NCBI GenBank assembly: GCA_902781515.1
Contig: CACZJU010000011.1
Coordinates: 25,026 to 89,025 of the forward strand
DNA from: an uncultured Bacteroidales bacterium
GTDB taxonomy: Bacteria > Bacteroidota > Bacteroidia > Bacteroidales > Bacteroidaceae
Direction: 5' to 3'
Length of the DNA stretch: 64,000 nucleotides
The notes beneath the pieces were generated by a model. The model had not been told where the DNA came from. It saw nothing but the letters and a program-made list of their open reading frames with translations, and searched no databases. A program made the translations under genes and the position numbers. Positions 1 to 64,000 of this stretch are shown here, in pieces (the first letter of the stretch is position 1; each line of letters starts with the position of its first letter).

Positions 1-233
1 TGAAGTTGAGCCCATACGTATGCCAACGAATCCAATGTCTTATTTTCATCTGTAGCTCCGATGGTTATCTGCCTTGCATCCCGCATACAGGCCATATCAG
101 CCACTACAGGCCAGCATTTGACCTTGGTGATTTCATCCGTCAACACAAAAAGTCTGTCGTATGCCACATTGGCAATAGCAGCCGACAGGCTCTCCTCAAG
201 ATTATTGCTTAAAATAACGTCTTGCTTTTCCAT
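1..233 (-). CDS. aroB: 3-dehydroquinate synthase, N-terminal part (runs off left edge)
   Basis: Reading the minus strand from an ATG at 233 gives a protein beginning MEKQDVILSNNLEESLSAAI and reaching TLDSLAYVWAQL at the window edge. The spacing of the beta-alpha N-terminal half (LFVLTDEIT, then the region before the glycine-rich NAD site) fits Bacteroidetes AroB, the NAD- and metal-dependent shikimate-pathway enzyme that converts DAHP to 3-dehydroquinate. Only 77 of roughly 350 codons are present, so the catalytic centre cannot be inspected. It is divergent from the FKBP genes and has its own promoter (TAAGTTTG on the minus strand at 252-259). Identification rests on recall of the family N-terminus and is good but not certain. 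Confidence 0.7.
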   Translation of the reverse strand, partial: MEKQDVILSNNLEESLSAAIANVAYDRLFVLTDEITKVKCWPVVADMACMRDARQITIGATDENKTLDSLAYVWAQL

Positions 234-251
234 GCAACTAGTTTATCTTCG

Positions 252-259
252 CAAACTTA
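252..259 (-). promoter_or_regulatory. Promoter -7 box of aroB
   Basis: TAAGTTTG on the minus strand matches the Bacteroidetes -7 consensus TAnnTTTG. A TTGG lies about 20 nt upstream as the -33 element. The start codon is 19 nt downstream. Confidence 0.6.
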
Positions 260-324
260 CTCTTTTTTTACGACACAGCCAACCATTTTATGTTATTTTT
301 CCCTAAAAAAAGGCTATAAGCCAA

Positions 325-353
325 TTGTGTTACATTCTTTTTATGTATCTTTG
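325..353 (+). promoter_or_regulatory. Promoter of the FKBP/CotH gene cluster
   Basis: TTGTG at 325-329 and TATCTTTG at 346-353 match the Bacteroidetes -33/-7 pair. The first downstream start codon is at 394, leaving a leader of about 35 nt. Confidence 0.7.
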
Positions 354-393
354 CAGTCCGAAAATCAATATATACATATATTAAATAATAAAG

Positions 394-978
394 ATGGACA
401 AAATCAGTTACGCTCTGGGACTTGGCATTGGCCAACAGCTCAAGAGCATGAACATTGCGAATTTTAGCATCGAGGACTTCACAAAGAGCATTGCAGACGT
501 CATAAACGGCGAAGCAACACAGATGACTGCTCGAGAAGCACAGGAAATGCTGAACGAATATTTTGCCAACAAAGCGGCAGAGGACGCAAAGCAGGCAATT
601 GCCGAAGGTAAGGTATTCCTGGAGAACAACGGAAAACGCGAGGGAGTAGTAACCACAAAGAGCGGCCTACAGTATGAGGTTCTCACCGAGGGTACAGGTC
701 GCAACCCCAAGGCTACAGACAAGGTACGTTGCCATTATGAGGGCCGACTCATCAACGGTGATGTATTCGACAGTTCTTATAAGCGCAACCAGCCTGCCGA
801 CTTCGGACTGAATCAGGTGATTGCCGGATGGACCGAGGGCGTGCAGCTCATGAAGGAAGGTGCTAAGTTCCGCTTCTACATTCCTTATCTGCTGGGCTAT
901 GGAGAACAGGGTGCTGGCAGCAGCATTCCTCCCTACTCTACCCTCATCTTTGATGTGGAATTAATCAAAGTACTCTAA
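394..978 (+). CDS. FKBP-type peptidyl-prolyl cis-trans isomerase, cytoplasmic (FklB-like)
   Basis: 194 residues with no signal peptide, so it is expected in the cytoplasm. Residues about 1-85 form the helical FkpA/Mip-type dimerization arm (MDKISYALGLGIGQQLK). Residues about 90-194 are the FKBP catalytic domain, with VRCHYEGRLINGDVFDSSY, the pocket residues of QVIAGWTEGVQLMKEG and the final strand TLIFDVELIKVL. The enzyme catalyses cis-trans isomerization of Xaa-Pro bonds during folding. It is the first of three consecutive FKBP paralogues and the only one lacking an export signal. A promoter lies about 40 nt upstream. FklB and SlyD are alternatives; the N-terminal arm rules out SlyD. Confidence 0.93.
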   Translation: MDKISYALGLGIGQQLKSMNIANFSIEDFTKSIADVINGEATQMTAREAQEMLNEYFANKAAEDAKQAIAEGKVFLENNGKREGVVTTKSGLQYEVLTEGTGRNPKATDKVRCHYEGRLINGDVFDSSYKRNQPADFGLNQVIAGWTEGVQLMKEGAKFRFYIPYLLGYGEQGAGSSIPPYSTLIFDVELIKVL

Positions 979-1006
979 AAACATAAACCTAAACAAATAA
1001 ACAATT

Positions 1007-1876
1007 ATGAAAAAGTTAAGTTTTGTATTCGCAGCTGTAATTGCTGCAGTCATTGCTTCTTGTGGCAATGGCACACCCAAGGCTAACATGAAGGATGACG
1101 TAGACACTCTGAGCTACGCCATCGGTATGTCACAGACTCAGGGTCTGCGCGACTATCTGACTCGTATCGGTGTTGACAGCGCCTATATGGACGAGTTCAT
1201 CAAGGGTCTGAACGCTGGTGCAAATGCCGGTGACGACAAGAAAAAGACTGCCTACTATGCCGGTATCCAAATCGGTCAGCAAATCAGTCAGCAGATGATG
1301 AAGGGTATCAACTACGAACTCTTCGGTGAGGACAGCACACAGACTATCAGCCTGAAGAACTTTATGGCTGGTTTCGTTGCCGGTACTCTTGAAGAAGGCG
1401 GTCTGATGACTATGGAAGAGGCTCAGGTAACAGCTCGCAACAAGCAGGCTGCCATCAAGAAGGCTCAGATGGAAAAGGTTTACGGTCCTTGGAAGAAGGA
1501 GAACGAAGATTTCATGGCCAAGATTGCCAAGCAGGAAGGTCTGAACAAGTTGGAGAACGGCGTTTACTACAAGGTTATTGAAGAAGGAAAGGGTGAGATT
1601 CCTGCCGACACAAGCCGTGTAAAGGTGCACTATGAAGGTAAGCTCATCAACGACACCATATTCGACAGCTCTTACAAGCGCAATGAGCCCACAACATTCC
1701 GTTGCAACCAGGTTATTCCCGGATGGACGAACGCTCTGACTCACATGCCTGTTGGTTCTAAGTGGGAGGTTTACATTCCTCAGGAGCAGGCTTACGGAGA
1801 GCGCGAGGCTGGTGCTGTCATCAAGCCTTTCTCTACATTGGTATTCACCATCGAACTCCTTAGCATCGAGAAGTAA
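1007..1876 (+). CDS. FKBP-type peptidyl-prolyl isomerase, lipoprotein (FkpA/Mip-like)
   Basis: 289 residues. The N-terminus MKKLSFVFAAVIAAVIASCG is a lipoprotein signal with the lipidated Cys at 19, followed by NGTP rather than an acidic surface-export signal, so an outer-membrane, periplasm-facing location is likely. An extended helical arm (about 30-170, including the IGQQIS motif) precedes the FKBP domain (about 180-289; VKVHYEGKLINDTIFDSSYK, QVIPGWTNALTHMPVG). It would act as a periplasmic folding catalyst or chaperone. It starts 28 nt after the first FKBP gene and ends one nucleotide before the next start codon, indicating an operon. The FKBP domain closely parallels both neighbours, consistent with tandem duplication. 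Confidence 0.92.
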   Translation: MKKLSFVFAAVIAAVIASCGNGTPKANMKDDVDTLSYAIGMSQTQGLRDYLTRIGVDSAYMDEFIKGLNAGANAGDDKKKTAYYAGIQIGQQISQQMMKGINYELFGEDSTQTISLKNFMAGFVAGTLEEGGLMTMEEAQVTARNKQAAIKKAQMEKVYGPWKKENEDFMAKIAKQEGLNKLENGVYYKVIEEGKGEIPADTSRVKVHYEGKLINDTIFDSSYKRNEPTTFRCNQVIPGWTNALTHMPVGSKWEVYIPQEQAYGEREAGAVIKPFSTLVFTIELLSIEK

Positions 1877-1877
1877 A

Positions 1878-2771
1878 ATGAGGAAATTACTCATCATATG
1901 TGCTGCGCTGTGCTGCTTGTCAGTCAGCGCAGCATCTAACAAGAAAAAGGCTAAGAAGGAAGTCGCTCCCGTTGTGAAGGTTGACACCATCTCTGCACGC
2001 GATTTCAGTTATCTGTTCGGCAAAGCCTATACAACAGGCTTGAAGATGATGCTGGTTCAGCGCATGGGCGTGGACACCACTTATATGGCTGATTTCGTGC
2101 AGGGATTCGATGCTGCTCAGCTCACCGAGGCCGACAAGCGCATGAAAGCTCGTTTGGCTGGTATGGAAATCCGCGAGCAAGTGGATAAACAAATATTGCC
2201 ACAGGTTTCGAAGCAACTCAACGACTCCGTCACGATTCTCACTCCGGAGCTGTTTGTTGCTGGTTTCCGTGCTGCAGTATCTGGCGAGAACGATATTCTG
2301 CCAATAAGCATGGATAGCACTCAGGCTGTTGTGAACAAACAGATGAAGTACTACCAAACGGAGCGAATGGAACGCCAATATGGTGCCAATCGTCGTGCTG
2401 GAGAGGATTTCCTGAAGGAAAATGCTAAGAAAAAGGATGTGGTAACCACAGCCAGCGGTCTGCAATACAAAGTATTGGTTAAGGGCGAGGGCGAAGTTCC
2501 CACTGCCACACAGCGCGTGAAAGTTAATTACGAAGGACATCTCGTTGACGGTACAGAATTCGATAGTTCCTACAAGCGTGGTGAACCCACCACATTTGCT
2601 TGCAATCAGGTAATTAAGGGATGGACTGAGGCTTTGACTATGATGCCCGTGGGTTCTAAGTGGGAGGTTTATATTCCACAAGAACTGGCTTATGGCGAAC
2701 AGGACCGCGGTACCATCAAACCATTCTCAGCACTTATCTTTACAGTAGAATTGCTCGGAATTGAAAAGTAA
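1878..2771 (+). CDS. FKBP-type peptidyl-prolyl isomerase, exported
   Basis: 297 residues starting at the ATG one nucleotide after the previous stop. An upstream in-frame start lies inside the previous gene, but only the 1878 start gives the signal peptide MRKLLIICAALCCLSVSAAS. A lysine-rich stretch (SNKKKAKKEV) follows, then a helical arm and the FKBP domain (about 195-297; VKVNYEGHLVDGTEFDSSYK, QVIKGWTEALTMMPVG). The predicted type I signal makes it a soluble periplasmic isomerase, unlike its lipid-anchored neighbour. Its last 11 nt overlap the TTG start of the CotH gene, so translation of the two is probably coupled. Confidence 0.9.
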   Translation: MRKLLIICAALCCLSVSAASNKKKAKKEVAPVVKVDTISARDFSYLFGKAYTTGLKMMLVQRMGVDTTYMADFVQGFDAAQLTEADKRMKARLAGMEIREQVDKQILPQVSKQLNDSVTILTPELFVAGFRAAVSGENDILPISMDSTQAVVNKQMKYYQTERMERQYGANRRAGEDFLKENAKKKDVVTTASGLQYKVLVKGEGEVPTATQRVKVNYEGHLVDGTEFDSSYKRGEPTTFACNQVIKGWTEALTMMPVGSKWEVYIPQELAYGEQDRGTIKPFSALIFTVELLGIEK

Positions 2772-4785
2772 AAGACTAATATCAGCTTTCCTGAGCTGTT
2801 TGTTAGCCATAACATCTATTGCGCAGGCTAGTGAGACACATAAACGTCTCACTAACCTGCCTCACATTTACATAAACACATTCTCCGGCAACTCCATTAC
2901 AAGTAAGACCACGTATGTATTGGCAAAAATGTGGTATGTCGATGAGAATGACAGCGTAGCAGTATTCGACTCACTCCAGATTCGCGGACGCGGCAACTCC
3001 ACTTGGGGAATGGCTAAAAAGCCCTACCGATTGAAGTTCAATCAGAAAGAAAAACTGTTGGGTAAAGGCTATGCTAAAACAAAGAATTGGACTCTTCTTG
3101 CCAATCACGGAGACAAATCTCTGATTCGTAATGCTCTGACACGTCAACTTGGAGAGCGGCTTGGACTAAAGTTCAATCCCGCAGCAAAGTTTGTTGACTT
3201 GACATTAAACGACGAATACGTAGGCAATTACCAATTGTCGGACCATATTGACGTGCGCCCACATCGTGTTAACATTACAGAACAAGATTTACCCCTGACC
3301 AATGAAAGCAACATCACAGGAGGCTACCTGCTGGAAGTTGACGGATTCAAAGACTTCGAAAACGGACGCACAGGCTTTTATTCGCCCCAATATAATGTCC
3401 CCATCCGCATACACTACCCAGATAACGATGACATTGTTACGGCACAATACATATACATTCGCGACTTCATTACAAACTTTGAGAATCAACTATTCTCCAA
3501 CAACTTCAAAGAGGAACTATCATATCGTTCCAACATTGACAGTACATCACTGGCAAACTGGTATCTGGCAACAGAAATAAGCGGAAACATCGACGGATTC
3601 TTTTCAACATATTTCTACAAGGAACAGGACGATGACCATCTTTACTGGGGACCACTCTGGGACTATGACATAGCCTATGCCAACGACAACCGCAAGGGTG
3701 ACACTTCACGCCAGCTTATGCGTGATGTTGCCTTTGGCAGCGACAACTTACGCACATGGATTATTCGTTTATGGCAAGATCCTTGGTTTACGAGTCTTAT
3801 TGCCAGAAGATACAGCAAAGCTGTGAATGAAGGATTGGAAGACTATATGTTACAGCAAATCGACAGTCTCGCAACACTGCTCGACAGCTCACAACAACTC
3901 AACTACCAACGTTGGGGTATAAGCCAACGTACACTGCGTGAGTGTGTACTCTACTCAACCTATAGCCAATACATTAGCGATCTTAAGAAATACGTAAAAA
4001 ACCATATCGCATACTTATCGGAAGTTCTGAACGTCTATGTTCCTGACGAGCCAACACCCATCGTGCCTGACTTCGAAAGCGACACGCTTGTGTACTATGC
4101 CATAAGCAATTCCGGAACAGGTACATGCATTGACGTCAATACAAACAATAAGGCTTGCGCCAACCAACGTGACGAGGATAGCGAGAGCCAACAATGGCGT
4201 ATTATACCTTTAAGTAACGGATACTTCCACATCCTTAATCACATGACCGGAATGGCACTTAACGATCCTACCGAAGGAGAGCCCACTGCGACCACGCTTA
4301 CCGGCACACAACTGGACATTGCAGAAGCAGACAGTACTGACATCCGCCAACAATGGGATATAGTCAAGCAAGACGGTAACCGGTTCAATCTAATAAATGC
4401 CTTCAGCCATCACGGGGCGAACCTAAGCGGCGGAAACAGTGCCAATGGCACTTCGATACTGAGCTACACCAGCGACAGCCGTGACGCAACATCGAACAAC
4501 CGTATGTGGTACATCGAACCCGTGGCAGACTATACAGACGCTATTGAAACTATCGGCGACATAGATTATGCATTAGCGTATAACCCTGTAGCCGACCGAC
4601 TGCACTTCGGTAGCGACAATATATCTGCACTTAGCTTTGCAGTTCGTCTCTACGACCAGTCGGGTCGTCTGCTCCGAACATTTAGAGCCTCCGACGGTTG
4701 CTCAATGACCTCACTGCCCCACGGACTTTACATCGTAACATGGAAGTTCGAAGGCCGCACACACAGCATAAAATTCACGAAATAA
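2761..4785 (+). CDS. Secreted CotH-kinase family protein with ricin-like domain and T9SS tail
   Basis: 674 residues. The only start that yields a signal peptide (MKSKRLISAFLSCLLAITSI) is TTG at 2761, overlapping the upstream FKBP gene by 11 nt; no ATG is available before residue 56. Residues about 33-430 are a CotH atypical kinase domain with RGRGNSTW (75-82) and a WGPLWDYDIAY metal-site segment. Residues about 445-590 resemble a ricin-type beta-trefoil (two QQW repeats). The last about 80 residues (LPHGLYIVTW, ending SIKFTK) look like a type A T9SS sorting domain. I infer a cell-surface or secreted protein kinase or carbohydrate-binding effector; CotH proteins phosphorylate spore-coat proteins in Bacillus, but the substrate here is unknown. 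Confidence 0.85.
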   Translation: MKSKRLISAFLSCLLAITSIAQASETHKRLTNLPHIYINTFSGNSITSKTTYVLAKMWYVDENDSVAVFDSLQIRGRGNSTWGMAKKPYRLKFNQKEKLLGKGYAKTKNWTLLANHGDKSLIRNALTRQLGERLGLKFNPAAKFVDLTLNDEYVGNYQLSDHIDVRPHRVNITEQDLPLTNESNITGGYLLEVDGFKDFENGRTGFYSPQYNVPIRIHYPDNDDIVTAQYIYIRDFITNFENQLFSNNFKEELSYRSNIDSTSLANWYLATEISGNIDGFFSTYFYKEQDDDHLYWGPLWDYDIAYANDNRKGDTSRQLMRDVAFGSDNLRTWIIRLWQDPWFTSLIARRYSKAVNEGLEDYMLQQIDSLATLLDSSQQLNYQRWGISQRTLRECVLYSTYSQYISDLKKYVKNHIAYLSEVLNVYVPDEPTPIVPDFESDTLVYYAISNSGTGTCIDVNTNNKACANQRDEDSESQQWRIIPLSNGYFHILNHMTGMALNDPTEGEPTATTLTGTQLDIAEADSTDIRQQWDIVKQDGNRFNLINAFSHHGANLSGGNSANGTSILSYTSDSRDATSNNRMWYIEPVADYTDAIETIGDIDYALAYNPVADRLHFGSDNISALSFAVRLYDQSGRLLRTFRASDGCSMTSLPHGLYIVTWKFEGRTHSIKFTK

Positions 4786-4802
4786 TTTAAAACATACTTA
4801 GT

Positions 4803-6575
4803 ATGACGCAATTCGATTGGAAAGGGACATTCGAAGAATGGCACACCAAGTTCCCTACACATACGAGCCATCCTGTGATTGGAATCACGGGAAACTTTGG
4901 TGAGCGCGGATGTGAATTAGCTGAAGGTTACTATCGTAGTATATTGGAAGCAGGTGGAGTACCGATGGTTATTCCGGCATATGATGACAAAGAAGCATTG
5001 ATATGTGCACTCGACCACATTGATGCCTTACTGCTTTCTGGAGGCGGCGACATTAATCCGCTATATCTTGGTGAAGAGCCATCCCCTGCCCTGCATAGCA
5101 TAAATCCGCGTCGAGACTTTCCAGAACTTATGTTAACCAGATTGGCGTATAATCGTCAAATACCCATTCTTGGAATATGTCGAGGCTGTCAGGTATTAGC
5201 TGTAGCCCTTGACGGCAGCGTTCATCAGGATATTCACGAGGCTATGCCTAATGCTCCTTTGTTGAAACATAGTCAAGATCTTCCACGGGAATATGCCTCC
5301 CACAATGTAACCCTGAATGGAGACAGTCTCATCAACCACATTTTCGGGGATGAAGGTAATCTGCAAGTGAATAGTTTTCATCATCAGGCCGTAGATGAAG
5401 CAGGGCCTCATCTTTGTGTATCCGCGACCTCTAAAGATGGAGTAATCGAAGCTATAGAGAGTACAGAGAACAAGAGTATCATTGGCGTGCAATGGCATCC
5501 CGAATGCTTTATTCTTCGTGGGGACACGTCAATGATGCCACTCTTCCAATGGTTGGTAAACGAAGCCAGTTCATATCGTGAAACAGTTCGTTTACATGAT
5601 CGAATACTAACCCTCGACAGTCATTGCGATACACCTATGTTTGCCGACGAAGGCACAAATTTCCGCCATCGCGACAAGCAATTGTTAGTTGATCTACATA
5701 AGATGAATGAGGGACATCTCGATGCCAGCATTATGGTAGCATATATACCACAAGGTGAACGTAACGAGCAGGCATACCAAGAGGTAAAAGAAATGACTGA
5801 AAAGCGTCTCGATTACATTGCATGGCTAACAGAAACAAACCATAAATACATAGGACTTGCGAAAGCGCCTGAAGAGCTTTACAAGAATAAACGTCGCGGT
5901 CAAAAATCACTGATGATGGGCATAGAGAACGGTTATGCCATTGGGCGCGACCTGTCGCTTATTGAATACTTCCGTAAGCGTGGCGTAGTATATATGACAT
6001 TGTGCCACAACGGAGATAATGATATATGTGATTCCGCCCGTGGAAAAGGCGAGCACGGGGGGCTAAGTGACTTTGGTCGTAAGGTCGTAGCTGAGATGAA
6101 TCGCGTGGGTATGATGGTTGACCTAAGTCATGCAGCCGAAAGCAGCTTTTGGGACGCACTTAAGACAAGTAGAACGCCTATAATATGCAGTCACAGTAGT
6201 TGTCGGGCATTATGCGACCATCCGAGAAATCTTACCGACGAACAGATGCATGCACTCTCCGAAGCTGGTGGCGTAATGCAAGTGACACTATATAACGGAT
6301 TTCTGCGTACCGACGGAAAAGCTACAATAGAGGATGCCATTGAACACATACAACATGCTGTGAAAATAATGGGCATCGAACATGTAGGCATCGGTACGGA
6401 CTTCGACGGAGATGGCGGTGTTCCTGGAGTAGCAAATGCCAGCGAATTGCTCAATATCACTCGTATGCTACGAAACATTGGATATACAGACCGACAATTG
6501 CGGCTACTTTGGGGCGAGAACTTCCTACGCGTAATGCGTCAGGTACAAAGCGAAGGTCTTAAAGTTTTTCAATAA
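4803..6575 (+). CDS. Fusion of gamma-glutamyl hydrolase-type amidotransferase (C26) and membrane-dipeptidase family (M19)
   Basis: 590 residues, no signal peptide. Residues about 22-255 are a class I glutamine-amidotransferase/peptidase C26 domain with the nucleophile elbow GICRGC (Cys126) and the WHPE motif (His232, Glu234), as in PuuD. Residues about 262-585 are an M19 renal-dipeptidase domain with the zinc ligands of DSHCD (His274, Asp276), Glu375 in GIENGYAIG, His443, His464 and GTDFDGDGG (Asp533). All recognizable catalytic residues of both halves are present. I infer stepwise cytoplasmic breakdown of gamma-glutamyl peptides: release of the gamma-glutamyl group, then dipeptide cleavage. 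It is followed 12 nt later by an M28 glutaminyl-cyclase-like gene. Confidence 0.88.
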   Translation: MTQFDWKGTFEEWHTKFPTHTSHPVIGITGNFGERGCELAEGYYRSILEAGGVPMVIPAYDDKEALICALDHIDALLLSGGGDINPLYLGEEPSPALHSINPRRDFPELMLTRLAYNRQIPILGICRGCQVLAVALDGSVHQDIHEAMPNAPLLKHSQDLPREYASHNVTLNGDSLINHIFGDEGNLQVNSFHHQAVDEAGPHLCVSATSKDGVIEAIESTENKSIIGVQWHPECFILRGDTSMMPLFQWLVNEASSYRETVRLHDRILTLDSHCDTPMFADEGTNFRHRDKQLLVDLHKMNEGHLDASIMVAYIPQGERNEQAYQEVKEMTEKRLDYIAWLTETNHKYIGLAKAPEELYKNKRRGQKSLMMGIENGYAIGRDLSLIEYFRKRGVVYMTLCHNGDNDICDSARGKGEHGGLSDFGRKVVAEMNRVGMMVDLSHAAESSFWDALKTSRTPIICSHSSCRALCDHPRNLTDEQMHALSEAGGVMQVTLYNGFLRTDGKATIEDAIEHIQHAVKIMGIEHVGIGTDFDGDGGVPGVANASELLNITRMLRNIGYTDRQLRLLWGENFLRVMRQVQSEGLKVFQ

Positions 6576-6587
6576 AGGTAGAAGAAT

Positions 6588-7586
6588 ATGAAACACATAT
6601 CAACCATATTTATTACCACTTTCTTATTATTTATCTTTACGGCCTGTAACAATAAAACACGAAAGGCTGATGGAGCTGATACTATTGCAATGGTGCCATG
6701 TCCTCAATTTATAGCTGATAATGCCTTGCATAACATTCGGCAGCAATGCGAAATCGGTCCTCGTGTTCCAGGAACAGAGGAGTGGCGCAAGTGTGGAGAC
6801 AGCATTGTCACGTGGTTCTCATCACTTGGACTTAACGTGGAAGAACAGCAAACCACAGTACAATTATATGACGGTTCCAGTATTCCCTGTAGAAATATTA
6901 TTGCACATCTTAATCCCGACAATAACGACCGAATTTTGTTGTGTGCACATTGGGACAGTCGTCCTTGGGCTGACAATGACCCAGATGAGAATAATCACCA
7001 CACACCAGTACCTGCTGCAAACGACGGAGCCAGCGGTGTAGCCATGATGCTGGAGCTCGCACGTATTCTGTCTTCTGCTGACTCCATTCGCACCGGTATC
7101 GATTTCGTTTGCTTCGATGCTGAAGATTGCGGTTCCCCTCAATGGTACGATGGTCCCCATAAAGCCGACAGTTGGTGTCTGGGCTCACAATACTGGTCCC
7201 GCCAAGCTGCAGAAAATCGCTATCAAGCTCGCTTCGGCATACTCTTCGATATGGTGGGCGGTCGCGGCAGCACATTCTCACGCGAAGGCTATTCTATGCA
7301 ATACGCAATGCCCGTAGTAGAGTTGTTGTGGCACATTGCACAACAATTGGGCTATGGTCACTACTTTCCTATACGCGACGGAGGATATATCACCGATGAT
7401 CATGTATCTGTCAACCAGATAGCACAGGTACCATGCATTGATATCGTACCATACTACACTGATGGTCCTAGCTCGTTCGGTCCCACTTGGCATACCCTCG
7501 CCGATACGCCCGACAATATAGACCCCAATGTACTCAAAGCTGTCGGTCAAAGTGTTCTTCAACTCATATACAACGATGCCTTTTAA
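6588..7586 (+). CDS. M28-family glutaminyl-peptide cyclotransferase-like lipoprotein
   Basis: 332 residues with a lipoprotein signal (lipidated Cys20 in FTAC). The M28 zinc-peptidase/glutaminyl-cyclase fold follows. Visible ligands and active-site residues include His121 and Asp123 in AHWDSRPWAD, Asp146 in PAANDGASG, Glu179-Asp180 in CFDAEDCG, and the late TDDHVSVN histidine. The AHWDSRPWAD...NDGASG pattern is that of bacterial and animal glutaminyl cyclases, which convert N-terminal Gln to pyroglutamate; many Bacteroidetes homologues are annotated only as M28 peptidases. Envelope location is expected. In Bacteroidetes, Q-initiated mature exported proteins are substrates of such enzymes, so a role in N-terminal capping after signal cleavage is plausible. 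Confidence 0.85.
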   Translation: MKHISTIFITTFLLFIFTACNNKTRKADGADTIAMVPCPQFIADNALHNIRQQCEIGPRVPGTEEWRKCGDSIVTWFSSLGLNVEEQQTTVQLYDGSSIPCRNIIAHLNPDNNDRILLCAHWDSRPWADNDPDENNHHTPVPAANDGASGVAMMLELARILSSADSIRTGIDFVCFDAEDCGSPQWYDGPHKADSWCLGSQYWSRQAAENRYQARFGILFDMVGGRGSTFSREGYSMQYAMPVVELLWHIAQQLGYGHYFPIRDGGYITDDHVSVNQIAQVPCIDIVPYYTDGPSSFGPTWHTLADTPDNIDPNVLKAVGQSVLQLIYNDAF

Positions 7587-7599
7587 ACGAATAAAATTT

Positions 7600-8022
7600 A
7601 TGACTATCAACGAAATACAAGATGAAATCATAGAAGAGTTTCTTGAACTTGATGACTGGATGGACCGTTACCAGTTACTCATTGATATGGGCAACGACCA
7701 ACCATCCCTGCCTGAAAAGTATAAAACTGAACAAAACCTCATTGATGGTTGCCAAAGCCGTGTATGGTTGCAGGCCGACCTTGTAGATGGTCACGTGCAC
7801 TTCCAAGCAGAAAGTGACGCTCTTATCGTAAAAGGTATAGTGACCTTGCTATTACGAGTACTGAATGACCAAACACCAAAAGACATTCTTGATGCTGACC
7901 TATATTTCATTGAGCAGATAGGTCTGCGCGAGCACCTTTCTCCCACACGTAGCAATGGTCTGCTGGCCATGCTCAAACAAATGAAAATGTATGCTTTGGC
8001 ATATTGTCAAATTAAGAATTAA
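7600..8022 (+). CDS. sufE: SufE-family Fe-S cluster assembly protein
   Basis: 140 residues from the ATG at 7600. Upstream in-frame codons overlap the previous gene and do not match the family start MTINEIQDEIIEEF. The conserved cysteine is Cys51 in LIDGCQSRVW, the sulfur acceptor that takes persulfide from the cysteine desulfurase SufS. Length and the C-terminal RSNGLLAMLKQM helix are typical of the family. No suf genes are nearby. The last codons (IKN-stop) fall inside a phased 7-bp AATTAAG repeat, the same ending seen in the unrelated gene at 41388-42116. Confidence 0.92.
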   Translation: MTINEIQDEIIEEFLELDDWMDRYQLLIDMGNDQPSLPEKYKTEQNLIDGCQSRVWLQADLVDGHVHFQAESDALIVKGIVTLLLRVLNDQTPKDILDADLYFIEQIGLREHLSPTRSNGLLAMLKQMKMYALAYCQIKN

Positions 8023-8037
8023 GAGTTAAGAGTTAAG
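8011..8037. repeat. Phased 7-bp repeat (AATTAAG/AGTTAAG) at the end of sufE
   Basis: Four units in exact 7-bp register, containing the sufE stop codon. The same unit recurs at 42104-42146. Confidence 0.8.
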
Positions 8038-8072
8038 GTTTTTTTCACTCTTCACTTTTCACTCTTCATTAA

Positions 8073-9077
8073 ATGAATATTGCAAATATTTCATTTCCCG
8101 AGCGTCCCGTTTTCTTGGCTCCAATGGAAGATGTCACGGACATCGGTTTCCGTTTACTCTGCAAAAAAATGGGAGCCGATCTCGTCTACAGTGAATTTGT
8201 GTCGAGTGATGCTCTAATTCGGGGCGTTAATCGCAGTATTGAAAAACTGCAGGTTTGCGATGAAGAGCGACCCGTAGCCATTCAAATCTATGGACGTTTT
8301 GTAGAAGCTATGCGAGATGCAGCCCAAATTGTTGTTGAACAGGCACACCCTGACATCCTTGACATAAACTTCGGATGTCCTGTCAAGCGCGTAGCAGGCA
8401 AAGGTGCCGGAGCAGGAATGTTGCAAAACATACCATTGATGTTAGAGATGACGCGTGCTGTAGTAAATGCTGTTCCAGGAACACCTGTTACCGTTAAGAC
8501 ACGTTTAGGTTGGGATCAGCAAAATCTAATCATCACCGACCTTGCAGAACAATTGCAAGATTGCGGTATTCAGGCTCTTACCATTCATGGACGTACTCGC
8601 TCGCAAATGTATACGGGAGAAGCCGATTGGACTCTTATCGGTGAAGTAAAACGTAATCCGCGTATCAACATCCCCATTATCGGCAACGGTGACATCGTCA
8701 CACCCGAACGTGCTCGTGAATGTTTCGAACGCTATGGAGTAGATGCTATTATGGTTGGTCGTGCCACATTCGGACGTCCTTGGATATTTCGAGAGATACG
8801 CAACCATCTGGAAGGAAAAGAAGAAGTTCTCACCAACGAGTGGAAACTAAATGTACTGCGCCAACAGGTTCTAACAAGTGTAGAACGACTTGGCGAGTAT
8901 CGCGGCATTCTACACAGTCGGCGTCACCTGGCGGCGTCACCTCTATTCAAAGGAATCCCCAACTTCCGCGAAACCCGCATTCGCATGCTTCGGGCAGAAA
9001 CCACCGAAGAACTCTTCGACATCATGGAATCAGTCAGGAAAATCATCAATTATCCATTATCAATTGACAAATTATGA
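8073..9077 (+). CDS. dusB: tRNA-dihydrouridine synthase (DusB-type)
   Basis: 334 residues. FMN-binding TIM barrel beginning PVFLAPMEDVTD, with the catalytic cysteine Cys102 in INFGCPVKRVAGKGAG and the phosphate-binding GNGDI segment. Members of this family reduce uridine to dihydrouridine in the tRNA D-loop. The C-terminal helical tRNA-binding domain occupies about 245-330. It overlaps the following U32 gene by four nucleotides (ATGA), indicating translational coupling; two neighbouring tRNA-modification genes would make functional sense. Its last eight or so codons lie in a 7-bp ATCAATT repeat. Confidence 0.93.
   Translation: MNIANISFPERPVFLAPMEDVTDIGFRLLCKKMGADLVYSEFVSSDALIRGVNRSIEKLQVCDEERPVAIQIYGRFVEAMRDAAQIVVEQAHPDILDINFGCPVKRVAGKGAGAGMLQNIPLMLEMTRAVVNAVPGTPVTVKTRLGWDQQNLIITDLAEQLQDCGIQALTIHGRTRSQMYTGEADWTLIGEVKRNPRINIPIIGNGDIVTPERARECFERYGVDAIMVGRATFGRPWIFREIRNHLEGKEEVLTNEWKLNVLRQQVLTSVERLGEYRGILHSRRHLAASPLFKGIPNFRETRIRMLRAETTEELFDIMESVRKIINYPLSIDKL
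9045..9073. repeat. 7-bp repeat (ATCAATT) spanning the dusB 3' end
   Basis: Units ATCAATT, ATCCATT, ATCAATT and GACAAATT run up to the start codon of the next gene and encode the C-terminal residues of DusB. Confidence 0.7.
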
Positions 9078-10309
9078 ATTTTGAAATAATGGCTCCTGTA
9101 GGCTCTCCAGAATCACTGGCAGCAGCCCTACGTGCTGGTGCCGATAGTATATACTTTGGCATAGAGCGCCTCAACATGCGTGCACATTCGGCCTCAACAT
9201 TCACCATAGACGACCTGCGTCGCATTGCCCGCGAGTGCCGGACATTTGGAGTAAAAAGTTACCTTACCGTAAACACCATTATCTATGACGATGACATAGT
9301 CCTTATGCGACAGATACTTGATGCAGCAAAGGCGGCAGGCATCTCTGCCATTATTGCATCAGACGTGGCTGTTATGAGCTACTGCCGACAGATTGGCCTT
9401 GAAGTTCATCTCAGCACCCAGCTCAACATCTCAAACATAGAAGCTTTACGTTTCTATGCTCAGTTTGCAGATGTTGTGGTTCTGGCTCGCGAACTCAAGA
9501 TGGAACAAGTGGCTAAAATACACCGTCAGATTGAGGAACAGCAAATCAAAGGACCTGGTGGTGAATTGGTACGCATCGAAATGTTTTGTCATGGAGCCCT
9601 CTGTATGGCTGTTAGTGGCAAATGCTATCTCAGTCTTGACAACATGGGCCGTTCTGCCAATCGAGGCGAATGTATGCAATTATGTCGCCGCAGCTACACT
9701 GTACGTGACAACGAAACGGGTACAGAACTCGCTATTGACAACAAGTACGTAATGAGTCCTAAAGACCTGAAGACTATAGACTTCATCGACCGAATGATGG
9801 AAGCTGGAGTACGTGTCTTCAAGATTGAAGGCCGTGCACGTGGTGCCGACTATGTTGATACAGTTGTACGTTGCTACAAGGAAGCCATCCAAGCCGTCAA
9901 CGAGGGGACTTTTACAGAAGAGAAGAAGAAGGATTGGAACGAACGTCTCAGCCGTGTTTTCAATCGCGGATTTTGGGACGGATACTATCAGGGACAATTA
10001 CTTGGTGAATGGACCAAGAAACCAGGTTCATCAGCAACAGAAAAGAAGACCTATTGCGGTAAAGGCATACGCTATTATTCTAAACTCGGTGTAGCTGAAT
10101 TTAAAATAGAGGCCTGTGAACTACATCGTGGTGACCGAATCCTCATAACTGGTCCAACCACAGGAGCAGTTTATGCCACCGCTGAAGAAATCCGTTTCGA
10201 CCTACGTCCGGTTGAATTAGCACAAAAAGGTTGGCACATCAGTATCCCTATTCCTGTAAAGATTCGTCCAAGCGATAAGCTTTTCATCATAACCTCTGCC
10301 GACAAATAG
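9074..10309 (+). CDS. U32-family protein, TrhP/YegQ-like (tRNA uridine hydroxylation)
   Basis: 411 residues with the U32 signature FCHGALCMAVSGKCYLS followed by GECMQLCRR. These supply the four conserved cysteines that bind an iron-sulfur cluster in TrhP and RlhA. N-terminal TIM-barrel start IMAPVGSPESLAAALRAGAD; C-terminal small beta domain about 330-411. U32 proteins are historically called collagenase-like peptidases, but characterized YegQ/TrhP and RlhA hydroxylate RNA. Coupling by a 4-nt overlap to dusB supports an RNA-modification role. Which RNA position is modified cannot be told from sequence. Its stop codon abuts the stop of the convergent DUF3316-like gene with no space. Confidence 0.85.
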   Translation: MNFEIMAPVGSPESLAAALRAGADSIYFGIERLNMRAHSASTFTIDDLRRIARECRTFGVKSYLTVNTIIYDDDIVLMRQILDAAKAAGISAIIASDVAVMSYCRQIGLEVHLSTQLNISNIEALRFYAQFADVVVLARELKMEQVAKIHRQIEEQQIKGPGGELVRIEMFCHGALCMAVSGKCYLSLDNMGRSANRGECMQLCRRSYTVRDNETGTELAIDNKYVMSPKDLKTIDFIDRMMEAGVRVFKIEGRARGADYVDTVVRCYKEAIQAVNEGTFTEEKKKDWNERLSRVFNRGFWDGYYQGQLLGEWTKKPGSSATEKKTYCGKGIRYYSKLGVAEFKIEACELHRGDRILITGPTTGAVYATAEEIRFDLRPVELAQKGWHISIPIPVKIRPSDKLFIITSADK

Positions 10310-11101
10310 TCATCGGCGCTTTAGGGAGAGGTGGCGAGTGTAGCCTATAAGGAAAGCCCTAGAATATTGATGCTGGCGAATACCGTTGGTACGAAGTTGT
10401 CGAAGATCGCTTAAGTACCCAATAGAAAGACGTGAATGGCGGATTGGAACATCAATGGTGAACATCTGTCGCAGCGAAAGAGCATTACCAAAATGAGTAA
10501 AACGCAGGTTGTGGTCGTAATTACCTCTGTCAAATAAATCGTAATAACTCTGCCCGTACTGTGGCATAAAGGCTGCACCGAAAAGAGGCAGATGGGCTTG
10601 ATAGCGAAGAACTAACGATTGTTTCTTTATATTGAAACGATAGTCGGCACGGGTAAAGGCTGAAGCTGCAATATTTGCTCGAGCCTGAGCTGGATTATTA
10701 CCATTTCTATTATTATAAAGGAAACCAAGTGTACCACCTGCCATTCCTCCCGCAGTAAGATCAAGTCCTTTCCAAAGAACATTCTTCCATTGACGTCCCC
10801 AACCAGCATCATAGCGAATAGAACCACCCATATCATGGGCATTCTGAGTCGGACTATCTGTATATGAGAACTCACCCTGTAACAGTGTCGTGAAAAGGAC
10901 ATGTGGGTTACGCTGAAGAGTACGATGAGTCTCGCTAACAACACTCAATTGTGGTCCTTTGTACTCCAAAGGAGAAAGGTAGGTGTCTAAGTGATTAACC
11001 TTGCCTATGCCGAACAACGTGGTATGAGTTGTTTCACGCTCTTGTGAGAAAATGAGAAAATGAGAAAATGAGAAAATGAGAAAAATTGCTATACGTCTCA
11101 T
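10310..11101 (-). CDS. Exported beta-rich protein, DUF3316-like
   Basis: 263 residues from the ATG at 11101. An upstream in-frame TTG is possible, but the ATG gives a clean signal peptide, MRRIAIFLIFSFSHFLIFSQ, whose hydrophobic core is written by an 8-bp tandem repeat. The mature part is rich in alternating aromatic and polar segments (DYRFNIKKQSLVLRYQAHLP, AFLIGYTRHL), suggesting an outer-membrane beta-structure. I place it tentatively in DUF3316, a Bacteroidetes family of unknown function. It starts 5 nt after the parC stop and so is probably co-transcribed with parC. Confidence 0.65.
   Translation of the reverse strand: MRRIAIFLIFSFSHFLIFSQERETTHTTLFGIGKVNHLDTYLSPLEYKGPQLSVVSETHRTLQRNPHVLFTTLLQGEFSYTDSPTQNAHDMGGSIRYDAGWGRQWKNVLWKGLDLTAGGMAGGTLGFLYNNRNGNNPAQARANIAASAFTRADYRFNIKKQSLVLRYQAHLPLFGAAFMPQYGQSYYDLFDRGNYDHNLRFTHFGNALSLRQMFTIDVPIRHSRLSIGYLSDLRQLRTNGIRQHQYSRAFLIGYTRHLSLKRR
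11046..11085. repeat. 8-bp tandem repeat (GAGAAAAT) inside a signal-peptide coding region
   Basis: Four perfect units plus one variant. On the minus strand they encode the hydrophobic core of the DUF3316-like signal peptide. The same 8-mer, in the coding sense, builds the signal peptide of the unrelated gene at 42150. Confidence 0.9.
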
Positions 11102-11106
11102 AGTAT

Positions 11107-13764
11107 TCAATTTTCGAAGAGTCTCAATTGTCCATTCAACTCATCGGCGGCCTCCTCCTGGCTTTGTTCATCATCGGGATTATCCTCTGTGTCCTTCGTT
11201 TCCTCTGTACCCTCTGTATTATCAACTTCGGGCCAACGTGTGGGTTCTAATTCTTCAATTTTAGCCACATTACATGTGGTTATTCGCTTACCTTTAGCCT
11301 TGAAGCTCTTAATACCGATAAAGTCGTCTGCCTCAATATCCAAAGGTTCGCGGAAATCGTCGGCACCACCCATAGTTACCAGCAGGTGAGGATATGGTGT
11401 ATCGGTGAGAAGAATAAGCTGACTCTCTGGATTCTCGCCAAGATAGCTTTGGTGACGCGGTGTAGCTTCGAGAGTAAAGCGTTTCATGTAAGCATATCCC
11501 TGCTGATCGGCATCAAAGAGACAGGCTGTCCAAACCTTTGCAGAATCATATTTTTCAATGCGCAATATGTCATCCTCATAGTGGTTATTCACATCGAAGT
11601 TTGTGACATAGAACTCTCCATTCTTTCGTATGACAAGTATCTGATCATCACTATTAAACTCGCCCAGAAAATCTCCTTGTCCATCGTAGTTCAAACGTTT
11701 AATATCTGGGTCGAACCACACTTTTCGACCTCCCAACGTGCTACCACCATGACGAGATAGTTTTATACTTGCCACATCAAGTTTCGTCACCAGATTACCC
11801 ATACTCTGACGGCCTTTGATAGCGATTTCAGAGAAGTCCTTATCGAAGAATATGCGCTTCAGTTTTGGATTGGGCTTCAGCGTTACTTTCACGACCTCAG
11901 CCTCACCATTGGGATTCGGGGTAAAATATACAACGCGGCTACCAGTTTTACCCTGCGTGAGGTCATACTCACGGTCACGAGTCATACTGGTCACATTGAA
12001 GCGTTTGATGTAATATGCTCCCGACTTGCCATCGCGATATATTGCATTGTAAACGGTACGCGAATCGTTCTTTTTGAATACAGCCACATGAATAATTTCC
12101 GCCTTACGTTTCTCGGCCTTTGAACGTTCTGTTTCTCCTACAAAGAGTTTCTCTGCTATGCGTACGACTTTGTAAGTTCCGTCCTTATAGAAGATTATGA
12201 CATCGTCAATGTCAGAACAATTCTGCACGAACTCGTCCTTCTTCAGCGACGTACCTATGAAGCCTTCATCACGATTGATATATAGTTTCTGGTTGGCCTC
12301 GACAACCTTCGCAGCAGAAATGTTATCGAAGTTCTTTATCTCTGTCAATCGGGGATGGTCCTTACCATATTTTTCTTTGATGAATCGGAACCAGTCAGAG
12401 GTAACTTCTACCATATTGGCCAGTTCCTTGTCTATTTGTTCAATTTCGTCCTTTATGCGAGCAATGTTTTCCTCAGCTTTGTCCTTGTTAAACTTGAGGA
12501 TACGGGCCATCTTGATATCCATCAACCTAAGGATATCATCCTTCGTCACCTCGCGAATCATCTTTGGATACCAAGGAGTAAGGCGTTCATCAATCCAGAT
12601 GCATGCATCGTCCATAGACTTAGCGTTCTCAAACTGACGGTCCTTATAGATACGCTCTTCTATGAATATCTGCTCCAAAGAAGCAAAATGCAGAGCCTCC
12701 AGCAGCTCACCTTTGCGGATAAGACGTTCCTGACGAAGGAGGTTAAGGGTAATATCTGTACTGCGGCGTAATACATCACTGACAGTTAGGAAGCAAGGCT
12801 TTCTGTCGTCAACGACACAGCAATTGGGCGAAATCGACACCTCACAATCTGTGCAAGCATATAGTGCATCAATGGTCTTGTCGGAACTGGCACCTGGTGT
12901 CAGATGAATTAGAATCTCAACACCTGAAGCCGTGAGGTCCTCCACCTTGCGAACCTTTATCTTTCCCTTTTCCGCTGCCTTCAGTATAGAGTCAATGAAG
13001 GTACTTGGATTCTTTGGCGAACCCGTTGTCTGTCCGAATGGCAGTTCCGTAATGGCCAAAGTCTTCTGGTCACGCTTCTCTATCTTGGCGCGAACACGAA
13101 CTGAACCACCACGCTGTCCATCGTTGTATTTGCTAACATCTATGCTACCGCCTGTAGGAAAGTCAGGATATAGATGAAACTCTTCACCATGAAGGTAACT
13201 TATGGCTGCATCACATATTTCGTTGAGATTGTGAGGAAGAATCTTACAACTTAGTCCCACCGCAATACCCTCGGCTCCTTGAGCCAACAGCAAGGGGAAT
13301 TTAACCGGCAGCGTTATGGGTTCCTTATTACGTCCATCATACGATAACTTCCACTCTGTTGTCTTTGGGTTAAACACCACATCGAGAGCAAATTTCGACA
13401 GGCGAGCCTCAATGTATCGGCCAGCAGCAGCATCGTCACCCGTAAGAATGTTACCCCAGTTACCCTGACAATCCACCAACAGGTCTTTCTGTCCTAACTG
13501 TACCAATGCATCCTTGATGGAAGCATCTCCATGAGGATGAAACTGCATGGTGTGCCCCACAATATTGGCCACCTTGTTGAAACGACCATCGTCCATACGC
13601 TTCATAGAGTGCATGATACGTCGCTGCACTGGTTTGAAGCCGTCGCCAATATGAGGCACAGCACGTTCCAGAATTACATACGAAGCATAGTCGAGAAACC
13701 AGTTTTGGTACATCTGGTTCAGATGATGTGTGAGACCTTCTATGGGTTTTACGTTGTCGGACAT
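11107..13764 (-). CDS. parC: DNA topoisomerase IV subunit A (ParC-type)
   Basis: 885 residues. N-terminal breakage-reunion domain of type IIA topoisomerases with the quinolone-region motif HPHGDASIKDALVQLGQ and the catalytic tyrosine Tyr117 in AAAGRYIEARLSK. A coiled-coil region lies around 430-470. The C-terminal half (about 490-845) is beta-rich and divergent, as in Bacteroidetes ParC-like proteins that lack canonical GyrA boxes. The last about 40 residues are an acidic low-complexity tail partly written by a 9-bp repeat. The enzyme decatenates daughter chromosomes with ParE. parE is not in this window. GyrA is the alternative, but the C-terminus favours ParC. Confidence 0.88.
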   Translation of the reverse strand: MSDNVKPIEGLTHHLNQMYQNWFLDYASYVILERAVPHIGDGFKPVQRRIMHSMKRMDDGRFNKVANIVGHTMQFHPHGDASIKDALVQLGQKDLLVDCQGNWGNILTGDDAAAGRYIEARLSKFALDVVFNPKTTEWKLSYDGRNKEPITLPVKFPLLLAQGAEGIAVGLSCKILPHNLNEICDAAISYLHGEEFHLYPDFPTGGSIDVSKYNDGQRGGSVRVRAKIEKRDQKTLAITELPFGQTTGSPKNPSTFIDSILKAAEKGKIKVRKVEDLTASGVEILIHLTPGASSDKTIDALYACTDCEVSISPNCCVVDDRKPCFLTVSDVLRRSTDITLNLLRQERLIRKGELLEALHFASLEQIFIEERIYKDRQFENAKSMDDACIWIDERLTPWYPKMIREVTKDDILRLMDIKMARILKFNKDKAEENIARIKDEIEQIDKELANMVEVTSDWFRFIKEKYGKDHPRLTEIKNFDNISAAKVVEANQKLYINRDEGFIGTSLKKDEFVQNCSDIDDVIIFYKDGTYKVVRIAEKLFVGETERSKAEKRKAEIIHVAVFKKNDSRTVYNAIYRDGKSGAYYIKRFNVTSMTRDREYDLTQGKTGSRVVYFTPNPNGEAEVVKVTLKPNPKLKRIFFDKDFSEIAIKGRQSMGNLVTKLDVASIKLSRHGGSTLGGRKVWFDPDIKRLNYDGQGDFLGEFNSDDQILVIRKNGEFYVTNFDVNNHYEDDILRIEKYDSAKVWTACLFDADQQGYAYMKRFTLEATPRHQSYLGENPESQLILLTDTPYPHLLVTMGGADDFREPLDIEADDFIGIKSFKAKGKRITTCNVAKIEELEPTRWPEVDNTEGTEETKDTEDNPDDEQSQEEAADELNGQLRLFEN
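11183..11218. repeat. 9-bp repeat in the acidic tail of parC
   Basis: Four in-frame 9-mers close to TCCTCTGTA encode Glu/Thr-rich tripeptides near the ParC C-terminus. Confidence 0.6.
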
Positions 13765-13816
13765 AAGTGAATGTTATGCGATATGTACGCGCGTATTATA
13801 TAAAAGATTGAGTAGA

Positions 13817-13841
13817 AGGGGCATCCCATTCGGGAGCCCCT
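13817..13841 (-). terminator. Hairpin after the V-ATPase operon
   Basis: AGGGGC at 13817-13822 pairs with GCCCCT at 13836-13841, with an inner CCC/GGG. It lies between the atpK stop and the parC start, both on the minus strand. No immediate U-run follows on the minus strand, so efficiency is uncertain. Confidence 0.5.
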
Positions 13842-13866
13842 CCGTTGTGTTAATGTAATTTTTCCT

Positions 13867-14289
<423 letters not shown>

Positions 14290-14327
14290 TTAAGTTTATA
14301 GTTTAATATTTATTGTTTATAGACAGT

Positions 14328-16232
14328 TTAAGCTTTTTTTAGCGGAGAGTATCCTGTACCTTTACCCTCATAACCGGAGTTCTTGAAGTATTCCACAAAG
14401 TTCAGACGAAGAGGATGAACGAAAGCCGAAATGGCGGATAGAAGCAAGTTGAGCAGATGTCCAATAAAATAGATAACAATAGCACCAACGATTGCCACAC
14501 CTCCATTTACAGCTATCATATCTCCAATCTGGTTGAAGGCACTACCCAAAGCACCACCTGCAAGACACAAGGCATAAAGACGTACGTAGGAAAGTACATC
14601 ACCAAGAAGTCCTGATGCCATATTATAAGTGTCATATAGACCGGCAAGCGGATTGATGATTATTCCCTTAATGGGAGAAGACTTGAGTCGTCCCACATTG
14701 TTTAGGAAATATATACCCAAAGCGCTTACGGCTCCAATGGCAATTACAATCATGCGTGTGGTTTCAGCAGAGAGAGTACCAACCATGAACAATGTGCCAA
14801 CAATAATACCGCCAATTAGCAATAGGTTCCAAGCCCATGTGCTCAGTGTTGCAGAAAGTCCTTCTTTCTTAGTGAACAGAATAGCTTTCACCATCATAGC
14901 GATGCACAAATGTACAACACCTATGAGGATAGCACCTGCCATCTGGAATGAATAGGTAGTACCGGGGAAGTTTCCGCCCACAAATTCGTAGTAACTATGC
15001 AAGGGTGAGTTCGCAGGCACGAAGTCTATCAGCGACAAACCGAAGAACGTACCAAGAGCCAAACCTACTAATGCTGTTGCAGCACCAAGTGCAAACACCA
15101 TATCTCCACATCCATGCAACATTTCACCCACGATTGGTGTCTTTCTTGCCTTACCCATCATCTCCAAGAACCCATAGAGCATGATAATCAGACCATAGCC
15201 TGCATCACCCATACAGATGGCGAAGAAGAGAGTGAAGAACGGAGCTACTATAGGAGTTGGATCCCATTCGTTGTAGCAGGGGAAACCGTACATACGAGTC
15301 AAACGCTCAAACATCCTGTTGAAGCGATTATTGTGCAACTTAATGGGAACATTATCCGTACCAACAGGGTCACGCATCTCATAGTAGGTATTCTCCTTCG
15401 AAAGGAAGTCTGATATCGCAGTTTCCTCTCTTACGGGGAACCATCCTTCCATAACCACAACTGTATCGAGAGCCGCACGCTGGGTCTTCAAAGTAGCTTC
15501 CTCACGTGCAATAGCACTGTCGATTTCCTGCTTCAAGGCTATGATATCACCCATCTTTTCCTCTGCAATCTTGCGCTGCTCAGCCTCAAGGTCCTTCTTA
15601 TGGTTGGTGAGAGAAACTATTTCGCTCTCCACTTCTTCCAAAGACTTGTCGGGCAAATGTAACGATTGTGCTGGAATGTTTTCACTTTCTTGTCCATCGA
15701 TGTCGAACGTTAGGAAATAGACGAAACGCTTGTCACGATTTATCTCGAAAGCAGCATATTCGGGGAACTTCTCTGCAAAACGAGCTACAGAAGCAATACG
15801 ATACTGTTCGTGAATACCTGCCTCATGCAGTTTCTCCAACAGTTCTTTGTTGATGATACCCCAAGGGCGAAGTGCTTCTGCATCACGTTCCAGTGACGCT
15901 ATCTGGGGCGACAACGCAATGAGACTTGTTCCTATCTCCTGTGTGCGACGCACCAGTTTCATAGTCCGTGATGTCTCTATGCTGTCGTTAATTCCGGCAT
16001 TGCCTACAGGAACTTCATCGAGCAACACATTCGTAATCTTTTGTAATGTGCTCAATGTTGTTTCCACATCAGCCTTCTGGCGACGCAATGTTCTCAGAGT
16101 TTCAGGTTCAGCCATAGTCTGGTCACCCGATTTCTGAATATGCATTACGCCCAGCGCCTGCAGGTCTTGAAGGAAGCGTTCATATTCCCGATGATACACC
16201 AGGAATGTTAGTTTTTTCATTTTCTCTATCAT
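14328..16232 (-). CDS. atpI: V-type ATP synthase subunit I (stator / ion half-channels)
   Basis: 634 residues. The N-terminal about 330 residues are soluble with coiled coils (peripheral stalk attachment). The C-terminal half has seven to eight membrane helices, including the SYVRLYALCLAGGALGSAFN helix carrying the essential arginine that faces the K ring. Homologous to Vo subunit a. The gene overlaps atpD by four nucleotides (ATGA), showing coupled translation. Confidence 0.93.
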   Translation of the reverse strand: MIEKMKKLTFLVYHREYERFLQDLQALGVMHIQKSGDQTMAEPETLRTLRRQKADVETTLSTLQKITNVLLDEVPVGNAGINDSIETSRTMKLVRRTQEIGTSLIALSPQIASLERDAEALRPWGIINKELLEKLHEAGIHEQYRIASVARFAEKFPEYAAFEINRDKRFVYFLTFDIDGQESENIPAQSLHLPDKSLEEVESEIVSLTNHKKDLEAEQRKIAEEKMGDIIALKQEIDSAIAREEATLKTQRAALDTVVVMEGWFPVREETAISDFLSKENTYYEMRDPVGTDNVPIKLHNNRFNRMFERLTRMYGFPCYNEWDPTPIVAPFFTLFFAICMGDAGYGLIIMLYGFLEMMGKARKTPIVGEMLHGCGDMVFALGAATALVGLALGTFFGLSLIDFVPANSPLHSYYEFVGGNFPGTTYSFQMAGAILIGVVHLCIAMMVKAILFTKKEGLSATLSTWAWNLLLIGGIIVGTLFMVGTLSAETTRMIVIAIGAVSALGIYFLNNVGRLKSSPIKGIIINPLAGLYDTYNMASGLLGDVLSYVRLYALCLAGGALGSAFNQIGDMIAVNGGVAIVGAIVIYFIGHLLNLLLSAISAFVHPLRLNFVEYFKNSGYEGKGTGYSPLKKA

Positions 16233-16852
16233 GCTGTAGCCTCCTTCCTTTCTTCCTCGACCTTGCGCTTTTCCTGCAAGGACTTCAGAATCTTCTGTGA
16301 GGACTTACTGAGGTTCTCCTCGTCCTCCATGAATCGCTTAATCTTGCGCACAGCCTCTTGGAAACCAGGAATCTGCACCTTCTCGAAGAGGTTCACCTTT
16401 TGGGTGGTCTTCTTACGAGCATGTTCAAGCAGTCCGGTTTTTGCCAATACGAACTCTCGTTCCACAGCTGTTTTAGCAAGACCTTGCAGCAAATTGATGC
16501 CGTCGAAGTACCACTTGGGTGCACTGAACAGACCAAAGGGACGTACTGCAAGTTGGATATTGGTAAGAATGGGAACTCTAACTCCCGCAATCTTCTTAAC
16601 ATCCATCTCTACGTCCTTCAAGCTTACGAGTGATGCGTCAAATTCGCCCCATAGAGCATACATCTGCTCGTAGCCGGCAATCTGTTCCTGCAGTTTGCGC
16701 TCAAGTTCCTCGGCCTCCTCCTTACATTTCTTTACCTCTAAGCGCAACGCTGTCTCCTTGCTCTTGATAATGGGCAGAGTGCGCTGGCGCATCTTGAGGT
16801 TCTTCTCAATCTGCTGGAGCGAAGTCTTGTTATATTGAAACTTAATTGCCAT
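16229..16852 (-). CDS. atpD: V-type ATP synthase subunit D (central shaft)
   Basis: 207 residues, almost wholly helical and coiled-coil, with the typical N-terminal FQYNKTSLQQIEKNLKMR and C-terminal long helix. It forms the rotating central stalk inside the A3B3 head. Note that the symbol atpD follows V-type nomenclature and is not the F-type beta subunit. It lies 3 nt after atpB and overlaps atpI. Confidence 0.92.
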   Translation of the reverse strand: MAIKFQYNKTSLQQIEKNLKMRQRTLPIIKSKETALRLEVKKCKEEAEELERKLQEQIAGYEQMYALWGEFDASLVSLKDVEMDVKKIAGVRVPILTNIQLAVRPFGLFSAPKWYFDGINLLQGLAKTAVEREFVLAKTGLLEHARKKTTQKVNLFEKVQIPGFQEAVRKIKRFMEDEENLSKSSQKILKSLQEKRKVEEERKEATA

Positions 16853-16855
16853 TCT

Positions 16856-18178
16856 TTACTTCCAATAGATGTCGGTAAATTCCTTTTTGATGTTAACTTC
16901 CTCGAGTTTGAAGTACTTGCGGAAGAGGCTCCAAGTAACGTCGAGCATCTCTTCGGTATCGAGATTGACGTCTATAGCCAACAACTTCGATGCATAGTCC
17001 TTAGCAAAATCGAGACAGCGATTGTCGTAATCGGTAAGGTCGAAACCATTTTCCAACTTTGTCTTTGCATTAGCAGCATCGGCGTAGAGTCGGATGGCGG
17101 CATTCATCACCTGAGAGTGATCCTTACGAGTCTTCTTACCAGCAACGAGCTGCTTCAGACGCGACAGAGAGCGGAAAGGATCGACAACAACCTTACCTAC
17201 ATCGGAGTCACGACGCAGATAGAGCTGACCTTCTGTGATATAACCCGTGTTATCGGGCACAGCATGTGTGATATCGCCACCAGAAAGTGTGGTCACAGCG
17301 ATGATAGTAATAGAACCACCACCTACGCTTTCGGGGAACTGTACAGCCTTCTCATAAATCTTCGCCAAGTCCGAATAGAGAGAACCGGGCATAGAGTCCT
17401 TTGAAGGAATCTGGTCCATACGGTTCGACACAATTGAAAGAGAGTCAGCATAAGAGGTCATATCTGTCAAAAGAACGAGTACTGTCTCATGCTTCTCCAC
17501 CGCGAAGTACTCAGCAGCTGTCAAAGCCATATCCGGAACAAGCAGACGTTCTACGGCTGGGTCCTCGGTGGTATTGATAAATGAAATGATACGGTCGAGT
17601 GCGCCAGCGTTAGAGAACGTATTACGGAAGAAATAGTAGTCATCGTTGGTCATACCCATACCACCAAGAATAATCTTGTCGGCCTTAGCGCGCATTGCCA
17701 CGAGTGCCATTACTTCGTTGAACGGCTGGTCGGGGTCAGCGAAGAAAGGGATCTTCTGACCAGATACGAGTGTATTGTTAAGGTCAATACCTGCAATACC
17801 CGTTGCAATCAGTTCACTGGGCTGCTTACGGCGAACGGGGTTCACGCTGGGACCACCAATGGGAACTTCTTTACCCTCAATCTCTGGTCCGCCGTCGATA
17901 GGCTGACCATAAGCGTTGAAGAAACGGCCTGCCAACTGTTCGCTAACCTTGAGTGAAGGCGATTTACCTAAGAATGTAACCTCAGCATTTGTTGGGATAC
18001 CACCTGTACCTTCGAACACCTGCAGGGTTACGTTGTCGCCCATAATCTTTACCACCTGAGCCAAACGACCGTTGATGGTGGCCAGTTCGTCGTAGCCAAC
18101 TCCTGTAGCCTTCAACGAGCAGGTAGCCTTTGTAATCTGGCTAATCTGTGTATATACTTTTTGAAATGCTTGTGCCAT
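16856..18178 (-). CDS. atpB: V-type ATP synthase subunit B (non-catalytic head subunit)
   Basis: 440 residues. Hexameric-ATPase fold with the degenerate nucleotide region FFADPDQPFNEVMALVA in place of a Walker A motif, as expected for the regulatory B subunit, plus DMTSYADSLSIVSNRMDQIP and SLSRLKQLVAGK. It alternates with subunit A in the head. It is 4 nt downstream of atpA. Confidence 0.95.
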   Translation of the reverse strand: MAQAFQKVYTQISQITKATCSLKATGVGYDELATINGRLAQVVKIMGDNVTLQVFEGTGGIPTNAEVTFLGKSPSLKVSEQLAGRFFNAYGQPIDGGPEIEGKEVPIGGPSVNPVRRKQPSELIATGIAGIDLNNTLVSGQKIPFFADPDQPFNEVMALVAMRAKADKIILGGMGMTNDDYYFFRNTFSNAGALDRIISFINTTEDPAVERLLVPDMALTAAEYFAVEKHETVLVLLTDMTSYADSLSIVSNRMDQIPSKDSMPGSLYSDLAKIYEKAVQFPESVGGGSITIIAVTTLSGGDITHAVPDNTGYITEGQLYLRRDSDVGKVVVDPFRSLSRLKQLVAGKKTRKDHSQVMNAAIRLYADAANAKTKLENGFDLTDYDNRCLDFAKDYASKLLAIDVNLDTEEMLDVTWSLFRKYFKLEEVNIKKEFTDIYWK

Positions 18179-18182
18179 AGTC

Positions 18183-19922
18183 TTATAACATTGCTTCGAT
18201 TTGCTTGATGTAGTCGTAGTACTGCTCGCTCTTATACAGAGAATAGTTCATCTGCTTGCACAGGTTAATCATCTTCTTGAAGTAGTCAGTAACCTCGAGG
18301 AATGTGTCGAACTTGAAATCGTTCTTATCACAAATGCGTGTCACGAGGTTCAGAATCTCCTCCTGACGCTCCAGTGGAGTTACGGCATCTACCTCGTCGA
18401 AGGCATCCTGCTGCAGAATCACGTAGTCGATAACTTCAGACTTCCAGAATGTAACATGATATTCAACAGGAACACCGTCGTCACCCAGAATATTAATCTG
18501 CTCTGCAATTTCCTTACCACGCTGCATACGAGTCTTCAGCGCAAGCACCTTGGGAATCCACTTTTCGTTGATGTGCTCCTTGATGTACTCTTCAAACTCA
18601 GGATATTCCAGATACTTAGAGTACGAATCTATAGGATTCACAGCCGGATAGCGCTTTTTGTCGGCACGGTCCTGTTCCAAAGCATAGAAGCAACGAGCCA
18701 CCTTCTTGGTGTTCTCCGTCACAGGCTCCTTCAAGTTACCGCCGGCGGGAGATACAGTTCCGAGGAAGGTTACACTACCCACCTGTCCGTTACGCAGATA
18801 AACATATCCTGCACGACCGTAGAAGTTGGATATCAAAGCACCGAGGTCCATTGGGAAAGCATCGGGACCAGGCAGCTCCTCCATACGGTTCGACATCTCA
18901 CGCAGAGCCTGTGCCCAACGAGAAGTAGAGTCAGCCATCAGGAGCACGCGCAGACCCATCGAACGATAGAACTCAGCCATAGTCATAGCTGTATAAACCG
19001 AAGCCTCACGGGCAGCCACAGGCATGTTCGAGGTGTTGGCAATGATGATTGTACGTTCCATCAGCTTACGACCTGTGTGTGGGTCAACCAGTTCTGGGAA
19101 CTCAGTAAATATTTCCACGACCTCGTTAGCACGCTCACCGCAAGCAGCAATGATAACGATATCAGCCTCAGCCTGCTTTGAAATAGCGTGCTGCAGCACC
19201 GTCTTACCCGTACCGAAGGGACCGGGAATGAAACCTGTACCGCCCTCTACAATGGGGTTGAAAGTATCGATTGTGCGAACGCCTGTTTCCAGCAACTTAA
19301 ATGGACGCGGCTTCTGCTTGTAGTTGGTCATTGCGAACTTCACGGGCCAGTGCTGCACCATATCCACCTTCACATCATTACCCTGTTCGTCGGTAAGAAC
19401 GGCAATTGTATCGTGAATCTTGTACTGTCCGGCAGGCACGATGCTCTTCACCGTAGCAACACCTTTCAGTTGGAATGGAACCATAATCTTCAGGGGCTGG
19501 TGGTTTTCCTCTACCTTACCCAACCAGTCGCTCTCCTGCACCTTATCGCCAACTTTGGCTATAGGCTCGAAGTCCCAAAGACGGTCGTTGTCGAGAGGCT
19601 CGGTGTATTGTCCTCTTTTCAGGAACACGCCTTCCATCTTGTCGAGGTCGTTCTGCAGACCGTCGTAGTTTTTACTGAGCATACCAGGACCGAGCTGAAT
19701 CTCAAGCATGTGACCGGTAAACTCGGCTTCGGCTCCCACTTTCAGACCACGTGTGCTTTCAAACACCTGTACGTACACGTCCTGTCCGATAACCTTGATG
19801 ACCTCAGCCATCAGACGGTCGCCGCCAGTGGTGATGTAGCATATTTCTCCCTGCTGCACAGCCCCGTCCACACGGAGAGTGACCATATTGGAGACTACGC
19901 CACTTACTTTTCCTTTTGTCAT
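18183..19922 (-). CDS. atpA: V-type ATP synthase subunit A (catalytic)
   Basis: 579 residues. Walker A is GPFGTGKT (234-241), where most homologues have GPFGSGKT. The non-homologous bulge region typical of V/A-type A subunits (about 110-190) is present, as are the catalytic-site GERANEVVEIF and ADSTSRWAQALREMSNRMEE segments. It hydrolyses or makes ATP at the A/B interfaces. It lies 44 nt after the DUF2764 gene, a gap made of short CTCAC-like repeats. Confidence 0.95.
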   Translation of the reverse strand: MTKGKVSGVVSNMVTLRVDGAVQQGEICYITTGGDRLMAEVIKVIGQDVYVQVFESTRGLKVGAEAEFTGHMLEIQLGPGMLSKNYDGLQNDLDKMEGVFLKRGQYTEPLDNDRLWDFEPIAKVGDKVQESDWLGKVEENHQPLKIMVPFQLKGVATVKSIVPAGQYKIHDTIAVLTDEQGNDVKVDMVQHWPVKFAMTNYKQKPRPFKLLETGVRTIDTFNPIVEGGTGFIPGPFGTGKTVLQHAISKQAEADIVIIAACGERANEVVEIFTEFPELVDPHTGRKLMERTIIIANTSNMPVAAREASVYTAMTMAEFYRSMGLRVLLMADSTSRWAQALREMSNRMEELPGPDAFPMDLGALISNFYGRAGYVYLRNGQVGSVTFLGTVSPAGGNLKEPVTENTKKVARCFYALEQDRADKKRYPAVNPIDSYSKYLEYPEFEEYIKEHINEKWIPKVLALKTRMQRGKEIAEQINILGDDGVPVEYHVTFWKSEVIDYVILQQDAFDEVDAVTPLERQEEILNLVTRICDKNDFKFDTFLEVTDYFKKMINLCKQMNYSLYKSEQYYDYIKQIEAML

Positions 19923-19966
19923 ATTTTATTTATATTTATTTATTGCTTCTTTTCACATCTCACCTC

Positions 19967-20815
19967 TCACTTCTCACTCCTGTTATACGAGCCCTCACTT
20001 TTAGGCATATAGGCAGTGAACTCAGATGGTACGGTAGCGTTCTTACGCAGATTCTCGATAATCTGACGGAACTTCTCCTTACCTTGTTCCGCATCAAGTC
20101 TCGCCCATCTTTCCAGCATTTCTGCTTTCAGCAGATAAGCATAAAGGGCGTTTATATCGAAAGGTTCGAAGAATGTCTCGTCCTCTGCCCACACCCATTT
20201 CATTGCATCTATGCGGCGTTCTTTCTGCACAGGATCGCCGTCTAATGCTATCTCTCGCAGTTGCGCCATCAGAGTTCCGTCTATCTGCGCTGCATCGTAG
20301 CCATAGGTGTATTGTTCTACGGGCCATCCCTGTTGTTCACACAGCAGTGCTGTCAGTGTATTGGCGATATTGAGGCTCATTTCAGCCCATCTTTTGATGA
20401 ATCCCGTACCTTGCGACTTAAGATATTGCCAGTAACGTACCATAACGCGGTCCTCTGGGAAATATCCCTCTTCCTGCTTCTTTTCGTAGTATTCTCTTAC
20501 GAATTCAGCCATGAATGGTGGGAAACGAGGGTCATCCTCGAATTCATCTTCCAATGCGTCGGCAATCATCTCTTGCAGTTCCTGCTTGTTCCAGTTACCT
20601 GTATTGGGAAGTTCTGCCAGATTGACGTTCAAAAGCGTGATGAGGTTCTTGCAGTCGCCCATAAGGTAGAACAGCTCCACCATACGCAGGTCGCGCCCCT
20701 TCAGACTTTCCTGTTCCAGCAGTTGCTCACGAAGTTCGCGAGTCGAAAAAGCCGCTGTTGGTGATTCGAGCTGCAGGTCGGGCAGTCCCGACATTATGAA
20801 ATAGTAATTACTCAT
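19967..20815 (-). CDS. DUF2764 protein of the V-ATPase operon (candidate subunit C equivalent)
   Basis: 282 residues starting MSNYYFIMSGLPDLQLES, the start characteristic of DUF2764, a family found between atpE and atpA in Bacteroidetes, spirochaete and chlamydial V-ATPase operons. It is acidic and mainly helical, with no membrane segment. The operon has no recognizable subunit C, F or G genes. By position and by the needed stoichiometry I infer that DUF2764 supplies the rotor-to-ring connector (C-like) function, but no motif proves this. Its ATG overlaps the atpE stop by one nucleotide (TGATG). Confidence 0.85.
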   Translation of the reverse strand: MSNYYFIMSGLPDLQLESPTAAFSTRELREQLLEQESLKGRDLRMVELFYLMGDCKNLITLLNVNLAELPNTGNWNKQELQEMIADALEDEFEDDPRFPPFMAEFVREYYEKKQEEGYFPEDRVMVRYWQYLKSQGTGFIKRWAEMSLNIANTLTALLCEQQGWPVEQYTYGYDAAQIDGTLMAQLREIALDGDPVQKERRIDAMKWVWAEDETFFEPFDINALYAYLLKAEMLERWARLDAEQGKEKFRQIIENLRKNATVPSEFTAYMPKSEGSYNRSEK

Positions 20816-21402
20816 CAGAAAAGCATTTCTACGAGTTGTGGACGTAGGAAGGTTTTGAAATAAGATTCGAACTCCTCCTTACCGAACTGAACCTTATATG
20901 AACCGTCTTCAGGTTGGATAGTAAACAGAGTGTCCACACCATTCACCTTCTCTATCTTCAGGCCTTTGTCCAACAGTGCCTTTGCATGCTTTGCAAAGTA
21001 TGCTTTCAGGGCATCAGCATCTTTGGAACTGATAACGGCTGGAGCATCGCCCTGCCACTTCTCTGCCAGAGTTACTGCAAATTTACCCAAGAAGTCCTTG
21101 TCGGCAGCCAGTTTGCTCACTTCGTCGCCAACGACTTTGTCTGTCAACACGTTTACGACCTCGCTTTTCAGAGCATTCAGAGCCTGTCCTGTGTACAGTT
21201 TCAGTTCGTTCTTGGTATTTGTCTCCAACTCTGTGGCCTTTCTCTTGGCAGCGTTTTCAATAGCGGCAGCCTGCTCCTGAGCCTCAGCCACAATCTTCTC
21301 GGCCTGTGCCTTTGCCTCGGTTACCAGACGGTCAGCCTCTTGCTGTCCTTTCTCCACTCCCTCGCGATAAATCTTCTCGGTGAGTTCCTGAATTTTTTCC
21401 AT
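20815..21402 (-). CDS. atpE: V-type ATP synthase subunit E (peripheral stalk)
   Basis: 195 residues. The N-terminal half is one long amphipathic coiled coil rich in A/E/K/Q (EKIVAEAQEQAAAIENAAKR), and a globular C-terminal domain ends in EFESYFKTFLRPQLVEMLF. It forms the peripheral stator stalk with a partner not identifiable here. It is the first gene of the seven-gene operon. A weak promoter candidate lies about 60 nt upstream. Confidence 0.9.
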   Translation of the reverse strand: MEKIQELTEKIYREGVEKGQQEADRLVTEAKAQAEKIVAEAQEQAAAIENAAKRKATELETNTKNELKLYTGQALNALKSEVVNVLTDKVVGDEVSKLAADKDFLGKFAVTLAEKWQGDAPAVISSKDADALKAYFAKHAKALLDKGLKIEKVNGVDTLFTIQPEDGSYKVQFGKEEFESYFKTFLRPQLVEMLF

Positions 21403-21457
21403 TCTTTTATATGTATATGATTATTATTTATTTTTCACATTATGTTTTTTCACGGCG

Positions 21458-21465
21458 CGAAGATA
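21458..21465 (-). promoter_or_regulatory. Possible promoter of the V-ATPase operon
   Basis: TATCTTCG on the minus strand differs from TAnnTTTG at one position. No better box is seen between atpE and the upstream terminator. Confidence 0.35.
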
Positions 21466-21512
21466 AGAAAAAAACTCCGTATTACCAAATTAAACCTTAC
21501 ATATATAAAGAA

Positions 21513-21541
21513 AAAGGCCCACTCGTTTAGAGCAAGCCTTT
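21513..21541 (-). terminator. Terminator of the ferredoxin gene
   Basis: On the minus strand AAAGGC and GCCTTT enclose an inner CTC/GAG stem joined by wobble pairs, about 12 pairs with a 5-nt loop, and are followed by a T-run. It separates the ferredoxin from the V-ATPase operon. Confidence 0.75.
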
Positions 21542-21562
21542 ATTCTTCAACTGTTAGCCTTA

Positions 21563-21727
21563 TTAGAGGCTGATAGCACCGCTGGGACAAGCGTCAGCGC
21601 AAGTGCCACACTCTGTGCACTCATCGGGGTTGATGCTGTAGATATCGCCCTCAGAGATAGCTCCAACGGGACATTCATCGATGCAAGTGCCACAGGCAAC
21701 ACAGTCGTTACTAATTACGTAAGCCAT
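21563..21727 (-). CDS. 2[4Fe-4S] ferredoxin
   Basis: 54 residues beginning MAYVISNDCVACGTC. Two CxxCxxCxxxCP motifs (CVACGTCIDECP and CTECGTCADACP) bind two low-potential [4Fe-4S] clusters, the standard clostridial-type bacterial ferredoxin. It would serve as a soluble electron carrier in anaerobic metabolism (for example pyruvate:ferredoxin oxidoreductase). It is a single-gene unit with its own promoter (TACCTTTG on the minus strand at 21776-21783) and terminator. Confidence 0.96.
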   Translation of the reverse strand: MAYVISNDCVACGTCIDECPVGAISEGDIYSINPDECTECGTCADACPSGAISL

Positions 21728-21775
21728 AGTTTTATTATTAAATTAAAAATTAAGAATTGTACATTGATTATGGGG

Positions 21776-21783
21776 CAAAGGTA
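21776..21783 (-). promoter_or_regulatory. Promoter -7 box of the ferredoxin gene
   Basis: TACCTTTG on the minus strand, 49 nt upstream of the ferredoxin start codon. Confidence 0.65.
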
Positions 21784-21886
21784 ATCAATTTTAGTTATTC
21801 CGACCTAATTTTTACAAGAATATTTCACATTAACTAACCAAAAATAGTTATTCAGGCAATAAAAACCCACTTTCGGGCGTTATAAA

Positions 21887-21920
21887 CTGAAGATTGAAGA
21901 TTGAAGATTGAAGATTGAAA
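21887..21920. repeat. 7-bp tandem repeat (ATTGAAG) at the porT-like start
   Basis: Four phased units precede and include the TTG start codon of the next gene. Confidence 0.85.
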
Positions 21921-22666
21921 ATAAAATACGGAGAGGTTTATGCCTGATGGTTGCACTGATTGGTGTAACCCAATTCTCAATTATCAATTATCAACTGTCA
22001 ATTGGCGAAGCTCAAGCTCAGGAAAGGAAGATTCAGCATCGTCCCTACCTCGATAACAGGCGGCTTCATTGGGGTTTTCTCTTCGGTATGCAGATGCAGG
22101 ATATGGAGCTAAAAAACAACGGTTTCATCGACCCCACCACCAACGAGCAGTGGTATGCTGATGTAGATTGCTATAGTCCCGGTTTCACCGTAGGAATGTT
22201 GGGCGAGCTGCGTCTGTCGAAACATTTTGCCCTACGTCTTACTCCTGCCATAGGTTTCGGTCAGCGTCGTATTTGGTTCCACGAACAAATGAGCGGTCGC
22301 GATTCCACTCAGGTACTCAAGAGCGCCTATCTGCTGATGCCTCTTAATGTCAAGTTCTCAGCCCCACGCTACAACAATTTCCGTCCCTATCTGGTGGCTG
22401 GAGCGTCTCCTGCTCTCGACCTTACAGGACACAAGCACAGAGCCATTTCCACCAAACCTTTCGACTGTTTCATCGAAGTTGGTATGGGTTGCGACATCTA
22501 TCTGCCTTTCTTCAAACTGAATCCCGAAATCAAGTTCTCTTTCGGTCTCTTGGACATATTACGCAAAAAGCGTACCGATCTCATCGACGGTACGCTTATG
22601 AAGTACACCAACTCGTTGGACAACGCCCACTCCAAGATGATTACCCTCACTCTCTATTTTGAATAG
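21908..22666 (+). CDS. porT: PorT-like outer-membrane beta-barrel protein (T9SS)
   Basis: 252 residues if the TTG at 21908 is used (basic MKIENKIRRG n-region); an ATG at 21947 is the alternative. A second 7-bp repeat (21976-22003) encodes part of the signal region. The mature part has the PorT/SprT pattern: RPYLDNRRLHWGF near the start, YSPGFTVGM, a FRPYLVAGAS strand and the GCDIYLPFFKLNPEIKFSFG segment, ending in a C-terminal aromatic strand (LTLYFE). PorT is needed for type IX secretion in Porphyromonas gingivalis. Both T9SS-tail proteins and a PorE-like protein occur in the window. A generic porin-family barrel is the alternative. Confidence 0.65.
   Translation: MKIENKIRRGLCLMVALIGVTQFSIINYQLSIGEAQAQERKIQHRPYLDNRRLHWGFLFGMQMQDMELKNNGFIDPTTNEQWYADVDCYSPGFTVGMLGELRLSKHFALRLTPAIGFGQRRIWFHEQMSGRDSTQVLKSAYLLMPLNVKFSAPRYNNFRPYLVAGASPALDLTGHKHRAISTKPFDCFIEVGMGCDIYLPFFKLNPEIKFSFGLLDILRKKRTDLIDGTLMKYTNSLDNAHSKMITLTLYFE
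21976..22003. repeat. 7-bp repeat (ATCAATT) inside the porT-like signal region
   Basis: Four units, CTCAATT, ATCAATT, ATCAACT and GTCAATT, in exact 7-bp register inside coding sequence. Confidence 0.8.
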
Positions 22667-22696
22667 GCTAAGGGCTAAGGGCAAAAGGCTAAAGGC
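22666..22696. repeat. 7-bp repeat (GGCTAAG/GGCAAAA) after the porT-like gene
   Basis: Four degenerate units directly after the stop codon. The same family is found inside the genes at 47597 and 48406. Confidence 0.75.
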
Positions 22697-22747
22697 TCGC
22701 TCGTAACCTTTAATTATTTCAATATTAATCTTTTATCAGGTAATCAC

Positions 22748-22778
22748 TTGCATATCAGAAATATTATCTATAAATTTG
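22748..22778 (+). promoter_or_regulatory. Promoter of the lipoprotein gene at 22814
   Basis: TTG at 22748-22750 and TAAATTTG at 22771-22778 with a 20-nt spacer. Confidence 0.65.
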
Positions 22779-22813
22779 CGACATCTAAACTCAATTATAA
22801 AGCATTTACATTT

Positions 22814-23422
22814 ATGAAAAAACTGAATTTTTGGCTTTTGGCAAGCCTGTTCGTAGCAGCCTTCACACTGTCGGCCTGTGGCGATGATGAAGAAAACAAT
22901 GAGAATGTAACTCCTCCAAATGGAAACGTAGAGGTCAATTCAGAAAACCTTAAAGGAATTTGGGACGGATTTGTAGAAGCAGATTTCGCTCAAGGCTACT
23001 ATCAAAGGTGGAAAATTTATTTTGACGGCGACAACTACACCACTTGGCATACACACCTTACAGCAGGTTCCATCAACGATGACGTGCAGGGTCTTAAAAC
23101 GGTTGGCAACAAGGAACAGGGTACTTGGAAGTACGAAAATGGAAAGCTTGTACTGACTCCTACCAAGCAGTGGGCTTCGTACTATCAAACGGCGAAGTCA
23201 TTAAATGATCCTTATTACTACGTCTATTACAACTATAATCCGGAGACCATGGAAGCCGATCAGTGGTACGAGACTTCCGAATATATTATTCAAAGCGGCA
23301 TAGAACGCGACCAGAAAGACAACACAGACTGGTACATCCAGAAGTGGCCTGTCGTTAGTCTGACAAAGACCGCTTTGTCGATAAGAATAAACAGAGATGT
23401 TTTCAAACTCGACAAACAATAA
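22814..23422 (+). CDS. Lipoprotein of unknown function, lipocalin-like
   Basis: 202 residues from the ATG at 22814; an upstream ATG at 22748 overlaps the promoter and is rejected. MKKLNFWLLASLFVAAFTLS ends in the lipobox SACGDDEEN, and the acidic residues after the Cys resemble the Bacteroidetes surface lipoprotein export signal. The mature part starts with a GIWDGF motif and alternates short beta strands (GTWKYENGKLVLTP), suggesting a lipocalin-like barrel. It is a single-gene unit with its own promoter and a strong bidirectional terminator. No specific function is recognized. Confidence 0.75.
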   Translation: MKKLNFWLLASLFVAAFTLSACGDDEENNENVTPPNGNVEVNSENLKGIWDGFVEADFAQGYYQRWKIYFDGDNYTTWHTHLTAGSINDDVQGLKTVGNKEQGTWKYENGKLVLTPTKQWASYYQTAKSLNDPYYYVYYNYNPETMEADQWYETSEYIIQSGIERDQKDNTDWYIQKWPVVSLTKTALSIRINRDVFKLDKQ

Positions 23423-23452
23423 AACATCTCCGCTATTCTGAAACCAAATACA

Positions 23453-23482
23453 ACAAAGGCGCTCAATCTTGAGTGCCTTTGT
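23453..23482. terminator. Bidirectional terminator between convergent genes
   Basis: ACAAAGGC at 23453-23460 pairs with GCCTTTGT at 23475-23482, with an inner CTCAA/TTGAG stem. A-rich on the left and T-rich on the right, so it can serve both convergent genes. Confidence 0.85.
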
Positions 23483-23510
23483 TATTTTCAACCTTAATGT
23501 GTCAGCCCCT

Positions 23511-24533
23511 TTATAGCCAGCCTTCTTGCTTGTACCAAGCAACGGAGCGGCGAGCGCCCTCTTCCAGCAGCACCTGCGGCTCGTAACCAAGATCGCGACG
23601 AGCAGGCTCGATATCACATTGCCAGTTGCGCTGACTGAGGATATGGTATTTGTCGAGATTCAGAGTGGTCAGCTTTCCCATCCAGCGGTTCACAGTGCCG
23701 CTGATGGCGCAGACAATCCAAAGGAACCACAGCGGAGCCTTTATGTGCAACACCCAGGGGTCGCCCAGTTCCTTTTGCAGAAGGTCGCTGAAGGCACGAC
23801 TGTTATACACCTGTCCGTCGCTCAGGAAATAGCTCTTCCCCACTGCCTTTGGTGCATCAAGGGCTTTATATACTGCCTGCACCACATCATCAACATACAC
23901 AAATGTAATGTCTTGCGGCTTATATCCCACAGCAAAGTCCACATGCTGCTTTATGCTCTTAGCCATTATGAAGTAGTCGCGCTCGCGAGGACCATATATG
24001 CCTGTGGGACGCAGAATGACGTAAGGGAAATCCTTCGTGGAGGCTAAGAACAGTTCCGCCTGCCATTTGCTCTCGCCGTAGGCAGTGTTGGGGACAGGCG
24101 TATCAGTATCTACTATTGGCTGATAGGGATAAGGTTTCTCCCGTATGGCTCCGAATATGCTCAACGACGACACGAAAACAAACCTCTTGGGCACCATTCC
24201 CTCAGCCTGCAGAGCACGCACCAGGTTCTTCGTGCCCTCGGTGTTTGTCTTAAAGAAGCCTTCACGTTTCAGGCTCTTCGTAGCTCCTGCAGCATGAACA
24301 ACATAGTCCCAGCCCTTATCTCCCATCTGGGCTTTATACTGTCGCAACTGTCCGCACAGCTCTTCGTAGTTACCAAGATTCAGTTGGGCGAACTTCATTC
24401 GTTCATCCTTCAGATACTGACTGCTGCTGGTGCTGCGCATTCCTGCCCACACCTCAAAGCCTCGCTCCAGTCCTTCACTGCAAATAAAACTACCCACGAA
24501 GCCCGAAGCTCCCGTCACAAGTATTCTCATCAT
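23511..24533 (-). CDS. NAD-dependent epimerase/dehydratase (extended SDR)
   Basis: 340 residues. The start is set by the promoter: TATCTTTG (minus, 24555-24562) lies between the longer in-frame start and the tandem ATGs at 24533/24530. Rossmann motif TGASGFVGSFI near the N-terminus and the SDR active site YGESK with Ser in VFVSSLSIFG. The C-terminal 100 residues bind the sugar-nucleotide or sterol-like substrate and include an unusually hydrophobic segment (APLWFLWIVCAIS), suggesting membrane association. The best match in style is the 3-beta-HSD/epimerase branch of NAD(P)-dependent oxidoreductases in Bacteroidetes. Substrate unknown. Confidence 0.85.
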   Translation of the reverse strand: MMRILVTGASGFVGSFICSEGLERGFEVWAGMRSTSSSQYLKDERMKFAQLNLGNYEELCGQLRQYKAQMGDKGWDYVVHAAGATKSLKREGFFKTNTEGTKNLVRALQAEGMVPKRFVFVSSLSIFGAIREKPYPYQPIVDTDTPVPNTAYGESKWQAELFLASTKDFPYVILRPTGIYGPRERDYFIMAKSIKQHVDFAVGYKPQDITFVYVDDVVQAVYKALDAPKAVGKSYFLSDGQVYNSRAFSDLLQKELGDPWVLHIKAPLWFLWIVCAISGTVNRWMGKLTTLNLDKYHILSQRNWQCDIEPARRDLGYEPQVLLEEGARRSVAWYKQEGWL

Positions 24534-24554
24534 TCCACTATTGTTTTTGCGACG

Positions 24555-24562
24555 CAAAGATA
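24555..24562 (-). promoter_or_regulatory. Promoter -7 box of the epimerase gene
   Basis: TATCTTTG on the minus strand, about 22 nt upstream of the chosen start codon. Confidence 0.7.
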
Positions 24563-24585
24563 CGATTAAGCGAGCACAAATCCAA

Positions 24586-24617
24586 AAAAGGATGTGCCTA
24601 TTTTGACACATCCTTTT
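24586..24617 (-). terminator. Terminator of the His-rich protein gene
   Basis: A perfect 11-bp inverted repeat, AAAAGGATGTG with CACATCCTTTT, around a 10-nt loop, followed on the minus strand by a T-run. Confidence 0.85.
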
Positions 24618-24639
24618 ATTAAGGTTATTTGCGGGGGGA

Positions 24640-24978
24640 TTATTTCAGGTGACGCTTGATATCGTAGGAGGAGGTGATACGTGCATCGTAGCGTACGATT
24701 ATCTCGCGTGTGCGCGCATTCCAATATGTATCTAATACTCCACGCATGCGCTCAGCCTTTGCCTCTATCTTGTGGTGAGAGTCGTGACGACTAACCTTGA
24801 TGAAACAAGTCTTAGCGTCTGGACGACCTCTGTAGCTACGAACATTCACCATTTCCATATCGCCCATCCTGTCGTGATGTCCATTACGTCCGTGATGAGG
24901 ATTGCTACTTGCCATTGCCGGCATTCCGATTGCCATTGACATCATCAAAACTGCAATCATTGTGTTCATCTTTTTCAT
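24640..24978 (-). CDS. Exported His/Met-rich small protein, possible heavy-metal-associated fold
   Basis: 112 residues from the ATG at 24978 (an upstream TTG is less likely). Signal peptide rich in Met (MKKMNTMIAVLMMSMAIGMP). It is followed by a His-rich linker (NPHHGRNGHHDRMGD). The C-terminal about 65 residues have the beta-alpha-beta spacing of an HMA-like domain (KTCFIKVSRHD, TREIIVRYDARI, SSYDIKRHLK) but lack the CxxC metal site. I infer a periplasmic metal-binding or sensing role only from the histidines. It has its own promoter (TAACTTTG, minus, 25054-25061) and terminator. Confidence 0.65.
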   Translation of the reverse strand: MKKMNTMIAVLMMSMAIGMPAMASSNPHHGRNGHHDRMGDMEMVNVRSYRGRPDAKTCFIKVSRHDSHHKIEAKAERMRGVLDTYWNARTREIIVRYDARITSSYDIKRHLK

Positions 24979-25053
24979 AGTCTTCAATTTTTAATTGTTC
25001 AACTTATGTTTTTTAATCACTCGACTTTCGCCGTTTCTTCTTGTTTTCGATGG

Positions 25054-25061
25054 CAAAGTTA
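25054..25061 (-). promoter_or_regulatory. Promoter -7 box of the His-rich protein gene
   Basis: TAACTTTG on the minus strand, 75 nt upstream of the start codon. Confidence 0.55.
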
Positions 25062-25167
25062 CGGCGATTCCACAGACTATGAAACTGAAAAATCCTATTC
25101 CTCGTGGTGTTTTTCCCTACAGTTGCGGGGGATTCTCCTCTCCCCGTATGTTTGTGGTGAATCGGCT

Positions 25168-25246
25168 CAAAAATAATGCGATGTTAGTGATTTTCAGCTC
25201 GCGGTGAGCCGATAATTGAAAAATAATGCGTAACTTTGAGCCGATA
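25168..25246. promoter_or_regulatory. Repeated motifs around the Fic promoter (possible operator)
   Basis: The 12-mer AAAAATAATGCG occurs twice, and GAGCCGATAA occurs twice with an inverted ATCGGCTC just upstream. The second 12-mer abuts TAACTTTG at 25231-25238, the -7 box for the broken Fic gene at 25260. The pattern suggests autoregulation by the HTH part of the ancestral protein; this is inference. Confidence 0.45.
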
Positions 25247-25259
25247 AATGCATAAAGGT

Positions 25260-25780
25260 ATGGATATATCAAGAGAAATTCTGCAGTTTCTGCACTATCA
25301 TCCACTATCGTCGCGCGATGAGATAGCACGTGGAACGGCATTTGAGGGCAGTGACGCCACATTGAGGATATTCACCAACTGCTGACCAAAGAACTTTCGG
25401 TGGACAGGGGCATACGTCATCGTCGTGTGGGTATCACGGGCACCAACTATCGTCCGTTGGACAACGAATTCCATATTCGCGAGGCCATGCGCGACACCTG
25501 CGACCTTATAAACAGCAAGGAAAACGTGTTTGATAAGGCACTATTGGCGTTGGTACTCCTGTCGTATATTCAGGCTTTCTCTGATGGCAATAAGCGAACG
25601 GCTCGCATCACCAGCAATGCCATTCTTATAGCTAACGGCTACTGTCCGCTGAGTTTTCGTTCTGTTGACTCCATCGACTACAAGAAGGCGATGCTCATCT
25701 TCTACGAGCAGAATAATTTGTATGCCTTCAAGCAGATTTTCATCGACCAGTTCTACTTTGCCGTGAAGGAATATTTTTAA
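25260..25780 (+). pseudogene. Fic-family protein with internal deletion and frameshift
   Basis: The first segment (25260-25385) starts MDISREILQFLHYHPLSSRD, a winged-helix-like start, and runs into a stop after 41 codons. From about 25355 a second frame opens and reads IEDIHQLLTKELSVDRGIR through to 25780, giving the C-terminal half of a Fic protein (AFSDGNKRTARITSNAILI, SFRSVDSIDYKKA). The middle of the family's usual about 330 residues, including the SxIEGN-type region, is missing. An internal deletion has joined the ends out of frame. The Fic motif reads QAFSDGNKR where active AMPylators have HxF; the Gln may be a subfamily trait or another lesion. The promoter is intact. Confidence 0.75.
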
Positions 25781-25890
25781 TTGGCACGAGGCTATGCAGG
25801 GAGAGTAGGAAGCTTGTGGAGCTTTTCGGAGCAAGGAAGGGAGCTGGAGCGGTTATATGGTTATACGGCTGTATGGTTTTTGTATGAGAC

Positions 25891-25928
25891 AAAAAAAGCG
25901 CTCCCGAACCACGAAGGTTAAGGAGCGC
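25891..25928 (-). terminator. Terminator of the small protein gene at 25961
   Basis: GCGCTCC and GGAGCGC pair, with an inner AACC/GGTT stem, and on the minus strand are followed by seven T residues. Confidence 0.9.
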
Positions 25929-25960
25929 CTGCTTAATTATTCTTTTCTATTGGCTGAGGG

Positions 25961-26119
25961 TTAATCAAACAAGTCCCAGCCTTCATCGCTCTTGGTTTCC
26001 ATAACAGCGCCATCAGGATTGCTCTTTGCCGGAGTAGTATCAAAAGTGGAAAGTGCGAGCATCTCTGTCATACGAACCTCTACTACCTGTACGGCAGGAA
26101 TAATATATGTCTTTTTCAT
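25961..26119 (-). CDS. Small Bacteroidales protein of unknown function
   Basis: 52 residues from the ATG at 26119, beginning MKKTYIIPAVQVVEVRMTEM and ending SDEGWDLFD. Small proteins with a MKKxYIxP...V...ML(A/S)xS pattern and an acidic end are common in Prevotella and Bacteroides, usually without known function. It lies 105 nt downstream of the 1311-residue surface protein on the same strand and ends before a strong terminator, so it is probably the last gene of that transcript. No signal peptide is evident. Confidence 0.6.
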   Translation of the reverse strand: MKKTYIIPAVQVVEVRMTEMLALSTFDTTPAKSNPDGAVMETKSDEGWDLFD

Positions 26120-26148
26120 AATTGTGTGCATTTTACATTTAACATTCA

Positions 26149-26243
26149 TCACTTAATCACAACCTTGAGCTTCGCTCGAGCTTGTTCACGCTCGAACAAG
26201 CCAGAGCGAGCTCTATCTTGTTTCTCACTTAATCACAACCTTT
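26149..26243. repeat. Duplicated gene tail flanking a nested hairpin
   Basis: The 16-mer CACTTAATCACAACCT occurs at about 26151 and again at about 26227, where it is the real 3' end of the large surface-protein gene. Between them, GAGCTTCGCTC pairs with the downstream GAGCGAGCTC, and an inner GCTTGTTC pairs with GAACAAGC. Confidence 0.75.
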
Positions 26244-29200
26244 TTGCCATTCTTGATATACAGACCCTTAATAGCCTTCTGAACGCGCTGACCGGCAAGG
26301 TTGTAGATAGCCTCATTCTTGTTAAGGTCATCGTTAACGTTAAGGTTGTTGATTCCATCAGTAGCATCGAAGAAGAAGGCCTTGACGCCTGAAGGAACAG
26401 TCAGATAAGCACGGTAAGGAATAGCAGTCAGACCATCGCCATTAACCTTATAGAAGCCCTGAACTCCACTCTGTGTCTGCAGCACATAGTTTCCAGCCTC
26501 AACGGTAGATGCAGTGTAAACACCAGTCAAGAAACCACTTGTGTAGCTATCATTCAGACCTCTGTCACCATAGCCATTAACGTTAAGACTAAAGTCCCCA
26601 CCTTCATTCTTTATAATATATGGAGTGTTTGCTGCGGGACTATCTACCTCACTGAGCTGCAAGACTTCGCCCGACACTGAATTACAACTATAGAATGTGA
26701 TATTATCATAGCCTGTACTTACATTAGGAGTGAAGGGGAAGATTATGGTGCCATACTTTCCTGCCTTTGCTGCTACGGTTAAATTCTTGCTTATACCTAA
26801 ATATGTCAACTGGAAGTTATCCACTTTGTACCATTGAGAGCCACCAGCATCGGCTCCGACTGTAAGATCGCCAGCTGTTGCCAGAGTCTTCTCTACAGAA
26901 ACTACTACGCCTGTACCCTTGTCAACAGAAGCTGCACTACCTGTTTCTCCACCAAGATTAAGATAAAGTGTATGACTTTCATCTGTACCTTTATCTGTAC
27001 CCATAACGGCTGTCAGTCTATATGTACCAGCAGGCATACCTGTAAGTGTCTGCGAGATGGCGTTACCTGTTGACCATATATTAAAGAGGTAGCTGCCATC
27101 AACACCAGTCATCTTGTATGTATCATTTGAATTTTCCTTTGCTCCATGATCATTGCTGGCAGTATAGGTCCAACCATCGGTGGTGCCAGTTTCAAAACTA
27201 TTGTTAATAATAGCACCTGTCATGTTTGCGCCAGCAGTAGTCTGAGTCTTAGATGCAGCAGCCAAGTCTGCCATAAATGCCAATTCAGCCTCTAAGGCAG
27301 TTACGTATGTTCCATTTTCATACTTCTCAGCAGCACCAGTGGAAGCAGTATTTATGGCTGTTGTATAGGCTGCCTGACCAGCAGCATCCAAAGCATCTGC
27401 TTTTCCTTGGTAAGTGGTCTTAAGACCATTGATGGTAACATAAACAGCTCTTGAAGCCTCAGCATCTGTAATAGCTGCTTGGGCTGCAGAATAATTTTCT
27501 AATGTTTTGCTGCTATTGTATGTTGCAATTGCGGTGTTTGCAGCAGTCCTCACATCTGCATTCATATAACCTGTCACCTCAGTCAAAGACTCTGGTAATG
27601 CAGCAGCATCATATGTCAGTCGAAAGTTATCTACACAAACCCAACCTTCTCCATCCAATGTTGCACTGAAGCCAATCTCGAGCGTTGAAGTTCCGTCGTA
27701 GTTAAAGCTAACGCTATAGTCCTTACTGCTAGAAACTGCCGTAGAGGACTCTGTTTCTCCTACCTTGACATATAATTTTGGTGATGTGGTATTACCATTT
27801 GCATGAGCAACAGCTGTCAACGTATATACACCACTATGGAAGCCTGTAAGTGTCTGCTTAATATATTTATCACCAGAAACATGATACTGTTCAACATAAT
27901 ATGTTCCCGCTTTTGCGAATGCGGTGTTATTCTGAGTCTTCAAGCCTGAGTTTGTCCAACCAGTCATGGTCGTTTGATCTGCCGCCGTCGCTGACTCAAA
28001 CGAAGGATTGACAATAGCTTCAGTCATATCGGTATTCTCTGTGGTCTGAGCCTTAACAGCTGTTATATAGTCTCTGCTGTAAGCTGTTTCGGCTTCTGAT
28101 GCAGTGGTGTATGTTCCTTCATAATACATCGTTTCAGCACCTGTAGAAGCCACGTTTGTAGCTGTAGAATAAGCTGACTGACCAGCATCATCTAGAGCTC
28201 CTGCCTTCGTTTCATAGTTGCTGCGTATTGTTGCAATATTGTTGTATACAATCCTGCTATCTACTGCATTATTCATTGCGGTTTGAGCTGAAAGCAGATT
28301 AGCGAAAGTCTTGCTAGTATTATAAGTACTAATAGCAGTAGATTGTTCGGTTGATACAGAGCCCTTCATCTTACCCGATACTTCCGTCAAACTTGCGGGG
28401 AGTGTAGGATTGTAAGTCAACTGGAAGTTGTCCAAACTAAACCACGCGTTGCTGTGCTTGGCACTAATATCTACATTTCCTTCTGTATCTTGGGTAAAAT
28501 ATACTTCCACCAAAGTAGCGCTACCATCAGCAGCTATAACTTTCTTTGATGTACCTCCAGCCGTTAAAGTAAAGACATCATTTGCTTCAGAAGACATATA
28601 TGCGCTCAACTTATAGTTTCCCGCAGGCAAAGAGCTTAATGTCTGCTTTATAGTAGCTGCGCCTGCATTTTCTGTCCAAATATAGAAACGATGTGCACTT
28701 TCGTCACCCAATCCGCCATCCTTATAACGTTTCTGCTCATCACTAGTGCTTGAACCACTACTTACTGTCACGGTCCATCCATTATAATAGTTTGGAGTGC
28801 CATTTTCAAACGAGGGATTGGTGATGAAACTACTGGTTATATTAGCATCATTAGCCCAGACTTGCTCGATTGTTATATTGCCATCAGCGCTGCTCTTGAA
28901 ATAGAGTGTACCTGATGTCAAGTTGGCTCTGACATTTCCATCCTTTGCAATTACAAACTTCTCGAAGTCTTCATCGTCCACATCCTTCGTCCCGTCCTGG
29001 GTGTAACTCAGAGTCACAGCAGCATCGGCAGAAATTCTATAGTTACCGGCACTTATATTGCATGCATACCATGTGTCTTTAACTACCGATTTTCCTTCAC
29101 TAAAAACTGTGGTTGTAGGGGCATAGTACTCTACGTTATTACCAAGATATTCCAAATAGAAGTTGTCCATGATAGACCAAGCATTACCCGCTGTGGTGCT

Positions 29201-30160
29201 ATTTTTCAAACCTACTTTCAAGCTACGATCTGTAACAAGAGTTTCTACAGAATTCACATATTGTCCAGATGTAAAAGCTGTCGAAGCGCCTGCCATATCA
29301 GCACTAGTTCCTTCACCATTAGCATTTAATAGAGCTATGACAGACTGATTTGTATTAGCATAGAGATATGTTTGGTTACTTCCATCTGCATTGTTATAGA
29401 AAGCTTGGTTATATAATTTATATTTACCATTAGCAACAGTTTCACTGATTGTCTGAGAAATATCAAAACCCTTACCATACATTTCTGCACATGGATTTTC
29501 CTTCAGGCCTCCTGCTGTATTAGTCCAATCTTCAGTATTTGACCACGTCATTAATTCCCATGGATGATGAAAATCTGTATTACGTAACAGATAGGTATAA
29601 TCTCCTACGTCCTGACGGGCAGATTTAGGAATAATCAACCAATAAGATTTAGCATCCGCAGTAGAGGAACCAAATCTAAGAAAAACGCCCAATTTACCCT
29701 GATATAGTCCATCGGCCGTTGCATGATACAAATAGTTAGAGTCGTCTATTTTAATTGTATACACGTTTGTATATCCAGCATAAGAAACTGAGGTGAAAAT
29801 AAAATCACCTTTATTATCACTCGTACCATCACCATCAACGAAAGGTTCTCCACTACCATTCTTAAATAAATAACCAGCTTTAGCATCGCTTCCATTAGCA
29901 GAAACTGGTGTAGAATAGATTGAGAATCCATTGGTAGCTGCCGCCAATGTTACTACTCGACCCGCATGATCCACTGTAGCATGTGTACCATAATCCATTC
30001 CCTCGGTTAAGAACATCCCCGAACCAATGTTGTAAAGGAAATAATCTGATCCCGCTGCAACTTCCACACCGGAAGTATAAGTGTGATTGTAGGAGGCTTG
30101 CGCAAACAAACCAACCGAGCACAATAGTGCTACGGCTAAAGAAAGTAATTTTCTTTTCAT
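26225..30160 (-). CDS. Large modular secreted/surface protein with T9SS-type tail
   Basis: 1311 residues. Signal peptide MKRKLLSLAVALLCSVGLFA. Four jelly-roll, carbohydrate-binding-like modules are visible at about 185-340, 445-583, 712-850 and 980-1120, each with NPSFENG..GW-type starts and DNFQLTY-type ends. Two helical FIVAR-like linkers (about 588-705 and 855-975; LTEVxGxM) alternate with them and are clear internal duplicates. A beta domain follows (about 1125-1270), then a C-terminal tail IYNLAGQRVQKAIKGLYIKN, ending KVVIK, typical of Prevotella T9SS cargo. No catalytic motif was seen; I infer glycan binding or adhesion at the cell surface. Confidence 0.8.
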   Translation of the reverse strand: MKRKLLSLAVALLCSVGLFAQASYNHTYTSGVEVAAGSDYFLYNIGSGMFLTEGMDYGTHATVDHAGRVVTLAAATNGFSIYSTPVSANGSDAKAGYLFKNGSGEPFVDGDGTSDNKGDFIFTSVSYAGYTNVYTIKIDDSNYLYHATADGLYQGKLGVFLRFGSSTADAKSYWLIIPKSARQDVGDYTYLLRNTDFHHPWELMTWSNTEDWTNTAGGLKENPCAEMYGKGFDISQTISETVANGKYKLYNQAFYNNADGSNQTYLYANTNQSVIALLNANGEGTSADMAGASTAFTSGQYVNSVETLVTDRSLKVGLKNSTTAGNAWSIMDNFYLEYLGNNVEYYAPTTTVFSEGKSVVKDTWYACNISAGNYRISADAAVTLSYTQDGTKDVDDEDFEKFVIAKDGNVRANLTSGTLYFKSSADGNITIEQVWANDANITSSFITNPSFENGTPNYYNGWTVTVSSGSSTSDEQKRYKDGGLGDESAHRFYIWTENAGAATIKQTLSSLPAGNYKLSAYMSSEANDVFTLTAGGTSKKVIAADGSATLVEVYFTQDTEGNVDISAKHSNAWFSLDNFQLTYNPTLPASLTEVSGKMKGSVSTEQSTAISTYNTSKTFANLLSAQTAMNNAVDSRIVYNNIATIRSNYETKAGALDDAGQSAYSTATNVASTGAETMYYEGTYTTASEAETAYSRDYITAVKAQTTENTDMTEAIVNPSFESATAADQTTMTGWTNSGLKTQNNTAFAKAGTYYVEQYHVSGDKYIKQTLTGFHSGVYTLTAVAHANGNTTSPKLYVKVGETESSTAVSSSKDYSVSFNYDGTSTLEIGFSATLDGEGWVCVDNFRLTYDAAALPESLTEVTGYMNADVRTAANTAIATYNSSKTLENYSAAQAAITDAEASRAVYVTINGLKTTYQGKADALDAAGQAAYTTAINTASTGAAEKYENGTYVTALEAELAFMADLAAASKTQTTAGANMTGAIINNSFETGTTDGWTYTASNDHGAKENSNDTYKMTGVDGSYLFNIWSTGNAISQTLTGMPAGTYRLTAVMGTDKGTDESHTLYLNLGGETGSAASVDKGTGVVVSVEKTLATAGDLTVGADAGGSQWYKVDNFQLTYLGISKNLTVAAKAGKYGTIIFPFTPNVSTGYDNITFYSCNSVSGEVLQLSEVDSPAANTPYIIKNEGGDFSLNVNGYGDRGLNDSYTSGFLTGVYTASTVEAGNYVLQTQSGVQGFYKVNGDGLTAIPYRAYLTVPSGVKAFFFDATDGINNLNVNDDLNKNEAIYNLAGQRVQKAIKGLYIKNGKKVVIK

Positions 30161-30199
30161 AAAAGTAATAAGTTAGTTAAGTTTTCGAATTTGCGGGCA

Positions 30200-30207
30200 C
30201 AAAAGTA
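30200..30207 (-). promoter_or_regulatory. Promoter -7 box of the large surface protein
   Basis: TACTTTTG on the minus strand with TTTGG about 20 nt upstream; 39 nt before the start codon. Confidence 0.65.
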
Positions 30208-30586
30208 GTGAAAACCGAGCGTAATACCAAATAATGAACAGTTTTTTTCAGTCAAAAGCACGAAACAAGCTTGCTTGAGTTCTGCAATTGGCTGAAAACA
30301 ACAAAGCCTAAGGCTTAATGGACGATAGTCCGTTCATTATTTTGTATTGCCGAGGTGCATCCTACTTAAGAGGCTGCAACGCAGACTCAAAGTTCGTAAA
30401 TTCTGGCACATGACAAAATAAATCCAGGAAAAGCTGTCCGAAAAAGCTAAAATACATATTATATATGTTGGGTTGAGACTGTTCGACGGTTTTACGGTTA
30501 TGAGGTTTTTGCGGAGCATGTGGGAGTAAGGAAGGGAGTGTGAAGAAGGAAAAGTGTTGCACAAAGCAACTTTTTCACAAAAAGTG

Positions 30587-30617
30587 TTGTCTGTACACAA
30601 CATTTTATTTACCTTTG
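30587..30617 (+). promoter_or_regulatory. Promoter of the DUF4143 ATPase
   Basis: TTG at 30587-30589 and TACCTTTG at 30610-30617, spacer 20 nt. The expected start of transcription falls almost exactly at the first 33-bp repeat. Confidence 0.7.
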
Positions 30618-30624
30618 CACCCAG

Positions 30625-30716
30625 AAAGTGTCTATCGTGATTAACACATTTAGCCTAAAAGTGTCTATTGTGATTAACATATTTGGTCGAAAAGTGTTTA
30701 TCGAGAAGAACAATAG
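30625..30716 (+). repeat. Three 33-bp direct repeats in the ATPase leader
   Basis: Units start at 30625, 30658 and 30691. The first two are nearly identical and the third keeps only AAAGTGTTTATCGAG. Each full unit holds an imperfect palindrome, GTGTCTATC-GT-GATTAACAC. Confidence 0.85.
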
Positions 30717-30736
30717 AACCATAAAATGAAATAGAA

Positions 30737-31942
30737 ATGGAGAACCTGTTTAAACGTCATGATGCTTATCTTTCAAAAGTTCCGATGGAGTACATCCGTG
30801 ATTTTATGCAACGCATAAACTGGAATTCGCGGCTTTTGGTAATCCGAGGCCCCAAAGGCGTGGGGAAATCAACTCTAATGCAACAATACATCAAGCAGAA
30901 TTTTCCTGCAGGCGACCGTCATGTACTTTATTGTTCTGCCGATACAAGTTATTTCTCTACCCATACGTTGCTCGACCTGGCAGAAAACTTCGTCATGATG
31001 GGGGGAAAATGGCTTTTCATCGACGAGGTACACAAATACCCGGGATGGAGTCGGGAGATCAAGGAAATCTATGACCTTTATAATGAGTTGCACATCGTGT
31101 TGAGCGGCTCGTCACTTATCCAGATAAACGACGGACAAGCCGACCTGTCACGGCGCCTTATGCCATACAATATGCCAGGATTGTCACTACGCGAATTCAT
31201 ACATCTTGACACAGGTCTCGACATCAAGCCCGTTTCATTGGATCAATTGCTGGATAAACCATCAGAGGTATGTATGAACATTATATCCATGTGTCATCCT
31301 CTGGAGCATTTTGTGCGCTACCGCCAGTTTGGCTATTATCCTTTTTATTTTGAAGAGAAGCAGGAGTATTACGATAAATTAGAAAATACGGTCAACTATA
31401 TCATCGATGTGGAACTGACAAAATATCGTAGTTTGGATGTTGGTAATACCCGTCAAGTCAAGGCTCTCCTTCATGTAATATCTCAGATGACGCCATACGA
31501 GGTTGATATCGCAAAACTTTCAAAAGCTTCAGGTATCACAAGGCAGTCAACCCTCAAATACCTTACTAATCTGGAGGAAGCTAATCTAATTCGTAGAGTC
31601 TTCACCGACCTAATGACTGTCACTGACTTGCAGAAACCAGACAAGATGTACCTCGACAATACCAATCTACTATATACACTTAGTACAGAAAAGCCTGAGA
31701 TTGGAACAGTTCGCGAGACATTTTTTGCCAACCAATTGGCATCGGCAGGACACAAAGTGGAATACGCAGGTTATAAGAAGGGCGACTTTCGTATTGATGG
31801 CAACATCGTAATCGAGGTTGGCGGACAGGACAAGGGGTTCAGTCAGATTTCAGGCCAGAATAATGCATACGTAGCTGCCGACGACATAGAATCTGCCTAT
31901 ATGCGCAAAATACCTCTCTGGGCCTTTGGCTTCCTTTATTAA
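30737..31942 (+). CDS. AAA-family ATPase with DUF4143 C-terminus
   Basis: 401 residues. Walker A is GPKGVGKS (38-45), Walker B is WLFIDEVHKYPGW, and sensor-like Ser residues sit in IVLSGSSL. The N-terminal P-loop domain is followed by a winged-helix region (about 250-300; TPYEVDIAKLSKASGIT) and a DUF4143 nuclease-like C-terminus (about 330-390). Such ATPases (COG1373) are abundant and variable in Bacteroidales; the function is unknown, with proposals including DNA-linked or toxin-antitoxin roles. The leader carries 33-bp repeats with palindromes that could be an operator or RNA element. A repeat island lies immediately downstream. Confidence 0.85.
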   Translation: MENLFKRHDAYLSKVPMEYIRDFMQRINWNSRLLVIRGPKGVGKSTLMQQYIKQNFPAGDRHVLYCSADTSYFSTHTLLDLAENFVMMGGKWLFIDEVHKYPGWSREIKEIYDLYNELHIVLSGSSLIQINDGQADLSRRLMPYNMPGLSLREFIHLDTGLDIKPVSLDQLLDKPSEVCMNIISMCHPLEHFVRYRQFGYYPFYFEEKQEYYDKLENTVNYIIDVELTKYRSLDVGNTRQVKALLHVISQMTPYEVDIAKLSKASGITRQSTLKYLTNLEEANLIRRVFTDLMTVTDLQKPDKMYLDNTNLLYTLSTEKPEIGTVRETFFANQLASAGHKVEYAGYKKGDFRIDGNIVIEVGGQDKGFSQISGQNNAYVAADDIESAYMRKIPLWAFGFLY

Positions 31943-31954
31943 AACACAAAGTTT

Positions 31955-32099
31955 GTTGCAGCGTTGCAGTTGTTGCAGTTAAAAACAGGGAGAATGAAAA
32001 GACGAAAACAGACTCTATATTTATATATATAAATATAGAAGTAATTTTAGGGTTTGGGGAAGGCTGTAAAAGAACTGCAACAACTGCAACTGCAACGCA
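31955..32099. repeat. TTGCAG/CTGCAA inverted-repeat element
   Basis: Left arm 31955-31980 is built from TTGCAGTTG-like hexamers and is complementary to the right arm at 32073-32099, which has one extra hexamer. A perfect 26-bp AT palindrome at 32014-32039 sits in the middle. Confidence 0.8.
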
Positions 32100-32105
32100 T
32101 GACTG

Positions 32106-32296
32106 GGTCTTACTATCCCTATGCGGTAAGGGATACTAATCCTCCCGGGCAAGGGATAGTATCCCTCCGTCGGAAGGTTATATTAACCTGTGGCGATAGG
32201 TTATATTAACCTGTGGCGATAGGTTATATTAACCTGTGGCGATAGGTTATATTAACCTCTGGCGATAGGTTCGCCGTCTTATCGCCAAAGGTTGGG
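32106..32296. repeat. Palindrome ladder 1 (23-bp period)
   Basis: Units of a 15-nt imperfect palindrome plus an 8-nt spacer. Cores include AGGGATAGTATCCCT and four copies of AGGTTATATTAACCT; spacers include CCCGGGCA, CCGTCGGA, GTGGCGAT and CTGGCGAT. The 23-bp register is exact from 32129 to 32266 although early cores differ from later ones. Confidence 0.9.
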
Positions 32297-32300
32297 GAGG

Positions 32301-33815
32301 TTATTGGGGAAGGGTGACGGAGAAGTAGGGATTGGGAGTGTGGGACTGGAGGACGAGGGCCTTTAGCTCTGCCAGTTTCTCAGGATATTCGGCAGCGAGG
32401 TTATGGTCCTCGTGAACATCTGTGGCAAGGTCGTAGAGCTCCGACACACCATTCTTCACTATCAATTTCCAGTTTCCCTGACGAACGGCAATCTGGTTGG
32501 TTTCGTTGAACTCCCAATAGAGGTAGTCGTGCGACTTCTGCTCAGCATCGCGTCCCTCAAGAGTGGGCAGGAAGGAGATGCCGTCGAAGTAGTCCTTATC
32601 ACCTAAGCGCGGATTGCGATATTTGTCAGAATAGTCCATTTCACCGATGATTTCGCAGAAAGTAGGCATCACATCGTAGAAGGTAATTTGCTGGTTTGAC
32701 CGCACTCCGGCAGGCACATGACCGGGCCAGCGAACGATGAACGGAATGCGAATACCGCCCTCGTGACAACTGCGTTTCAGGCCTTTCAGCACGCCGTCGC
32801 GGTTGAAGAAAGTAGGGTCTGCCCCACCCTCCTCGTGAGGTCCGTTGTCGCTACTGAAGATAAGAATGGTGTTTTCAGCCATTTCCTTGCGCTCCAAAAG
32901 GTCCATAATCTCGCCGACATAGGTGTCGAGACGCGTAATCATGGCTGCAAATTGAGCGTGAACATTGCCAATAGCATGATACCAACTGCCGAGTTCACCG
33001 CGATAATTCTTATCCTGAGAGAATTTTGCCTTGTAAGCCAACAGTATGCTGTCCTCGGGCTGCACCAATTCGGCATGAGGAATGGTGTAAGTGAAGAGTC
33101 CATAGAAGGGTTTTTGTCCGTCCTGACGCTCTATCCACTGCATTGCCTTACGGTGAATGACGTCGGCGCTGTATTCAGGACGCTTGAAATAGTCGTCGCC
33201 AGTGAACGAATATTTTATATTTTCCTGCTGAACTTCACGAGTTACGCCCTTATCGCCATCCCGCGAACTGAATTTGTTGAGAAAATTGGGATAGTAGGAA
33301 TGAGCCTGGAACTGGCAGATGTAGCCGTAGAACTCATCGATACCACGCTTGTCGGGAGTGGAAACACTGCCCTCGTAGCCACCTGCCCACTTGCCGAACT
33401 GTGCCGTAGTGTAACCGTTGCGCTTCATGATTTCCGGCAGCACCACATGCGCTGTGTCCAAAGGATGCTGACCAACTACGGCATAGTCCTCATTCCCATT
33501 GTAATAGACGCGACCCGACGAAGGCCAGTACTCCTTGTTGCCACGAACCTCACAGTGTCCCGTATGCTGTCCGGTCATCAGAGAGGCACGCGAAGGAGCC
33601 GAAACCGGACTGCCAGCATAAGCTTGCATGAACTGCATTCCCTGCGAGGCAAGACGGTCGATATTGGGTGTAGAGATGTACTTCTGACCATAACAAGCGA
33701 GGTCGCCCCATCCCATATCGTCGCAAAGGATGAAGATGATGTTGGGTTGCTGACCTTGTGCACCCGCTACTGCTGGTGCGAGAGACAGACTGTAGAGCAA
33801 ATTTCTTACATTCAC
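32301..33815 (-). CDS. Sulfatase, family S1, serine-type
   Basis: 504 residues from the GTG at 33815. An in-frame GTG at 33878 lies upstream of the -7 box TAACTTTG (33839-33846), so it would not be transcribed from that promoter, and only the 33815 start gives the signal peptide VNVRNLLYSLSLAPAVAGAQ. Metal-site start NIIFILCDDMGWGDLACYG. The modified residue is Ser72 in SAPSR; a serine here requires the anaerobic maturase anSME to make formylglycine. Length and C-terminal subdomain fit arylsulfatases that desulfate mucin, glycosaminoglycan or algal glycans. Specificity cannot be read off. Periplasmic. Confidence 0.9.
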   Translation of the reverse strand: MNVRNLLYSLSLAPAVAGAQGQQPNIIFILCDDMGWGDLACYGQKYISTPNIDRLASQGMQFMQAYAGSPVSAPSRASLMTGQHTGHCEVRGNKEYWPSSGRVYYNGNEDYAVVGQHPLDTAHVVLPEIMKRNGYTTAQFGKWAGGYEGSVSTPDKRGIDEFYGYICQFQAHSYYPNFLNKFSSRDGDKGVTREVQQENIKYSFTGDDYFKRPEYSADVIHRKAMQWIERQDGQKPFYGLFTYTIPHAELVQPEDSILLAYKAKFSQDKNYRGELGSWYHAIGNVHAQFAAMITRLDTYVGEIMDLLERKEMAENTILIFSSDNGPHEEGGADPTFFNRDGVLKGLKRSCHEGGIRIPFIVRWPGHVPAGVRSNQQITFYDVMPTFCEIIGEMDYSDKYRNPRLGDKDYFDGISFLPTLEGRDAEQKSHDYLYWEFNETNQIAVRQGNWKLIVKNGVSELYDLATDVHEDHNLAAEYPEKLAELKALVLQSHTPNPYFSVTLPQ

Positions 33816-33838
33816 GGGAATCGTGGTATTAGACGACG

Positions 33839-33846
33839 CAAAGTTA
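33839..33846 (-). promoter_or_regulatory. Promoter -7 box of the sulfatase gene
   Basis: TAACTTTG on the minus strand, with TTTG 20 nt upstream. It decides the start codon of the sulfatase. Confidence 0.7.
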
Positions 33847-33905
33847 TTAATTAATAATGTTTTTACCAAACGATTCACAATAAATCGCCCTCGCGCGCGT
33901 TTTTA

Positions 33906-33977
33906 TAAAAATGAAAAAATGTAAAAATGAAAAAATGTAAAAATGAAAGAATGAAAAAGTAAAAGAATGAAAAAGTG
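33906..33977. repeat. 8-bp tandem repeat upstream of the porE-like gene
   Basis: Nine 8-bp units, TAAAAATG, AAAAAATG, AAAGAATG and variants, in continuous register. Its AAAGAATG units are the reverse complement of the CATTCTTT units inside the next gene. Confidence 0.85.
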
Positions 33978-33993
33978 GGGGATATATGATAAT

Positions 33994-36060
33994 ATGGACA
34001 AGAGGAAGTGGCGGGGGCTGCTTTCCCAACTCTTTATTTTTTCATTCTTTCATTCTTTCATTCTTCTCGCTACGAGCTGTGGGGCAGATACGAACATCAG
34101 GAAGGGTGATGCAAAGTTTGCTATTGGTGAATACTACGATGCAGCCGTTGAATACAAGAAGGGGTATGGAAGAACGTCGGTGAAGGACAAGCCAAAACGA
34201 GGCGAGAGAGCGTGGAAAATGGCAGAATGCTACCGCCGCATCAACTTCACCGCAAAAGCCATAGGTGCCTATCAGAATGCTGTACGCTACGGTTATCCCG
34301 ACTCGATGGCAGTACTGCGACTGGCACAGATGCAGCACCGCAATGCCGACTACAAGAATGCTGCCAAGAACTACGAGCATTTCCTCGACTTCATCCCCAA
34401 CGACGAACGGGCGCGACGCGGTTTGCAAAGCTGCGTGCAGTCGCCCCTGTGGAAGAAGAAACCCACGCTGTACACCATAAAGAAGGAGCCAATTCTAAAT
34501 TCGCGCCGCGCCGACTACTGTCCTGTGCTCTACGGCGACGAATGGGACCAATTGTACCTCTCTTCGTGCCGTCCGCAGGCTGCAGGCAACGAAACCAGCG
34601 GAATCACGGGCATGAAGGCAGGCGACCTGTTCCTGTCGAAGAAGGACGAAAAGGGAAAATGGCAACAGCCAGAGGCCTTCGAGTCGGAGGTGAACAGCAA
34701 TTACGACGAGGGGGCCTGCTGCTTCTCGCCCGACGGCAAGACGATGTACTTCACACGTTGTGCCCATGATCCCAGCTATCCTCGATATGCACAGATATAC
34801 ACCAGTCAGCGAAGCGATGCCTCGTGGAGCAAACCCACCCTGCTGGAAATCTCGCGAGACACCTTATCGTCGTATGCTCACCCTGCAGTAAGTCCCGATG
34901 GGCAGTGGCTCTACTTCACCAGCGATATGCCCGGTGGAATGGGCGGTTTGGACATCTGGCGCATCTCCATCATAGACGGAGTTTTAGGAGGCGTAGAGAA
35001 TCTGGGAGAGCCCATCAACACAGAGGGCGACGAGATGTTCCCCGTATTCCGTCCCAATGGCGACCTCTACTTCTCCAGCGACGGGCATGTGGGAATGGGC
35101 GGACTCGACCTCTTCATTGCCAAGCAGGACAGCACAGAAACGTGGACTATAGAGAACATGAAAGTGCCCATGAACTCGCCGGGCGATGATTTCGGAATCA
35201 CCTTCGAGGGACTGCACAACAGAGGATTCTTCTCATCGAACAGAGGCGACGCAAGAGGTTGGGACCACATCTACTCCTTCGAATGTCCCGAAGTGCTGCA
35301 GACGGTGAAGGGATGGGTGTATGAGAAAGACGGTTACGAACTGCCGCAAGGACTGGTTTATATGGTTGGCAACGACGGAACAAACCTGAAACTGAGCGTT
35401 CGCGGCGACGGTTCGTTCGAACAGGAGATAAAGCCCAATGTCAGCTACATCTTCCTCGGAACCTGTAAGGGTTATCTTAACCACACCGAAGAGCTGCGTA
35501 TTGACACCAGCAGCGTGAGCAACGAATACGTGCTGCAGTTCCCTCTGGCAAGTGCTACAGGACCTGTGCTCGTCCGCAACGTGTTCTACGAATTCAACTC
35601 AGCAGAACTGACGCCGAACAGCACGCAGGCCCTCGACTCGCTTGTGGATTTGCTTAACGAGAACCCCAACATCACCATAGAACTCGCCAGTCATTGCGAC
35701 TATCGAGGCCCCGACGAATACAACGAACGACTGAGTCAGCGCCGTGCAGAGAGCGTGGTCAACTATCTTATAGAACACGGGATAGCTGCCGACCGCTTGA
35801 CACCTGTAGGCTACGGAGAGAGTCGTCCGAAGATAGTGGGTAGAAAGATGGCTGAGCTGAACCCCTTCCTTGCTGAAGGCGACACTCTGACCGAAAGCTT
35901 TATCCTCAAGCTCGAAAACGAAGAACGTCAGGAAATATGTAATGCGCTGAACCGCCGTACTGAGTTCCGCGTATTGCGCACCACATACGGTCTCTTCGAC
36001 CCAATCGCCACCAAGCCCGAAGACTCTGCCGATAAGCCCGAAGAAGAAGAAAACCCTTAG
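33994..36060 (+). CDS. PorE-like T9SS lipoprotein (TPR, PD40 propeller, CRD, OmpA domain)
   Basis: 688 residues from the ATG at 33994; the ATG at 33967 is the alternative. Lipoprotein signal ends LLATSCG, with its core encoded by three 8-bp CATTCTTT repeats. Domains in order: TPR (about 40-125), PD40/WD40-like propeller (about 170-435; FSPDGKTMYFTR, SPDGQWLYFTSDMPGG), a carboxypeptidase-regulatory-like beta domain (about 440-520), and an OmpA-like peptidoglycan-binding domain (about 525-660; FNSAELTPNS, SQRRAESVVNYL). This architecture is that of P. gingivalis PorE, which binds peptidoglycan and stabilizes the T9SS. It overlaps the convergent PAP2 gene by 4 nt. Confidence 0.85.
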   Translation: MDKRKWRGLLSQLFIFSFFHSFILLATSCGADTNIRKGDAKFAIGEYYDAAVEYKKGYGRTSVKDKPKRGERAWKMAECYRRINFTAKAIGAYQNAVRYGYPDSMAVLRLAQMQHRNADYKNAAKNYEHFLDFIPNDERARRGLQSCVQSPLWKKKPTLYTIKKEPILNSRRADYCPVLYGDEWDQLYLSSCRPQAAGNETSGITGMKAGDLFLSKKDEKGKWQQPEAFESEVNSNYDEGACCFSPDGKTMYFTRCAHDPSYPRYAQIYTSQRSDASWSKPTLLEISRDTLSSYAHPAVSPDGQWLYFTSDMPGGMGGLDIWRISIIDGVLGGVENLGEPINTEGDEMFPVFRPNGDLYFSSDGHVGMGGLDLFIAKQDSTETWTIENMKVPMNSPGDDFGITFEGLHNRGFFSSNRGDARGWDHIYSFECPEVLQTVKGWVYEKDGYELPQGLVYMVGNDGTNLKLSVRGDGSFEQEIKPNVSYIFLGTCKGYLNHTEELRIDTSSVSNEYVLQFPLASATGPVLVRNVFYEFNSAELTPNSTQALDSLVDLLNENPNITIELASHCDYRGPDEYNERLSQRRAESVVNYLIEHGIAADRLTPVGYGESRPKIVGRKMAELNPFLAEGDTLTESFILKLENEERQEICNALNRRTEFRVLRTTYGLFDPIATKPEDSADKPEEEENP
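34043..34066. repeat. 8-bp repeat (CATTCTTT) in the porE-like signal peptide
   Basis: Three units, the last one CATTCTTC, encode part of the hydrophobic signal core. Confidence 0.85.
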
Positions 36061-36818
36061 AAAACGGCGGCGAAGGAGAGGCCGACGGTACGGGTGTTGT
36101 ATTCGAAAGTAGGCACAAGCATCATAGATGTATCTGTCGGTCTGTTACGTTTACGCTTATCCAATCCAAACATTCTGCGTTCATAAGGCAAAAGCCAGTA
36201 TGCAGCGTGACATGAAAGTATTCCTGCTCCAGCACCAGCCAAAACGTCGTTGATATAGCAACGGTCGTTGTACATTTGCATGACTCCGATGCCTGTAGCA
36301 AAGGCGTACATACCCATTCCCCACCCCCATCCGCGTTCTACGCGCGTCTGTTCAGCAGCCATAAATGCAGCAGCGGTCTTAATGGAGAGGAAGGCGTGGT
36401 CGCCGTGACCGTCGGGACGAGGTTCGTGAACACAACGCCTGACAACAGGCATAGTGGTGTAGAGAAGAGCGTAGGAGGTAATCTTCACCAGCATACGGTC
36501 AACAAAGGAATGCTTAGGTTTTTTTCCCAATCCAACGACAGTAAGCTGGGCACCAAGTGTTGCCCAAGTCTCGATATTCACTTTGTGATGGGAACCGCGA
36601 CCGCGCTGCATAGCGTCGCGCACATCGTACTTCATCTCCGACAGGCGGTGATTGCTGATGGCAACAGCACCCAGTCCTATCATTGCAGCAGGCACAATGA
36701 CCTGCTGAGGACGGACACGACAGAATTCCGGCACTCGAATGGAATCCTTATCACGAGCCAACAGGGATATGGGCACGAGAGTAAGAAGCCAACAAACGAG
36801 AAGCAGGCGATGTTTCAT
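36057..36818 (-). CDS. PAP2-family membrane protein lacking the catalytic triad
   Basis: 253 residues: signal peptide MKHRLLLVCWLLTLVPISLL and several membrane helices. Motif 1 is kept in part (RRCVHEPRP, 127-135). Motif 2, normally PSGH, reads LSIK (144-147). Motif 3, normally R-H-..-D, reads RCYIND (Cys187 where the nucleophilic His is expected; Asp191 kept). The phosphatase nucleophile and acid are therefore absent although the flanking family sequence (GWGMGMYAFATGIGVMQMYN, DVLAGAGAGILS) is well conserved and the frame is intact. I predict no lipid-phosphatase activity. It starts 16 nt after asd and is probably co-transcribed. Convergent and overlapping with the PorE-like gene. Confidence 0.8.
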   Translation of the reverse strand: MKHRLLLVCWLLTLVPISLLARDKDSIRVPEFCRVRPQQVIVPAAMIGLGAVAISNHRLSEMKYDVRDAMQRGRGSHHKVNIETWATLGAQLTVVGLGKKPKHSFVDRMLVKITSYALLYTTMPVVRRCVHEPRPDGHGDHAFLSIKTAAAFMAAEQTRVERGWGWGMGMYAFATGIGVMQMYNDRCYINDVLAGAGAGILSCHAAYWLLPYERRMFGLDKRKRNRPTDTSMMLVPTFEYNTRTVGLSFAAVF

Positions 36819-36834
36819 TAAAAAGCAGGGAATA

Positions 36835-37845
36835 TCAGCCTATATTACCTACTTTCAACAAGTACTCCGCAATTTGAACTGCGTTCAAGGCTGCACCCTT
36901 CTTGATTTGGTCGGAAACGAGCCAGAAAGTGATGCCGTTGGGATTAGCAAGGTCCTTACGGATGCGACCTACGAATACATCGTCGCAGTTCTCGTGGAAG
37001 AGAGGCATAGGATAGACCTTGTTCTGTGGGTCGTCCTCCAACTGCAGACCGTTGCCGTTCTTAATTGCTTCCTTGAACTCCTCGACGCTTACGGGGCGCT
37101 CTGTTTCTACCCAAACGCTTTCGCTGTGACAACGCAGAGAAGGAACGCGAACACACATTGCAGAACAATCGGCATCGGTGTGCATGATTTTCTTTGTCTC
37201 GTTGTACATCTTCATCTCCTCCTTCGTGTAGCCGTTGTCGGTGAACACATCAATCTGAGGAATAACGTTGAAGGCCAACTGGTAGGCGAACTTGTCAACT
37301 GTGGGCTTCTCGCCTGCCAACACCTGACGGTACTGTTCGTAGAGCTCAGCCATAGCAGCAGCTCCAGCACCGCTGGCAGCCTGATATGAAGCAACATGTA
37401 TGCGCTTGATGTGACTGATGTTTTCCAAAGCCTGCAGTGCAACTACCATCATGATGGTGGTGCAGTTGGGATTGGCAATAATGTTGCGAGGACGGTTGAG
37501 GGCGTCTTCAGCATTGCATTCGGGCACTACCAAGGGCACATCCTCATCCATACGGAAGGCTGAGGAGTTGTCAATCATCACAGCACCATATTTGGTGATG
37601 GTCTCGGCAAATTCCTTTGAAGTACCGCCGCCTGCGCTGGTGAAAGCTATGTCAACACCCTTGAAATCGTCGTTGTGCTGCAACAGCTTCACTTCTATCT
37701 CCTTACCGCGAAATGTGTACTTAGTGCCTGCACTACGCTTAGAACCAAAAAGCAGAAGTTCGTCGATTGGGAAATTTCTCTCATCCAGTACTCGCAGGAA
37801 TTCCTGTCCTACTGCGCCGCTGGCGCCTACAATTGCTACTCGCAT
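36835..37845 (-). CDS. asd: Aspartate-semialdehyde dehydrogenase
   Basis: 336 residues from the ATG at 37845; the longer frame would begin in or beyond the promoter. NADP-binding start [20 protein letters not shown] and the catalytic cysteine Cys128 in [11 protein letters not shown]. It reduces aspartyl phosphate to the semialdehyde for lysine, diaminopimelate, threonine and methionine synthesis. Own promoter TACCTTTG (minus, 37873-37880), divergent from the antiporter gene. Confidence 0.96.
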
Positions 37846-37872
37846 AGTCTTATATTTTAGAGTTTTGCGCTG

Positions 37873-37880
37873 CAAAGGTA
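37873..37880 (-). promoter_or_regulatory. Promoter -7 box of asd
   Basis: TACCTTTG on the minus strand, 28 nt upstream of the asd start. Confidence 0.7.
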
Positions 37881-37886
37881 CAAAAT

Positions 37887-37914
37887 AATTTTTAATTTTT
37901 AATTTTTAATTTTT
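37887..37914. repeat. 7-bp repeat (AATTTTT) between divergent promoters
   Basis: Four perfect 7-bp units between the asd and antiporter -7 boxes. Confidence 0.85.
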
Positions 37915-37924
37915 ACTTTATTTG

Positions 37925-37932
37925 TATCTTTG
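37925..37932 (+). promoter_or_regulatory. Promoter -7 box of the CPA2 antiporter
   Basis: TATCTTTG ends only 4 nt before the most likely start codon, GTG at 37937, implying a leaderless or nearly leaderless transcript. Confidence 0.6.
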
Positions 37933-37936
37933 TGCC

Positions 37937-40039
37937 GTGATTCAGACATCTGCCTTAATAACCGACCCCACCTGGATATTTTTCCTTGTGCTGGTGATAA
38001 TCCTTTCAGCCCCTTTGTTGCTGAGGAGGCTTCGCATTCCGCCCATTATAGGACTAATGCTGGCAGGCGTGCTGATAGGTCCCTTTGGATTTAACGTCTT
38101 CGAGCGCGACCGTTCGTTCGAGATTTTCGGACAGGTGGGCATCTACTACATCATGTTCCTTGCTGCGCTGGAACTGGATATGGGCAGCGTGTCGCACTAT
38201 GGACGGCGCGGTCTGCAGTTCGGACTGCTCACGTTCCTCATCCCGTTCGCCCTCGGTTTCATTTCTGCACGATACGTTCTGCATTACGGTCCGGAGACTT
38301 CAATGCTTTTGGCCTGCATACTTGCCTCTCACACGTTGGTATCATACCCCATAGTGGGGCGTTACGGCATAGGAAGGCACAGGAGTGTGGTAATCAGTGT
38401 TGTTGCTACAGCTATTGCCATCTTCCTGGCGTTGTTGATGGTGGCTATCACGGTCGGCCGCTTGCATGGGGATGCAGATTGGCTTTACTGGCTGCTGTTC
38501 ACGCTGAAATGTGTTCTGTATGGAGTGTTCGTGGTGATGGTATTTCCGCGTGTGGGACGTTGGTTCCTGCGCCGCTACGATGATAGCGTAATGCAGTACA
38601 CCTTCATCCTTGCCCTCGTCTTCCTCAGCGCATCGTTGGCAAAACTCGTAGGTTTGGAGGGACTGTTGGGAGCCTTCCTTGCCGGTTTGGTGGTGAACAG
38701 GCTCATTCCCCGCACCTCACCGTTGATGAACCGTATAGAGTTTGTCGGTAATGCCCTTTTCATTCCTTATTTCCTTATAGGTGTGGGAATGATAATAGAT
38801 GTAAACATTCTTTTCTCGGATACTAATACGCTGTGGGTTGTTGCTGTGATCGTGGTCGCCGCGACTTTGGGCAAATGGCTCGCAGCAGTAATAATGACAA
38901 TAACTTCGAGTGGCGACCGCAACAGCGGAACCTTGATGTTCGGACTTACAAATGCTCATGCAGCAGGTGCCCTTGCTATAGTGATGATAGGTACAGACCC
39001 ATCGGTACAACTTATGGACAACGCCGTTCTCAACGGAACTGTTATGCTTATTCTTTTCTCCTGCATAATATCTTCGTTGGCAACAAATCAGGGAGCAAGA
39101 CGCCTTGTATTGAAGGACACACAGTTCGAAGAGAACCGAGGTTCGTATCACGGACGCTGTCTGGTGACGTATTCGCGCGAAGAGAATGTGGATTCGCTGA
39201 CGCAGTTGGCAATGCTCATCCGCAACCCGTATATTCCTGAGAGTCTTATCGGCCTGACGGTGTCTTTCGACGATGAAATGGGTAAAAAACAGCATCAGTT
39301 GGCACGTAAGATACTGGATAAGGCACAGGATGCAGCAGCGGCAGCCGACATTCAGATGGTAACCCTGAACCGCGTTTCTACCAACATCGTCAGCGGCATT
39401 CTGCACACGATGACTGAAAACGATTGCGGTGAGGTCATCATGAGCCTGTCGAATCAGACGAACGACCTGCCAAAAGCATCCTTAGGCACTATTATCGATA
39501 ATATATTGGAAGGAACGCGACGCGAGGTTATAGTAATGCGTTGCATTGTTCCGGCAGGTACTCTCCGCCGCGTTATTATTGCTGTTCCACAAAAGGCTGA
39601 ATACGAGGTGGGATTCTTCAAATGGCTGGAGCACGTAAACCGTATTGGTGAACAACTCGACTGTCATCTTGAGTTTCACGCTCACCCCGACACGTTGCCT
39701 TACATACAGGGCTATATGCAGCAGAAGCACGGAAACCTCCGTTCGGAGTTCGTGGAGATGGATCGCTGGACACATATTCTCCAACTTGCATCACGCTCCA
39801 GTATGGACCACATGTTCATATTCGTTACTGCCCGTCAGGGCTCTATTTCCTATCAAAGCCGTTTCGACAGTCTTCCACAGATAATACATCGTCATTTCAG
39901 TCGTACAAGCGTGATGATGCTCTACCCCGACCAGTGGGGTGAGCCTACGGAAACGCTTTCCATATTCCAACCTAACGGACGTGTGGTAACACGCCGCTCA
40001 AGTTGGCTCACAAAGCTCTTCTCCAAAAAACTTCAGTAA
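37937..40039 (+). CDS. Cation:proton antiporter, CPA2/KefB type, with C-terminal UspA-like domain
   Basis: 700 residues from the GTG at 37937. A TTG at 37922 overlaps the -7 box and cannot be transcribed from it. Residues about 1-385 hold 12 or so membrane helices (PIIGLMLAGVLIGPFGFNVF, LEGLLGAFLAGLVVNRL). Residues about 410-690 are soluble and resemble tandem universal-stress-like domains rather than a TrkA-N domain. Predicted monovalent-cation/proton exchange at the inner membrane. If the ATPase is Na+-coupled (see atpK), this antiporter could link the H+ and Na+ gradients; that is inference. Confidence 0.88.
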   Translation: MIQTSALITDPTWIFFLVLVIILSAPLLLRRLRIPPIIGLMLAGVLIGPFGFNVFERDRSFEIFGQVGIYYIMFLAALELDMGSVSHYGRRGLQFGLLTFLIPFALGFISARYVLHYGPETSMLLACILASHTLVSYPIVGRYGIGRHRSVVISVVATAIAIFLALLMVAITVGRLHGDADWLYWLLFTLKCVLYGVFVVMVFPRVGRWFLRRYDDSVMQYTFILALVFLSASLAKLVGLEGLLGAFLAGLVVNRLIPRTSPLMNRIEFVGNALFIPYFLIGVGMIIDVNILFSDTNTLWVVAVIVVAATLGKWLAAVIMTITSSGDRNSGTLMFGLTNAHAAGALAIVMIGTDPSVQLMDNAVLNGTVMLILFSCIISSLATNQGARRLVLKDTQFEENRGSYHGRCLVTYSREENVDSLTQLAMLIRNPYIPESLIGLTVSFDDEMGKKQHQLARKILDKAQDAAAAADIQMVTLNRVSTNIVSGILHTMTENDCGEVIMSLSNQTNDLPKASLGTIIDNILEGTRREVIVMRCIVPAGTLRRVIIAVPQKAEYEVGFFKWLEHVNRIGEQLDCHLEFHAHPDTLPYIQGYMQQKHGNLRSEFVEMDRWTHILQLASRSSMDHMFIFVTARQGSISYQSRFDSLPQIIHRHFSRTSVMMLYPDQWGEPTETLSIFQPNGRVVTRRSSWLTKLFSKKLQ

Positions 40040-40052
40040 AACTTATTTAGAG

Positions 40053-40709
40053 TTAGAGGATTTCAATCTGACCGTCGCGCATGTGGATAGTGCGGTCGGT
40101 GAGATTTGCCAAACCTTCGTCGTGTGTTACAATGACAAATGTCTGACCGAAACGCTCGCGAAGGTCGAAGAATAGCTGGTGCAGTTCCTCTTTGTTCTTA
40201 GTGTCCAGACTTCCTGATGGTTCGTCAGCCATCACTACTGCCGGATTATTCACCAAAGCACGAGCAACAGCTACACGCTGTTTCTCACCACCTGAGAGTT
40301 CGTTGGGCTTATGCTGTGCGCGGTCGCTAAGTCCCATAAAGGCAAGAAGTTCTTCGGCACGTGCCTTAGCTTCCTTTTTCCCCATTCCACCGATAAAAGC
40401 TGGAATCATAACATTCTCCAAAGCCGTAAATTCCGGCAATAGCTGATGGAACTGGAATACAAAACCTATCTTCTGATTGCGGAAGCGACTGAGACGTTTT
40501 TGCGACATACGACTTGTGTCCACACCGTCAATCTCTACAGTTCCTGTATCAGGTTTGTCGAGAGTGCCCATTATCTGCAGCAAGGTAGTCTTGCCTGCAC
40601 CGCTGGGACCAACGATACTTACTATCTCGCCCTTACTGATATCGAGGTCTATACCCTTCAGTACTTGTAACTGCCCGAAGCTTTTGGTTATGTTTCTCAG
40701 GTGAATCAT
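40053..40709 (-). CDS. lolD: ABC transporter ATP-binding protein, LolD-like
   Basis: 218 residues from the ATG at 40709, matching the family start [12 protein letters not shown]. The longer frame contains the rplS terminator. Walker A GPSGAGKT (34-41), signature [15 protein letters not shown], Walker [13 protein letters not shown]. Length and the [13 protein letters not shown] segment fit the MacB/LolD/FtsE group, which drives lipoprotein extraction or related exports. No permease gene is adjacent, so the partner (LolC/E or MacB type) is unknown. Confidence 0.85.
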
Positions 40710-40743
40710 ATCTGTGATGTTTGGGGTTAAACTGAGAAAAGAG

Positions 40744-40777
40744 AAAGGCATCCTGAGCGTTTGCTCGTGATGCCTTT
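40744..40777 (-). terminator. rplS terminator
   Basis: AAAGGCATC at 40744-40752 pairs with GATGCCTTT at 40769-40777, with an inner GAGC/GCTC stem. It lies between rplS and lolD. Confidence 0.85.
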
Positions 40778-40805
40778 TCCAGTCATTTCTCAATACGCTC
40801 GCTTG

Positions 40806-41171
40806 TTACTCAGCAGCAACTGCTGCGCGCTTTTCAGCGATACGAGCCTTCTTACCGGTCAGGTTGCGCAGGTAGTACAGCTTAGCGCGACGTACCTTAC
40901 CTACCTTGTTAACGGTAATGCTGTCGATGTTGGGACTCTCGATGGGGAAGATACGCTCTACACCAACGGTTCCAGACATCTTGCGGACTGTGAAGCGCTT
41001 CTTGTCTCCGTGACCGCTAATCTTGATGACAACGCCACGATAGAGCTGGATACGCTCCTTGTTGCCCTCGATGATTTTGTAAGCTACGGTAACAGTGTCA
41101 CCAGCCTTGAATGCGGGGTGCTGCTTACCTGTAGCAAATGCTTCCTCAGCAATTTTAATTAAATCTGCCAT
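40806..41171 (-). CDS. rplS: 50S ribosomal protein L19
   Basis: 121 residues. [20 protein letters not shown], then [14 protein letters not shown] and [16 protein letters not shown] are diagnostic of L19, which sits at the 30S-50S interface. The C-terminus is a basic/alanine tail. It is transcribed alone, with a promoter at 41263-41270 and a strong terminator, and has a 90-nt leader. Confidence 0.97.
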
Positions 41172-41262
41172 TGTTTTGGTTTGTTAAATTGTTGTACATC
41201 TCAACCCGAGGCATAACAGGGAACTCTTCATCCTGCCAGCGACCTGGGGCGGAAAGCGGGTG
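41172..41262 (-). promoter_or_regulatory. rplS 5' leader, possible L19 autoregulatory element
   Basis: The leader between the -7 box and the start codon is GC-rich at its 5' end in an otherwise AT-rich gap (GCACCCGC, CGCCCCAGG, CTGGCAGG). L19 leaders are known in some phyla; I cannot fold this one with confidence. Confidence 0.3.
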
Positions 41263-41270
41263 CAAAATTA
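41263..41270 (-). promoter_or_regulatory. Promoter -7 box of rplS
   Basis: TAATTTTG on the minus strand. Confidence 0.6.
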
Positions 41271-41280
41271 ATAAAAAAAT

Positions 41281-41309
41281 GACAATTGACAATTGATAAT
41301 TGATAATTT
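41281..41309. repeat. 7-bp repeat (ACAATTG/ATAATTG)
   Basis: Four phased units upstream of rplS and of the gene at 41388. Confidence 0.8.
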
Positions 41310-41387
41310 TTTCATTTTTCCTTGTTATTTACCTCACCTAAATTATCTTTTTCGTATCTTAGCGGCGTAAAATGTATTTATAAATAT

Positions 41388-42116
41388 ATGAGAAGGAAAA
41401 TTCTGATATTGTTTTTGCTCGTGCCCATGTATTGCTTGGGGCAGAGACAAATAGTGACTGAGCGCATAGAAGTTACTAACAGACTGGATGCCCAACCGGA
41501 CAAAGAGGCTTTGGCTGTAATGGAAAAGTTCAAGCCAGCAGTAGATAGCGTTATGGCTCCTGTGTTGGGAAAAAGTCTTGTAGGTATGTCGGCCGGAAGA
41601 CCTGAGAGTCTGCTTTCCAACTGGGCAGCAGACGTATTGGTGGAGTTCTCTGATTTTTTGGATGGAAAGAAAGCCGATATGGGACTGGTGAATGTCGGCG
41701 GTCTGCGCAACAATATGCCAAAGGGTACGATACGAAGAGGCGATATAATCCTGATTTCACCGTTCGATAATCGACTGGCGATAGCGCAACTGAAGGGCAG
41801 CGACCTTATGGGACTGTTCCAAGATATTGCCGCTGTGCGCGGAGAGGGTGTAAGTCATGAGGTGAAGCTTGAGATTACTCCCGACGGCAAACTATTGGAT
41901 GCTAAACTGAACGGTAAGACTATAGACCCAGAACGTATATATCGCATCGCTACACTCGATTATTTGGCAGAAGGTAACGATAAGATGTATTCGCTGAAGA
42001 AGGCCGTTAAACTTGATGTAAGCAATCTCTTCACTCGTGACTGCATGATGAACAGTATCCAGCAACACAAGACGATCAATTCGTCAATAGAAGGACGAAT
42101 TGTAATTAAGAATTAA
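41388..42116 (+). CDS. 5'-nucleotidase C-terminal (substrate-binding) domain protein, exported
   Basis: 242 residues from the ATG at 41388; the upstream frame lacks a signal. Signal peptide MRRKILILFLLVPMYCLGQ. The rest matches only the C-terminal domain of UshA-type 5'-nucleotidases (SLLSNWAADVL, GLVNVGGLRNNMPKGTIRRG, YRIATLDYLAEGND). The catalytic metallophosphatase domain is encoded by the next gene, 33 nt downstream. I infer that the two proteins assemble into one periplasmic nucleotidase. Its last codons (IKN-stop) lie in a 7-bp repeat. Confidence 0.88.
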   Translation: MRRKILILFLLVPMYCLGQRQIVTERIEVTNRLDAQPDKEALAVMEKFKPAVDSVMAPVLGKSLVGMSAGRPESLLSNWAADVLVEFSDFLDGKKADMGLVNVGGLRNNMPKGTIRRGDIILISPFDNRLAIAQLKGSDLMGLFQDIAAVRGEGVSHEVKLEITPDGKLLDAKLNGKTIDPERIYRIATLDYLAEGNDKMYSLKKAVKLDVSNLFTRDCMMNSIQQHKTINSSIEGRIVIKN

Positions 42117-42146
42117 GAATTAAGAGTTAAGAATTAGGGATTAAGG
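42104..42146. repeat. 7-bp repeat (AATTAAG) between the two nucleotidase genes
   Basis: About six phased units covering the stop codon and the intergenic gap. Same unit as at 8011-8037. Confidence 0.85.
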
Positions 42147-42149
42147 ATT

Positions 42150-42986
42150 ATGAAACGCACAATATTTTTTCTCATTTTCTCATTTTCTCATTTTCTCATT
42201 TTCAATTGGGCAAACGCGCAGAGTTTGACCATCGTTCACACCAGCGACACGCACTCATGTGTGGAGCCTATATCGCCCCACGATATTAAACCCCAGCAAG
42301 CCAACAAAGGCGGTTTCATACGTCGTGTATCGCTTGTGAAGGAACTGCGCCAAAAGTATACTAATATGCTTTTGCTCGACTGCGGTGACTTTTCACAGGG
42401 TAGCGTTTACTATAGTCTCTTCAAAGGTGAAGTGGAGGTATCGCTGATGAATCTTATGGGCTACGACGCATGCACAATTGGAAATCACGAGTTCGACTGC
42501 GGAATGGAGAATATGGCACATTTGTTCCGAATGGCTCAGTTTCCAATCGTATGCTCTAACTACGATTTCACGGGAACCGTATGTGAAGGACTTGTGAAGC
42601 CATACATTATAAAGGAATATGAAGGCATACGTGTCGGAATATTTGGTGTTTGTCCACAGTTGGAAGGATTGGTTTCATCGGCAAACTGTAAGGGAGTGGT
42701 ATATCACAAACCATTGGAAGTGGCTCAAGAAATTGTCGATAAGCTGCGTGGTGAGGAATGTTGCGATTTCGTAATATGCTTGTCACATCTGGGTTATGGT
42801 GACAGCGACGACCAAGACCCTGCCCTCATTCGTGGAACACGAGGCATCGATGTGGTGCTGGGTGGACACTCACATTCATATTTTGAATACACAAAATACC
42901 TGCCCAACGCAGACGGACGCGAGATTCCCCTCGACCATCAGGGAAAGAACGGACAGTTCGTGGGTGTGTTGGACTTTCAGTGGTGA
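42150..42986 (+). CDS. 5'-nucleotidase catalytic (metallophosphatase) domain protein, exported
   Basis: 278 residues. The signal peptide core is written by four 8-bp CTCATTTT repeats and ends NWANAQ. Calcineurin-like phosphoesterase motifs are all visible: SDTHS near the start of the mature protein, LDCGDFSQGS, TIGNHEFDCG, and the late GGHSHS. This is the dimetal hydrolase half of a UshA-type enzyme; the substrate-binding half is the preceding gene. The two domains are separate and in swapped order compared with the single-chain enzyme. A periplasmic nucleotide-scavenging role is inferred. Confidence 0.9.
   Translation: MKRTIFFLIFSFSHFLIFNWANAQSLTIVHTSDTHSCVEPISPHDIKPQQANKGGFIRRVSLVKELRQKYTNMLLLDCGDFSQGSVYYSLFKGEVEVSLMNLMGYDACTIGNHEFDCGMENMAHLFRMAQFPIVCSNYDFTGTVCEGLVKPYIIKEYEGIRVGIFGVCPQLEGLVSSANCKGVVYHKPLEVAQEIVDKLRGEECCDFVICLSHLGYGDSDDQDPALIRGTRGIDVVLGGHSHSYFEYTKYLPNADGREIPLDHQGKNGQFVGVLDFQW
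42171..42202. repeat. 8-bp tandem repeat (CTCATTTT) in a signal peptide
   Basis: Four perfect units, the same 8-mer as at 11046-11085. Confidence 0.9.
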
Positions 42987-43071
42987 GATGGAGGTTTAGG
43001 GATTTAGTAATCGGACGCCCGTTAGGGCTACGCTTGCAGAGCGAAGCGGGGCAAGAAGTTTAAAAAAAGAT

Positions 43072-45978
43072 ATGATGATTAAAGGAAAGAATTTTTTAGT
43101 AATGCTAATGGCACTGTGCTTGTTCAGTGCTTGTAAGAAAGAAAAGTATGAGAGTGTGAAGGGCGACCCTATGCAGACTCGCATCTATACGCTGGACAAC
43201 GGACTGAAAGTTTACCTATCAGTCAACAAGGAGAGCCCAAGGATTCAGACATACATTGCTGTTCGCACAGGTTCGAAGAACGACCCAGCAGAGACTACTG
43301 GCTTAGCCCACTATCTTGAGCACCTGATGTTCAAGGGCACCAGTCAGTTCGGAGTTACCGACCCTGAAGCCGAAGCACCTCTGCTTGACGACATCGAGCG
43401 CCGTTATGAGGAATATCGCGTAACCACCGATGAAACTCTGCGCAAACAGATGTATCACGGGATTGACAGCGTAAGTCAGTTGGCAGCCAAGTATTTCATT
43501 CCTAACGAATACGACAAACTGATGGCAGCCATAGGTTCGCAAGGTTCTAACGCCTTTACCTCTAATGATGTTACCTGCTACATAGAGGACATTCCTTCAA
43601 ACGAGATTGAGAACTGGGCAAAGATTCAGGCCGACCGTTTCCAGAATATGGTCATTCGTGGCTTCCATACCGAACTGGAAGCTGTGTATGAGGAATACAA
43701 CATAGGTTTGACAAGCGACTCCAACAAACAGTACGAGGCCATGATGGCTAAGCTGTTTCCTGGTCATCCCTATGGAACTCAGACAACAATCGGCACTCAG
43801 CAACATCTGAAGAATCCTTCTATCACTAACATCAAGAACTACTTTGCCAAGTGGTATGTGCCAAACAATGTGGCAATATGTATGGCAGGCGACTTCGACC
43901 CCGATAAGACTCTGGCAATACTGAAGAAATACTTTGGCGAGTGGAAGGCAGGTGAGGATGTCAGTCAGCCCGAGTTCCCAGAAATGGAACCAATGACGCA
44001 ACCCGTTGACACCACTGTTATTGGTCTGGAAGCAGAGAATATATGGTTGGGATGGCGTAGCGAAAAGGCCCAATCGCTGCAAAACGATACTTTGGAACTC
44101 ATGGATGCTGTGTTGTGCAACGGTAAAGCCGGAATTCTTGACCTCGACCTGAATCAGGAGATGAAGGTGATGGAGAGTTGGTCAACCGTAGAGCCAATGC
44201 TCGACTATGGTTTCTTCCTTGTTGGAGGAACACCAAAGGAGGGACAAAGTTTGGAAGAAGTGCGTGCGCTATTGCTCGAAGAGATAGAGAAACTTAAGGC
44301 AGGCGAGTTTGATGAAGATTTGCTCGTTGCGGCTCTTAACAATAAGAAACTCGACGAGTTGCGAGGCTTGGACCACAATGAGGCTCGTACGCGTAAGATG
44401 ATGTCAGCCTTCATCAATGGAGTAGAATGGCAACAGGAAGTAGGTCAGATGGATCGCTTGTCGAAAATCACAAAGCAGGACCTCGTTGCCTTTGCCAACC
44501 GTTTCTTTTCTAACGGTTACGTTACCGTATTCAAGCGTCAAGGCGTTGACAATACTCTGAAGAAAATAGAGAAGCCCGCTATCACTCCCATTCCTACCAA
44601 CCGCGATAAGGTTAGTGCCTTTGTGGAGGAAATTCAGCAAAGCGAGGTTGAACCTATCAAACCTGTGTTCCTCGACTTCAAGAAAGACCTTTCATTCCTC
44701 AAGACAGAACAAGGCCTTCCCGTCATCTATAAACAGAACAAGGAAAACGAACTCTTCGAACTGCGTTTCCGTTATCCTTTCGGTCAGCAGGACGATCGCC
44801 GTTACGACGTAGCTGCCTCCTATATCGACTATTTGGGCACTCAGACGAAGTCGGCAGCAGAACTGAAGCAGGAGTTCTACAAACTGGCCTGCAACTATTC
44901 CGTAAGCGTACTTAGCGACGAAATACAGATTGCCCTTTCCGGTCTCAGCGAGAATATGCCTCAGGCACTTGCTCTATTGGAAGATTTACTTCGCAATGCA
45001 AAGGTGGACAAAGAAGCCTACGATCAGATGGTAGGACTGATACTGAAAGAACGTCAGGACAACAAAGCCGACCAGCGCTTCTGTTTCCAAGCCCTCAGCT
45101 ACTACACCCTATTTGGTCCGCACAATGCTCTGCGCGACGAGATGAGTGAACAGGAGTTGATGGAGACTGATCCGCAGGTGTTGCTCGACCTGTTAAAGCA
45201 ACTTCCACAGTACGAGCACGAAGTTCTCTATTTTGGTCCGCTTAGCGAGAAGGAGTTGGATGCGTGCGTGACAAAGTCACACGCCACAGAACAGCCACTG
45301 AAGACATACCCCAAGGGTAAGCCATACGAGTATCAGACTACTCCCGAAGCCGAAGTCCTCATTGCCCCCTACGATGCCAAGAACATCTATATGCGCATGT
45401 ATTATAATGAAGGACGCCAGACTAATCTCGATGAGCGGGCAGCCATAAACCTCTTCAACGAATACTTCGGTGGTGGTATGAACGGTGTAGTATTCCAGGA
45501 ATTGCGCGAAGCTCGCGGACTGGCCTACAATGCTTTTGCTTACTATCTTACACCCTCTAAGAAAGGCGAGCCTGAGTACTTCTTCACACACATCATCACC
45601 CAGAACGATAAGATGATGGACTGCATCCGTCAGTTCCGTGAGATCATCGACAACCTGCCACAAAGCGAGGGAGCCTTCGACATTTCGAAGGATGCACTCA
45701 CCAAGCAAATGGCCAGTCAGCGCACCACGAAGTTTGCAGTCATTGCAGCATATCTGTCGGCTCGGAAGCAGGGTTACGACTACGACATTGATAAGAAGAT
45801 TTACGAAGACCTGCAGAACCTGACGCTGAAGGATATTGCCGACTTTGAGAAGAAGCAGATGGCAGGCAAGACAGGTCGCTACTACATCCTTGGCGACGAG
45901 AAGGAACTCGACATCGAGAGCCTCCAGAAGATTGCTCCGATACGTCGTGTCAGCCTCGAAGAAATATTCGGATATTAA
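43072..45978 (+). CDS. M16-family zinc peptidase, lipoprotein (insulinase/pitrilysin type)
   Basis: 968 residues. Lipoprotein signal with Cys21 in LFSACKKEK. The active N-terminal M16 domain has the inverted zinc motif HYLEH (His80, Glu83, His84) in GLAHYLEHLMFKGT, with the second glutamate in the later LEAVYEEYN helix. Four M16 domains make up the length, the second pair (about 540-968) without a zinc motif (YFGGGMNGVVFQELREARGL retained). Single-chain clam-shell peptidases of this type degrade small peptides in the envelope. The gap upstream contains only a short AAGCG/CGCTT hairpin-like stretch. Confidence 0.92.
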   Translation: MMIKGKNFLVMLMALCLFSACKKEKYESVKGDPMQTRIYTLDNGLKVYLSVNKESPRIQTYIAVRTGSKNDPAETTGLAHYLEHLMFKGTSQFGVTDPEAEAPLLDDIERRYEEYRVTTDETLRKQMYHGIDSVSQLAAKYFIPNEYDKLMAAIGSQGSNAFTSNDVTCYIEDIPSNEIENWAKIQADRFQNMVIRGFHTELEAVYEEYNIGLTSDSNKQYEAMMAKLFPGHPYGTQTTIGTQQHLKNPSITNIKNYFAKWYVPNNVAICMAGDFDPDKTLAILKKYFGEWKAGEDVSQPEFPEMEPMTQPVDTTVIGLEAENIWLGWRSEKAQSLQNDTLELMDAVLCNGKAGILDLDLNQEMKVMESWSTVEPMLDYGFFLVGGTPKEGQSLEEVRALLLEEIEKLKAGEFDEDLLVAALNNKKLDELRGLDHNEARTRKMMSAFINGVEWQQEVGQMDRLSKITKQDLVAFANRFFSNGYVTVFKRQGVDNTLKKIEKPAITPIPTNRDKVSAFVEEIQQSEVEPIKPVFLDFKKDLSFLKTEQGLPVIYKQNKENELFELRFRYPFGQQDDRRYDVAASYIDYLGTQTKSAAELKQEFYKLACNYSVSVLSDEIQIALSGLSENMPQALALLEDLLRNAKVDKEAYDQMVGLILKERQDNKADQRFCFQALSYYTLFGPHNALRDEMSEQELMETDPQVLLDLLKQLPQYEHEVLYFGPLSEKELDACVTKSHATEQPLKTYPKGKPYEYQTTPEAEVLIAPYDAKNIYMRMYYNEGRQTNLDERAAINLFNEYFGGGMNGVVFQELREARGLAYNAFAYYLTPSKKGEPEYFFTHIITQNDKMMDCIRQFREIIDNLPQSEGAFDISKDALTKQMASQRTTKFAVIAAYLSARKQGYDYDIDKKIYEDLQNLTLKDIADFEKKQMAGKTGRYYILGDEKELDIESLQKIAPIRRVSLEEIFGY

Positions 45979-45998
45979 CCATTAAATCTATATAAGCT

Positions 45999-47600
45999 AT
46001 GAAAAAGGTATTTTCATTCCTGAGTATTGTCCTCGTGACCGTATGCGCGATGGCTCAAGTGTCGTACGATGTGATTCCACTGCCGCGCAGCATCGAGCTT
46101 AGTCCCAAGGGCGAGGTGTTCCAATTGCAGCAAGGTACTGTTGTTACTTATCCCGGCAGCAACGAGGTTATGGCCTCCAATGCTCAACTGCTGGCAGCAT
46201 TCCTGCAGGCCGATGCAGGTTTCCAAGTTGTGCCACAGGCCGATGCGAAGCCAGCTAAGAAGCAGATTATTCCCATCACCCTCTCTCTTGGATTGCAGAG
46301 CGAGAACCACGAAGCCTACCAACTGACAGTTGGCAAGAAAGGCATCATCATTCAGGGAGCCTCTGAGGAAGGTGTATTCCACGGTATTGAAACTCTGCGC
46401 AAAGCTATCGGCACAGAGGCAGGCGACATTGTGGAACTGCCCTATGTCACCATCAAGGACGAGCCCCGCTTCCCCTATCGTGGCGTTCATCTCGACTGTG
46501 CCCGTCATTTCTTTTCTGTCGATTTCATCAAGCAATATCTCGATGTTATGGCTTTGCACGGCTGCAACAACTTCCACTGGCACTTCACAGAGGACCAAGG
46601 TTGGCGTTTCGAGGTTAAGTCAATGCCCGAACTGGCAAAGAAAGGAAGCATAAGAAAGGAAACTGTGATAGGTCGCAACAGCGGCATCTACGACGGTCAG
46701 GAATATGGCGGCTACTACACTCAGCAGGAGTGCCGCGAGATTGTTGACTACGCTGCCAAGCGTTTCATCAATGTCATTCCTGAAATCGACCTTCCCGGTC
46801 ACATGTTGGGAGCCCTGCACGTCTATCCCGAACTGGGTTGCACAGGCGGTCCCTACGACGTTTGGTGCCAGTGGGGTGTTTCTGCCGACGTGCTTTGTGC
46901 TGGCAATCCCAAGACTCTCGAGTTCCTGAAGAAGGTGCTCGACGAAGTTGCCGATGTATTCCCTTCTAAGTACATCCACATCGGAGGTGACGAGAGTCCT
47001 CGTGACCGTTGGAAGCAGTGCCCGAAGTGTCAGGCCAAGATGAAGGAACTGGGACTGACTCGCGAGGCTGAGCTTCAGACCTATATCAACAAGGAGCTTG
47101 AGGCATATATGCAGAATAAAGGTCGCGACCTCATCGGATGGGACGAGGTTCTGGAAGGTGGCTTGAGCGAGAAAGCTATCGTGATGTCGTGGCGTGGCTC
47201 ACAGGGCGGTATTGCTGCTGCGCGTCAGCACCATCGCGTAATCATGTCGCCCAACACATATTGCTATATCGACTACTACCAGCTCAAGGAACAGTGGTAT
47301 CAGCCCCTTGGCATCGGTGGATATCTGCCCGTTTCTAAGGTATATAGTTTCGAACCTACAGCCGAACTGAGCGAGGAAGAAGCCAAATACATCATGGGTC
47401 CACAGGTGAACCTCTGGTGCGAGTATGTGGCTTATCCTGAGCATGCTATGTATATGTTGCTGCCTCGTCTCGATGCTATCAGCGAGGTGCAGTGGATGCA
47501 GCAGGACAAGAAGGACTTCGAAGCCTTCAAGAACCGTCTGCCCCGTATGCAGAAGCTTTATGATAAGCTTGGTTACGTTTACTGCGGTAAATACGAATGA
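45999..47600 (+). CDS. Beta-N-acetylhexosaminidase, GH20
   Basis: 533 residues. Signal peptide MKKVFSFLSIVLVTVCAMAQ, an N-terminal alpha/beta domain (about 25-155), then a TIM barrel beginning RFPYRGVHLDCARHFF. The catalytic pair Asp331-Glu332 is in YIHIGGDESPRDRW, and HFHW-like NNFHWHFTEDQGW is present. The enzyme removes terminal GlcNAc/GalNAc from glycoconjugates by substrate-assisted catalysis. Lacks the C-terminal accessory domains of longer Bacteroidetes GH20s. Together with the sulfatase it suggests use of host or sulfated glycans. Overlaps the next gene by 4 nt. Confidence 0.94.
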   Translation: MKKVFSFLSIVLVTVCAMAQVSYDVIPLPRSIELSPKGEVFQLQQGTVVTYPGSNEVMASNAQLLAAFLQADAGFQVVPQADAKPAKKQIIPITLSLGLQSENHEAYQLTVGKKGIIIQGASEEGVFHGIETLRKAIGTEAGDIVELPYVTIKDEPRFPYRGVHLDCARHFFSVDFIKQYLDVMALHGCNNFHWHFTEDQGWRFEVKSMPELAKKGSIRKETVIGRNSGIYDGQEYGGYYTQQECREIVDYAAKRFINVIPEIDLPGHMLGALHVYPELGCTGGPYDVWCQWGVSADVLCAGNPKTLEFLKKVLDEVADVFPSKYIHIGGDESPRDRWKQCPKCQAKMKELGLTREAELQTYINKELEAYMQNKGRDLIGWDEVLEGGLSEKAIVMSWRGSQGGIAAARQHHRVIMSPNTYCYIDYYQLKEQWYQPLGIGGYLPVSKVYSFEPTAELSEEEAKYIMGPQVNLWCEYVAYPEHAMYMLLPRLDAISEVQWMQQDKKDFEAFKNRLPRMQKLYDKLGYVYCGKYE

Positions 47601-48373
47601 CATTTGAATTAAAAGAACTGGTCATCGGTTACCCCACTCGCAAGGTGGCGGGACCGATGACCGTTTCTCTTCAATCAGGCGAACTGTGCTGCTTGCTGGG
47701 AGCCAACGGAGCCGGCAAGAGCACCCTGTTGCGCACTTTGGCAGCCTTCCAGTCGCCTTTGTCTGGAGAGATACTGCTCGACGGGCGCAGCATCACCGAT
47801 ATTTCACCTCGCGAACTGAGCACCATGATCGGCATAGTGCTAACGGAACGCATCCGAATGGCAGGCATTACCGTTCGCGATATGGTGGCAATGGGTCGCA
47901 GTCCCTACACAAATTTCTGGGGCAGTCTTACGCAGGAGGATAACCGTCAGGTGGATGAGGCGATGCGACTTGTGGGAATATCCGACTTCGCCGACCGACA
48001 GATATCAACCCTCAGCGACGGCGAACGACAGAAAGTAATGATTGCCAAGGCGCTGGCTCAGGGCACACCCATCATTCTGCTCGACGAGCCTACGGTCTTT
48101 CTCGATTTTCCAAGCAAGGTGGAAACTATGTTGCTGCTAAGCCGACTGGCTCACGAGATGCAGAAGACTATCTTCCTCTCCACTCACGACCTCGACCTTG
48201 CGCTTCAGACCTCCGACCGTCTTTTGCTGATGGCAAAGGGCAAAGGGCTAAAGGCTAAAGATTCTTCTTATGTTGTGGGAACGCCGCGCGAACTGGCAGA
48301 CCAGATATCTCTTTATTTTCCCAGTCCGCACCTCACCTTCGACATTTCCTCACTCCGCTTCAACATTCAGTAG
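47597..48373 (+). CDS. ABC transporter ATP-binding protein, FecE/BtuD type (orphan)
   Basis: 258 residues. Walker A GANGAGKS (35-42), signature LSDGERQKVMIAKAL, Walker B IILLDEPTVFLDF. It is closest in style to siderophore, haem or cobalamin importer ATPases (GRSPYTNFWG segment). The usual binding-protein and permease genes are absent; instead it is translationally coupled (ATGA) to a GH20 gene and faces RNase R. After the H-loop (LSTHDLDLALQTSDRLLLM) the sequence AKGKGLKAKDSS is encoded by a 7-bp GGCAAAG/GGCTAAA repeat that seems to be an insertion. Confidence 0.85.
   Translation: MTFELKELVIGYPTRKVAGPMTVSLQSGELCCLLGANGAGKSTLLRTLAAFQSPLSGEILLDGRSITDISPRELSTMIGIVLTERIRMAGITVRDMVAMGRSPYTNFWGSLTQEDNRQVDEAMRLVGISDFADRQISTLSDGERQKVMIAKALAQGTPIILLDEPTVFLDFPSKVETMLLLSRLAHEMQKTIFLSTHDLDLALQTSDRLLLMAKGKGLKAKDSSYVVGTPRELADQISLYFPSPHLTFDISSLRFNIQ
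48232..48260. repeat. 7-bp repeat (GGCAAAG/GGCTAAA) inside the FecE-type gene
   Basis: Four in-register units within coding sequence, encoding a Lys/Gly-rich insert. Confidence 0.85.
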
Positions 48374-48405
48374 CTTTCGTAAGCATTGCTGAAGCGAGCT
48401 TCGCA

Positions 48406-50652
48406 TTACTCTCGCACAATCGTAAAGTTTAATTGCTTGCGCTCGAGGTTGGCGGAAGCAATCTTTATGCGGACTTCATCGCCAAGCGAATAGCGACGGT
48501 GAGAGCGACGGCCCCAAAGACAGTACTGCTTCTCGTCGAACTCATAGTAGTCATCATCGAGGTCGCGCAAAGGCACCATACCTTCGCACTTATTCTCGTT
48601 TATCTCCACATACAGACCATATTCCGTAACTCCGGATATTGTGCCGTCGTACTCTTGTCCGATGTGGTCTTGCATGAATTCCACTTCCTTATACTTGATG
48701 CTGGCGCGCTCGGCAAGTGCAGCTGTCTGCTCCATGCTGCTGGCGTGCTCGCACAGTTCCTCGTATGTGCGCTTCATCACACTTCTTCCACCTTCGGCAT
48801 AGCGCGCCAAGAGGCGGTGAACCATAAGGTCGGGATAGCGACGTATGGGCGAGGTGAAATGTGTATAATAGTCGAAGCCCAGCCCGTAGTGACCGATATT
48901 CTCCGTACTGTATTTCGCCTTCATCATGGCTCTTAGAGTCACCATCTCCACCAGATTTCTGGCCTTGGTATTCTTGGCATCGTGCAACATCTTGTTGATG
49001 CTCTGACTCACCATCGTGTTTGTGCCTGTGGGTTTGAGCTTAAGACCGAACTTCACGACAAACTCCGACAAGTTCATGAGTTTATTCTGGTCGGGCTGTT
49101 CGTGAATACGATAAACAAACACCTTACCGCCATTGTCTTTTGCCTTTTGCCCTTTGCCCTTACCTCTTTTCCCAATGCTCTCGGCAACGGTGCGGTTCGC
49201 CAGGAGCATAAATTCCTCCACAAGCTTGTTGGCATCCTTTGCCACCTTGAAATATACTCCCAGAGGCTTACCTTTTTCGTCAATATCGAAGCGCGTTTCG
49301 CAACGGTCGAAATCCACAGAACCTTCTTGGAACCTGCGCTTACGCAGAGCCTTTGCCATACGGTTGAGGGTGATGAGTTCGGCAGAGAAATGTTCTGCAG
49401 GCTCGTATTCTGGACGCTCTGGGTCAACGTGGTCGCCAGGGTTCTGGTAGTCCTCGGGACTTGCCTCGCCATGTGCCTCCAGTACCTGTTGCACTTCCTC
49501 GTAGATGAAACGGCGGTTCGAGCGTGTTACCGTCTTTGCAAGATGCCAGTCCTTCACATGTGCCTCCTCGTCCATAAGGAAAATGACGCTATAGGTCAGT
49601 TTGTCCTCATCGGGTCGCAGCGAGCACACATTGTTGCAAAGACGTTCGGGCAGCATGGGGATGGTACGGTCCACCAGATAGACACTTGTGCCACGTTTCT
49701 GTGCCTCGCGGTCGATAATGCTGCCTTCTGTGACATAGTGCGACACATCGGCAATGTGCACTCCCACCTCATACATTTTGAATTTTGAATTTTGAATTTC
49801 TCTAATTGATATGGCATCATCAAAGTCCTTCGCATCACGCGGGTCAATGGTGAAAGTCATTACGTCGCGCATATCCTCGCGACGGCGAATTTCCTCTTCA
49901 GGAATCTGGTCGCTGATGCGGTTGGCAGCATCCTCCACCTGTTGTGGATAGCTGTATGGTAGTCCAAACTCAGCCAGTATGGCGTGCATCTCTGTCTCGT
50001 TCTCGCCAGCCTGTCCCAGTACCTCCACCACCTTGCCAATGGGGTTCTTGGCATCGGCTGGCCATTCCTGAATCTTCACCGTCACCTTATCGCCCTGCTT
50101 CGCCCCCTTCATGTTGCGGCGCGGAATCAGTATATCGTTCGCCAGAGTACGGTCTTCGGTTATGAGGTAAGCCAAGTCACGATGTACATCCAGTCGTCCC
50201 ACGAAGGTCTTGTCGGCGCGTTTCAGTATCTGCGTCACCTGTCCCTCGCGCACGTGGTTGCGACGACGAGCCATCATGGTCACACGTACGCGGTCGCCGT
50301 CCATAGCGTGCATAGCATTGCGTTCTGCCACCAGTATGGGCTGACCACCCTCGTCGGGCAGGAATGTGTTCTTGCCGTTGGCTTTGCGAGTAAACACTCC
50401 TTCCATCACCTGACTCTGCTGCTTCAGTCCGTAGCAGTACTTGGGCTTCTCGGTTATGTAGTCGTCGGCCAGCATGGTTTCCAAGATGTCGTAGCACAGC
50501 ATCTTGGCAGGATGAGTATCCAGTCCCAGCAGTCGGAACACCTCTTTCAGTTCATAGCGCTGTGTGGGATGTCCCTCGAACAGCCCCATCACCTTCTCCA
50601 CCATCTGCTTCTTCGTGATGCGCTTGGCACCCTTGTTCTTTCCCTTACTCAT
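48406..50652 (-). CDS. rnr: Ribonuclease R
   Basis: 748 residues. N-terminal winged helix and two cold-shock domains (about 1-230), the RNB catalytic domain with DPRDAKDFDDAISIR (metal-binding aspartates) and a C-terminal S1 domain (about 655-745). It is the 3'-5' exoribonuclease for structured RNA. Inside the RNB domain, GKRGKGKGQKAKDNGGK is a Lys/Gly-rich insertion encoded by a 7-bp repeat of the same family as in the neighbouring ABC gene. Own promoter at 50696-50703. Confidence 0.95.
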   Translation of the reverse strand: MSKGKNKGAKRITKKQMVEKVMGLFEGHPTQRYELKEVFRLLGLDTHPAKMLCYDILETMLADDYITEKPKYCYGLKQQSQVMEGVFTRKANGKNTFLPDEGGQPILVAERNAMHAMDGDRVRVTMMARRRNHVREGQVTQILKRADKTFVGRLDVHRDLAYLITEDRTLANDILIPRRNMKGAKQGDKVTVKIQEWPADAKNPIGKVVEVLGQAGENETEMHAILAEFGLPYSYPQQVEDAANRISDQIPEEEIRRREDMRDVMTFTIDPRDAKDFDDAISIREIQNSKFKMYEVGVHIADVSHYVTEGSIIDREAQKRGTSVYLVDRTIPMLPERLCNNVCSLRPDEDKLTYSVIFLMDEEAHVKDWHLAKTVTRSNRRFIYEEVQQVLEAHGEASPEDYQNPGDHVDPERPEYEPAEHFSAELITLNRMAKALRKRRFQEGSVDFDRCETRFDIDEKGKPLGVYFKVAKDANKLVEEFMLLANRTVAESIGKRGKGKGQKAKDNGGKVFVYRIHEQPDQNKLMNLSEFVVKFGLKLKPTGTNTMVSQSINKMLHDAKNTKARNLVEMVTLRAMMKAKYSTENIGHYGLGFDYYTHFTSPIRRYPDLMVHRLLARYAEGGRSVMKRTYEELCEHASSMEQTAALAERASIKYKEVEFMQDHIGQEYDGTISGVTEYGLYVEINENKCEGMVPLRDLDDDYYEFDEKQYCLWGRRSHRRYSLGDEVRIKIASANLERKQLNFTIVRE
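49137..49166. repeat. 7-bp repeat (GGCAAAA family) inside rnr
   Basis: About four units, CTTTTGC/CCTTTGC on the plus strand, which on the coding strand are GGCAAAG-like. They encode the basic insert in the RNB domain. Confidence 0.8.
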
Positions 50653-50695
50653 AATACTAACTATGTTTTTATCTTATCCTACGGACAAAGTTAAA

Positions 50696-50703
50696 CATTT
50701 TTA
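50696..50703 (-). promoter_or_regulatory. Promoter -7 box of rnr
   Basis: TAACTTTG on the minus strand, 43 nt upstream of the start codon. Confidence 0.65.
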
Positions 50704-50740
50704 TGCAAACAACACACCTTTCCCCTTCTTTTTATTATTT

Positions 50741-50936
50741 ATGGTACTAATACCTATCGCTGAAGGATTACTATCCCTATGCGCATAGGAATACTATCCC
50801 TCCCTGCCAAGCATTACTATCCCTTCGTGTCAAGCATTACTATCGCCTGCTGCACAAGGCCTAGACCTTATTGCCATAAGACCTGCGTCTTGTTGTCGTA
50901 AGACCTAGGTCTTATCGAGATAACCTCTGCGACCTT
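50741..50936. repeat. Palindrome ladder 2A (22-23-bp period)
   Basis: Nine cores of 14-15 nt separated by 8-nt spacers. Cores include AGGATTACTATCCCT, AGGAATACTATCCCT and AAGACCTAGGTCTT. Spacers ATCGCTGA, ATGCGCAT, CCCTGCCA, TCGTGTCA, TGCTGCAC, ATTGCCAT, GTTGTCGT and ATCGAGAT are all different. Confidence 0.88.
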
Positions 50937-50968
50937 TGCAAATTGTCGGAAAAACATGCATCGCGCGT

Positions 50969-51210
50969 AAAACCTCACAAACTCCCCCAAGTCCGATGAA
51001 TAAAGGGCTCGCCAGTGGGAGGTTTGTTCGTAAAAGTCACCCAAACCTCACCTAAACCTCCCATTTTACCTTAAAATCTCTCTTACCAATTCATTTTGCA
51101 TGAGCATCATCCAAGAGGGGAGGTTTATGGACTTTCGGGTGAGGTTTGAAAGCAAATCTCACCGCCTCCAGCCCTTTATTCATCGGACTTGGGGGAGGTT
51201 GTGAGGTTTT
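50969..51210. repeat. 41-bp inverted-repeat element (242 bp)
   Basis: The left arm 50969-51009 and right arm 51170-51210 are reverse complements at 40 of 41 positions. The 160-bp interior has a second level of CAAACCTCACC/GGTGAGGTTTG and AAACCTCCC/GGGAGGTTT complementarity. No open frame. Confidence 0.9.
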
Positions 51211-51240
51211 TTGCGATTACAACTATTTTTCAGGCATAAC

Positions 51241-51479
51241 AGATTATTATTATCTGTGCCCATAGGTTAATATTATCTCCGTCTATAGGTTAAGTTAACT
51301 TGTTGACGAAGGTACTAGAACCTATCGCCACAAGTTCTAGTAAACGGCTTGCCGCTTGCGTAGCGTAGAGGAGCAAGAACCTAAGGCCAAAGGCTAAGCT
51401 AACCTACCTGCATAGGTTCTAGTACTTAGATCAATATGGACTAGTACCTGTAGCAATAAGGTCTAGTATTTGTATTACA
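51241..51479. repeat. Palindrome ladder 2B (22-23-bp period, partly interrupted)
   Basis: Cores such as AGGTTAATATTATCT, AGGTTAAGTTAACTT and AGGTACTAGAACCT with spacers GTGCCCAT, CCGTCTAT, GTTGACGA and ATCGCCAC. The register is interrupted near 51346-51375 and resumes with AGGCTAAGCTAACCT and AGGTTCTAGTACTT. Confidence 0.8.
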
Positions 51480-51658
51480 TTTTATATCAATAAATTACGT
51501 GTTAAACGGTAGAAAAGTGAAACCATAAATTCTATGAACAACAAAAAAGTTAAAGATTTAACACTTTTAACTTTATGAAACCGCAAAAATCGCTAAAATG
51601 TGCAGAATTTGAGTTGTTATTATGACTTATAGTGGATGATTCTTTCGATGGAGATTTT

Positions 51659-51683
51659 AAACTGCGACGGACTGTCGCAGTTT
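51659..51683 (+). terminator. Terminator-like hairpin in the repeat region
   Basis: AAACTGCGAC pairs perfectly with GTCGCAGTTT around a 5-nt loop, followed by T-rich sequence. No gene is seen that it would end. Confidence 0.6.
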
Positions 51684-51973
51684 TACTTTGGACAACCTAC
51701 TGGCTTTGGGGTATAAGTTTGAGGACGATGATAATACCATTAATTTATATTACGCGCGTGAGAATACGTCAAGAGGGGAATCGCGAACTTCTACCAAATC
51801 AGTCGTGTTGCTGATGTGCAAGAGGGAAAATGGGCTATTGGATAACAACTTCGGACCGCAAACTGGTGCTAATTTGCTATTTCAACATTCATTTTATAGT
51901 TAAATATATGTAAAATCGTATTGAAATTACAGAAACAAGCAACATATGAGACATCCATTTCAAATATTATTTG

Positions 51974-51981
51974 TATTTTTG
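51974..51981 (+). promoter_or_regulatory. Promoter -7 box of the RloA-like gene
   Basis: TATTTTTG, 35 nt upstream of the start codon. Confidence 0.5.
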
Positions 51982-52016
51982 TAGCAAAATTACGATAGTA
52001 GATAAAATATTGTGGT

Positions 52017-53199
52017 ATGATACGAGATTTTTGGGTAAAGAACTATCTTTCCATTCGCAACAAGCAGGAATTAAGCTTCGTGGCCAAGGGACCATCTTCA
52101 GAACTTGTCACCGACGTTGCTGATGGTGTGTTCTTGTACAAGTTAGGCATCTTATATGGTTCAAACGCTTCTGGCAAGTCGAATATGCTGATTGCCATGA
52201 ACGAGGTGTTCCGTCTGTTGGTCTTGCCAAAGTCGGATGCGACAGTCGAAATTGGCGGTTGCATTCCCTTCGTGCTCACCAAAGATGAGCCAACAGAAAT
52301 GCATGTGTCATTCTATGCCGATGGCACCCGATATGACTACGATGTCAAGTTCAACGGCAAGCACATTCTGAGTGAAGCCTTGTACTATTATCCCAATAAA
52401 TCCAAATCGCTATTCTACGAGCGCAGTTTTGTGGGTGAGAATGTACAGGCCGATATAAAGTTTGGTGCGAGTCTCAAACTTCAAGTCAAGACGCAGGAAA
52501 GCATCCGCGAAAACACACTGAACAACCATAGTGTCTTGTCCGTTTGCCGAAAGGCAGCCTTGAAAGAAGACATAGCTCCATTCAATGCGCTTCATGCTTG
52601 GATTATGGCCAATTATCACGATGTGGACGGCGATGTAGAAAAGGGACTTGTTGAAATCCTAAAGGATGCTTATAGCAATCCTAAGAAGCGTAAGTTCTAT
52701 AATACGATGCTCCAGAAGGCCGACTTGAACATTCTGGAATATCGTCCTGTTGTTGAAGACCGCATTGTCCCCAACGATTTCCGCGAGCGTATCCAGAAAG
52801 AGAACATCCCAGAGGAGATGAAAGATGTTCTGTTGAAGCCAACCACAGATTCCATCACTTTCTTGAACCATTCCGAGAATGGCGACTTTGACATTCCCCT
52901 CAGATGGCAGTCAAAGGGTACTCAAAAGTATATCCGCATTCTCGATGCATTATACGACTTGATAACGAGTCCTCACGTGTACTATCTTGATGAATTGCCT
53001 TCTGTCGCAGGACATGATTAACGAGAACAGAGGTGTGGTGTGGTTTGTCGAGAAGAACAAAGAGACTGCTTCTTCCGAATATGCTCGTGGCGACTCCTTT
53101 GGCTTGCACAAGAATCTCTCGCTTTACAATTCATACCGCATTGGCCGATTGGGAGCCAAGCCTGAACTTGGTAGTATCTTTATAAATTTAGAGGACTGA
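52017..53199 (+). pseudogene. RloA-like AAA ATPase with internal deletion and frameshift
   Basis: The first frame (52017-53021) encodes an ABC/OLD-class ATPase: Walker A YGSNASGKSN near residue 50, signature-like QSKGTQKYIRILDAL, and Walker B VYYLDEL. It then leaves frame (PSVAGHD-stop). A second frame from about 52987 reads LLSQDMINENRGVVWFVEKN to LGSIFINLED, the normal C-terminus of the family. The D-loop and H-loop region between Walker B and LLSQD, roughly 35-40 residues in homologues as I recall them, is missing. The ATPase is therefore probably dead. One nucleotide after its stop starts an RloB-like gene, so the pair is an RloA-RloB type defence module. Confidence 0.8.
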
Positions 53200-53200
53200 T

Positions 53201-53812
53201 ATGGGAAAGTTACGACAAACAGCCCTCATATTGGGAGAAGGACCAACGGAGTTCTTCTACTTCAAGTCCCTATGCGACGTGTTCAAGCGTCTGACCATCA
53301 AGCCAGACTATCCGAAGCATACCAACATCAAGGAATTGGATGCCAAGATAGCAGAGGGTGTGGCAATGGGCTACAGTCATATCTTCTGCATCATCGACAT
53401 GGACACGAAGGACAAGGAGCCGGAGCGTTCCCAATACCAGAAGCTAAAGGCAAAGTATGCCAAGCCCATCGACAAACCAAAGAAAGGCATCTACTGCGAG
53501 GTTGAGTTCTTTGAGACCCACCGCTGCACAGAACTATTCTTTCTCTATTATTTCCGATACACCTCTCGTCCATACGATGAGCAGGAGCCATTGCTCAAAG
53601 ACCTGAACCAATGCGTGGAGTATCGGAAGACGATAGAGTTCTTCATCAAGACCAAAGGACTTCATGGTTACTTTGAGCGCAATGGCGGTAGTCTTGATAA
53701 GGCGATAGTCAATGCAAATCGGTCAATGGATGAGAAGCTGGAGAGTGGTAGGGATTATACTTACTCGGAACTTGGAAGGTTGATGGAAAATTTAAAAAGC
53801 ATGGGAAAGTAA
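53201..53812 (+). CDS. RloB-like TOPRIM-fold protein
   Basis: 203 residues. TOPRIM-style acidic residues are visible: Glu13 and Glu17 in ILGEGPTEFFYFKSL and Asp66/Asp68 in IFCIIDMDTKD. RloB proteins are encoded next to RloA ATPases, originally noticed beside restriction systems, and related ATPase/TOPRIM pairs (OLD-like, PARIS-like) act as anti-phage effectors. The gene is intact, but its partner ATPase is broken. PARIS AriB (DUF4435) is an alternative; the start pattern favours RloB. Confidence 0.75.
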   Translation: MGKLRQTALILGEGPTEFFYFKSLCDVFKRLTIKPDYPKHTNIKELDAKIAEGVAMGYSHIFCIIDMDTKDKEPERSQYQKLKAKYAKPIDKPKKGIYCEVEFFETHRCTELFFLYYFRYTSRPYDEQEPLLKDLNQCVEYRKTIEFFIKTKGLHGYFERNGGSLDKAIVNANRSMDEKLESGRDYTYSELGRLMENLKSMGK

Positions 53813-53842
53813 ACCGTAAATTCGTTTTGTTATTACTATAGC

Positions 53843-54169
53843 ATGAAGCATAACATAAATAAAACAAAACAAAGAGTTGCGAGCGAAAAGAAGGAAACGT
53901 CGCAATCATCAAATTGGTCTTTTAAAGTAATTCTCGAATCTGTGGTTGCAGTTATAACAATTTTTGGAACAGGATTCGGCGTAGGCTGTTTTTTCACGTC
54001 TAGAGATAATCGCTTTGAATTGATAGAGCAACGTATGAATTACGAGAAACAGCTCCATGAAAAAGACATCATTATCAATTCTCTAAAAAGTGAGAAAACA
54101 CCGCTGTCAGAAAGAGATATGCAAGAATTATTAATCTACATAAAGGAGCATTCAAATGAAAAAAAATAA
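53843..54169 (+). CDS. Small protein with one membrane helix, unknown
   Basis: 108 residues: a charged N-terminus (MKHNINKTKQRVASEKKETS), one membrane helix (VILESVVAVITIFGTGFGVGCFF) and a charged helical C-terminus. The base composition is clearly more AT-rich than the flanking genes. It overlaps the next gene by 14 nt, so the two form a unit. Not recognized. Position between an RloAB pair and restriction remnants makes a defence-related role possible, but nothing in the sequence proves it. Confidence 0.6.
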   Translation: MKHNINKTKQRVASEKKETSQSSNWSFKVILESVVAVITIFGTGFGVGCFFTSRDNRFELIEQRMNYEKQLHEKDIIINSLKSEKTPLSERDMQELLIYIKEHSNEKK

Positions 54170-54779
54170 CATTACAATCTACATACTTTTTCTGCTCGTG
54201 TGTAGTTTCGCTATAAATCTTTTTTTATTTGACTATTCTTCAAAACTGGAAGATCAAGTTGCAGAACGTGACACTTTAATACAAACTGTTCGAGATCACA
54301 CAATACTTCATGATTCAATATATATAACAGAACATACTCGTGATATATATAGAATTGGTGATAAAGAAATATCTTTTGATGATTTGATAGATATGGTTAG
54401 AAAGTTACAAGAAGAGAAAAATCTTTATCGCGATTCTTGTAATTACTATAAAAAATTCTATCAGTTGTCACAAAAAAATCATATAGAAGGATTCAAAGAA
54501 GAACGCCGTGGTGATACCATCATTTATTCATACAAGACTACGCCAAAACATAACATGGTAAAGGTTGATAGTACAATAAACTCCCTATCAACAACAAAGG
54601 CGATTTTCAATAGAATTTGTCAACGATATGATATAAACATTGTTAACATAAAGGAGCAGAATGGAACATTGTATTTTGATATTCAAGCGCAAAAACTTGA
54701 TTCGGCTTTGATGCTTTTGCCTTATTATAGACACAAGCTGAAGTATGATTCAAAGAAAAAGGTTTGGAAAATCAGATAA
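54156..54779 (+). CDS. Membrane-anchored coiled-coil protein, unknown
   Basis: 207 residues: N-terminal membrane anchor (ITIYILFLLVCSFAINLFLF), a coiled coil (about 30-110; LEDQVAERDTLIQTVRD, MVRKLQEEKNLYRDSC), and a C-terminal alpha/beta part (about 115-207). AT-rich like its upstream partner, with which it overlaps. No enzyme motif. I do not recognize the family. Confidence 0.6.
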   Translation: MKKNNITIYILFLLVCSFAINLFLFDYSSKLEDQVAERDTLIQTVRDHTILHDSIYITEHTRDIYRIGDKEISFDDLIDMVRKLQEEKNLYRDSCNYYKKFYQLSQKNHIEGFKEERRGDTIIYSYKTTPKHNMVKVDSTINSLSTTKAIFNRICQRYDINIVNIKEQNGTLYFDIQAQKLDSALMLLPYYRHKLKYDSKKKVWKIR

Positions 54780-54820
54780 TGTTATAGTAAAATTCCATCA
54801 AGCATCATCCATTAGGACAC

Positions 54821-55009
54821 ATGCATGCATCAAGTGATTCAACAGCCATCCTTTCTGCCATGCTTGCCATTCAAGACGAGTGTGTCACCTCCGTCGAAGG
54901 TATAATTGATAATGATGTGGATAATAGCGTCCATAATTTCACACGCATCGGTAAGGATGCCATGGACGAAACCGACAAGCATGTGCTTGACATCATATTA
55001 AAGAAATGA
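54821..55009 (+). CDS. Short open frame, probable gene fragment
   Basis: 62 residues (starting MHASSDSTAILSAMLAIQDE, ending HVLDIILKK). The frame stays open upstream to near 54788 and reads a plausible KHHPLGH extension, so this may be the tail of a longer, lost gene. Helical, acidic; not recognized. It lies between the AT-rich pair and the truncated restriction gene. Confidence 0.35.
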   Translation: MHASSDSTAILSAMLAIQDECVTSVEGIIDNDVDNSVHNFTRIGKDAMDETDKHVLDIILKK

Positions 55010-55075
55010 TTGCTTAAACATTATAAACAATTCGTGCGGAAACTGATAAAACAACGCAGTTTCCACACGAAATTA

Positions 55076-56446
55076 TTAGTATAAGCAATATAGTGACTTG
55101 TAGTTCTTGGCGACATCGTAGATGTAACTGTTATCGCTGATGGCCTTGAAGTGGCGACGGGCACATTCTATCTTGCTTTCCTCAGAGCCTCGGAGCTGGG
55201 AGCCCTGAAGGTCATTGCCTTTTGACTCAGCCACGAAATAGACGTGCTTGACACTTCCTTCCTTGAAGGCTACTGCCCAGTCGGGATTGTACTTTCCCAT
55301 CGGGGTGTTGATGTAGAAGCCATTGGGCAACTTGGTATAGACCACCACGTCATCTTCGTGCTCCAGCGATTCGGCGAAGTTCTTCTCCGTACCCATGCTG
55401 TCGAGCACCACGAGGTCGTAGAGCAACTTGGTGGATTCGATAGCGTTGATGCCCAACTTGCCGCGAAGCATGTTTTCCGTAAAGATGTCTGTCGAGAACT
55501 TGTCGTTCAGTTTCTCATACTTGACACATTGGATAACGGCAAGTGCCTTGCAGTCATTGATAATCAAACCAGCCTTGATGATAAACTCCTCTGGATTCAG
55601 CTTGAACAGATGGAACGTTGTGGACTTAATACCTTTCAGAATCTCGACTATCGTCTTACGAGTCAAGCCTGTAGCCGTAACCAGTTTGCCGATAAGGTCG
55701 TATGTTACTCCCTTGCCGATAGCCTCTGTAACATGGATGGTACGAGTGTTTCCCTGAGTCATGGCTACACCTACCTCCAAGGATTCTTTATCACGCACGT
55801 TATCAAGAGAGCCACCCTCTACCACAATGCGTATCTCCGTTACTTTCAGGTTATCGTCCAATGCCTTGATGGACTTCTTCGCAAGGTCAGACGTGTCGAA
55901 GTTCACCTGATAGTAAGTGCGCTGGTTGATGCGTTTCCAAAGATTCTGGAACTCCTTCTTGTCAAAGTTTTCCTGCTGGAAGTTAGCTGTCTTTGGTTTA
56001 CGTGCGTCTTCTGGCTTGACAGATGACGGATTGAATACCATATCAAGTGCGGCAATAATGCCATCCTTCAAATCGTTAACCTTACCAAAGTCAAGAGTGC
56101 CATTTCGCTTAGCTTCATGATATTCCGCTGTCAAAGCTCCTTCGTCATCAACATAATCTTGACGTATAAGGGCATTGTAGATAGCACGAGCTTGCGCAAG
56201 GTCAAAGCGTCCGTTGGTTCCGTCGGCTTTAGTATAAGGCTTACCCTCAAAAAGGTTTGGAGTTATGATGATACGTCTGTCAGCACATGCTTCAGCCATT
56301 TCTGTCTGGAGTTTCTTGGCAAAGTCATCATAACTCTCACTGGCTATAACAGTGAGGATATTGGTATCAAAGACGTGATCACCCAACACATCAGCATCCT
56401 GACGCTCTCCGTTCTGGTTCACACACAGGCGTACGTCACAAATCAC
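55076..56446 (-). pseudogene. Type III restriction enzyme (Res), C-terminal fragment
   Basis: 456 residues of an intact frame that matches only the part of type III Res subunits after helicase motif VI: it enters at RLCVNQNGERQDADVLGDHV where full-length proteins have GRGLRLCVNQ. The endonuclease site is present (PDWAVAF near 388 and ESKG near 407-410, PD-ExK). The about 500 residues with Walker A and helicase motifs are gone, and no mod methylase gene is nearby. The fragment abuts the mobilization-gene remnant head-to-head at about 56440. Not expected to be functional. Confidence 0.85.
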
Positions 56447-57170
56447 TCGAAGAGCATAACCGCGAACTTCATCGCGAGAACAAATCTCTCGAAGAGGAAC
56501 TTGAAACTAAGCGTCGTGCCGTGAAAGGACTCACCACCATGATTGAGAATCTTACTCGTCGGCAAGAGGAAATCCAATCACAGATTGCAGAACTTGAAGC
56601 GCAACAGCAGAAATCAGACTCCAACAAGGAGGATATCTTACGCCAGATAAAGTTCCTCAATCAAACGCTGACTGAAATCAGAATCAATTTGAGAGAAAAG
56701 CAAGGAAAACTTGACCAAGTCAATCGTGACATGGACATTCTCAAATCAGCCTATGATACAAAACAGAAAGGGTTGGACGCCATCATGAAGAAGGATAATG
56801 TCATGATAAACTATATCAACTCAGATGCCGAGATTATTCTCAAAGCTTCCATTTTTGATCAAGTGCTATATAAAGCAGTCAAAATATGCCGAGAAATCCC
56901 CGGAACAGAAGCGATGGCAGAGGACACATTCATTGATGACCGTAACAATTTCGTTGGAAGGATGTGCTAAGCACAGGTATGAGAGTATTCATTGCCGGAA
57001 TAGATGGCGCGACTGGCGTAGCCCAGGTGTCAGGCGGTGGCGGCACGTCAAACGATATGCCGTGGCGAGATAAGGATGAAGACTTTCTCGATTGGGCCCG
57101 CCGTGCTATGCGATATGCCCATGTTAAACATTATCCTGGTAATAGGTTCAAACGGTCGTTGAGCAAATAG
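56447..57170 (+). pseudogene. Mobilization/plasmid-recombination (MobV-like) protein, C-terminal remains
   Basis: From the junction at about 56447 the frame reads SLEEHNRELHRENKSLEEEL, into a long coiled coil (LTRRQEEIQSQIAELEAQQQ) up to a stop at 56970. A shifted frame then carries the typical relaxase tail GGGGTSNDMPWRDKDEDF to 57170. The N-terminal relaxase domain is missing. The pattern is that of Bacteroidales MobV-type relaxases on mobilizable elements, so this marks an old integrated element. Confidence 0.75.
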
Positions 57171-57240
57171 TCCTCGCGCGTTATATATAATAATGAGTGG
57201 CTTCCGCTATATTGGGAAAGTTACTCATTTATTTTACCGA

Positions 57241-57768
57241 TCAATCATCTTCAGGGAAATACTCATAATAAATATCACCTATGGTATCAGCAAAACCCCA
57301 TCCGCATGGGGAGACCCACTCCATACACTGTCTCAAACGAGACTTGAAGTGCTCCAACATATTATTCTTGGCTATGAATGCCATTGTTTTGTCGAAGTTA
57401 TTCTCTACAGATGTGTAATACTGCTCCCACATGTCGCCATAATCATATGTAAACTGGCATGCGTTTTCAACATAGCAAAGCATCAAATCAGCCAACTTGT
57501 CTGGAGAAGGTTTCAGTTTCTTGTAGTCCGAGACAGCCTTCCGGCAAACCGAGAATCTGGTCTTTGGCTCCTGTCGTCCTTTTGATGGATAAAACTCTTC
57601 TGTGATAATCTTCTTATACTCTTCCAGTTTACCATCCTCATCAGGATTAGCATAGAACTCCAGATACTCCTTTGCTTCTTTGCGAGCATCATACATCTCC
57701 AATACCATGCCAATGATTTCTTCCTTTGGCATAGCCATAAGTATTTTCTTTACTGTTGCTTTTGACAT
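57241..57768 (-). CDS. DUF6155-like protein
   Basis: 175 residues, starting MSKATVKKILMAMPKEEIIG, with conserved-looking KAVSDYKKLKPSPDKLADLM and GWGFADTIGDIYYEYF. I recognize this as DUF6155, an uncharacterized helical family common in Bacteroidetes. It lies 12 nt downstream of jetD on the same strand, so it may be transcribed with the Wadjet operon, but it is not a known Wadjet subunit. Confidence 0.7.
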   Translation of the reverse strand: MSKATVKKILMAMPKEEIIGMVLEMYDARKEAKEYLEFYANPDEDGKLEEYKKIITEEFYPSKGRQEPKTRFSVCRKAVSDYKKLKPSPDKLADLMLCYVENACQFTYDYGDMWEQYYTSVENNFDKTMAFIAKNNMLEHFKSRLRQCMEWVSPCGWGFADTIGDIYYEYFPEDD

Positions 57769-57780
57769 GTTATTACAAGA

Positions 57781-58641
57781 TTAAATAATTATGTATCCTT
57801 CCTGATCATAACATCTATGATAATTGTTTATTGTATCAATAAGATGTTGAAGATAGGGAATGTTTGTTTTTATGTTCTTGAACTTGAAATATTGTGCATT
57901 GTACCTTTCTAAAGAACCATTTGGCAATCTCTGTTCTATATCTGATGGAATAAAGAATGAGCTACGTTCTCCTAGATAGGTATGAAATTCCGTAAGGAAA
58001 ATGCTTATACCAGCAAGGTCGAAATCTCCGAAATGCACATATCGGTTGGGGATGGACTGCAACCAAGAACGAAGGTCAGAGGATTGTGGATAACGGGAAG
58101 CAAACAGAAAACGGTCGGAGCCTATTGTCCGCTCAAACAATGCTCGCTGCTGGCGAATCATACGAAAATTCTCCATGTTCTCTATTCCTACGACTACGAC
58201 ATCTTGGGGAATAGTGAACGACTGCCAATCCGAAATAAACATGAAGCTTCCTTCCTGAGGATTTACAATCATTTCATGACCATTCAACAAACACGCAATC
58301 GGTTCGTATGTGTTTATGGGAAACCCCGGACATGAACGAACAGCGATGAGCTTTGAATTGCCTGTAGCTGATGCTTGCACAGAACGGGATGTATTACCAG
58401 CTTGCAATGTGTCTAGCATCAAATCCAAATCTGATAATCTTTCGTTAAAGGCAGACAAAGCTTGTATAAATGATTCTGGCTGAGGGACAAAGAGGACGCG
58501 ACGGCTACCATGAGAGGTGCTGACTATCACACCATCATTCTCCAACTCACTAACCCACTCTCCGCGAAGCTGGCTGGCAGGTATGCTTTCTCCATTTCGA
58601 AGCCGGATGAGTTTTTCGATGAGAGATGCTGTTATCTTCAT
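57781..58641 (-). CDS. jetD: Wadjet subunit JetD (TOPRIM-type DNA endonuclease)
   Basis: 286 residues. An N-terminal winged-helix-like region (about 1-60) and a C-terminal TOPRIM-type site: Glu154 in VGIENMENF, then Asp206 and Asp208 in HFGDFDLAGISIF. In Wadjet systems JetD cleaves small circular DNA after loop extrusion by JetABC. The gene overlaps jetC by 4 nt (ATGA). Shorter than type I JetD, consistent with a type III-like Wadjet; the subtype call is tentative. Confidence 0.85.
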   Translation of the reverse strand: MKITASLIEKLIRLRNGESIPASQLRGEWVSELENDGVIVSTSHGSRRVLFVPQPESFIQALSAFNERLSDLDLMLDTLQAGNTSRSVQASATGNSKLIAVRSCPGFPINTYEPIACLLNGHEMIVNPQEGSFMFISDWQSFTIPQDVVVVGIENMENFRMIRQQRALFERTIGSDRFLFASRYPQSSDLRSWLQSIPNRYVHFGDFDLAGISIFLTEFHTYLGERSSFFIPSDIEQRLPNGSLERYNAQYFKFKNIKTNIPYLQHLIDTINNYHRCYDQEGYIII

Positions 58642-61600
58642 TTCTGCGAGATTAATGGGTGAACGATAGTCTTTGACTTGCCATCCTTTTGCAAGAGGTA
58701 GGTATAACGATAGTCAGAGACATTATAGGTCGTGGGGGATGAATTAATGAGCAGGATGTTGCGAGCATTGGCAAAGTCAAGTATTCCCTTTACATTCTGA
58801 GGATGCAGTTTGCCTATCTCATCCATCATGCAATGGATATAAAAGTCGCCAAACTTCCGGCTCACCTTCTCCTTAAACACATTGATGAGCATAATGTTGA
58901 TCATCGCTTTGACCAGTGTGTCGGTACCCTCGCTGCCCACGTGCGAAAGTTTGTCTGCCCACCCTGTATCGTTGTCGTTTTCAATGATACGGAACTGCAA
59001 CTGGAACAGGTCGGAGAGAGTCAGATACTGACGTGATGGGTTATCTGTCAGCGACTTCATGAAGTCGAGCAAATGACTGACAGCTTTCTGGTTTACCTCA
59101 TCGTGGTGGATGGTTGAGAACAGGTTCATCTCACCCATGACAAACTGATTCTCGTCGTTGAACTCCTTGATACGCTTCATCAGCTGCACCATTTTGTCAG
59201 TCGAAGGAACAGACTGCAAGGCGATGAGTTTGATAACGCCGACAAAGTTGCGTTCCTTGAAATCTCTGTTGATGTCGTGAATAATTTTATCAACGTCCGA
59301 CTCATGGCGCGTCAGTTCACCCATTTCCTTTGATACGCGTGCCAGAATTTCCACATATCGTTCACTGGTACGACGGCGATACTCTTCCAGTTTGTTGTTA
59401 ATGAGGAAGTCGTCGAGGTTGTTGGCGAAATCGAGGTAGTCCTCGTCGATTGTCAGTTCTGTCCTGAAACTGAATGTATTCTTCATAGAGAAATTGCCCT
59501 TGAAAACATTAACACTCTGCTTGAACTGATTATGACGAGTCTGACGCTGCACAATGATTCCTGTCAAATCGTTAACAGCCTGTCCCGGAGTACGCAATGT
59601 TTGTTTCTCTTTTGCCTCGGCAAACATGGGTGGGCACAGGTTTTCATCATGTGCAAAACGGTCAGCCTTTTGTAGTTCTTCATTCAGATGTTTCCGCTCG
59701 TCACCATGCTCTGTCAATTCCTTACCTACGGCTGTGAACTGCTGGTCATACTTCTGTTTTCGCTGCTGATACTTCTCATTCAGTTGCATCAGCTTTTCTG
59801 AGAGCGTTTTCTTCTGATTTTTCAGGTTATCTTCCTGGTCAAAGAGTTCTTCTTTGTCTCGCAGATAGTCGTACACCAGTTTTCGATGCTCGTCAATAAA
59901 GCGAATTTCATCTTCTGCAGCTTTTATCTGCGCCTTGCAATCCTCAACAAGCATTGTATCTGCACCACGGCCTTTCAGCTCATCCAACTCTTGTTGCTTC
60001 AGCTTCAGCAGTTCAGCCTCAGCATTCTGCTCGGCAATCGTAGTTTCGGTATTGATAGTAGCTACACGCTCAGCATGTGTTTTTACATTCTCAGCCTTTG
60101 CATCATTATATTTCTTCTCAGCACCATTCAACTGCTTTTGCTTATCGGTATTCACCTTCTCAAGAGCAGATAGTGCGGATGATAATCTGTGGGCCAGCTC
60201 CTGCTGACGGGATGTAAGCTCCTGCTGACGTTGCTCGATAATTTGCTTGGCTTTAGCCTCATAGTCTTCAATTCTCACAGCAATAGCTTTACGCTGTTGA
60301 GGAATCATACGGAGCTCCGTTTCTGCCAGCGACTTCTGCTGGCGAAGCTCCTTTATCTGAGGAGCGAACTGGCGCTTCAACACTTCGATAGCCTTTTCTT
60401 GCTGATCCTGAATCTGATGCCATTCGTCCTTAGCCTGCTTCAATTCTTTCTCCAGAATTGCATTCTCTTCCTGAAGCTGTTTCGGCTTCCTAACATTAAG
60501 CGGAAGGTCGGTCAAGTCAAGTTTTACGCCATACAAGGAAGCACCTTCTGCCTTCTGTGGATGTAGGCCTGTCTGATAAAGCACTTTTTCTTCGTTGATA
60601 ACCTTTCCGATATTCTGTTCCCAGTCGGCCTTGTTCTCTTCAAGCCATTCATAAAGCGAACCTTTTGTGCGTTCAAGTAATCTGGCAACAGAAGCTATCT
60701 GTTCTGAATACTTCTCAATCTCTGCTTGTTTTTCTTCTGACTTTCGTTGGTAGTCTGCATTTGTTTCAGTCTCTTTCTTGTCATATTCTGCCTGAACGCG
60801 GTTGATGTCGGAAGCCAGTGAGCTGATTTTGCCTGTCAGTTCTTTCTCTTTGAGTTGCAGTTCATTCAGTTGTTGATTCTGCGACTCCTTTTCTTCTTTG
60901 AACGGTACGAGATACTTTAATTTCAGAAGTTCCTTTTCACAATCATTCTGCTCAAACTTTACAGAATCTATCACATTCGAAGCATCTGCAATTTTCTCTG
61001 CAAAAGACTGTTCTATCTCTGTCCTCGTTTCATTATATGCTTTCAGCAAACGCTCGTCTGTCTTTTGCCTTTCTTGCTCTTCCGAGAGGATGCGCTGCTG
61101 CTGAGTCTGTCGGAATGATTCCAGTTGATGGGTGATGTTCTGACGCAAAGCTTTGTATTTCGAGGTGACATCGTTGAAGCGTGCCGTCAGGTCGGCCAGT
61201 TTGTCTTTAAGACTATCAAGTTCAGCCTTCACACCCTGCTCCTTCGCACAACGGCTCATCACACTTTCTATCTGCTGTGCAGAATAGTATTCCTTCCGTT
61301 CCTTCAGACGCTTCAGCTTGTCATTCAAAACACCCTGTTCCTGGTTCAACGTCGCCTTCTCTGCATCATGCTTTTGCTGGATTTCCGAGACAAGGCGCTT
61401 CAGTCGGTTTTGTTCCTGCATCATCTCCGCAATCCTGGCCTCAACCAGAGGGAGTCTTTCTCGCGCAACACGTTCGGCGTATTTCAGTTCGCAGCACAGA
61501 TTTTCAATCTGCTGCTTCATATAGAGCAGTTCGTGGAAGTACTTTACCACAGTGTCGGCCTGTTTTCTTACTAATGATTCGCCCTTTTGGTTCAGCTTAT

Positions 61601-62285
61601 ACCAACAGGAAATATCCTTGTACTCCTGTTCAAAGTCTGCCACTTGCCTGCGAAAATAGCCCAGGTCGATATTCGCCTCCTCATTACTCATCGAACGTAT
61701 AATGATATCCTTGATGAAATTGGCATCCAGGCGCGAGTTAAGAAAGACGTTCTGTATGCTTCGGGGGATATTCTGGTAGCTGCTGGTTTCCAACAACCGG
61801 AAACGGGCAAACTCTTTTCCCTCGGCGTGCTTGTTGCCATAGATAATGTCGCGGTACTGCTCATAGCGGTCGACAATCTTACTCATATAGGCACCACCAA
61901 GTCGCTCGCGTATAACCTTCCCTTCTGCCGTCACCTCTCCATGGTCATCTACAAACCATTCTTTCTTGTAGGCAGCATCTACAAACCTGTAACATGCCCT
62001 GCCTGACGAACGGAACACAAGGATACAGAACGGCCCGTGCTCGTGCTCAACCTCATAGACTATATACGAATTGGCATGAGGCAAATAGAATTCGTCGAAC
62101 GACTTCATCTCCTTAGGTATGCCCAGATGCAGCTTGTCGGCATTATAGAAAAACAGAATAGCTCTGAGCAAAGTACTCTTACCTACGCCTTGCGTGCCGA
62201 TGAAATGAACATTGCCATCCAACTTCACTTCTACATAGCGGATGTTGGCACTGTTGATAAAAACTATTTTACGTAATGCTCTCAT
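58638..62285 (-). CDS. jetC: Wadjet subunit JetC (SMC/MukB-like ATPase)
   Basis: 1215 residues. Walker A GTQGVGKS (30-37) at the N-terminus, two very long antiparallel coiled coils (about 230-430 and 600-890) around a hinge, and a C-terminal head with signature GSEGTDTLVKAMINIMLIN and Walker B YIHCMMDEIGKLHP. This is the loop-extruding SMC motor of Wadjet. All motifs are intact. It overlaps jetB and jetD by 4 nt each, so the operon is tightly coupled. Confidence 0.92.
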   Translation of the reverse strand: MRALRKIVFINSANIRYVEVKLDGNVHFIGTQGVGKSTLLRAILFFYNADKLHLGIPKEMKSFDEFYLPHANSYIVYEVEHEHGPFCILVFRSSGRACYRFVDAAYKKEWFVDDHGEVTAEGKVIRERLGGAYMSKIVDRYEQYRDIIYGNKHAEGKEFARFRLLETSSYQNIPRSIQNVFLNSRLDANFIKDIIIRSMSNEEANIDLGYFRRQVADFEQEYKDISCWYKLNQKGESLVRKQADTVVKYFHELLYMKQQIENLCCELKYAERVARERLPLVEARIAEMMQEQNRLKRLVSEIQQKHDAEKATLNQEQGVLNDKLKRLKERKEYYSAQQIESVMSRCAKEQGVKAELDSLKDKLADLTARFNDVTSKYKALRQNITHQLESFRQTQQQRILSEEQERQKTDERLLKAYNETRTEIEQSFAEKIADASNVIDSVKFEQNDCEKELLKLKYLVPFKEEKESQNQQLNELQLKEKELTGKISSLASDINRVQAEYDKKETETNADYQRKSEEKQAEIEKYSEQIASVARLLERTKGSLYEWLEENKADWEQNIGKVINEEKVLYQTGLHPQKAEGASLYGVKLDLTDLPLNVRKPKQLQEENAILEKELKQAKDEWHQIQDQQEKAIEVLKRQFAPQIKELRQQKSLAETELRMIPQQRKAIAVRIEDYEAKAKQIIEQRQQELTSRQQELAHRLSSALSALEKVNTDKQKQLNGAEKKYNDAKAENVKTHAERVATINTETTIAEQNAEAELLKLKQQELDELKGRGADTMLVEDCKAQIKAAEDEIRFIDEHRKLVYDYLRDKEELFDQEDNLKNQKKTLSEKLMQLNEKYQQRKQKYDQQFTAVGKELTEHGDERKHLNEELQKADRFAHDENLCPPMFAEAKEKQTLRTPGQAVNDLTGIIVQRQTRHNQFKQSVNVFKGNFSMKNTFSFRTELTIDEDYLDFANNLDDFLINNKLEEYRRRTSERYVEILARVSKEMGELTRHESDVDKIIHDINRDFKERNFVGVIKLIALQSVPSTDKMVQLMKRIKEFNDENQFVMGEMNLFSTIHHDEVNQKAVSHLLDFMKSLTDNPSRQYLTLSDLFQLQFRIIENDNDTGWADKLSHVGSEGTDTLVKAMINIMLINVFKEKVSRKFGDFYIHCMMDEIGKLHPQNVKGILDFANARNILLINSSPTTYNVSDYRYTYLLQKDGKSKTIVHPLISQK

Positions 62286-62824
62286 GACTCTTCTGTTTCA
62301 ATGATCGTGAGACAATCTATCAGTTCTTCGATGTAATGGAAAGCGGCGGTCACCTTGTAGGTGCCGTCCAGCTCATTCTCCAGTTCCACGAATCCCATTC
62401 GCTCTAAGTCGCCTACCAGCTTCTCTATTTTCTCTTCGTTGGTCTTGACATCCGTATAGAGGTTGCGTGCCTTTTCCTTGAGTTCGATGTCGCTGGAGAA
62501 CTTTTCGACGATGTTTGATTTACGGAAGGTAAAACCCGGCGCAAAGGTGTTGTTGAAGGTCTTGAGAAAATCCACACGGTCAATCCACAATGCCAGGCGT
62601 TGCACCTTATCTGTTAGTTCCATCCTGTTCTCGGTTCTTGAGAAATAGTAGTATCCATTGCCGCCCTCCAACAGGAAGCCTATGCCGCTGAAGTACTCCT
62701 GATAGTCGTTGAAGTCATCCTCAATGGCATCGTACAAGTGGGAACGCTGCTGCGAGATTGAGTTCTGGGAGATAAAACCGCCCTTGCTCAGTATGTCGAA
62801 TATTTCTTTTGTATAACGCATCAT
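62282..62824 (-). CDS. jetB: Wadjet subunit JetB (MukE/KITE-like)
   Basis: 180 residues, winged-helix-rich (MRYTKEIFDILSKGGFISQN; LVGDLERMGFVELENELDGT). Position between kleisin-like JetA and SMC-like JetC and length fit JetB, the KITE dimer that bridges the kleisin. It overlaps jetC by 4 nt and begins 6 nt after jetA. Confidence 0.85.
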   Translation of the reverse strand: MMRYTKEIFDILSKGGFISQNSISQQRSHLYDAIEDDFNDYQEYFSGIGFLLEGGNGYYYFSRTENRMELTDKVQRLALWIDRVDFLKTFNNTFAPGFTFRKSNIVEKFSSDIELKEKARNLYTDVKTNEEKIEKLVGDLERMGFVELENELDGTYKVTAAFHYIEELIDCLTIIETEES

Positions 62825-62830
62825 AATTGT

Positions 62831-64000
62831 TTACATCATCTTTGTTTGTGGATAGATAACGGGATATTCGATGGCTCCATACTGCTTGTATTCATTATCG
62901 ATATGCAGTTCGTCTAGATATTGTGAGGCTATCTGGCAGAAGAGAACAAGTTTTGCTTCATCATCCATCTTGATTCTGTAGCCGGAATAGTTCATGACGA
63001 AGTGAAACAGATGGTCACCTGATGCCATGAAAGCATTCTTCACCTCGTTCACATCAACCATCTGCAGCACCTCCTGCTGTTCTGCCAATTCGCTCTCCGT
63101 CAGAGGGTCTGCCAGATTGCCTTTCCGCAGCCGACTATTGCCCTTCCCTTTGGCGACATCCTGCAGCGCCCGGAGCCCATCTTCCGAGTTTCGAAGCATG
63201 GAGAGCGATACTTTCAGCGCGTATCTCGGACGGGGTTCCATCCATACGGGATTCCTAGTCTGCAGCTTTGCCTGTATGTCAGTATTTGTGTCGAGCAACA
63301 TCTGGTCGCGCAGATACTTCAACTTCTGTACTTTCTGAAACAGACGACTTTGGTATTCTATGAGGTTCAGGTAATTGATAATCTGGCGGTCCAACTCCAA
63401 TAGGTTATGATATACCTCACGCAGTTGCAATTTCACATCCGTCACGATGTCTTTTAACTGTACGTCCATCGCCACCATGAAGAAAGTGGTCTGTTTCTCG
63501 TCTATCACCCTTTCGCATTCGTTGATTAGGGCTGCAATGTCCTGACGTCTCTCATCCAGATACACCAGTTTCTTTTTCTTGATGGCGAAGGTTGGTTCAT
63601 TCTTGTAAGTGTTGTCAATGTTGCGCTTCAGGTCGATGACATTCCGCAGCGTGGTGAGCGCAATGTTACGCAGTATCCGTTTAACGTCGCGCAGATAGCC
63701 GTACTTACGGCTGGGATTATTCTCGCTGAGATAGTAGTCGATGGCATTGTTCAGACTGCCGATGCTCTCCTTGACGCTAGCCACATTGATTTCCTCGTTC
63801 ACCTCCAGCACATCCTCGAAGAATTTCAGATATACATCCTCCAGTTCCACAAAGTCGGCATTTTCGCGGATGATACCATATCGCTTCAAGAAATCAATGC
63901 TTTCATCTCTCTTACTTGCCAGTTCACGTGCCAGGTCATACCTAAACGACAGTTTCTTCCTGTCTTGGAATAGCGCATGAAGCAACCTGCGCTCCCTGTC
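62831..64000 (-). CDS. jetA: Wadjet subunit JetA (MukF/kleisin-like), partial
   Basis: The frame is open from the right edge (DRERRLLHALFQDRKK...) to a stop at 62831, 389 codons visible. An internal TTG at 63985 is not needed as a start, because the frame continues past the window edge. Mostly helical, with coiled-coil segments (about 140-230) and an acidic C-terminal winged-helix part, as for the JetA kleisin. First gene of the JetA-B-C-D order on the minus strand. The N-terminus and promoter lie outside the window. Confidence 0.85.
   Translation of the reverse strand, partial: DRERRLLHALFQDRKKLSFRYDLARELASKRDESIDFLKRYGIIRENADFVELEDVYLKFFEDVLEVNEEINVASVKESIGSLNNAIDYYLSENNPSRKYGYLRDVKRILRNIALTTLRNVIDLKRNIDNTYKNEPTFAIKKKKLVYLDERRQDIAALINECERVIDEKQTTFFMVAMDVQLKDIVTDVKLQLREVYHNLLELDRQIINYLNLIEYQSRLFQKVQKLKYLRDQMLLDTNTDIQAKLQTRNPVWMEPRPRYALKVSLSMLRNSEDGLRALQDVAKGKGNSRLRKGNLADPLTESELAEQQEVLQMVDVNEVKNAFMASGDHLFHFVMNYSGYRIKMDDEAKLVLFCQIASQYLDELHIDNEYKQYGAIEYPVIYPQTKMM

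Follow-up and report, generated by a model that had tools for sequence, protein, structure and literature searches.

Repetitive extragenic palindromic (REP) elements often lie at the 3' ends of genes, and a role in mRNA protection or termination has been proposed for them. In the Bacteroidetes, a subclass of TnpA-REP is flanked by what its describers call 'atypical secondary structures' (PMC6006769). The BrickBuilt MITE of Porphyromonas gingivalis and P. gulae is a 23-bp, head-to-tail intergenic repeat that occurs in many copies and is predicted to form stem-loops; its leader and tail enclose repeats of a single type (PMC4596501). Prevotella intermedia carries PINSR, a 188-bp repeat present in 177 and 184 copies in two strains (PMC4755523).

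The DNA analysed here, a stretch of 64,000 nucleotides referred to below as the window, sits in contig C11 of a 2.46-Mb assembly of 46 contigs. It carries ladders, arrays in which palindromic cores of 14 or 15 bp are each followed by an 8-bp spacer, which gives a period of 22 or 23 bp. Our tentative reading is that these ladders belong, broadly speaking, with the REP/BIME class of extragenic palindrome arrays and most likely serve as dyad-site platforms for a dimeric, sequence-specific protein.

The composite tract and its copies in the source genome

Ladders were located at two places in the window by a parser whose score combines palindromy, edge letters and spacing. Ladder 1 (32129-32280, 7 units, score 22.7), also reported by a tandem repeat finder and matched by a covariance model described below (R1, at C11:57196-57287), comprises two units of the core type that we call T4, four AGGTTATATTAACCT units and one degenerate unit. 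Two further ladders had been described in an earlier note on this DNA, and the parser recovered both of them. Ladder 2A (50742-50936, 9 units, score 18.9) passes from T4-like (AGGATTACTATCCCT) to T1-like (AAGACCTAGGTCTT) units and has a degenerate outermost unit at both ends. Ladder 2B has a first part in which T2-like units are followed by AGGTACTAGAACCT (51241-51323, 4 units, score 11.4), also matched by model R1, and a second part whose last unit is AAGGTCTAGTATTT (51369-51471, 5 units, score 9.7). A ladder unit with a longer hairpin insert at its centre (51332-51382, about 51 nt in total, read by eye) interrupts 2B between these two parts. A weaker chain at 30118-30178 (3 units, score 7.6) was left out of the ladder count. 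The layout of 14-15 plus 8 bp that the note had ascribed to all of these tracts is borne out by the parser, as is its remark that nearly all cores and spacers differ, with 88 distinct strand-collapsed cores in a set of 194 units. Adjacent units share an identical core in 7.5% of 133 pairs.

The hairpin insert (query positions ~600-642) has matches in six other genomes (G001, G014, G017, G021, G026 and G028). At 51340-51382 it is a hairpin repeat with a GGAGCAAG end, plus GCTTGCGTAGCG, lying inside ladder units, and it appears to be a separate repeat family with a wider distribution.

Ladders 2A and 2B enclose an inverted-repeat element of 304 bp (50937-51240), an imperfect palindrome over most of its length that is 70% self-complementary and has its best arms at 50969-51009 and 51170-51210. 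The three parts form one composite, flanked by an RNase R gene (48406-50652, minus strand) and by an AAA_21 / RloB gene pair (52017-53812). Four further near-full copies of the central element, at 87-91% identity, were found in L016, L017, L023 and L043, and the loci fetched from the source genome held five partial copies (L018, L028, L031, L040 and L044). Where it is preserved, the order T4-T1 ladder, inverted repeat, T2-T3 ladder recurs as judged by eye, while L018 and L037 are rearranged; at least two other sequence classes, again by eye, occupy the middle part in L019, L034, L035, L039, L042 and L045. Within this genome the arrays may have spread as pieces of that composite.

The earlier note had placed an inverted repeat immediately beside the ladder at both loci, and this is indeed the arrangement found, with repeats at 50969-51210 and, next to ladder 1, at 31963-32090 (arms 31963-31980 and 32073-32090; L049 1189-1316). 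The latter has arms made of a tandem 9-mer and a 92-bp loop with an AT-rich palindrome, and its sequence is unrelated to that of the repeat at 50.9 kb. Across the source genome, with the ladder masked, an inverted repeat was present no more than 400 bp away at 17 of 42 ladder loci as against 1 of 57 random windows, and the neighbouring repeats comprise many unrelated sequences. Among intergenic controls, one was seen in 0 of 9 cases from the 64-kb window, in 2 of 27 from G001 and in 0 of 35 from G017. A rule for the whole genus was rejected on the evidence of the relative G025, where an inverted repeat was found at 1 of 61 arrays and in 1 of 55 gaps free of arrays. The inverted repeat beside the ladder is a feature of the source genome, not of the genus.

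Several smaller repeats were observed in and around these tracts. Inverted repeats whose arms are locus-specific tandem 7-9-mers (L025, L026, L027, L029, L030, L031, L038, L041, L046, L047 and L049), with loops of 72-140 bp, some of which contain AT-rich palindromes by eye, form a curious element type of their own. A repeat composed of AT-centred palindromes (CCAAATTTGG, GGGAAATTTTTCCC, GCGCAAATTTGCGC) adjoins the ladders of L016, L031, L043 and L045 (outer end of ladder B), as read by eye. In the window, a 33-bp direct repeat in 2.4 copies (30625-30703) lies just upstream of an AAA_14 ATPase gene. Tandem 7-8-mers and one 14-mer, with 80-100% matches, lie at 8042, 11045, 21888, 33907, 34031, 37886, 42104, 42167 and 49775; the one at 11045 is TGAGAAAA, whose reverse complement is found at 42167.

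The parser found chains in 39 of 40 loci of the source genome, namely the tract, ladder 1 and 38 loci fetched because BLAST matched them to the tract; the sole miss was L044, and shuffled versions of the loci (50-nt windows, 3 passes) gave none. A cruder test, which used only 5-of-7 palindromes at a spacing of 21.5-24 bp, returned ladder 1 as the longest chain of the window with 6 units, a length also reached in 1 of 200 dinucleotide shuffles; it gave 4 units for 2B and did not list 2A. By palindromes and spacing only, 2A and 2B alone would therefore not stand out; they owe their significance to edge letters and spacing and to their recurrence across the genome.

The note's suggestion of a genome-wide family is confirmed by that recurrence. 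In the source genome there are 83 BLAST matches to the 739-bp tract and 89 matches to R1, a covariance model built on a pair of T2-type units. Nine loci among the R1 matches listed were absent from the BLAST set, which brings the total to at least 48 ladder loci. R1 was built from A3, that is from 19 two-unit windows out of 33 windows with two 15-bp cores. Because the model is biased to T2 cores, its matches in 7 of 81 genomes of the genus (89 in the source genome, 72 in G017 and 2-4 in each of the other five) set a lower bound; G001 has no R1 match, yet ladders are present there. Carriage of the 739-bp tract by plasmids or phages was rejected, neither the plasmid collection nor the phage collection giving a match, and one T1 pattern had no match in viral contigs.

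Core types, arms and the layout in relatives

By sorting rules of our own, most cores fall into four types, T1 (AAGACCTAGGTCTT), T2 (AGGTTAACTTAACCT-like), T3 (AGGTTCTAGAACCT) and T4 (AGGGATAGTATCCCT), and 94 of 333 parsed units remain untyped by these rules. The note had spoken of cores that grade along the array; the types sorted here are discrete.

It had further been proposed that neighbouring cores are related by stepwise mutation compensated between the two arms. For this analysis units were anchored by edge letters only, so that the inner pairs were unselected. Over the 88 distinct cores, inner pairs 4-6 were complementary at a rate of 0.519, compared with 0.326 ± 0.029 when right arms were permuted, an excess reached by 0 of 2000 permutations (14-mers 0/2000; 15-mers 2/2000). 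In 75 adjacent pairs of units with both arms different, the arms facing each other across the spacer had a likeness of 0.60, 0.53 and 0.41 at pairs 4-6, above that of the far arms of the same units (0.36, 0.51 and 0.28). When permutation was confined to a type, complementary two-sided changes were in excess in T1 (14 versus 7.6 ± 2.5; 9/1000 permutations) and showed no excess in T2 (263/1000), T3 (371/1000) or T4 (225/1000). Excess at single pairs was seen at pairs 3 and 6 of T2 (z 2.7 and 4.6) and pair 3 of T4 (z 2.2), and unsorted units show more of it. The units in this within-type test were picked by palindromy, a bias that favours the arm-compensation idea. The proposal therefore stands as an excess of matching arms across core types and largely fails within them, where it is clear only in T1; as a general rule it was rejected in view of the two-sided changes in T2-T4 and of G025, whose arms do not covary.

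Adjacent unit pairs in G025 follow the pattern CGCA-N6-TGCG-N8-CGCA-N6-TGCG, of which this genome has 659 occurrences; G000, G001, G013 and G029 have none, and a reversed-pattern control also gave 0. In 440 kb of this genome we counted 96 arrays or singles (35 of them singles) with 195 units in all, and 99 of 99 start spacings were exactly 22 bp with 21-24 allowed. The oriented consensus, CGCA-n-CGTG-n-TGCG, is fixed, and positions 5 and 10 are free. These free positions are uncoupled: complementarity at pair 5 was 0.369 against 0.422 permuted over the 195 units and 0.364 against 0.306 over 44 distinct cores (703/3000), and positions 5/10 in 169 oriented units gave 0.355 against 0.409, with no complementarity across units either. 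A fixed motif with free, uncoupled positions argues for a protein site, unlike a selected hairpin.

An edge-free detector with a threshold score of 6 was applied to 1134 kb of sequence drawn from 44 further genomes of the genus (L172, an N run only, was dropped before the counts). It returned 10 chains at or above the threshold. Without the stretches chosen for known ladders, namely L169 (G033, from an R1 match) and L193/L194 (G025, chosen via L074), there were 7 chains in 1082 kb, compared with 2 in three shuffled passes over the 1134 kb (P ~5e-6 for the excess), a sample that is not truly random in that the other G001 and G017 contigs were taken from earlier-match lists. RNase R loci, amounting to 104 kb, gave one chain (L074, in G025), which was counted apart. 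Besides the source genome, chains are present in G001, G013, G017, G025, G029 and G033. Fifteen other families of the order, sampled over 626 kb, gave 0 chains, where about 4 would be expected at equal density (P 0.017); one AT-rich chain there scored 5.6, under the threshold, and three shuffled passes over these sequences gave 2 chains at ≥6.

The cores are unrelated between genomes, being AAGACGCGCGTCTT and AGCGTTGCAACGCT in G001, TGCCACCGATGGCA and AAGATAGTTATCTT in G017, AAGCTCGTGAGCTT in G013, GGACTCAAGAGTCC in G029 and CGCACCACGGTGCG in G025, and the 14-15 plus 8 layout is common to them. So is the centre of the spacer. In chains of the other genomes scoring ≥5.5, GGC or GCC lies near the spacer centre in 19 of 31 distinct spacers (6.2 ± 2.1 shuffled), or in 11 of 21 (4.2 ± 1.7) without G025; for the source genome the figures are 57 of 121 and 17.9 ± 3.5. 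This suggests that the ladders are a repeat family of this genus that serves a DNA-binding or copying machine. It is possible, if somewhat doubtful, that lineages inherit the geometry (a 14-15-bp dyad and an 8-bp GC-centred spacer in a 22-23-bp phase) but each re-invent the palindrome, which would make the ladders a genus-wide class. A quickly diversifying partner, either a protein that binds DNA or a mobilising enzyme, would then have to evolve together with its sites, of which a genome can have up to hundreds.

Presence at any one place is patchy. The RNase R loci of nine relatives (L051-L059, 3.6 kb) contained no chain, and the neighbour of RNase R is a different gene, by eye, in G001, G058 and G046 (L051, L052 and L054). 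Beside the DUF3127 gene of L028 (identified by Pfam scan), the source genome bears T4/T1 units, a ladder of six units with different cores (AACGCCTAAGGGTT and variants) is present in G017, and G001, G026 and G058 have no ladder. Such patchiness, here and in the spread of R1 matches over the genus, is consistent with neutral, selfish repeats: a functionless minisatellite borne by a MITE, growing by slippage and kept palindromic by template switching at quasi-palindromes. The near-full composite copies and the nine matched places that lie <500 bases from a contig end also point that way. We consider this explanation unlikely, since the exact 22-bp spacing of the G025 pairs and a spacer signature common to unrelated cores both look constrained, and the tendency to arm compensation is not uniform.

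On the protein-site model that we favour, a dimeric protein would bind cooperatively along one face of the helix. The core dyad and the GC-centred spacer dyad alternate every ~11 bp, or one helical turn, with the full unit making two turns; from this geometry all dyads would lie on the same side of the helix. The recognition sequence would be particular to each lineage or core type, with the spacing and the spacer centre kept. Occupied arrays might in turn affect transcription or topology. In the 14-mers of the source genome palindromy reaches the centre (over 26 distinct cores, pair 7 is complementary at 0.73 versus 0.46 permuted). Bases at that point would be unable to pair in a hairpin loop, and this favours duplex sites; the 15-mers gave 0.42 versus 0.31 at the same pair. 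Against the model, the central pair in other genomes is not complementary (0.22), and the cores are too diverse for a single protein with one fixed specificity to bind every type. Among 30 flanking proteins scanned no ladder-binding protein was identified, the DNA-binding types among them being HU-HIG (L020) and HTH_18 (L039), once each.

Position at gene ends and a possible role in RNA

Gene orientations were taken from crude ORF calls. The ladders of the source genome lie between convergent genes in 14 cases, tandem genes in 12 and divergent genes in 3 (29 classified, 11 of 40 spans being unclassifiable); window gaps of ≥100 bp, a small control, were divided 4, 4 and 4. In G025 arrays occupied 12 of 33 convergent gaps, 13 of 68 tandem gaps and 3 of 43 divergent gaps (P 0.003 for convergent versus divergent). 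Counted per array, 17 were convergent, 17 tandem and 7 divergent, 18 of 61 lay within a called ORF, and 2 of 61 were unclassified for want of a gene on one side. By these crude gene calls, ladders are found mainly at the 3' ends of genes, above all between convergent genes.

The convergent preference was counted in favour of the protein-site model; such a position would also suit a role at the RNA level, in which an array, once transcribed, would fold into a single long hairpin and protect or terminate the mRNAs arriving from either side. Extended hairpins are indeed obtained when whole arrays are folded, whichever strand is taken (14 strands, z -1.8 to -13.9); this agrees with an RNA role and counts against the protein-site model. 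In G025, 41 of 61 arrays are followed by a T run or preceded by an A run, compared with 130 of 2000 random places, wrong-way runs numbering 5 and 11. Over all units, G-T mismatches exceed A-C mismatches (112 versus 84), as expected of a role on one strand of RNA. The excess is absent from distinct units (62 versus 60), an equality that favours duplex protein sites over hairpins, and the comparison of G-T with A-C is not decisive as a test of such a role. Other observations also argue against it. The mismatches at pair 5 of the G025 cores are uncompensated; the tracts of the source genome have a run in 9 of 49 cases versus 273 of 3000 random places, a weak effect; and no Rfam family reached its gathering score anywhere in the window. 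Of the 10 tandem cases in G025 that could be scored, the T run agrees with the direction of the genes in 6 and opposes it in 4, and the reading of these runs as intrinsic terminators was rejected. Overall, we judge an RNA-level role rather unlikely, and duplex protein sites continue to be our preferred reading.

The genes that adjoin ladders elsewhere are mostly ordinary. Of 51 flanking proteins listed from loci other than the window, 30 were scanned, and these included a tRNA synthetase, SHMT, FeoB and arabinose isomerase. Four were without a family, LRR_5 was the only family seen twice, and no transposase was among the 30. The association with AAA ATPase genes raised in the earlier note does not extend to these loci: a HerA-type ATPase is present, and 0 of the 30 proteins match AAA_14 or AAA_21, so that an AAA-ATPase neighbourhood was rejected as a general rule.

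The surroundings of the composite in the window include genes that resemble defence systems. At 52017-53812 an AAA_21 ATPase ORF (334 aa, AbiLi-like in PADLOC) is followed by an RloB/AbiLii-like gene, and judging from these matches the two are like an AbiL defence pair. The approximately 180 bases between the AAA_21 ORF and the RloB gene contain no ORF of ≥100 aa on that strand, and the ATPase may be shortened. Further along, at 55076-63985, are a fragment of a type III restriction endonuclease (456 aa) that matches only the C-terminal half of its profile, a DUF7281 protein and a 1215-aa protein that weakly matches the start of JetC (MukB-like). These defence-like genes are possibly a Wadjet-like set, which we presume from gene order.

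Comparison with known systems

REP, BIME and REPIN elements resemble the ladders in being extragenic, high-copy, species-specific palindromes that are often clustered and lie at 3' ends. The ladders differ in their strict tandem phasing at 22-23 bp, in their 8-bp GC-centred spacer and in having no GTAG-type foot. Just outside the palindrome, GTAG, GGAG, GTGG or CGTC was found at 3 of 694 junctions in the source genome and 0 of 320 in G025; counted so as to include the first core letter, CGTC occurs at 67 and TGTC at 81 of the 320 G025 junctions.

The resemblance raises the question of whether the ladders are REP elements moved by an HUH transposase, either TnpA-REP (RAYT) or a related Y1 class, with each palindrome matching its own enzyme. 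That Bacteroidetes have a TnpA-REP subclass with unusual flanking structures (PMC6006769) is in keeping with this, as are matches to Y1_Tnp above the cut-off in ladder-bearing G013 (67.7 and 23.3 bits) and G022 (88.5 and 44.8 bits), in a search whose positive control matched in E. coli. One G022 protein, with NHVH...FQ...YIHLNP, has the signature tabled for TnpA-REP subclass 2.1 (PMC6006769). About 0.7 kb from the other G022 Y1 protein, whose motifs are subclass-1.2-like, there is a GATTAC/GTAATC ladder with a 22-bp period of 15 + 7 (L267:2569-2649). On the other side, no Y1_Tnp match passed the cut-off in G000, G001, G017, G026, G033, G046, G025 or G029, assemblies that are incomplete, and the source and G025 assemblies differ in this respect from known REP/RAYT pairs. 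The other strong proteins of G022 and G013, ending in YIENQKEHH and YVSNQVEHH with DHVH/DHIH, are subclass-1.2-like, and that subclass is said to be without typical terminal structures (PMC6006769). Moreover, the 3.4-kb locus of the TnpA-REP-like gene of G022 is without the ladder core sampled from that genome, and no foot of the GTAG type stands outside the cores. We therefore regard movement by such an enzyme as improbable.

BrickBuilt is likened to the ladders by its unit. With the published consensus, four loci were retrieved from P. gulae; their arrays divide into 15 + 8 bp, and their core, AGACCATAGTATCCT, resembles the T4 core of the source genome around ATAGTATCC. At the level of the consensus the likeness is non-significant: the best match of the BrickBuilt unit in the source genome is 17/23 letters, the observed counts are reached by 4-6 of 60 shuffled consensuses, and 4 of 60 equal them at ≥15/23. 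The BrickBuilt terminal repeats GAGACCTTTGCA, with one mismatch allowed, have one match in the window (50929-50940) with no inverted partner; it was rejected as a terminal repeat, being at the level of chance (at least one match in 31 of 100 shuffles). As regards MITEs in general, the composite recurs and some relatives are without a ladder at the orthologous place. In arrangement the ladders differ from BrickBuilt, the arrays of the source genome being of four types that flank a central inverted repeat. PINSR, compared by description only, is likewise a lineage-specific intergenic repeat with no terminal inverted repeats reported, and differs in having a single 188-bp unit (PMC4755523).

If the reading as protein sites is right, one genus keeps the geometry of a repeat and swaps its sequence, in up to hundreds of gene-end copies per genome. 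That pattern is the expected trace of co-evolution with a rapidly changing protein, as in REP/RAYT pairs. Ladder DNA would provide a concrete bait for this partner protein. No published description of these ladders was found in the open-access literature, most subscription papers lying outside the scope of the search. On the basis of these open-access searches, we regard the ladders as an apparently unreported variant of REP/BIME-like repeats, and one that would provide a wider layout with which the isolated BrickBuilt repeat of Porphyromonas can be compared. Among the systems described so far, BrickBuilt is the nearest in layout and REP/BIME the nearest in kind.
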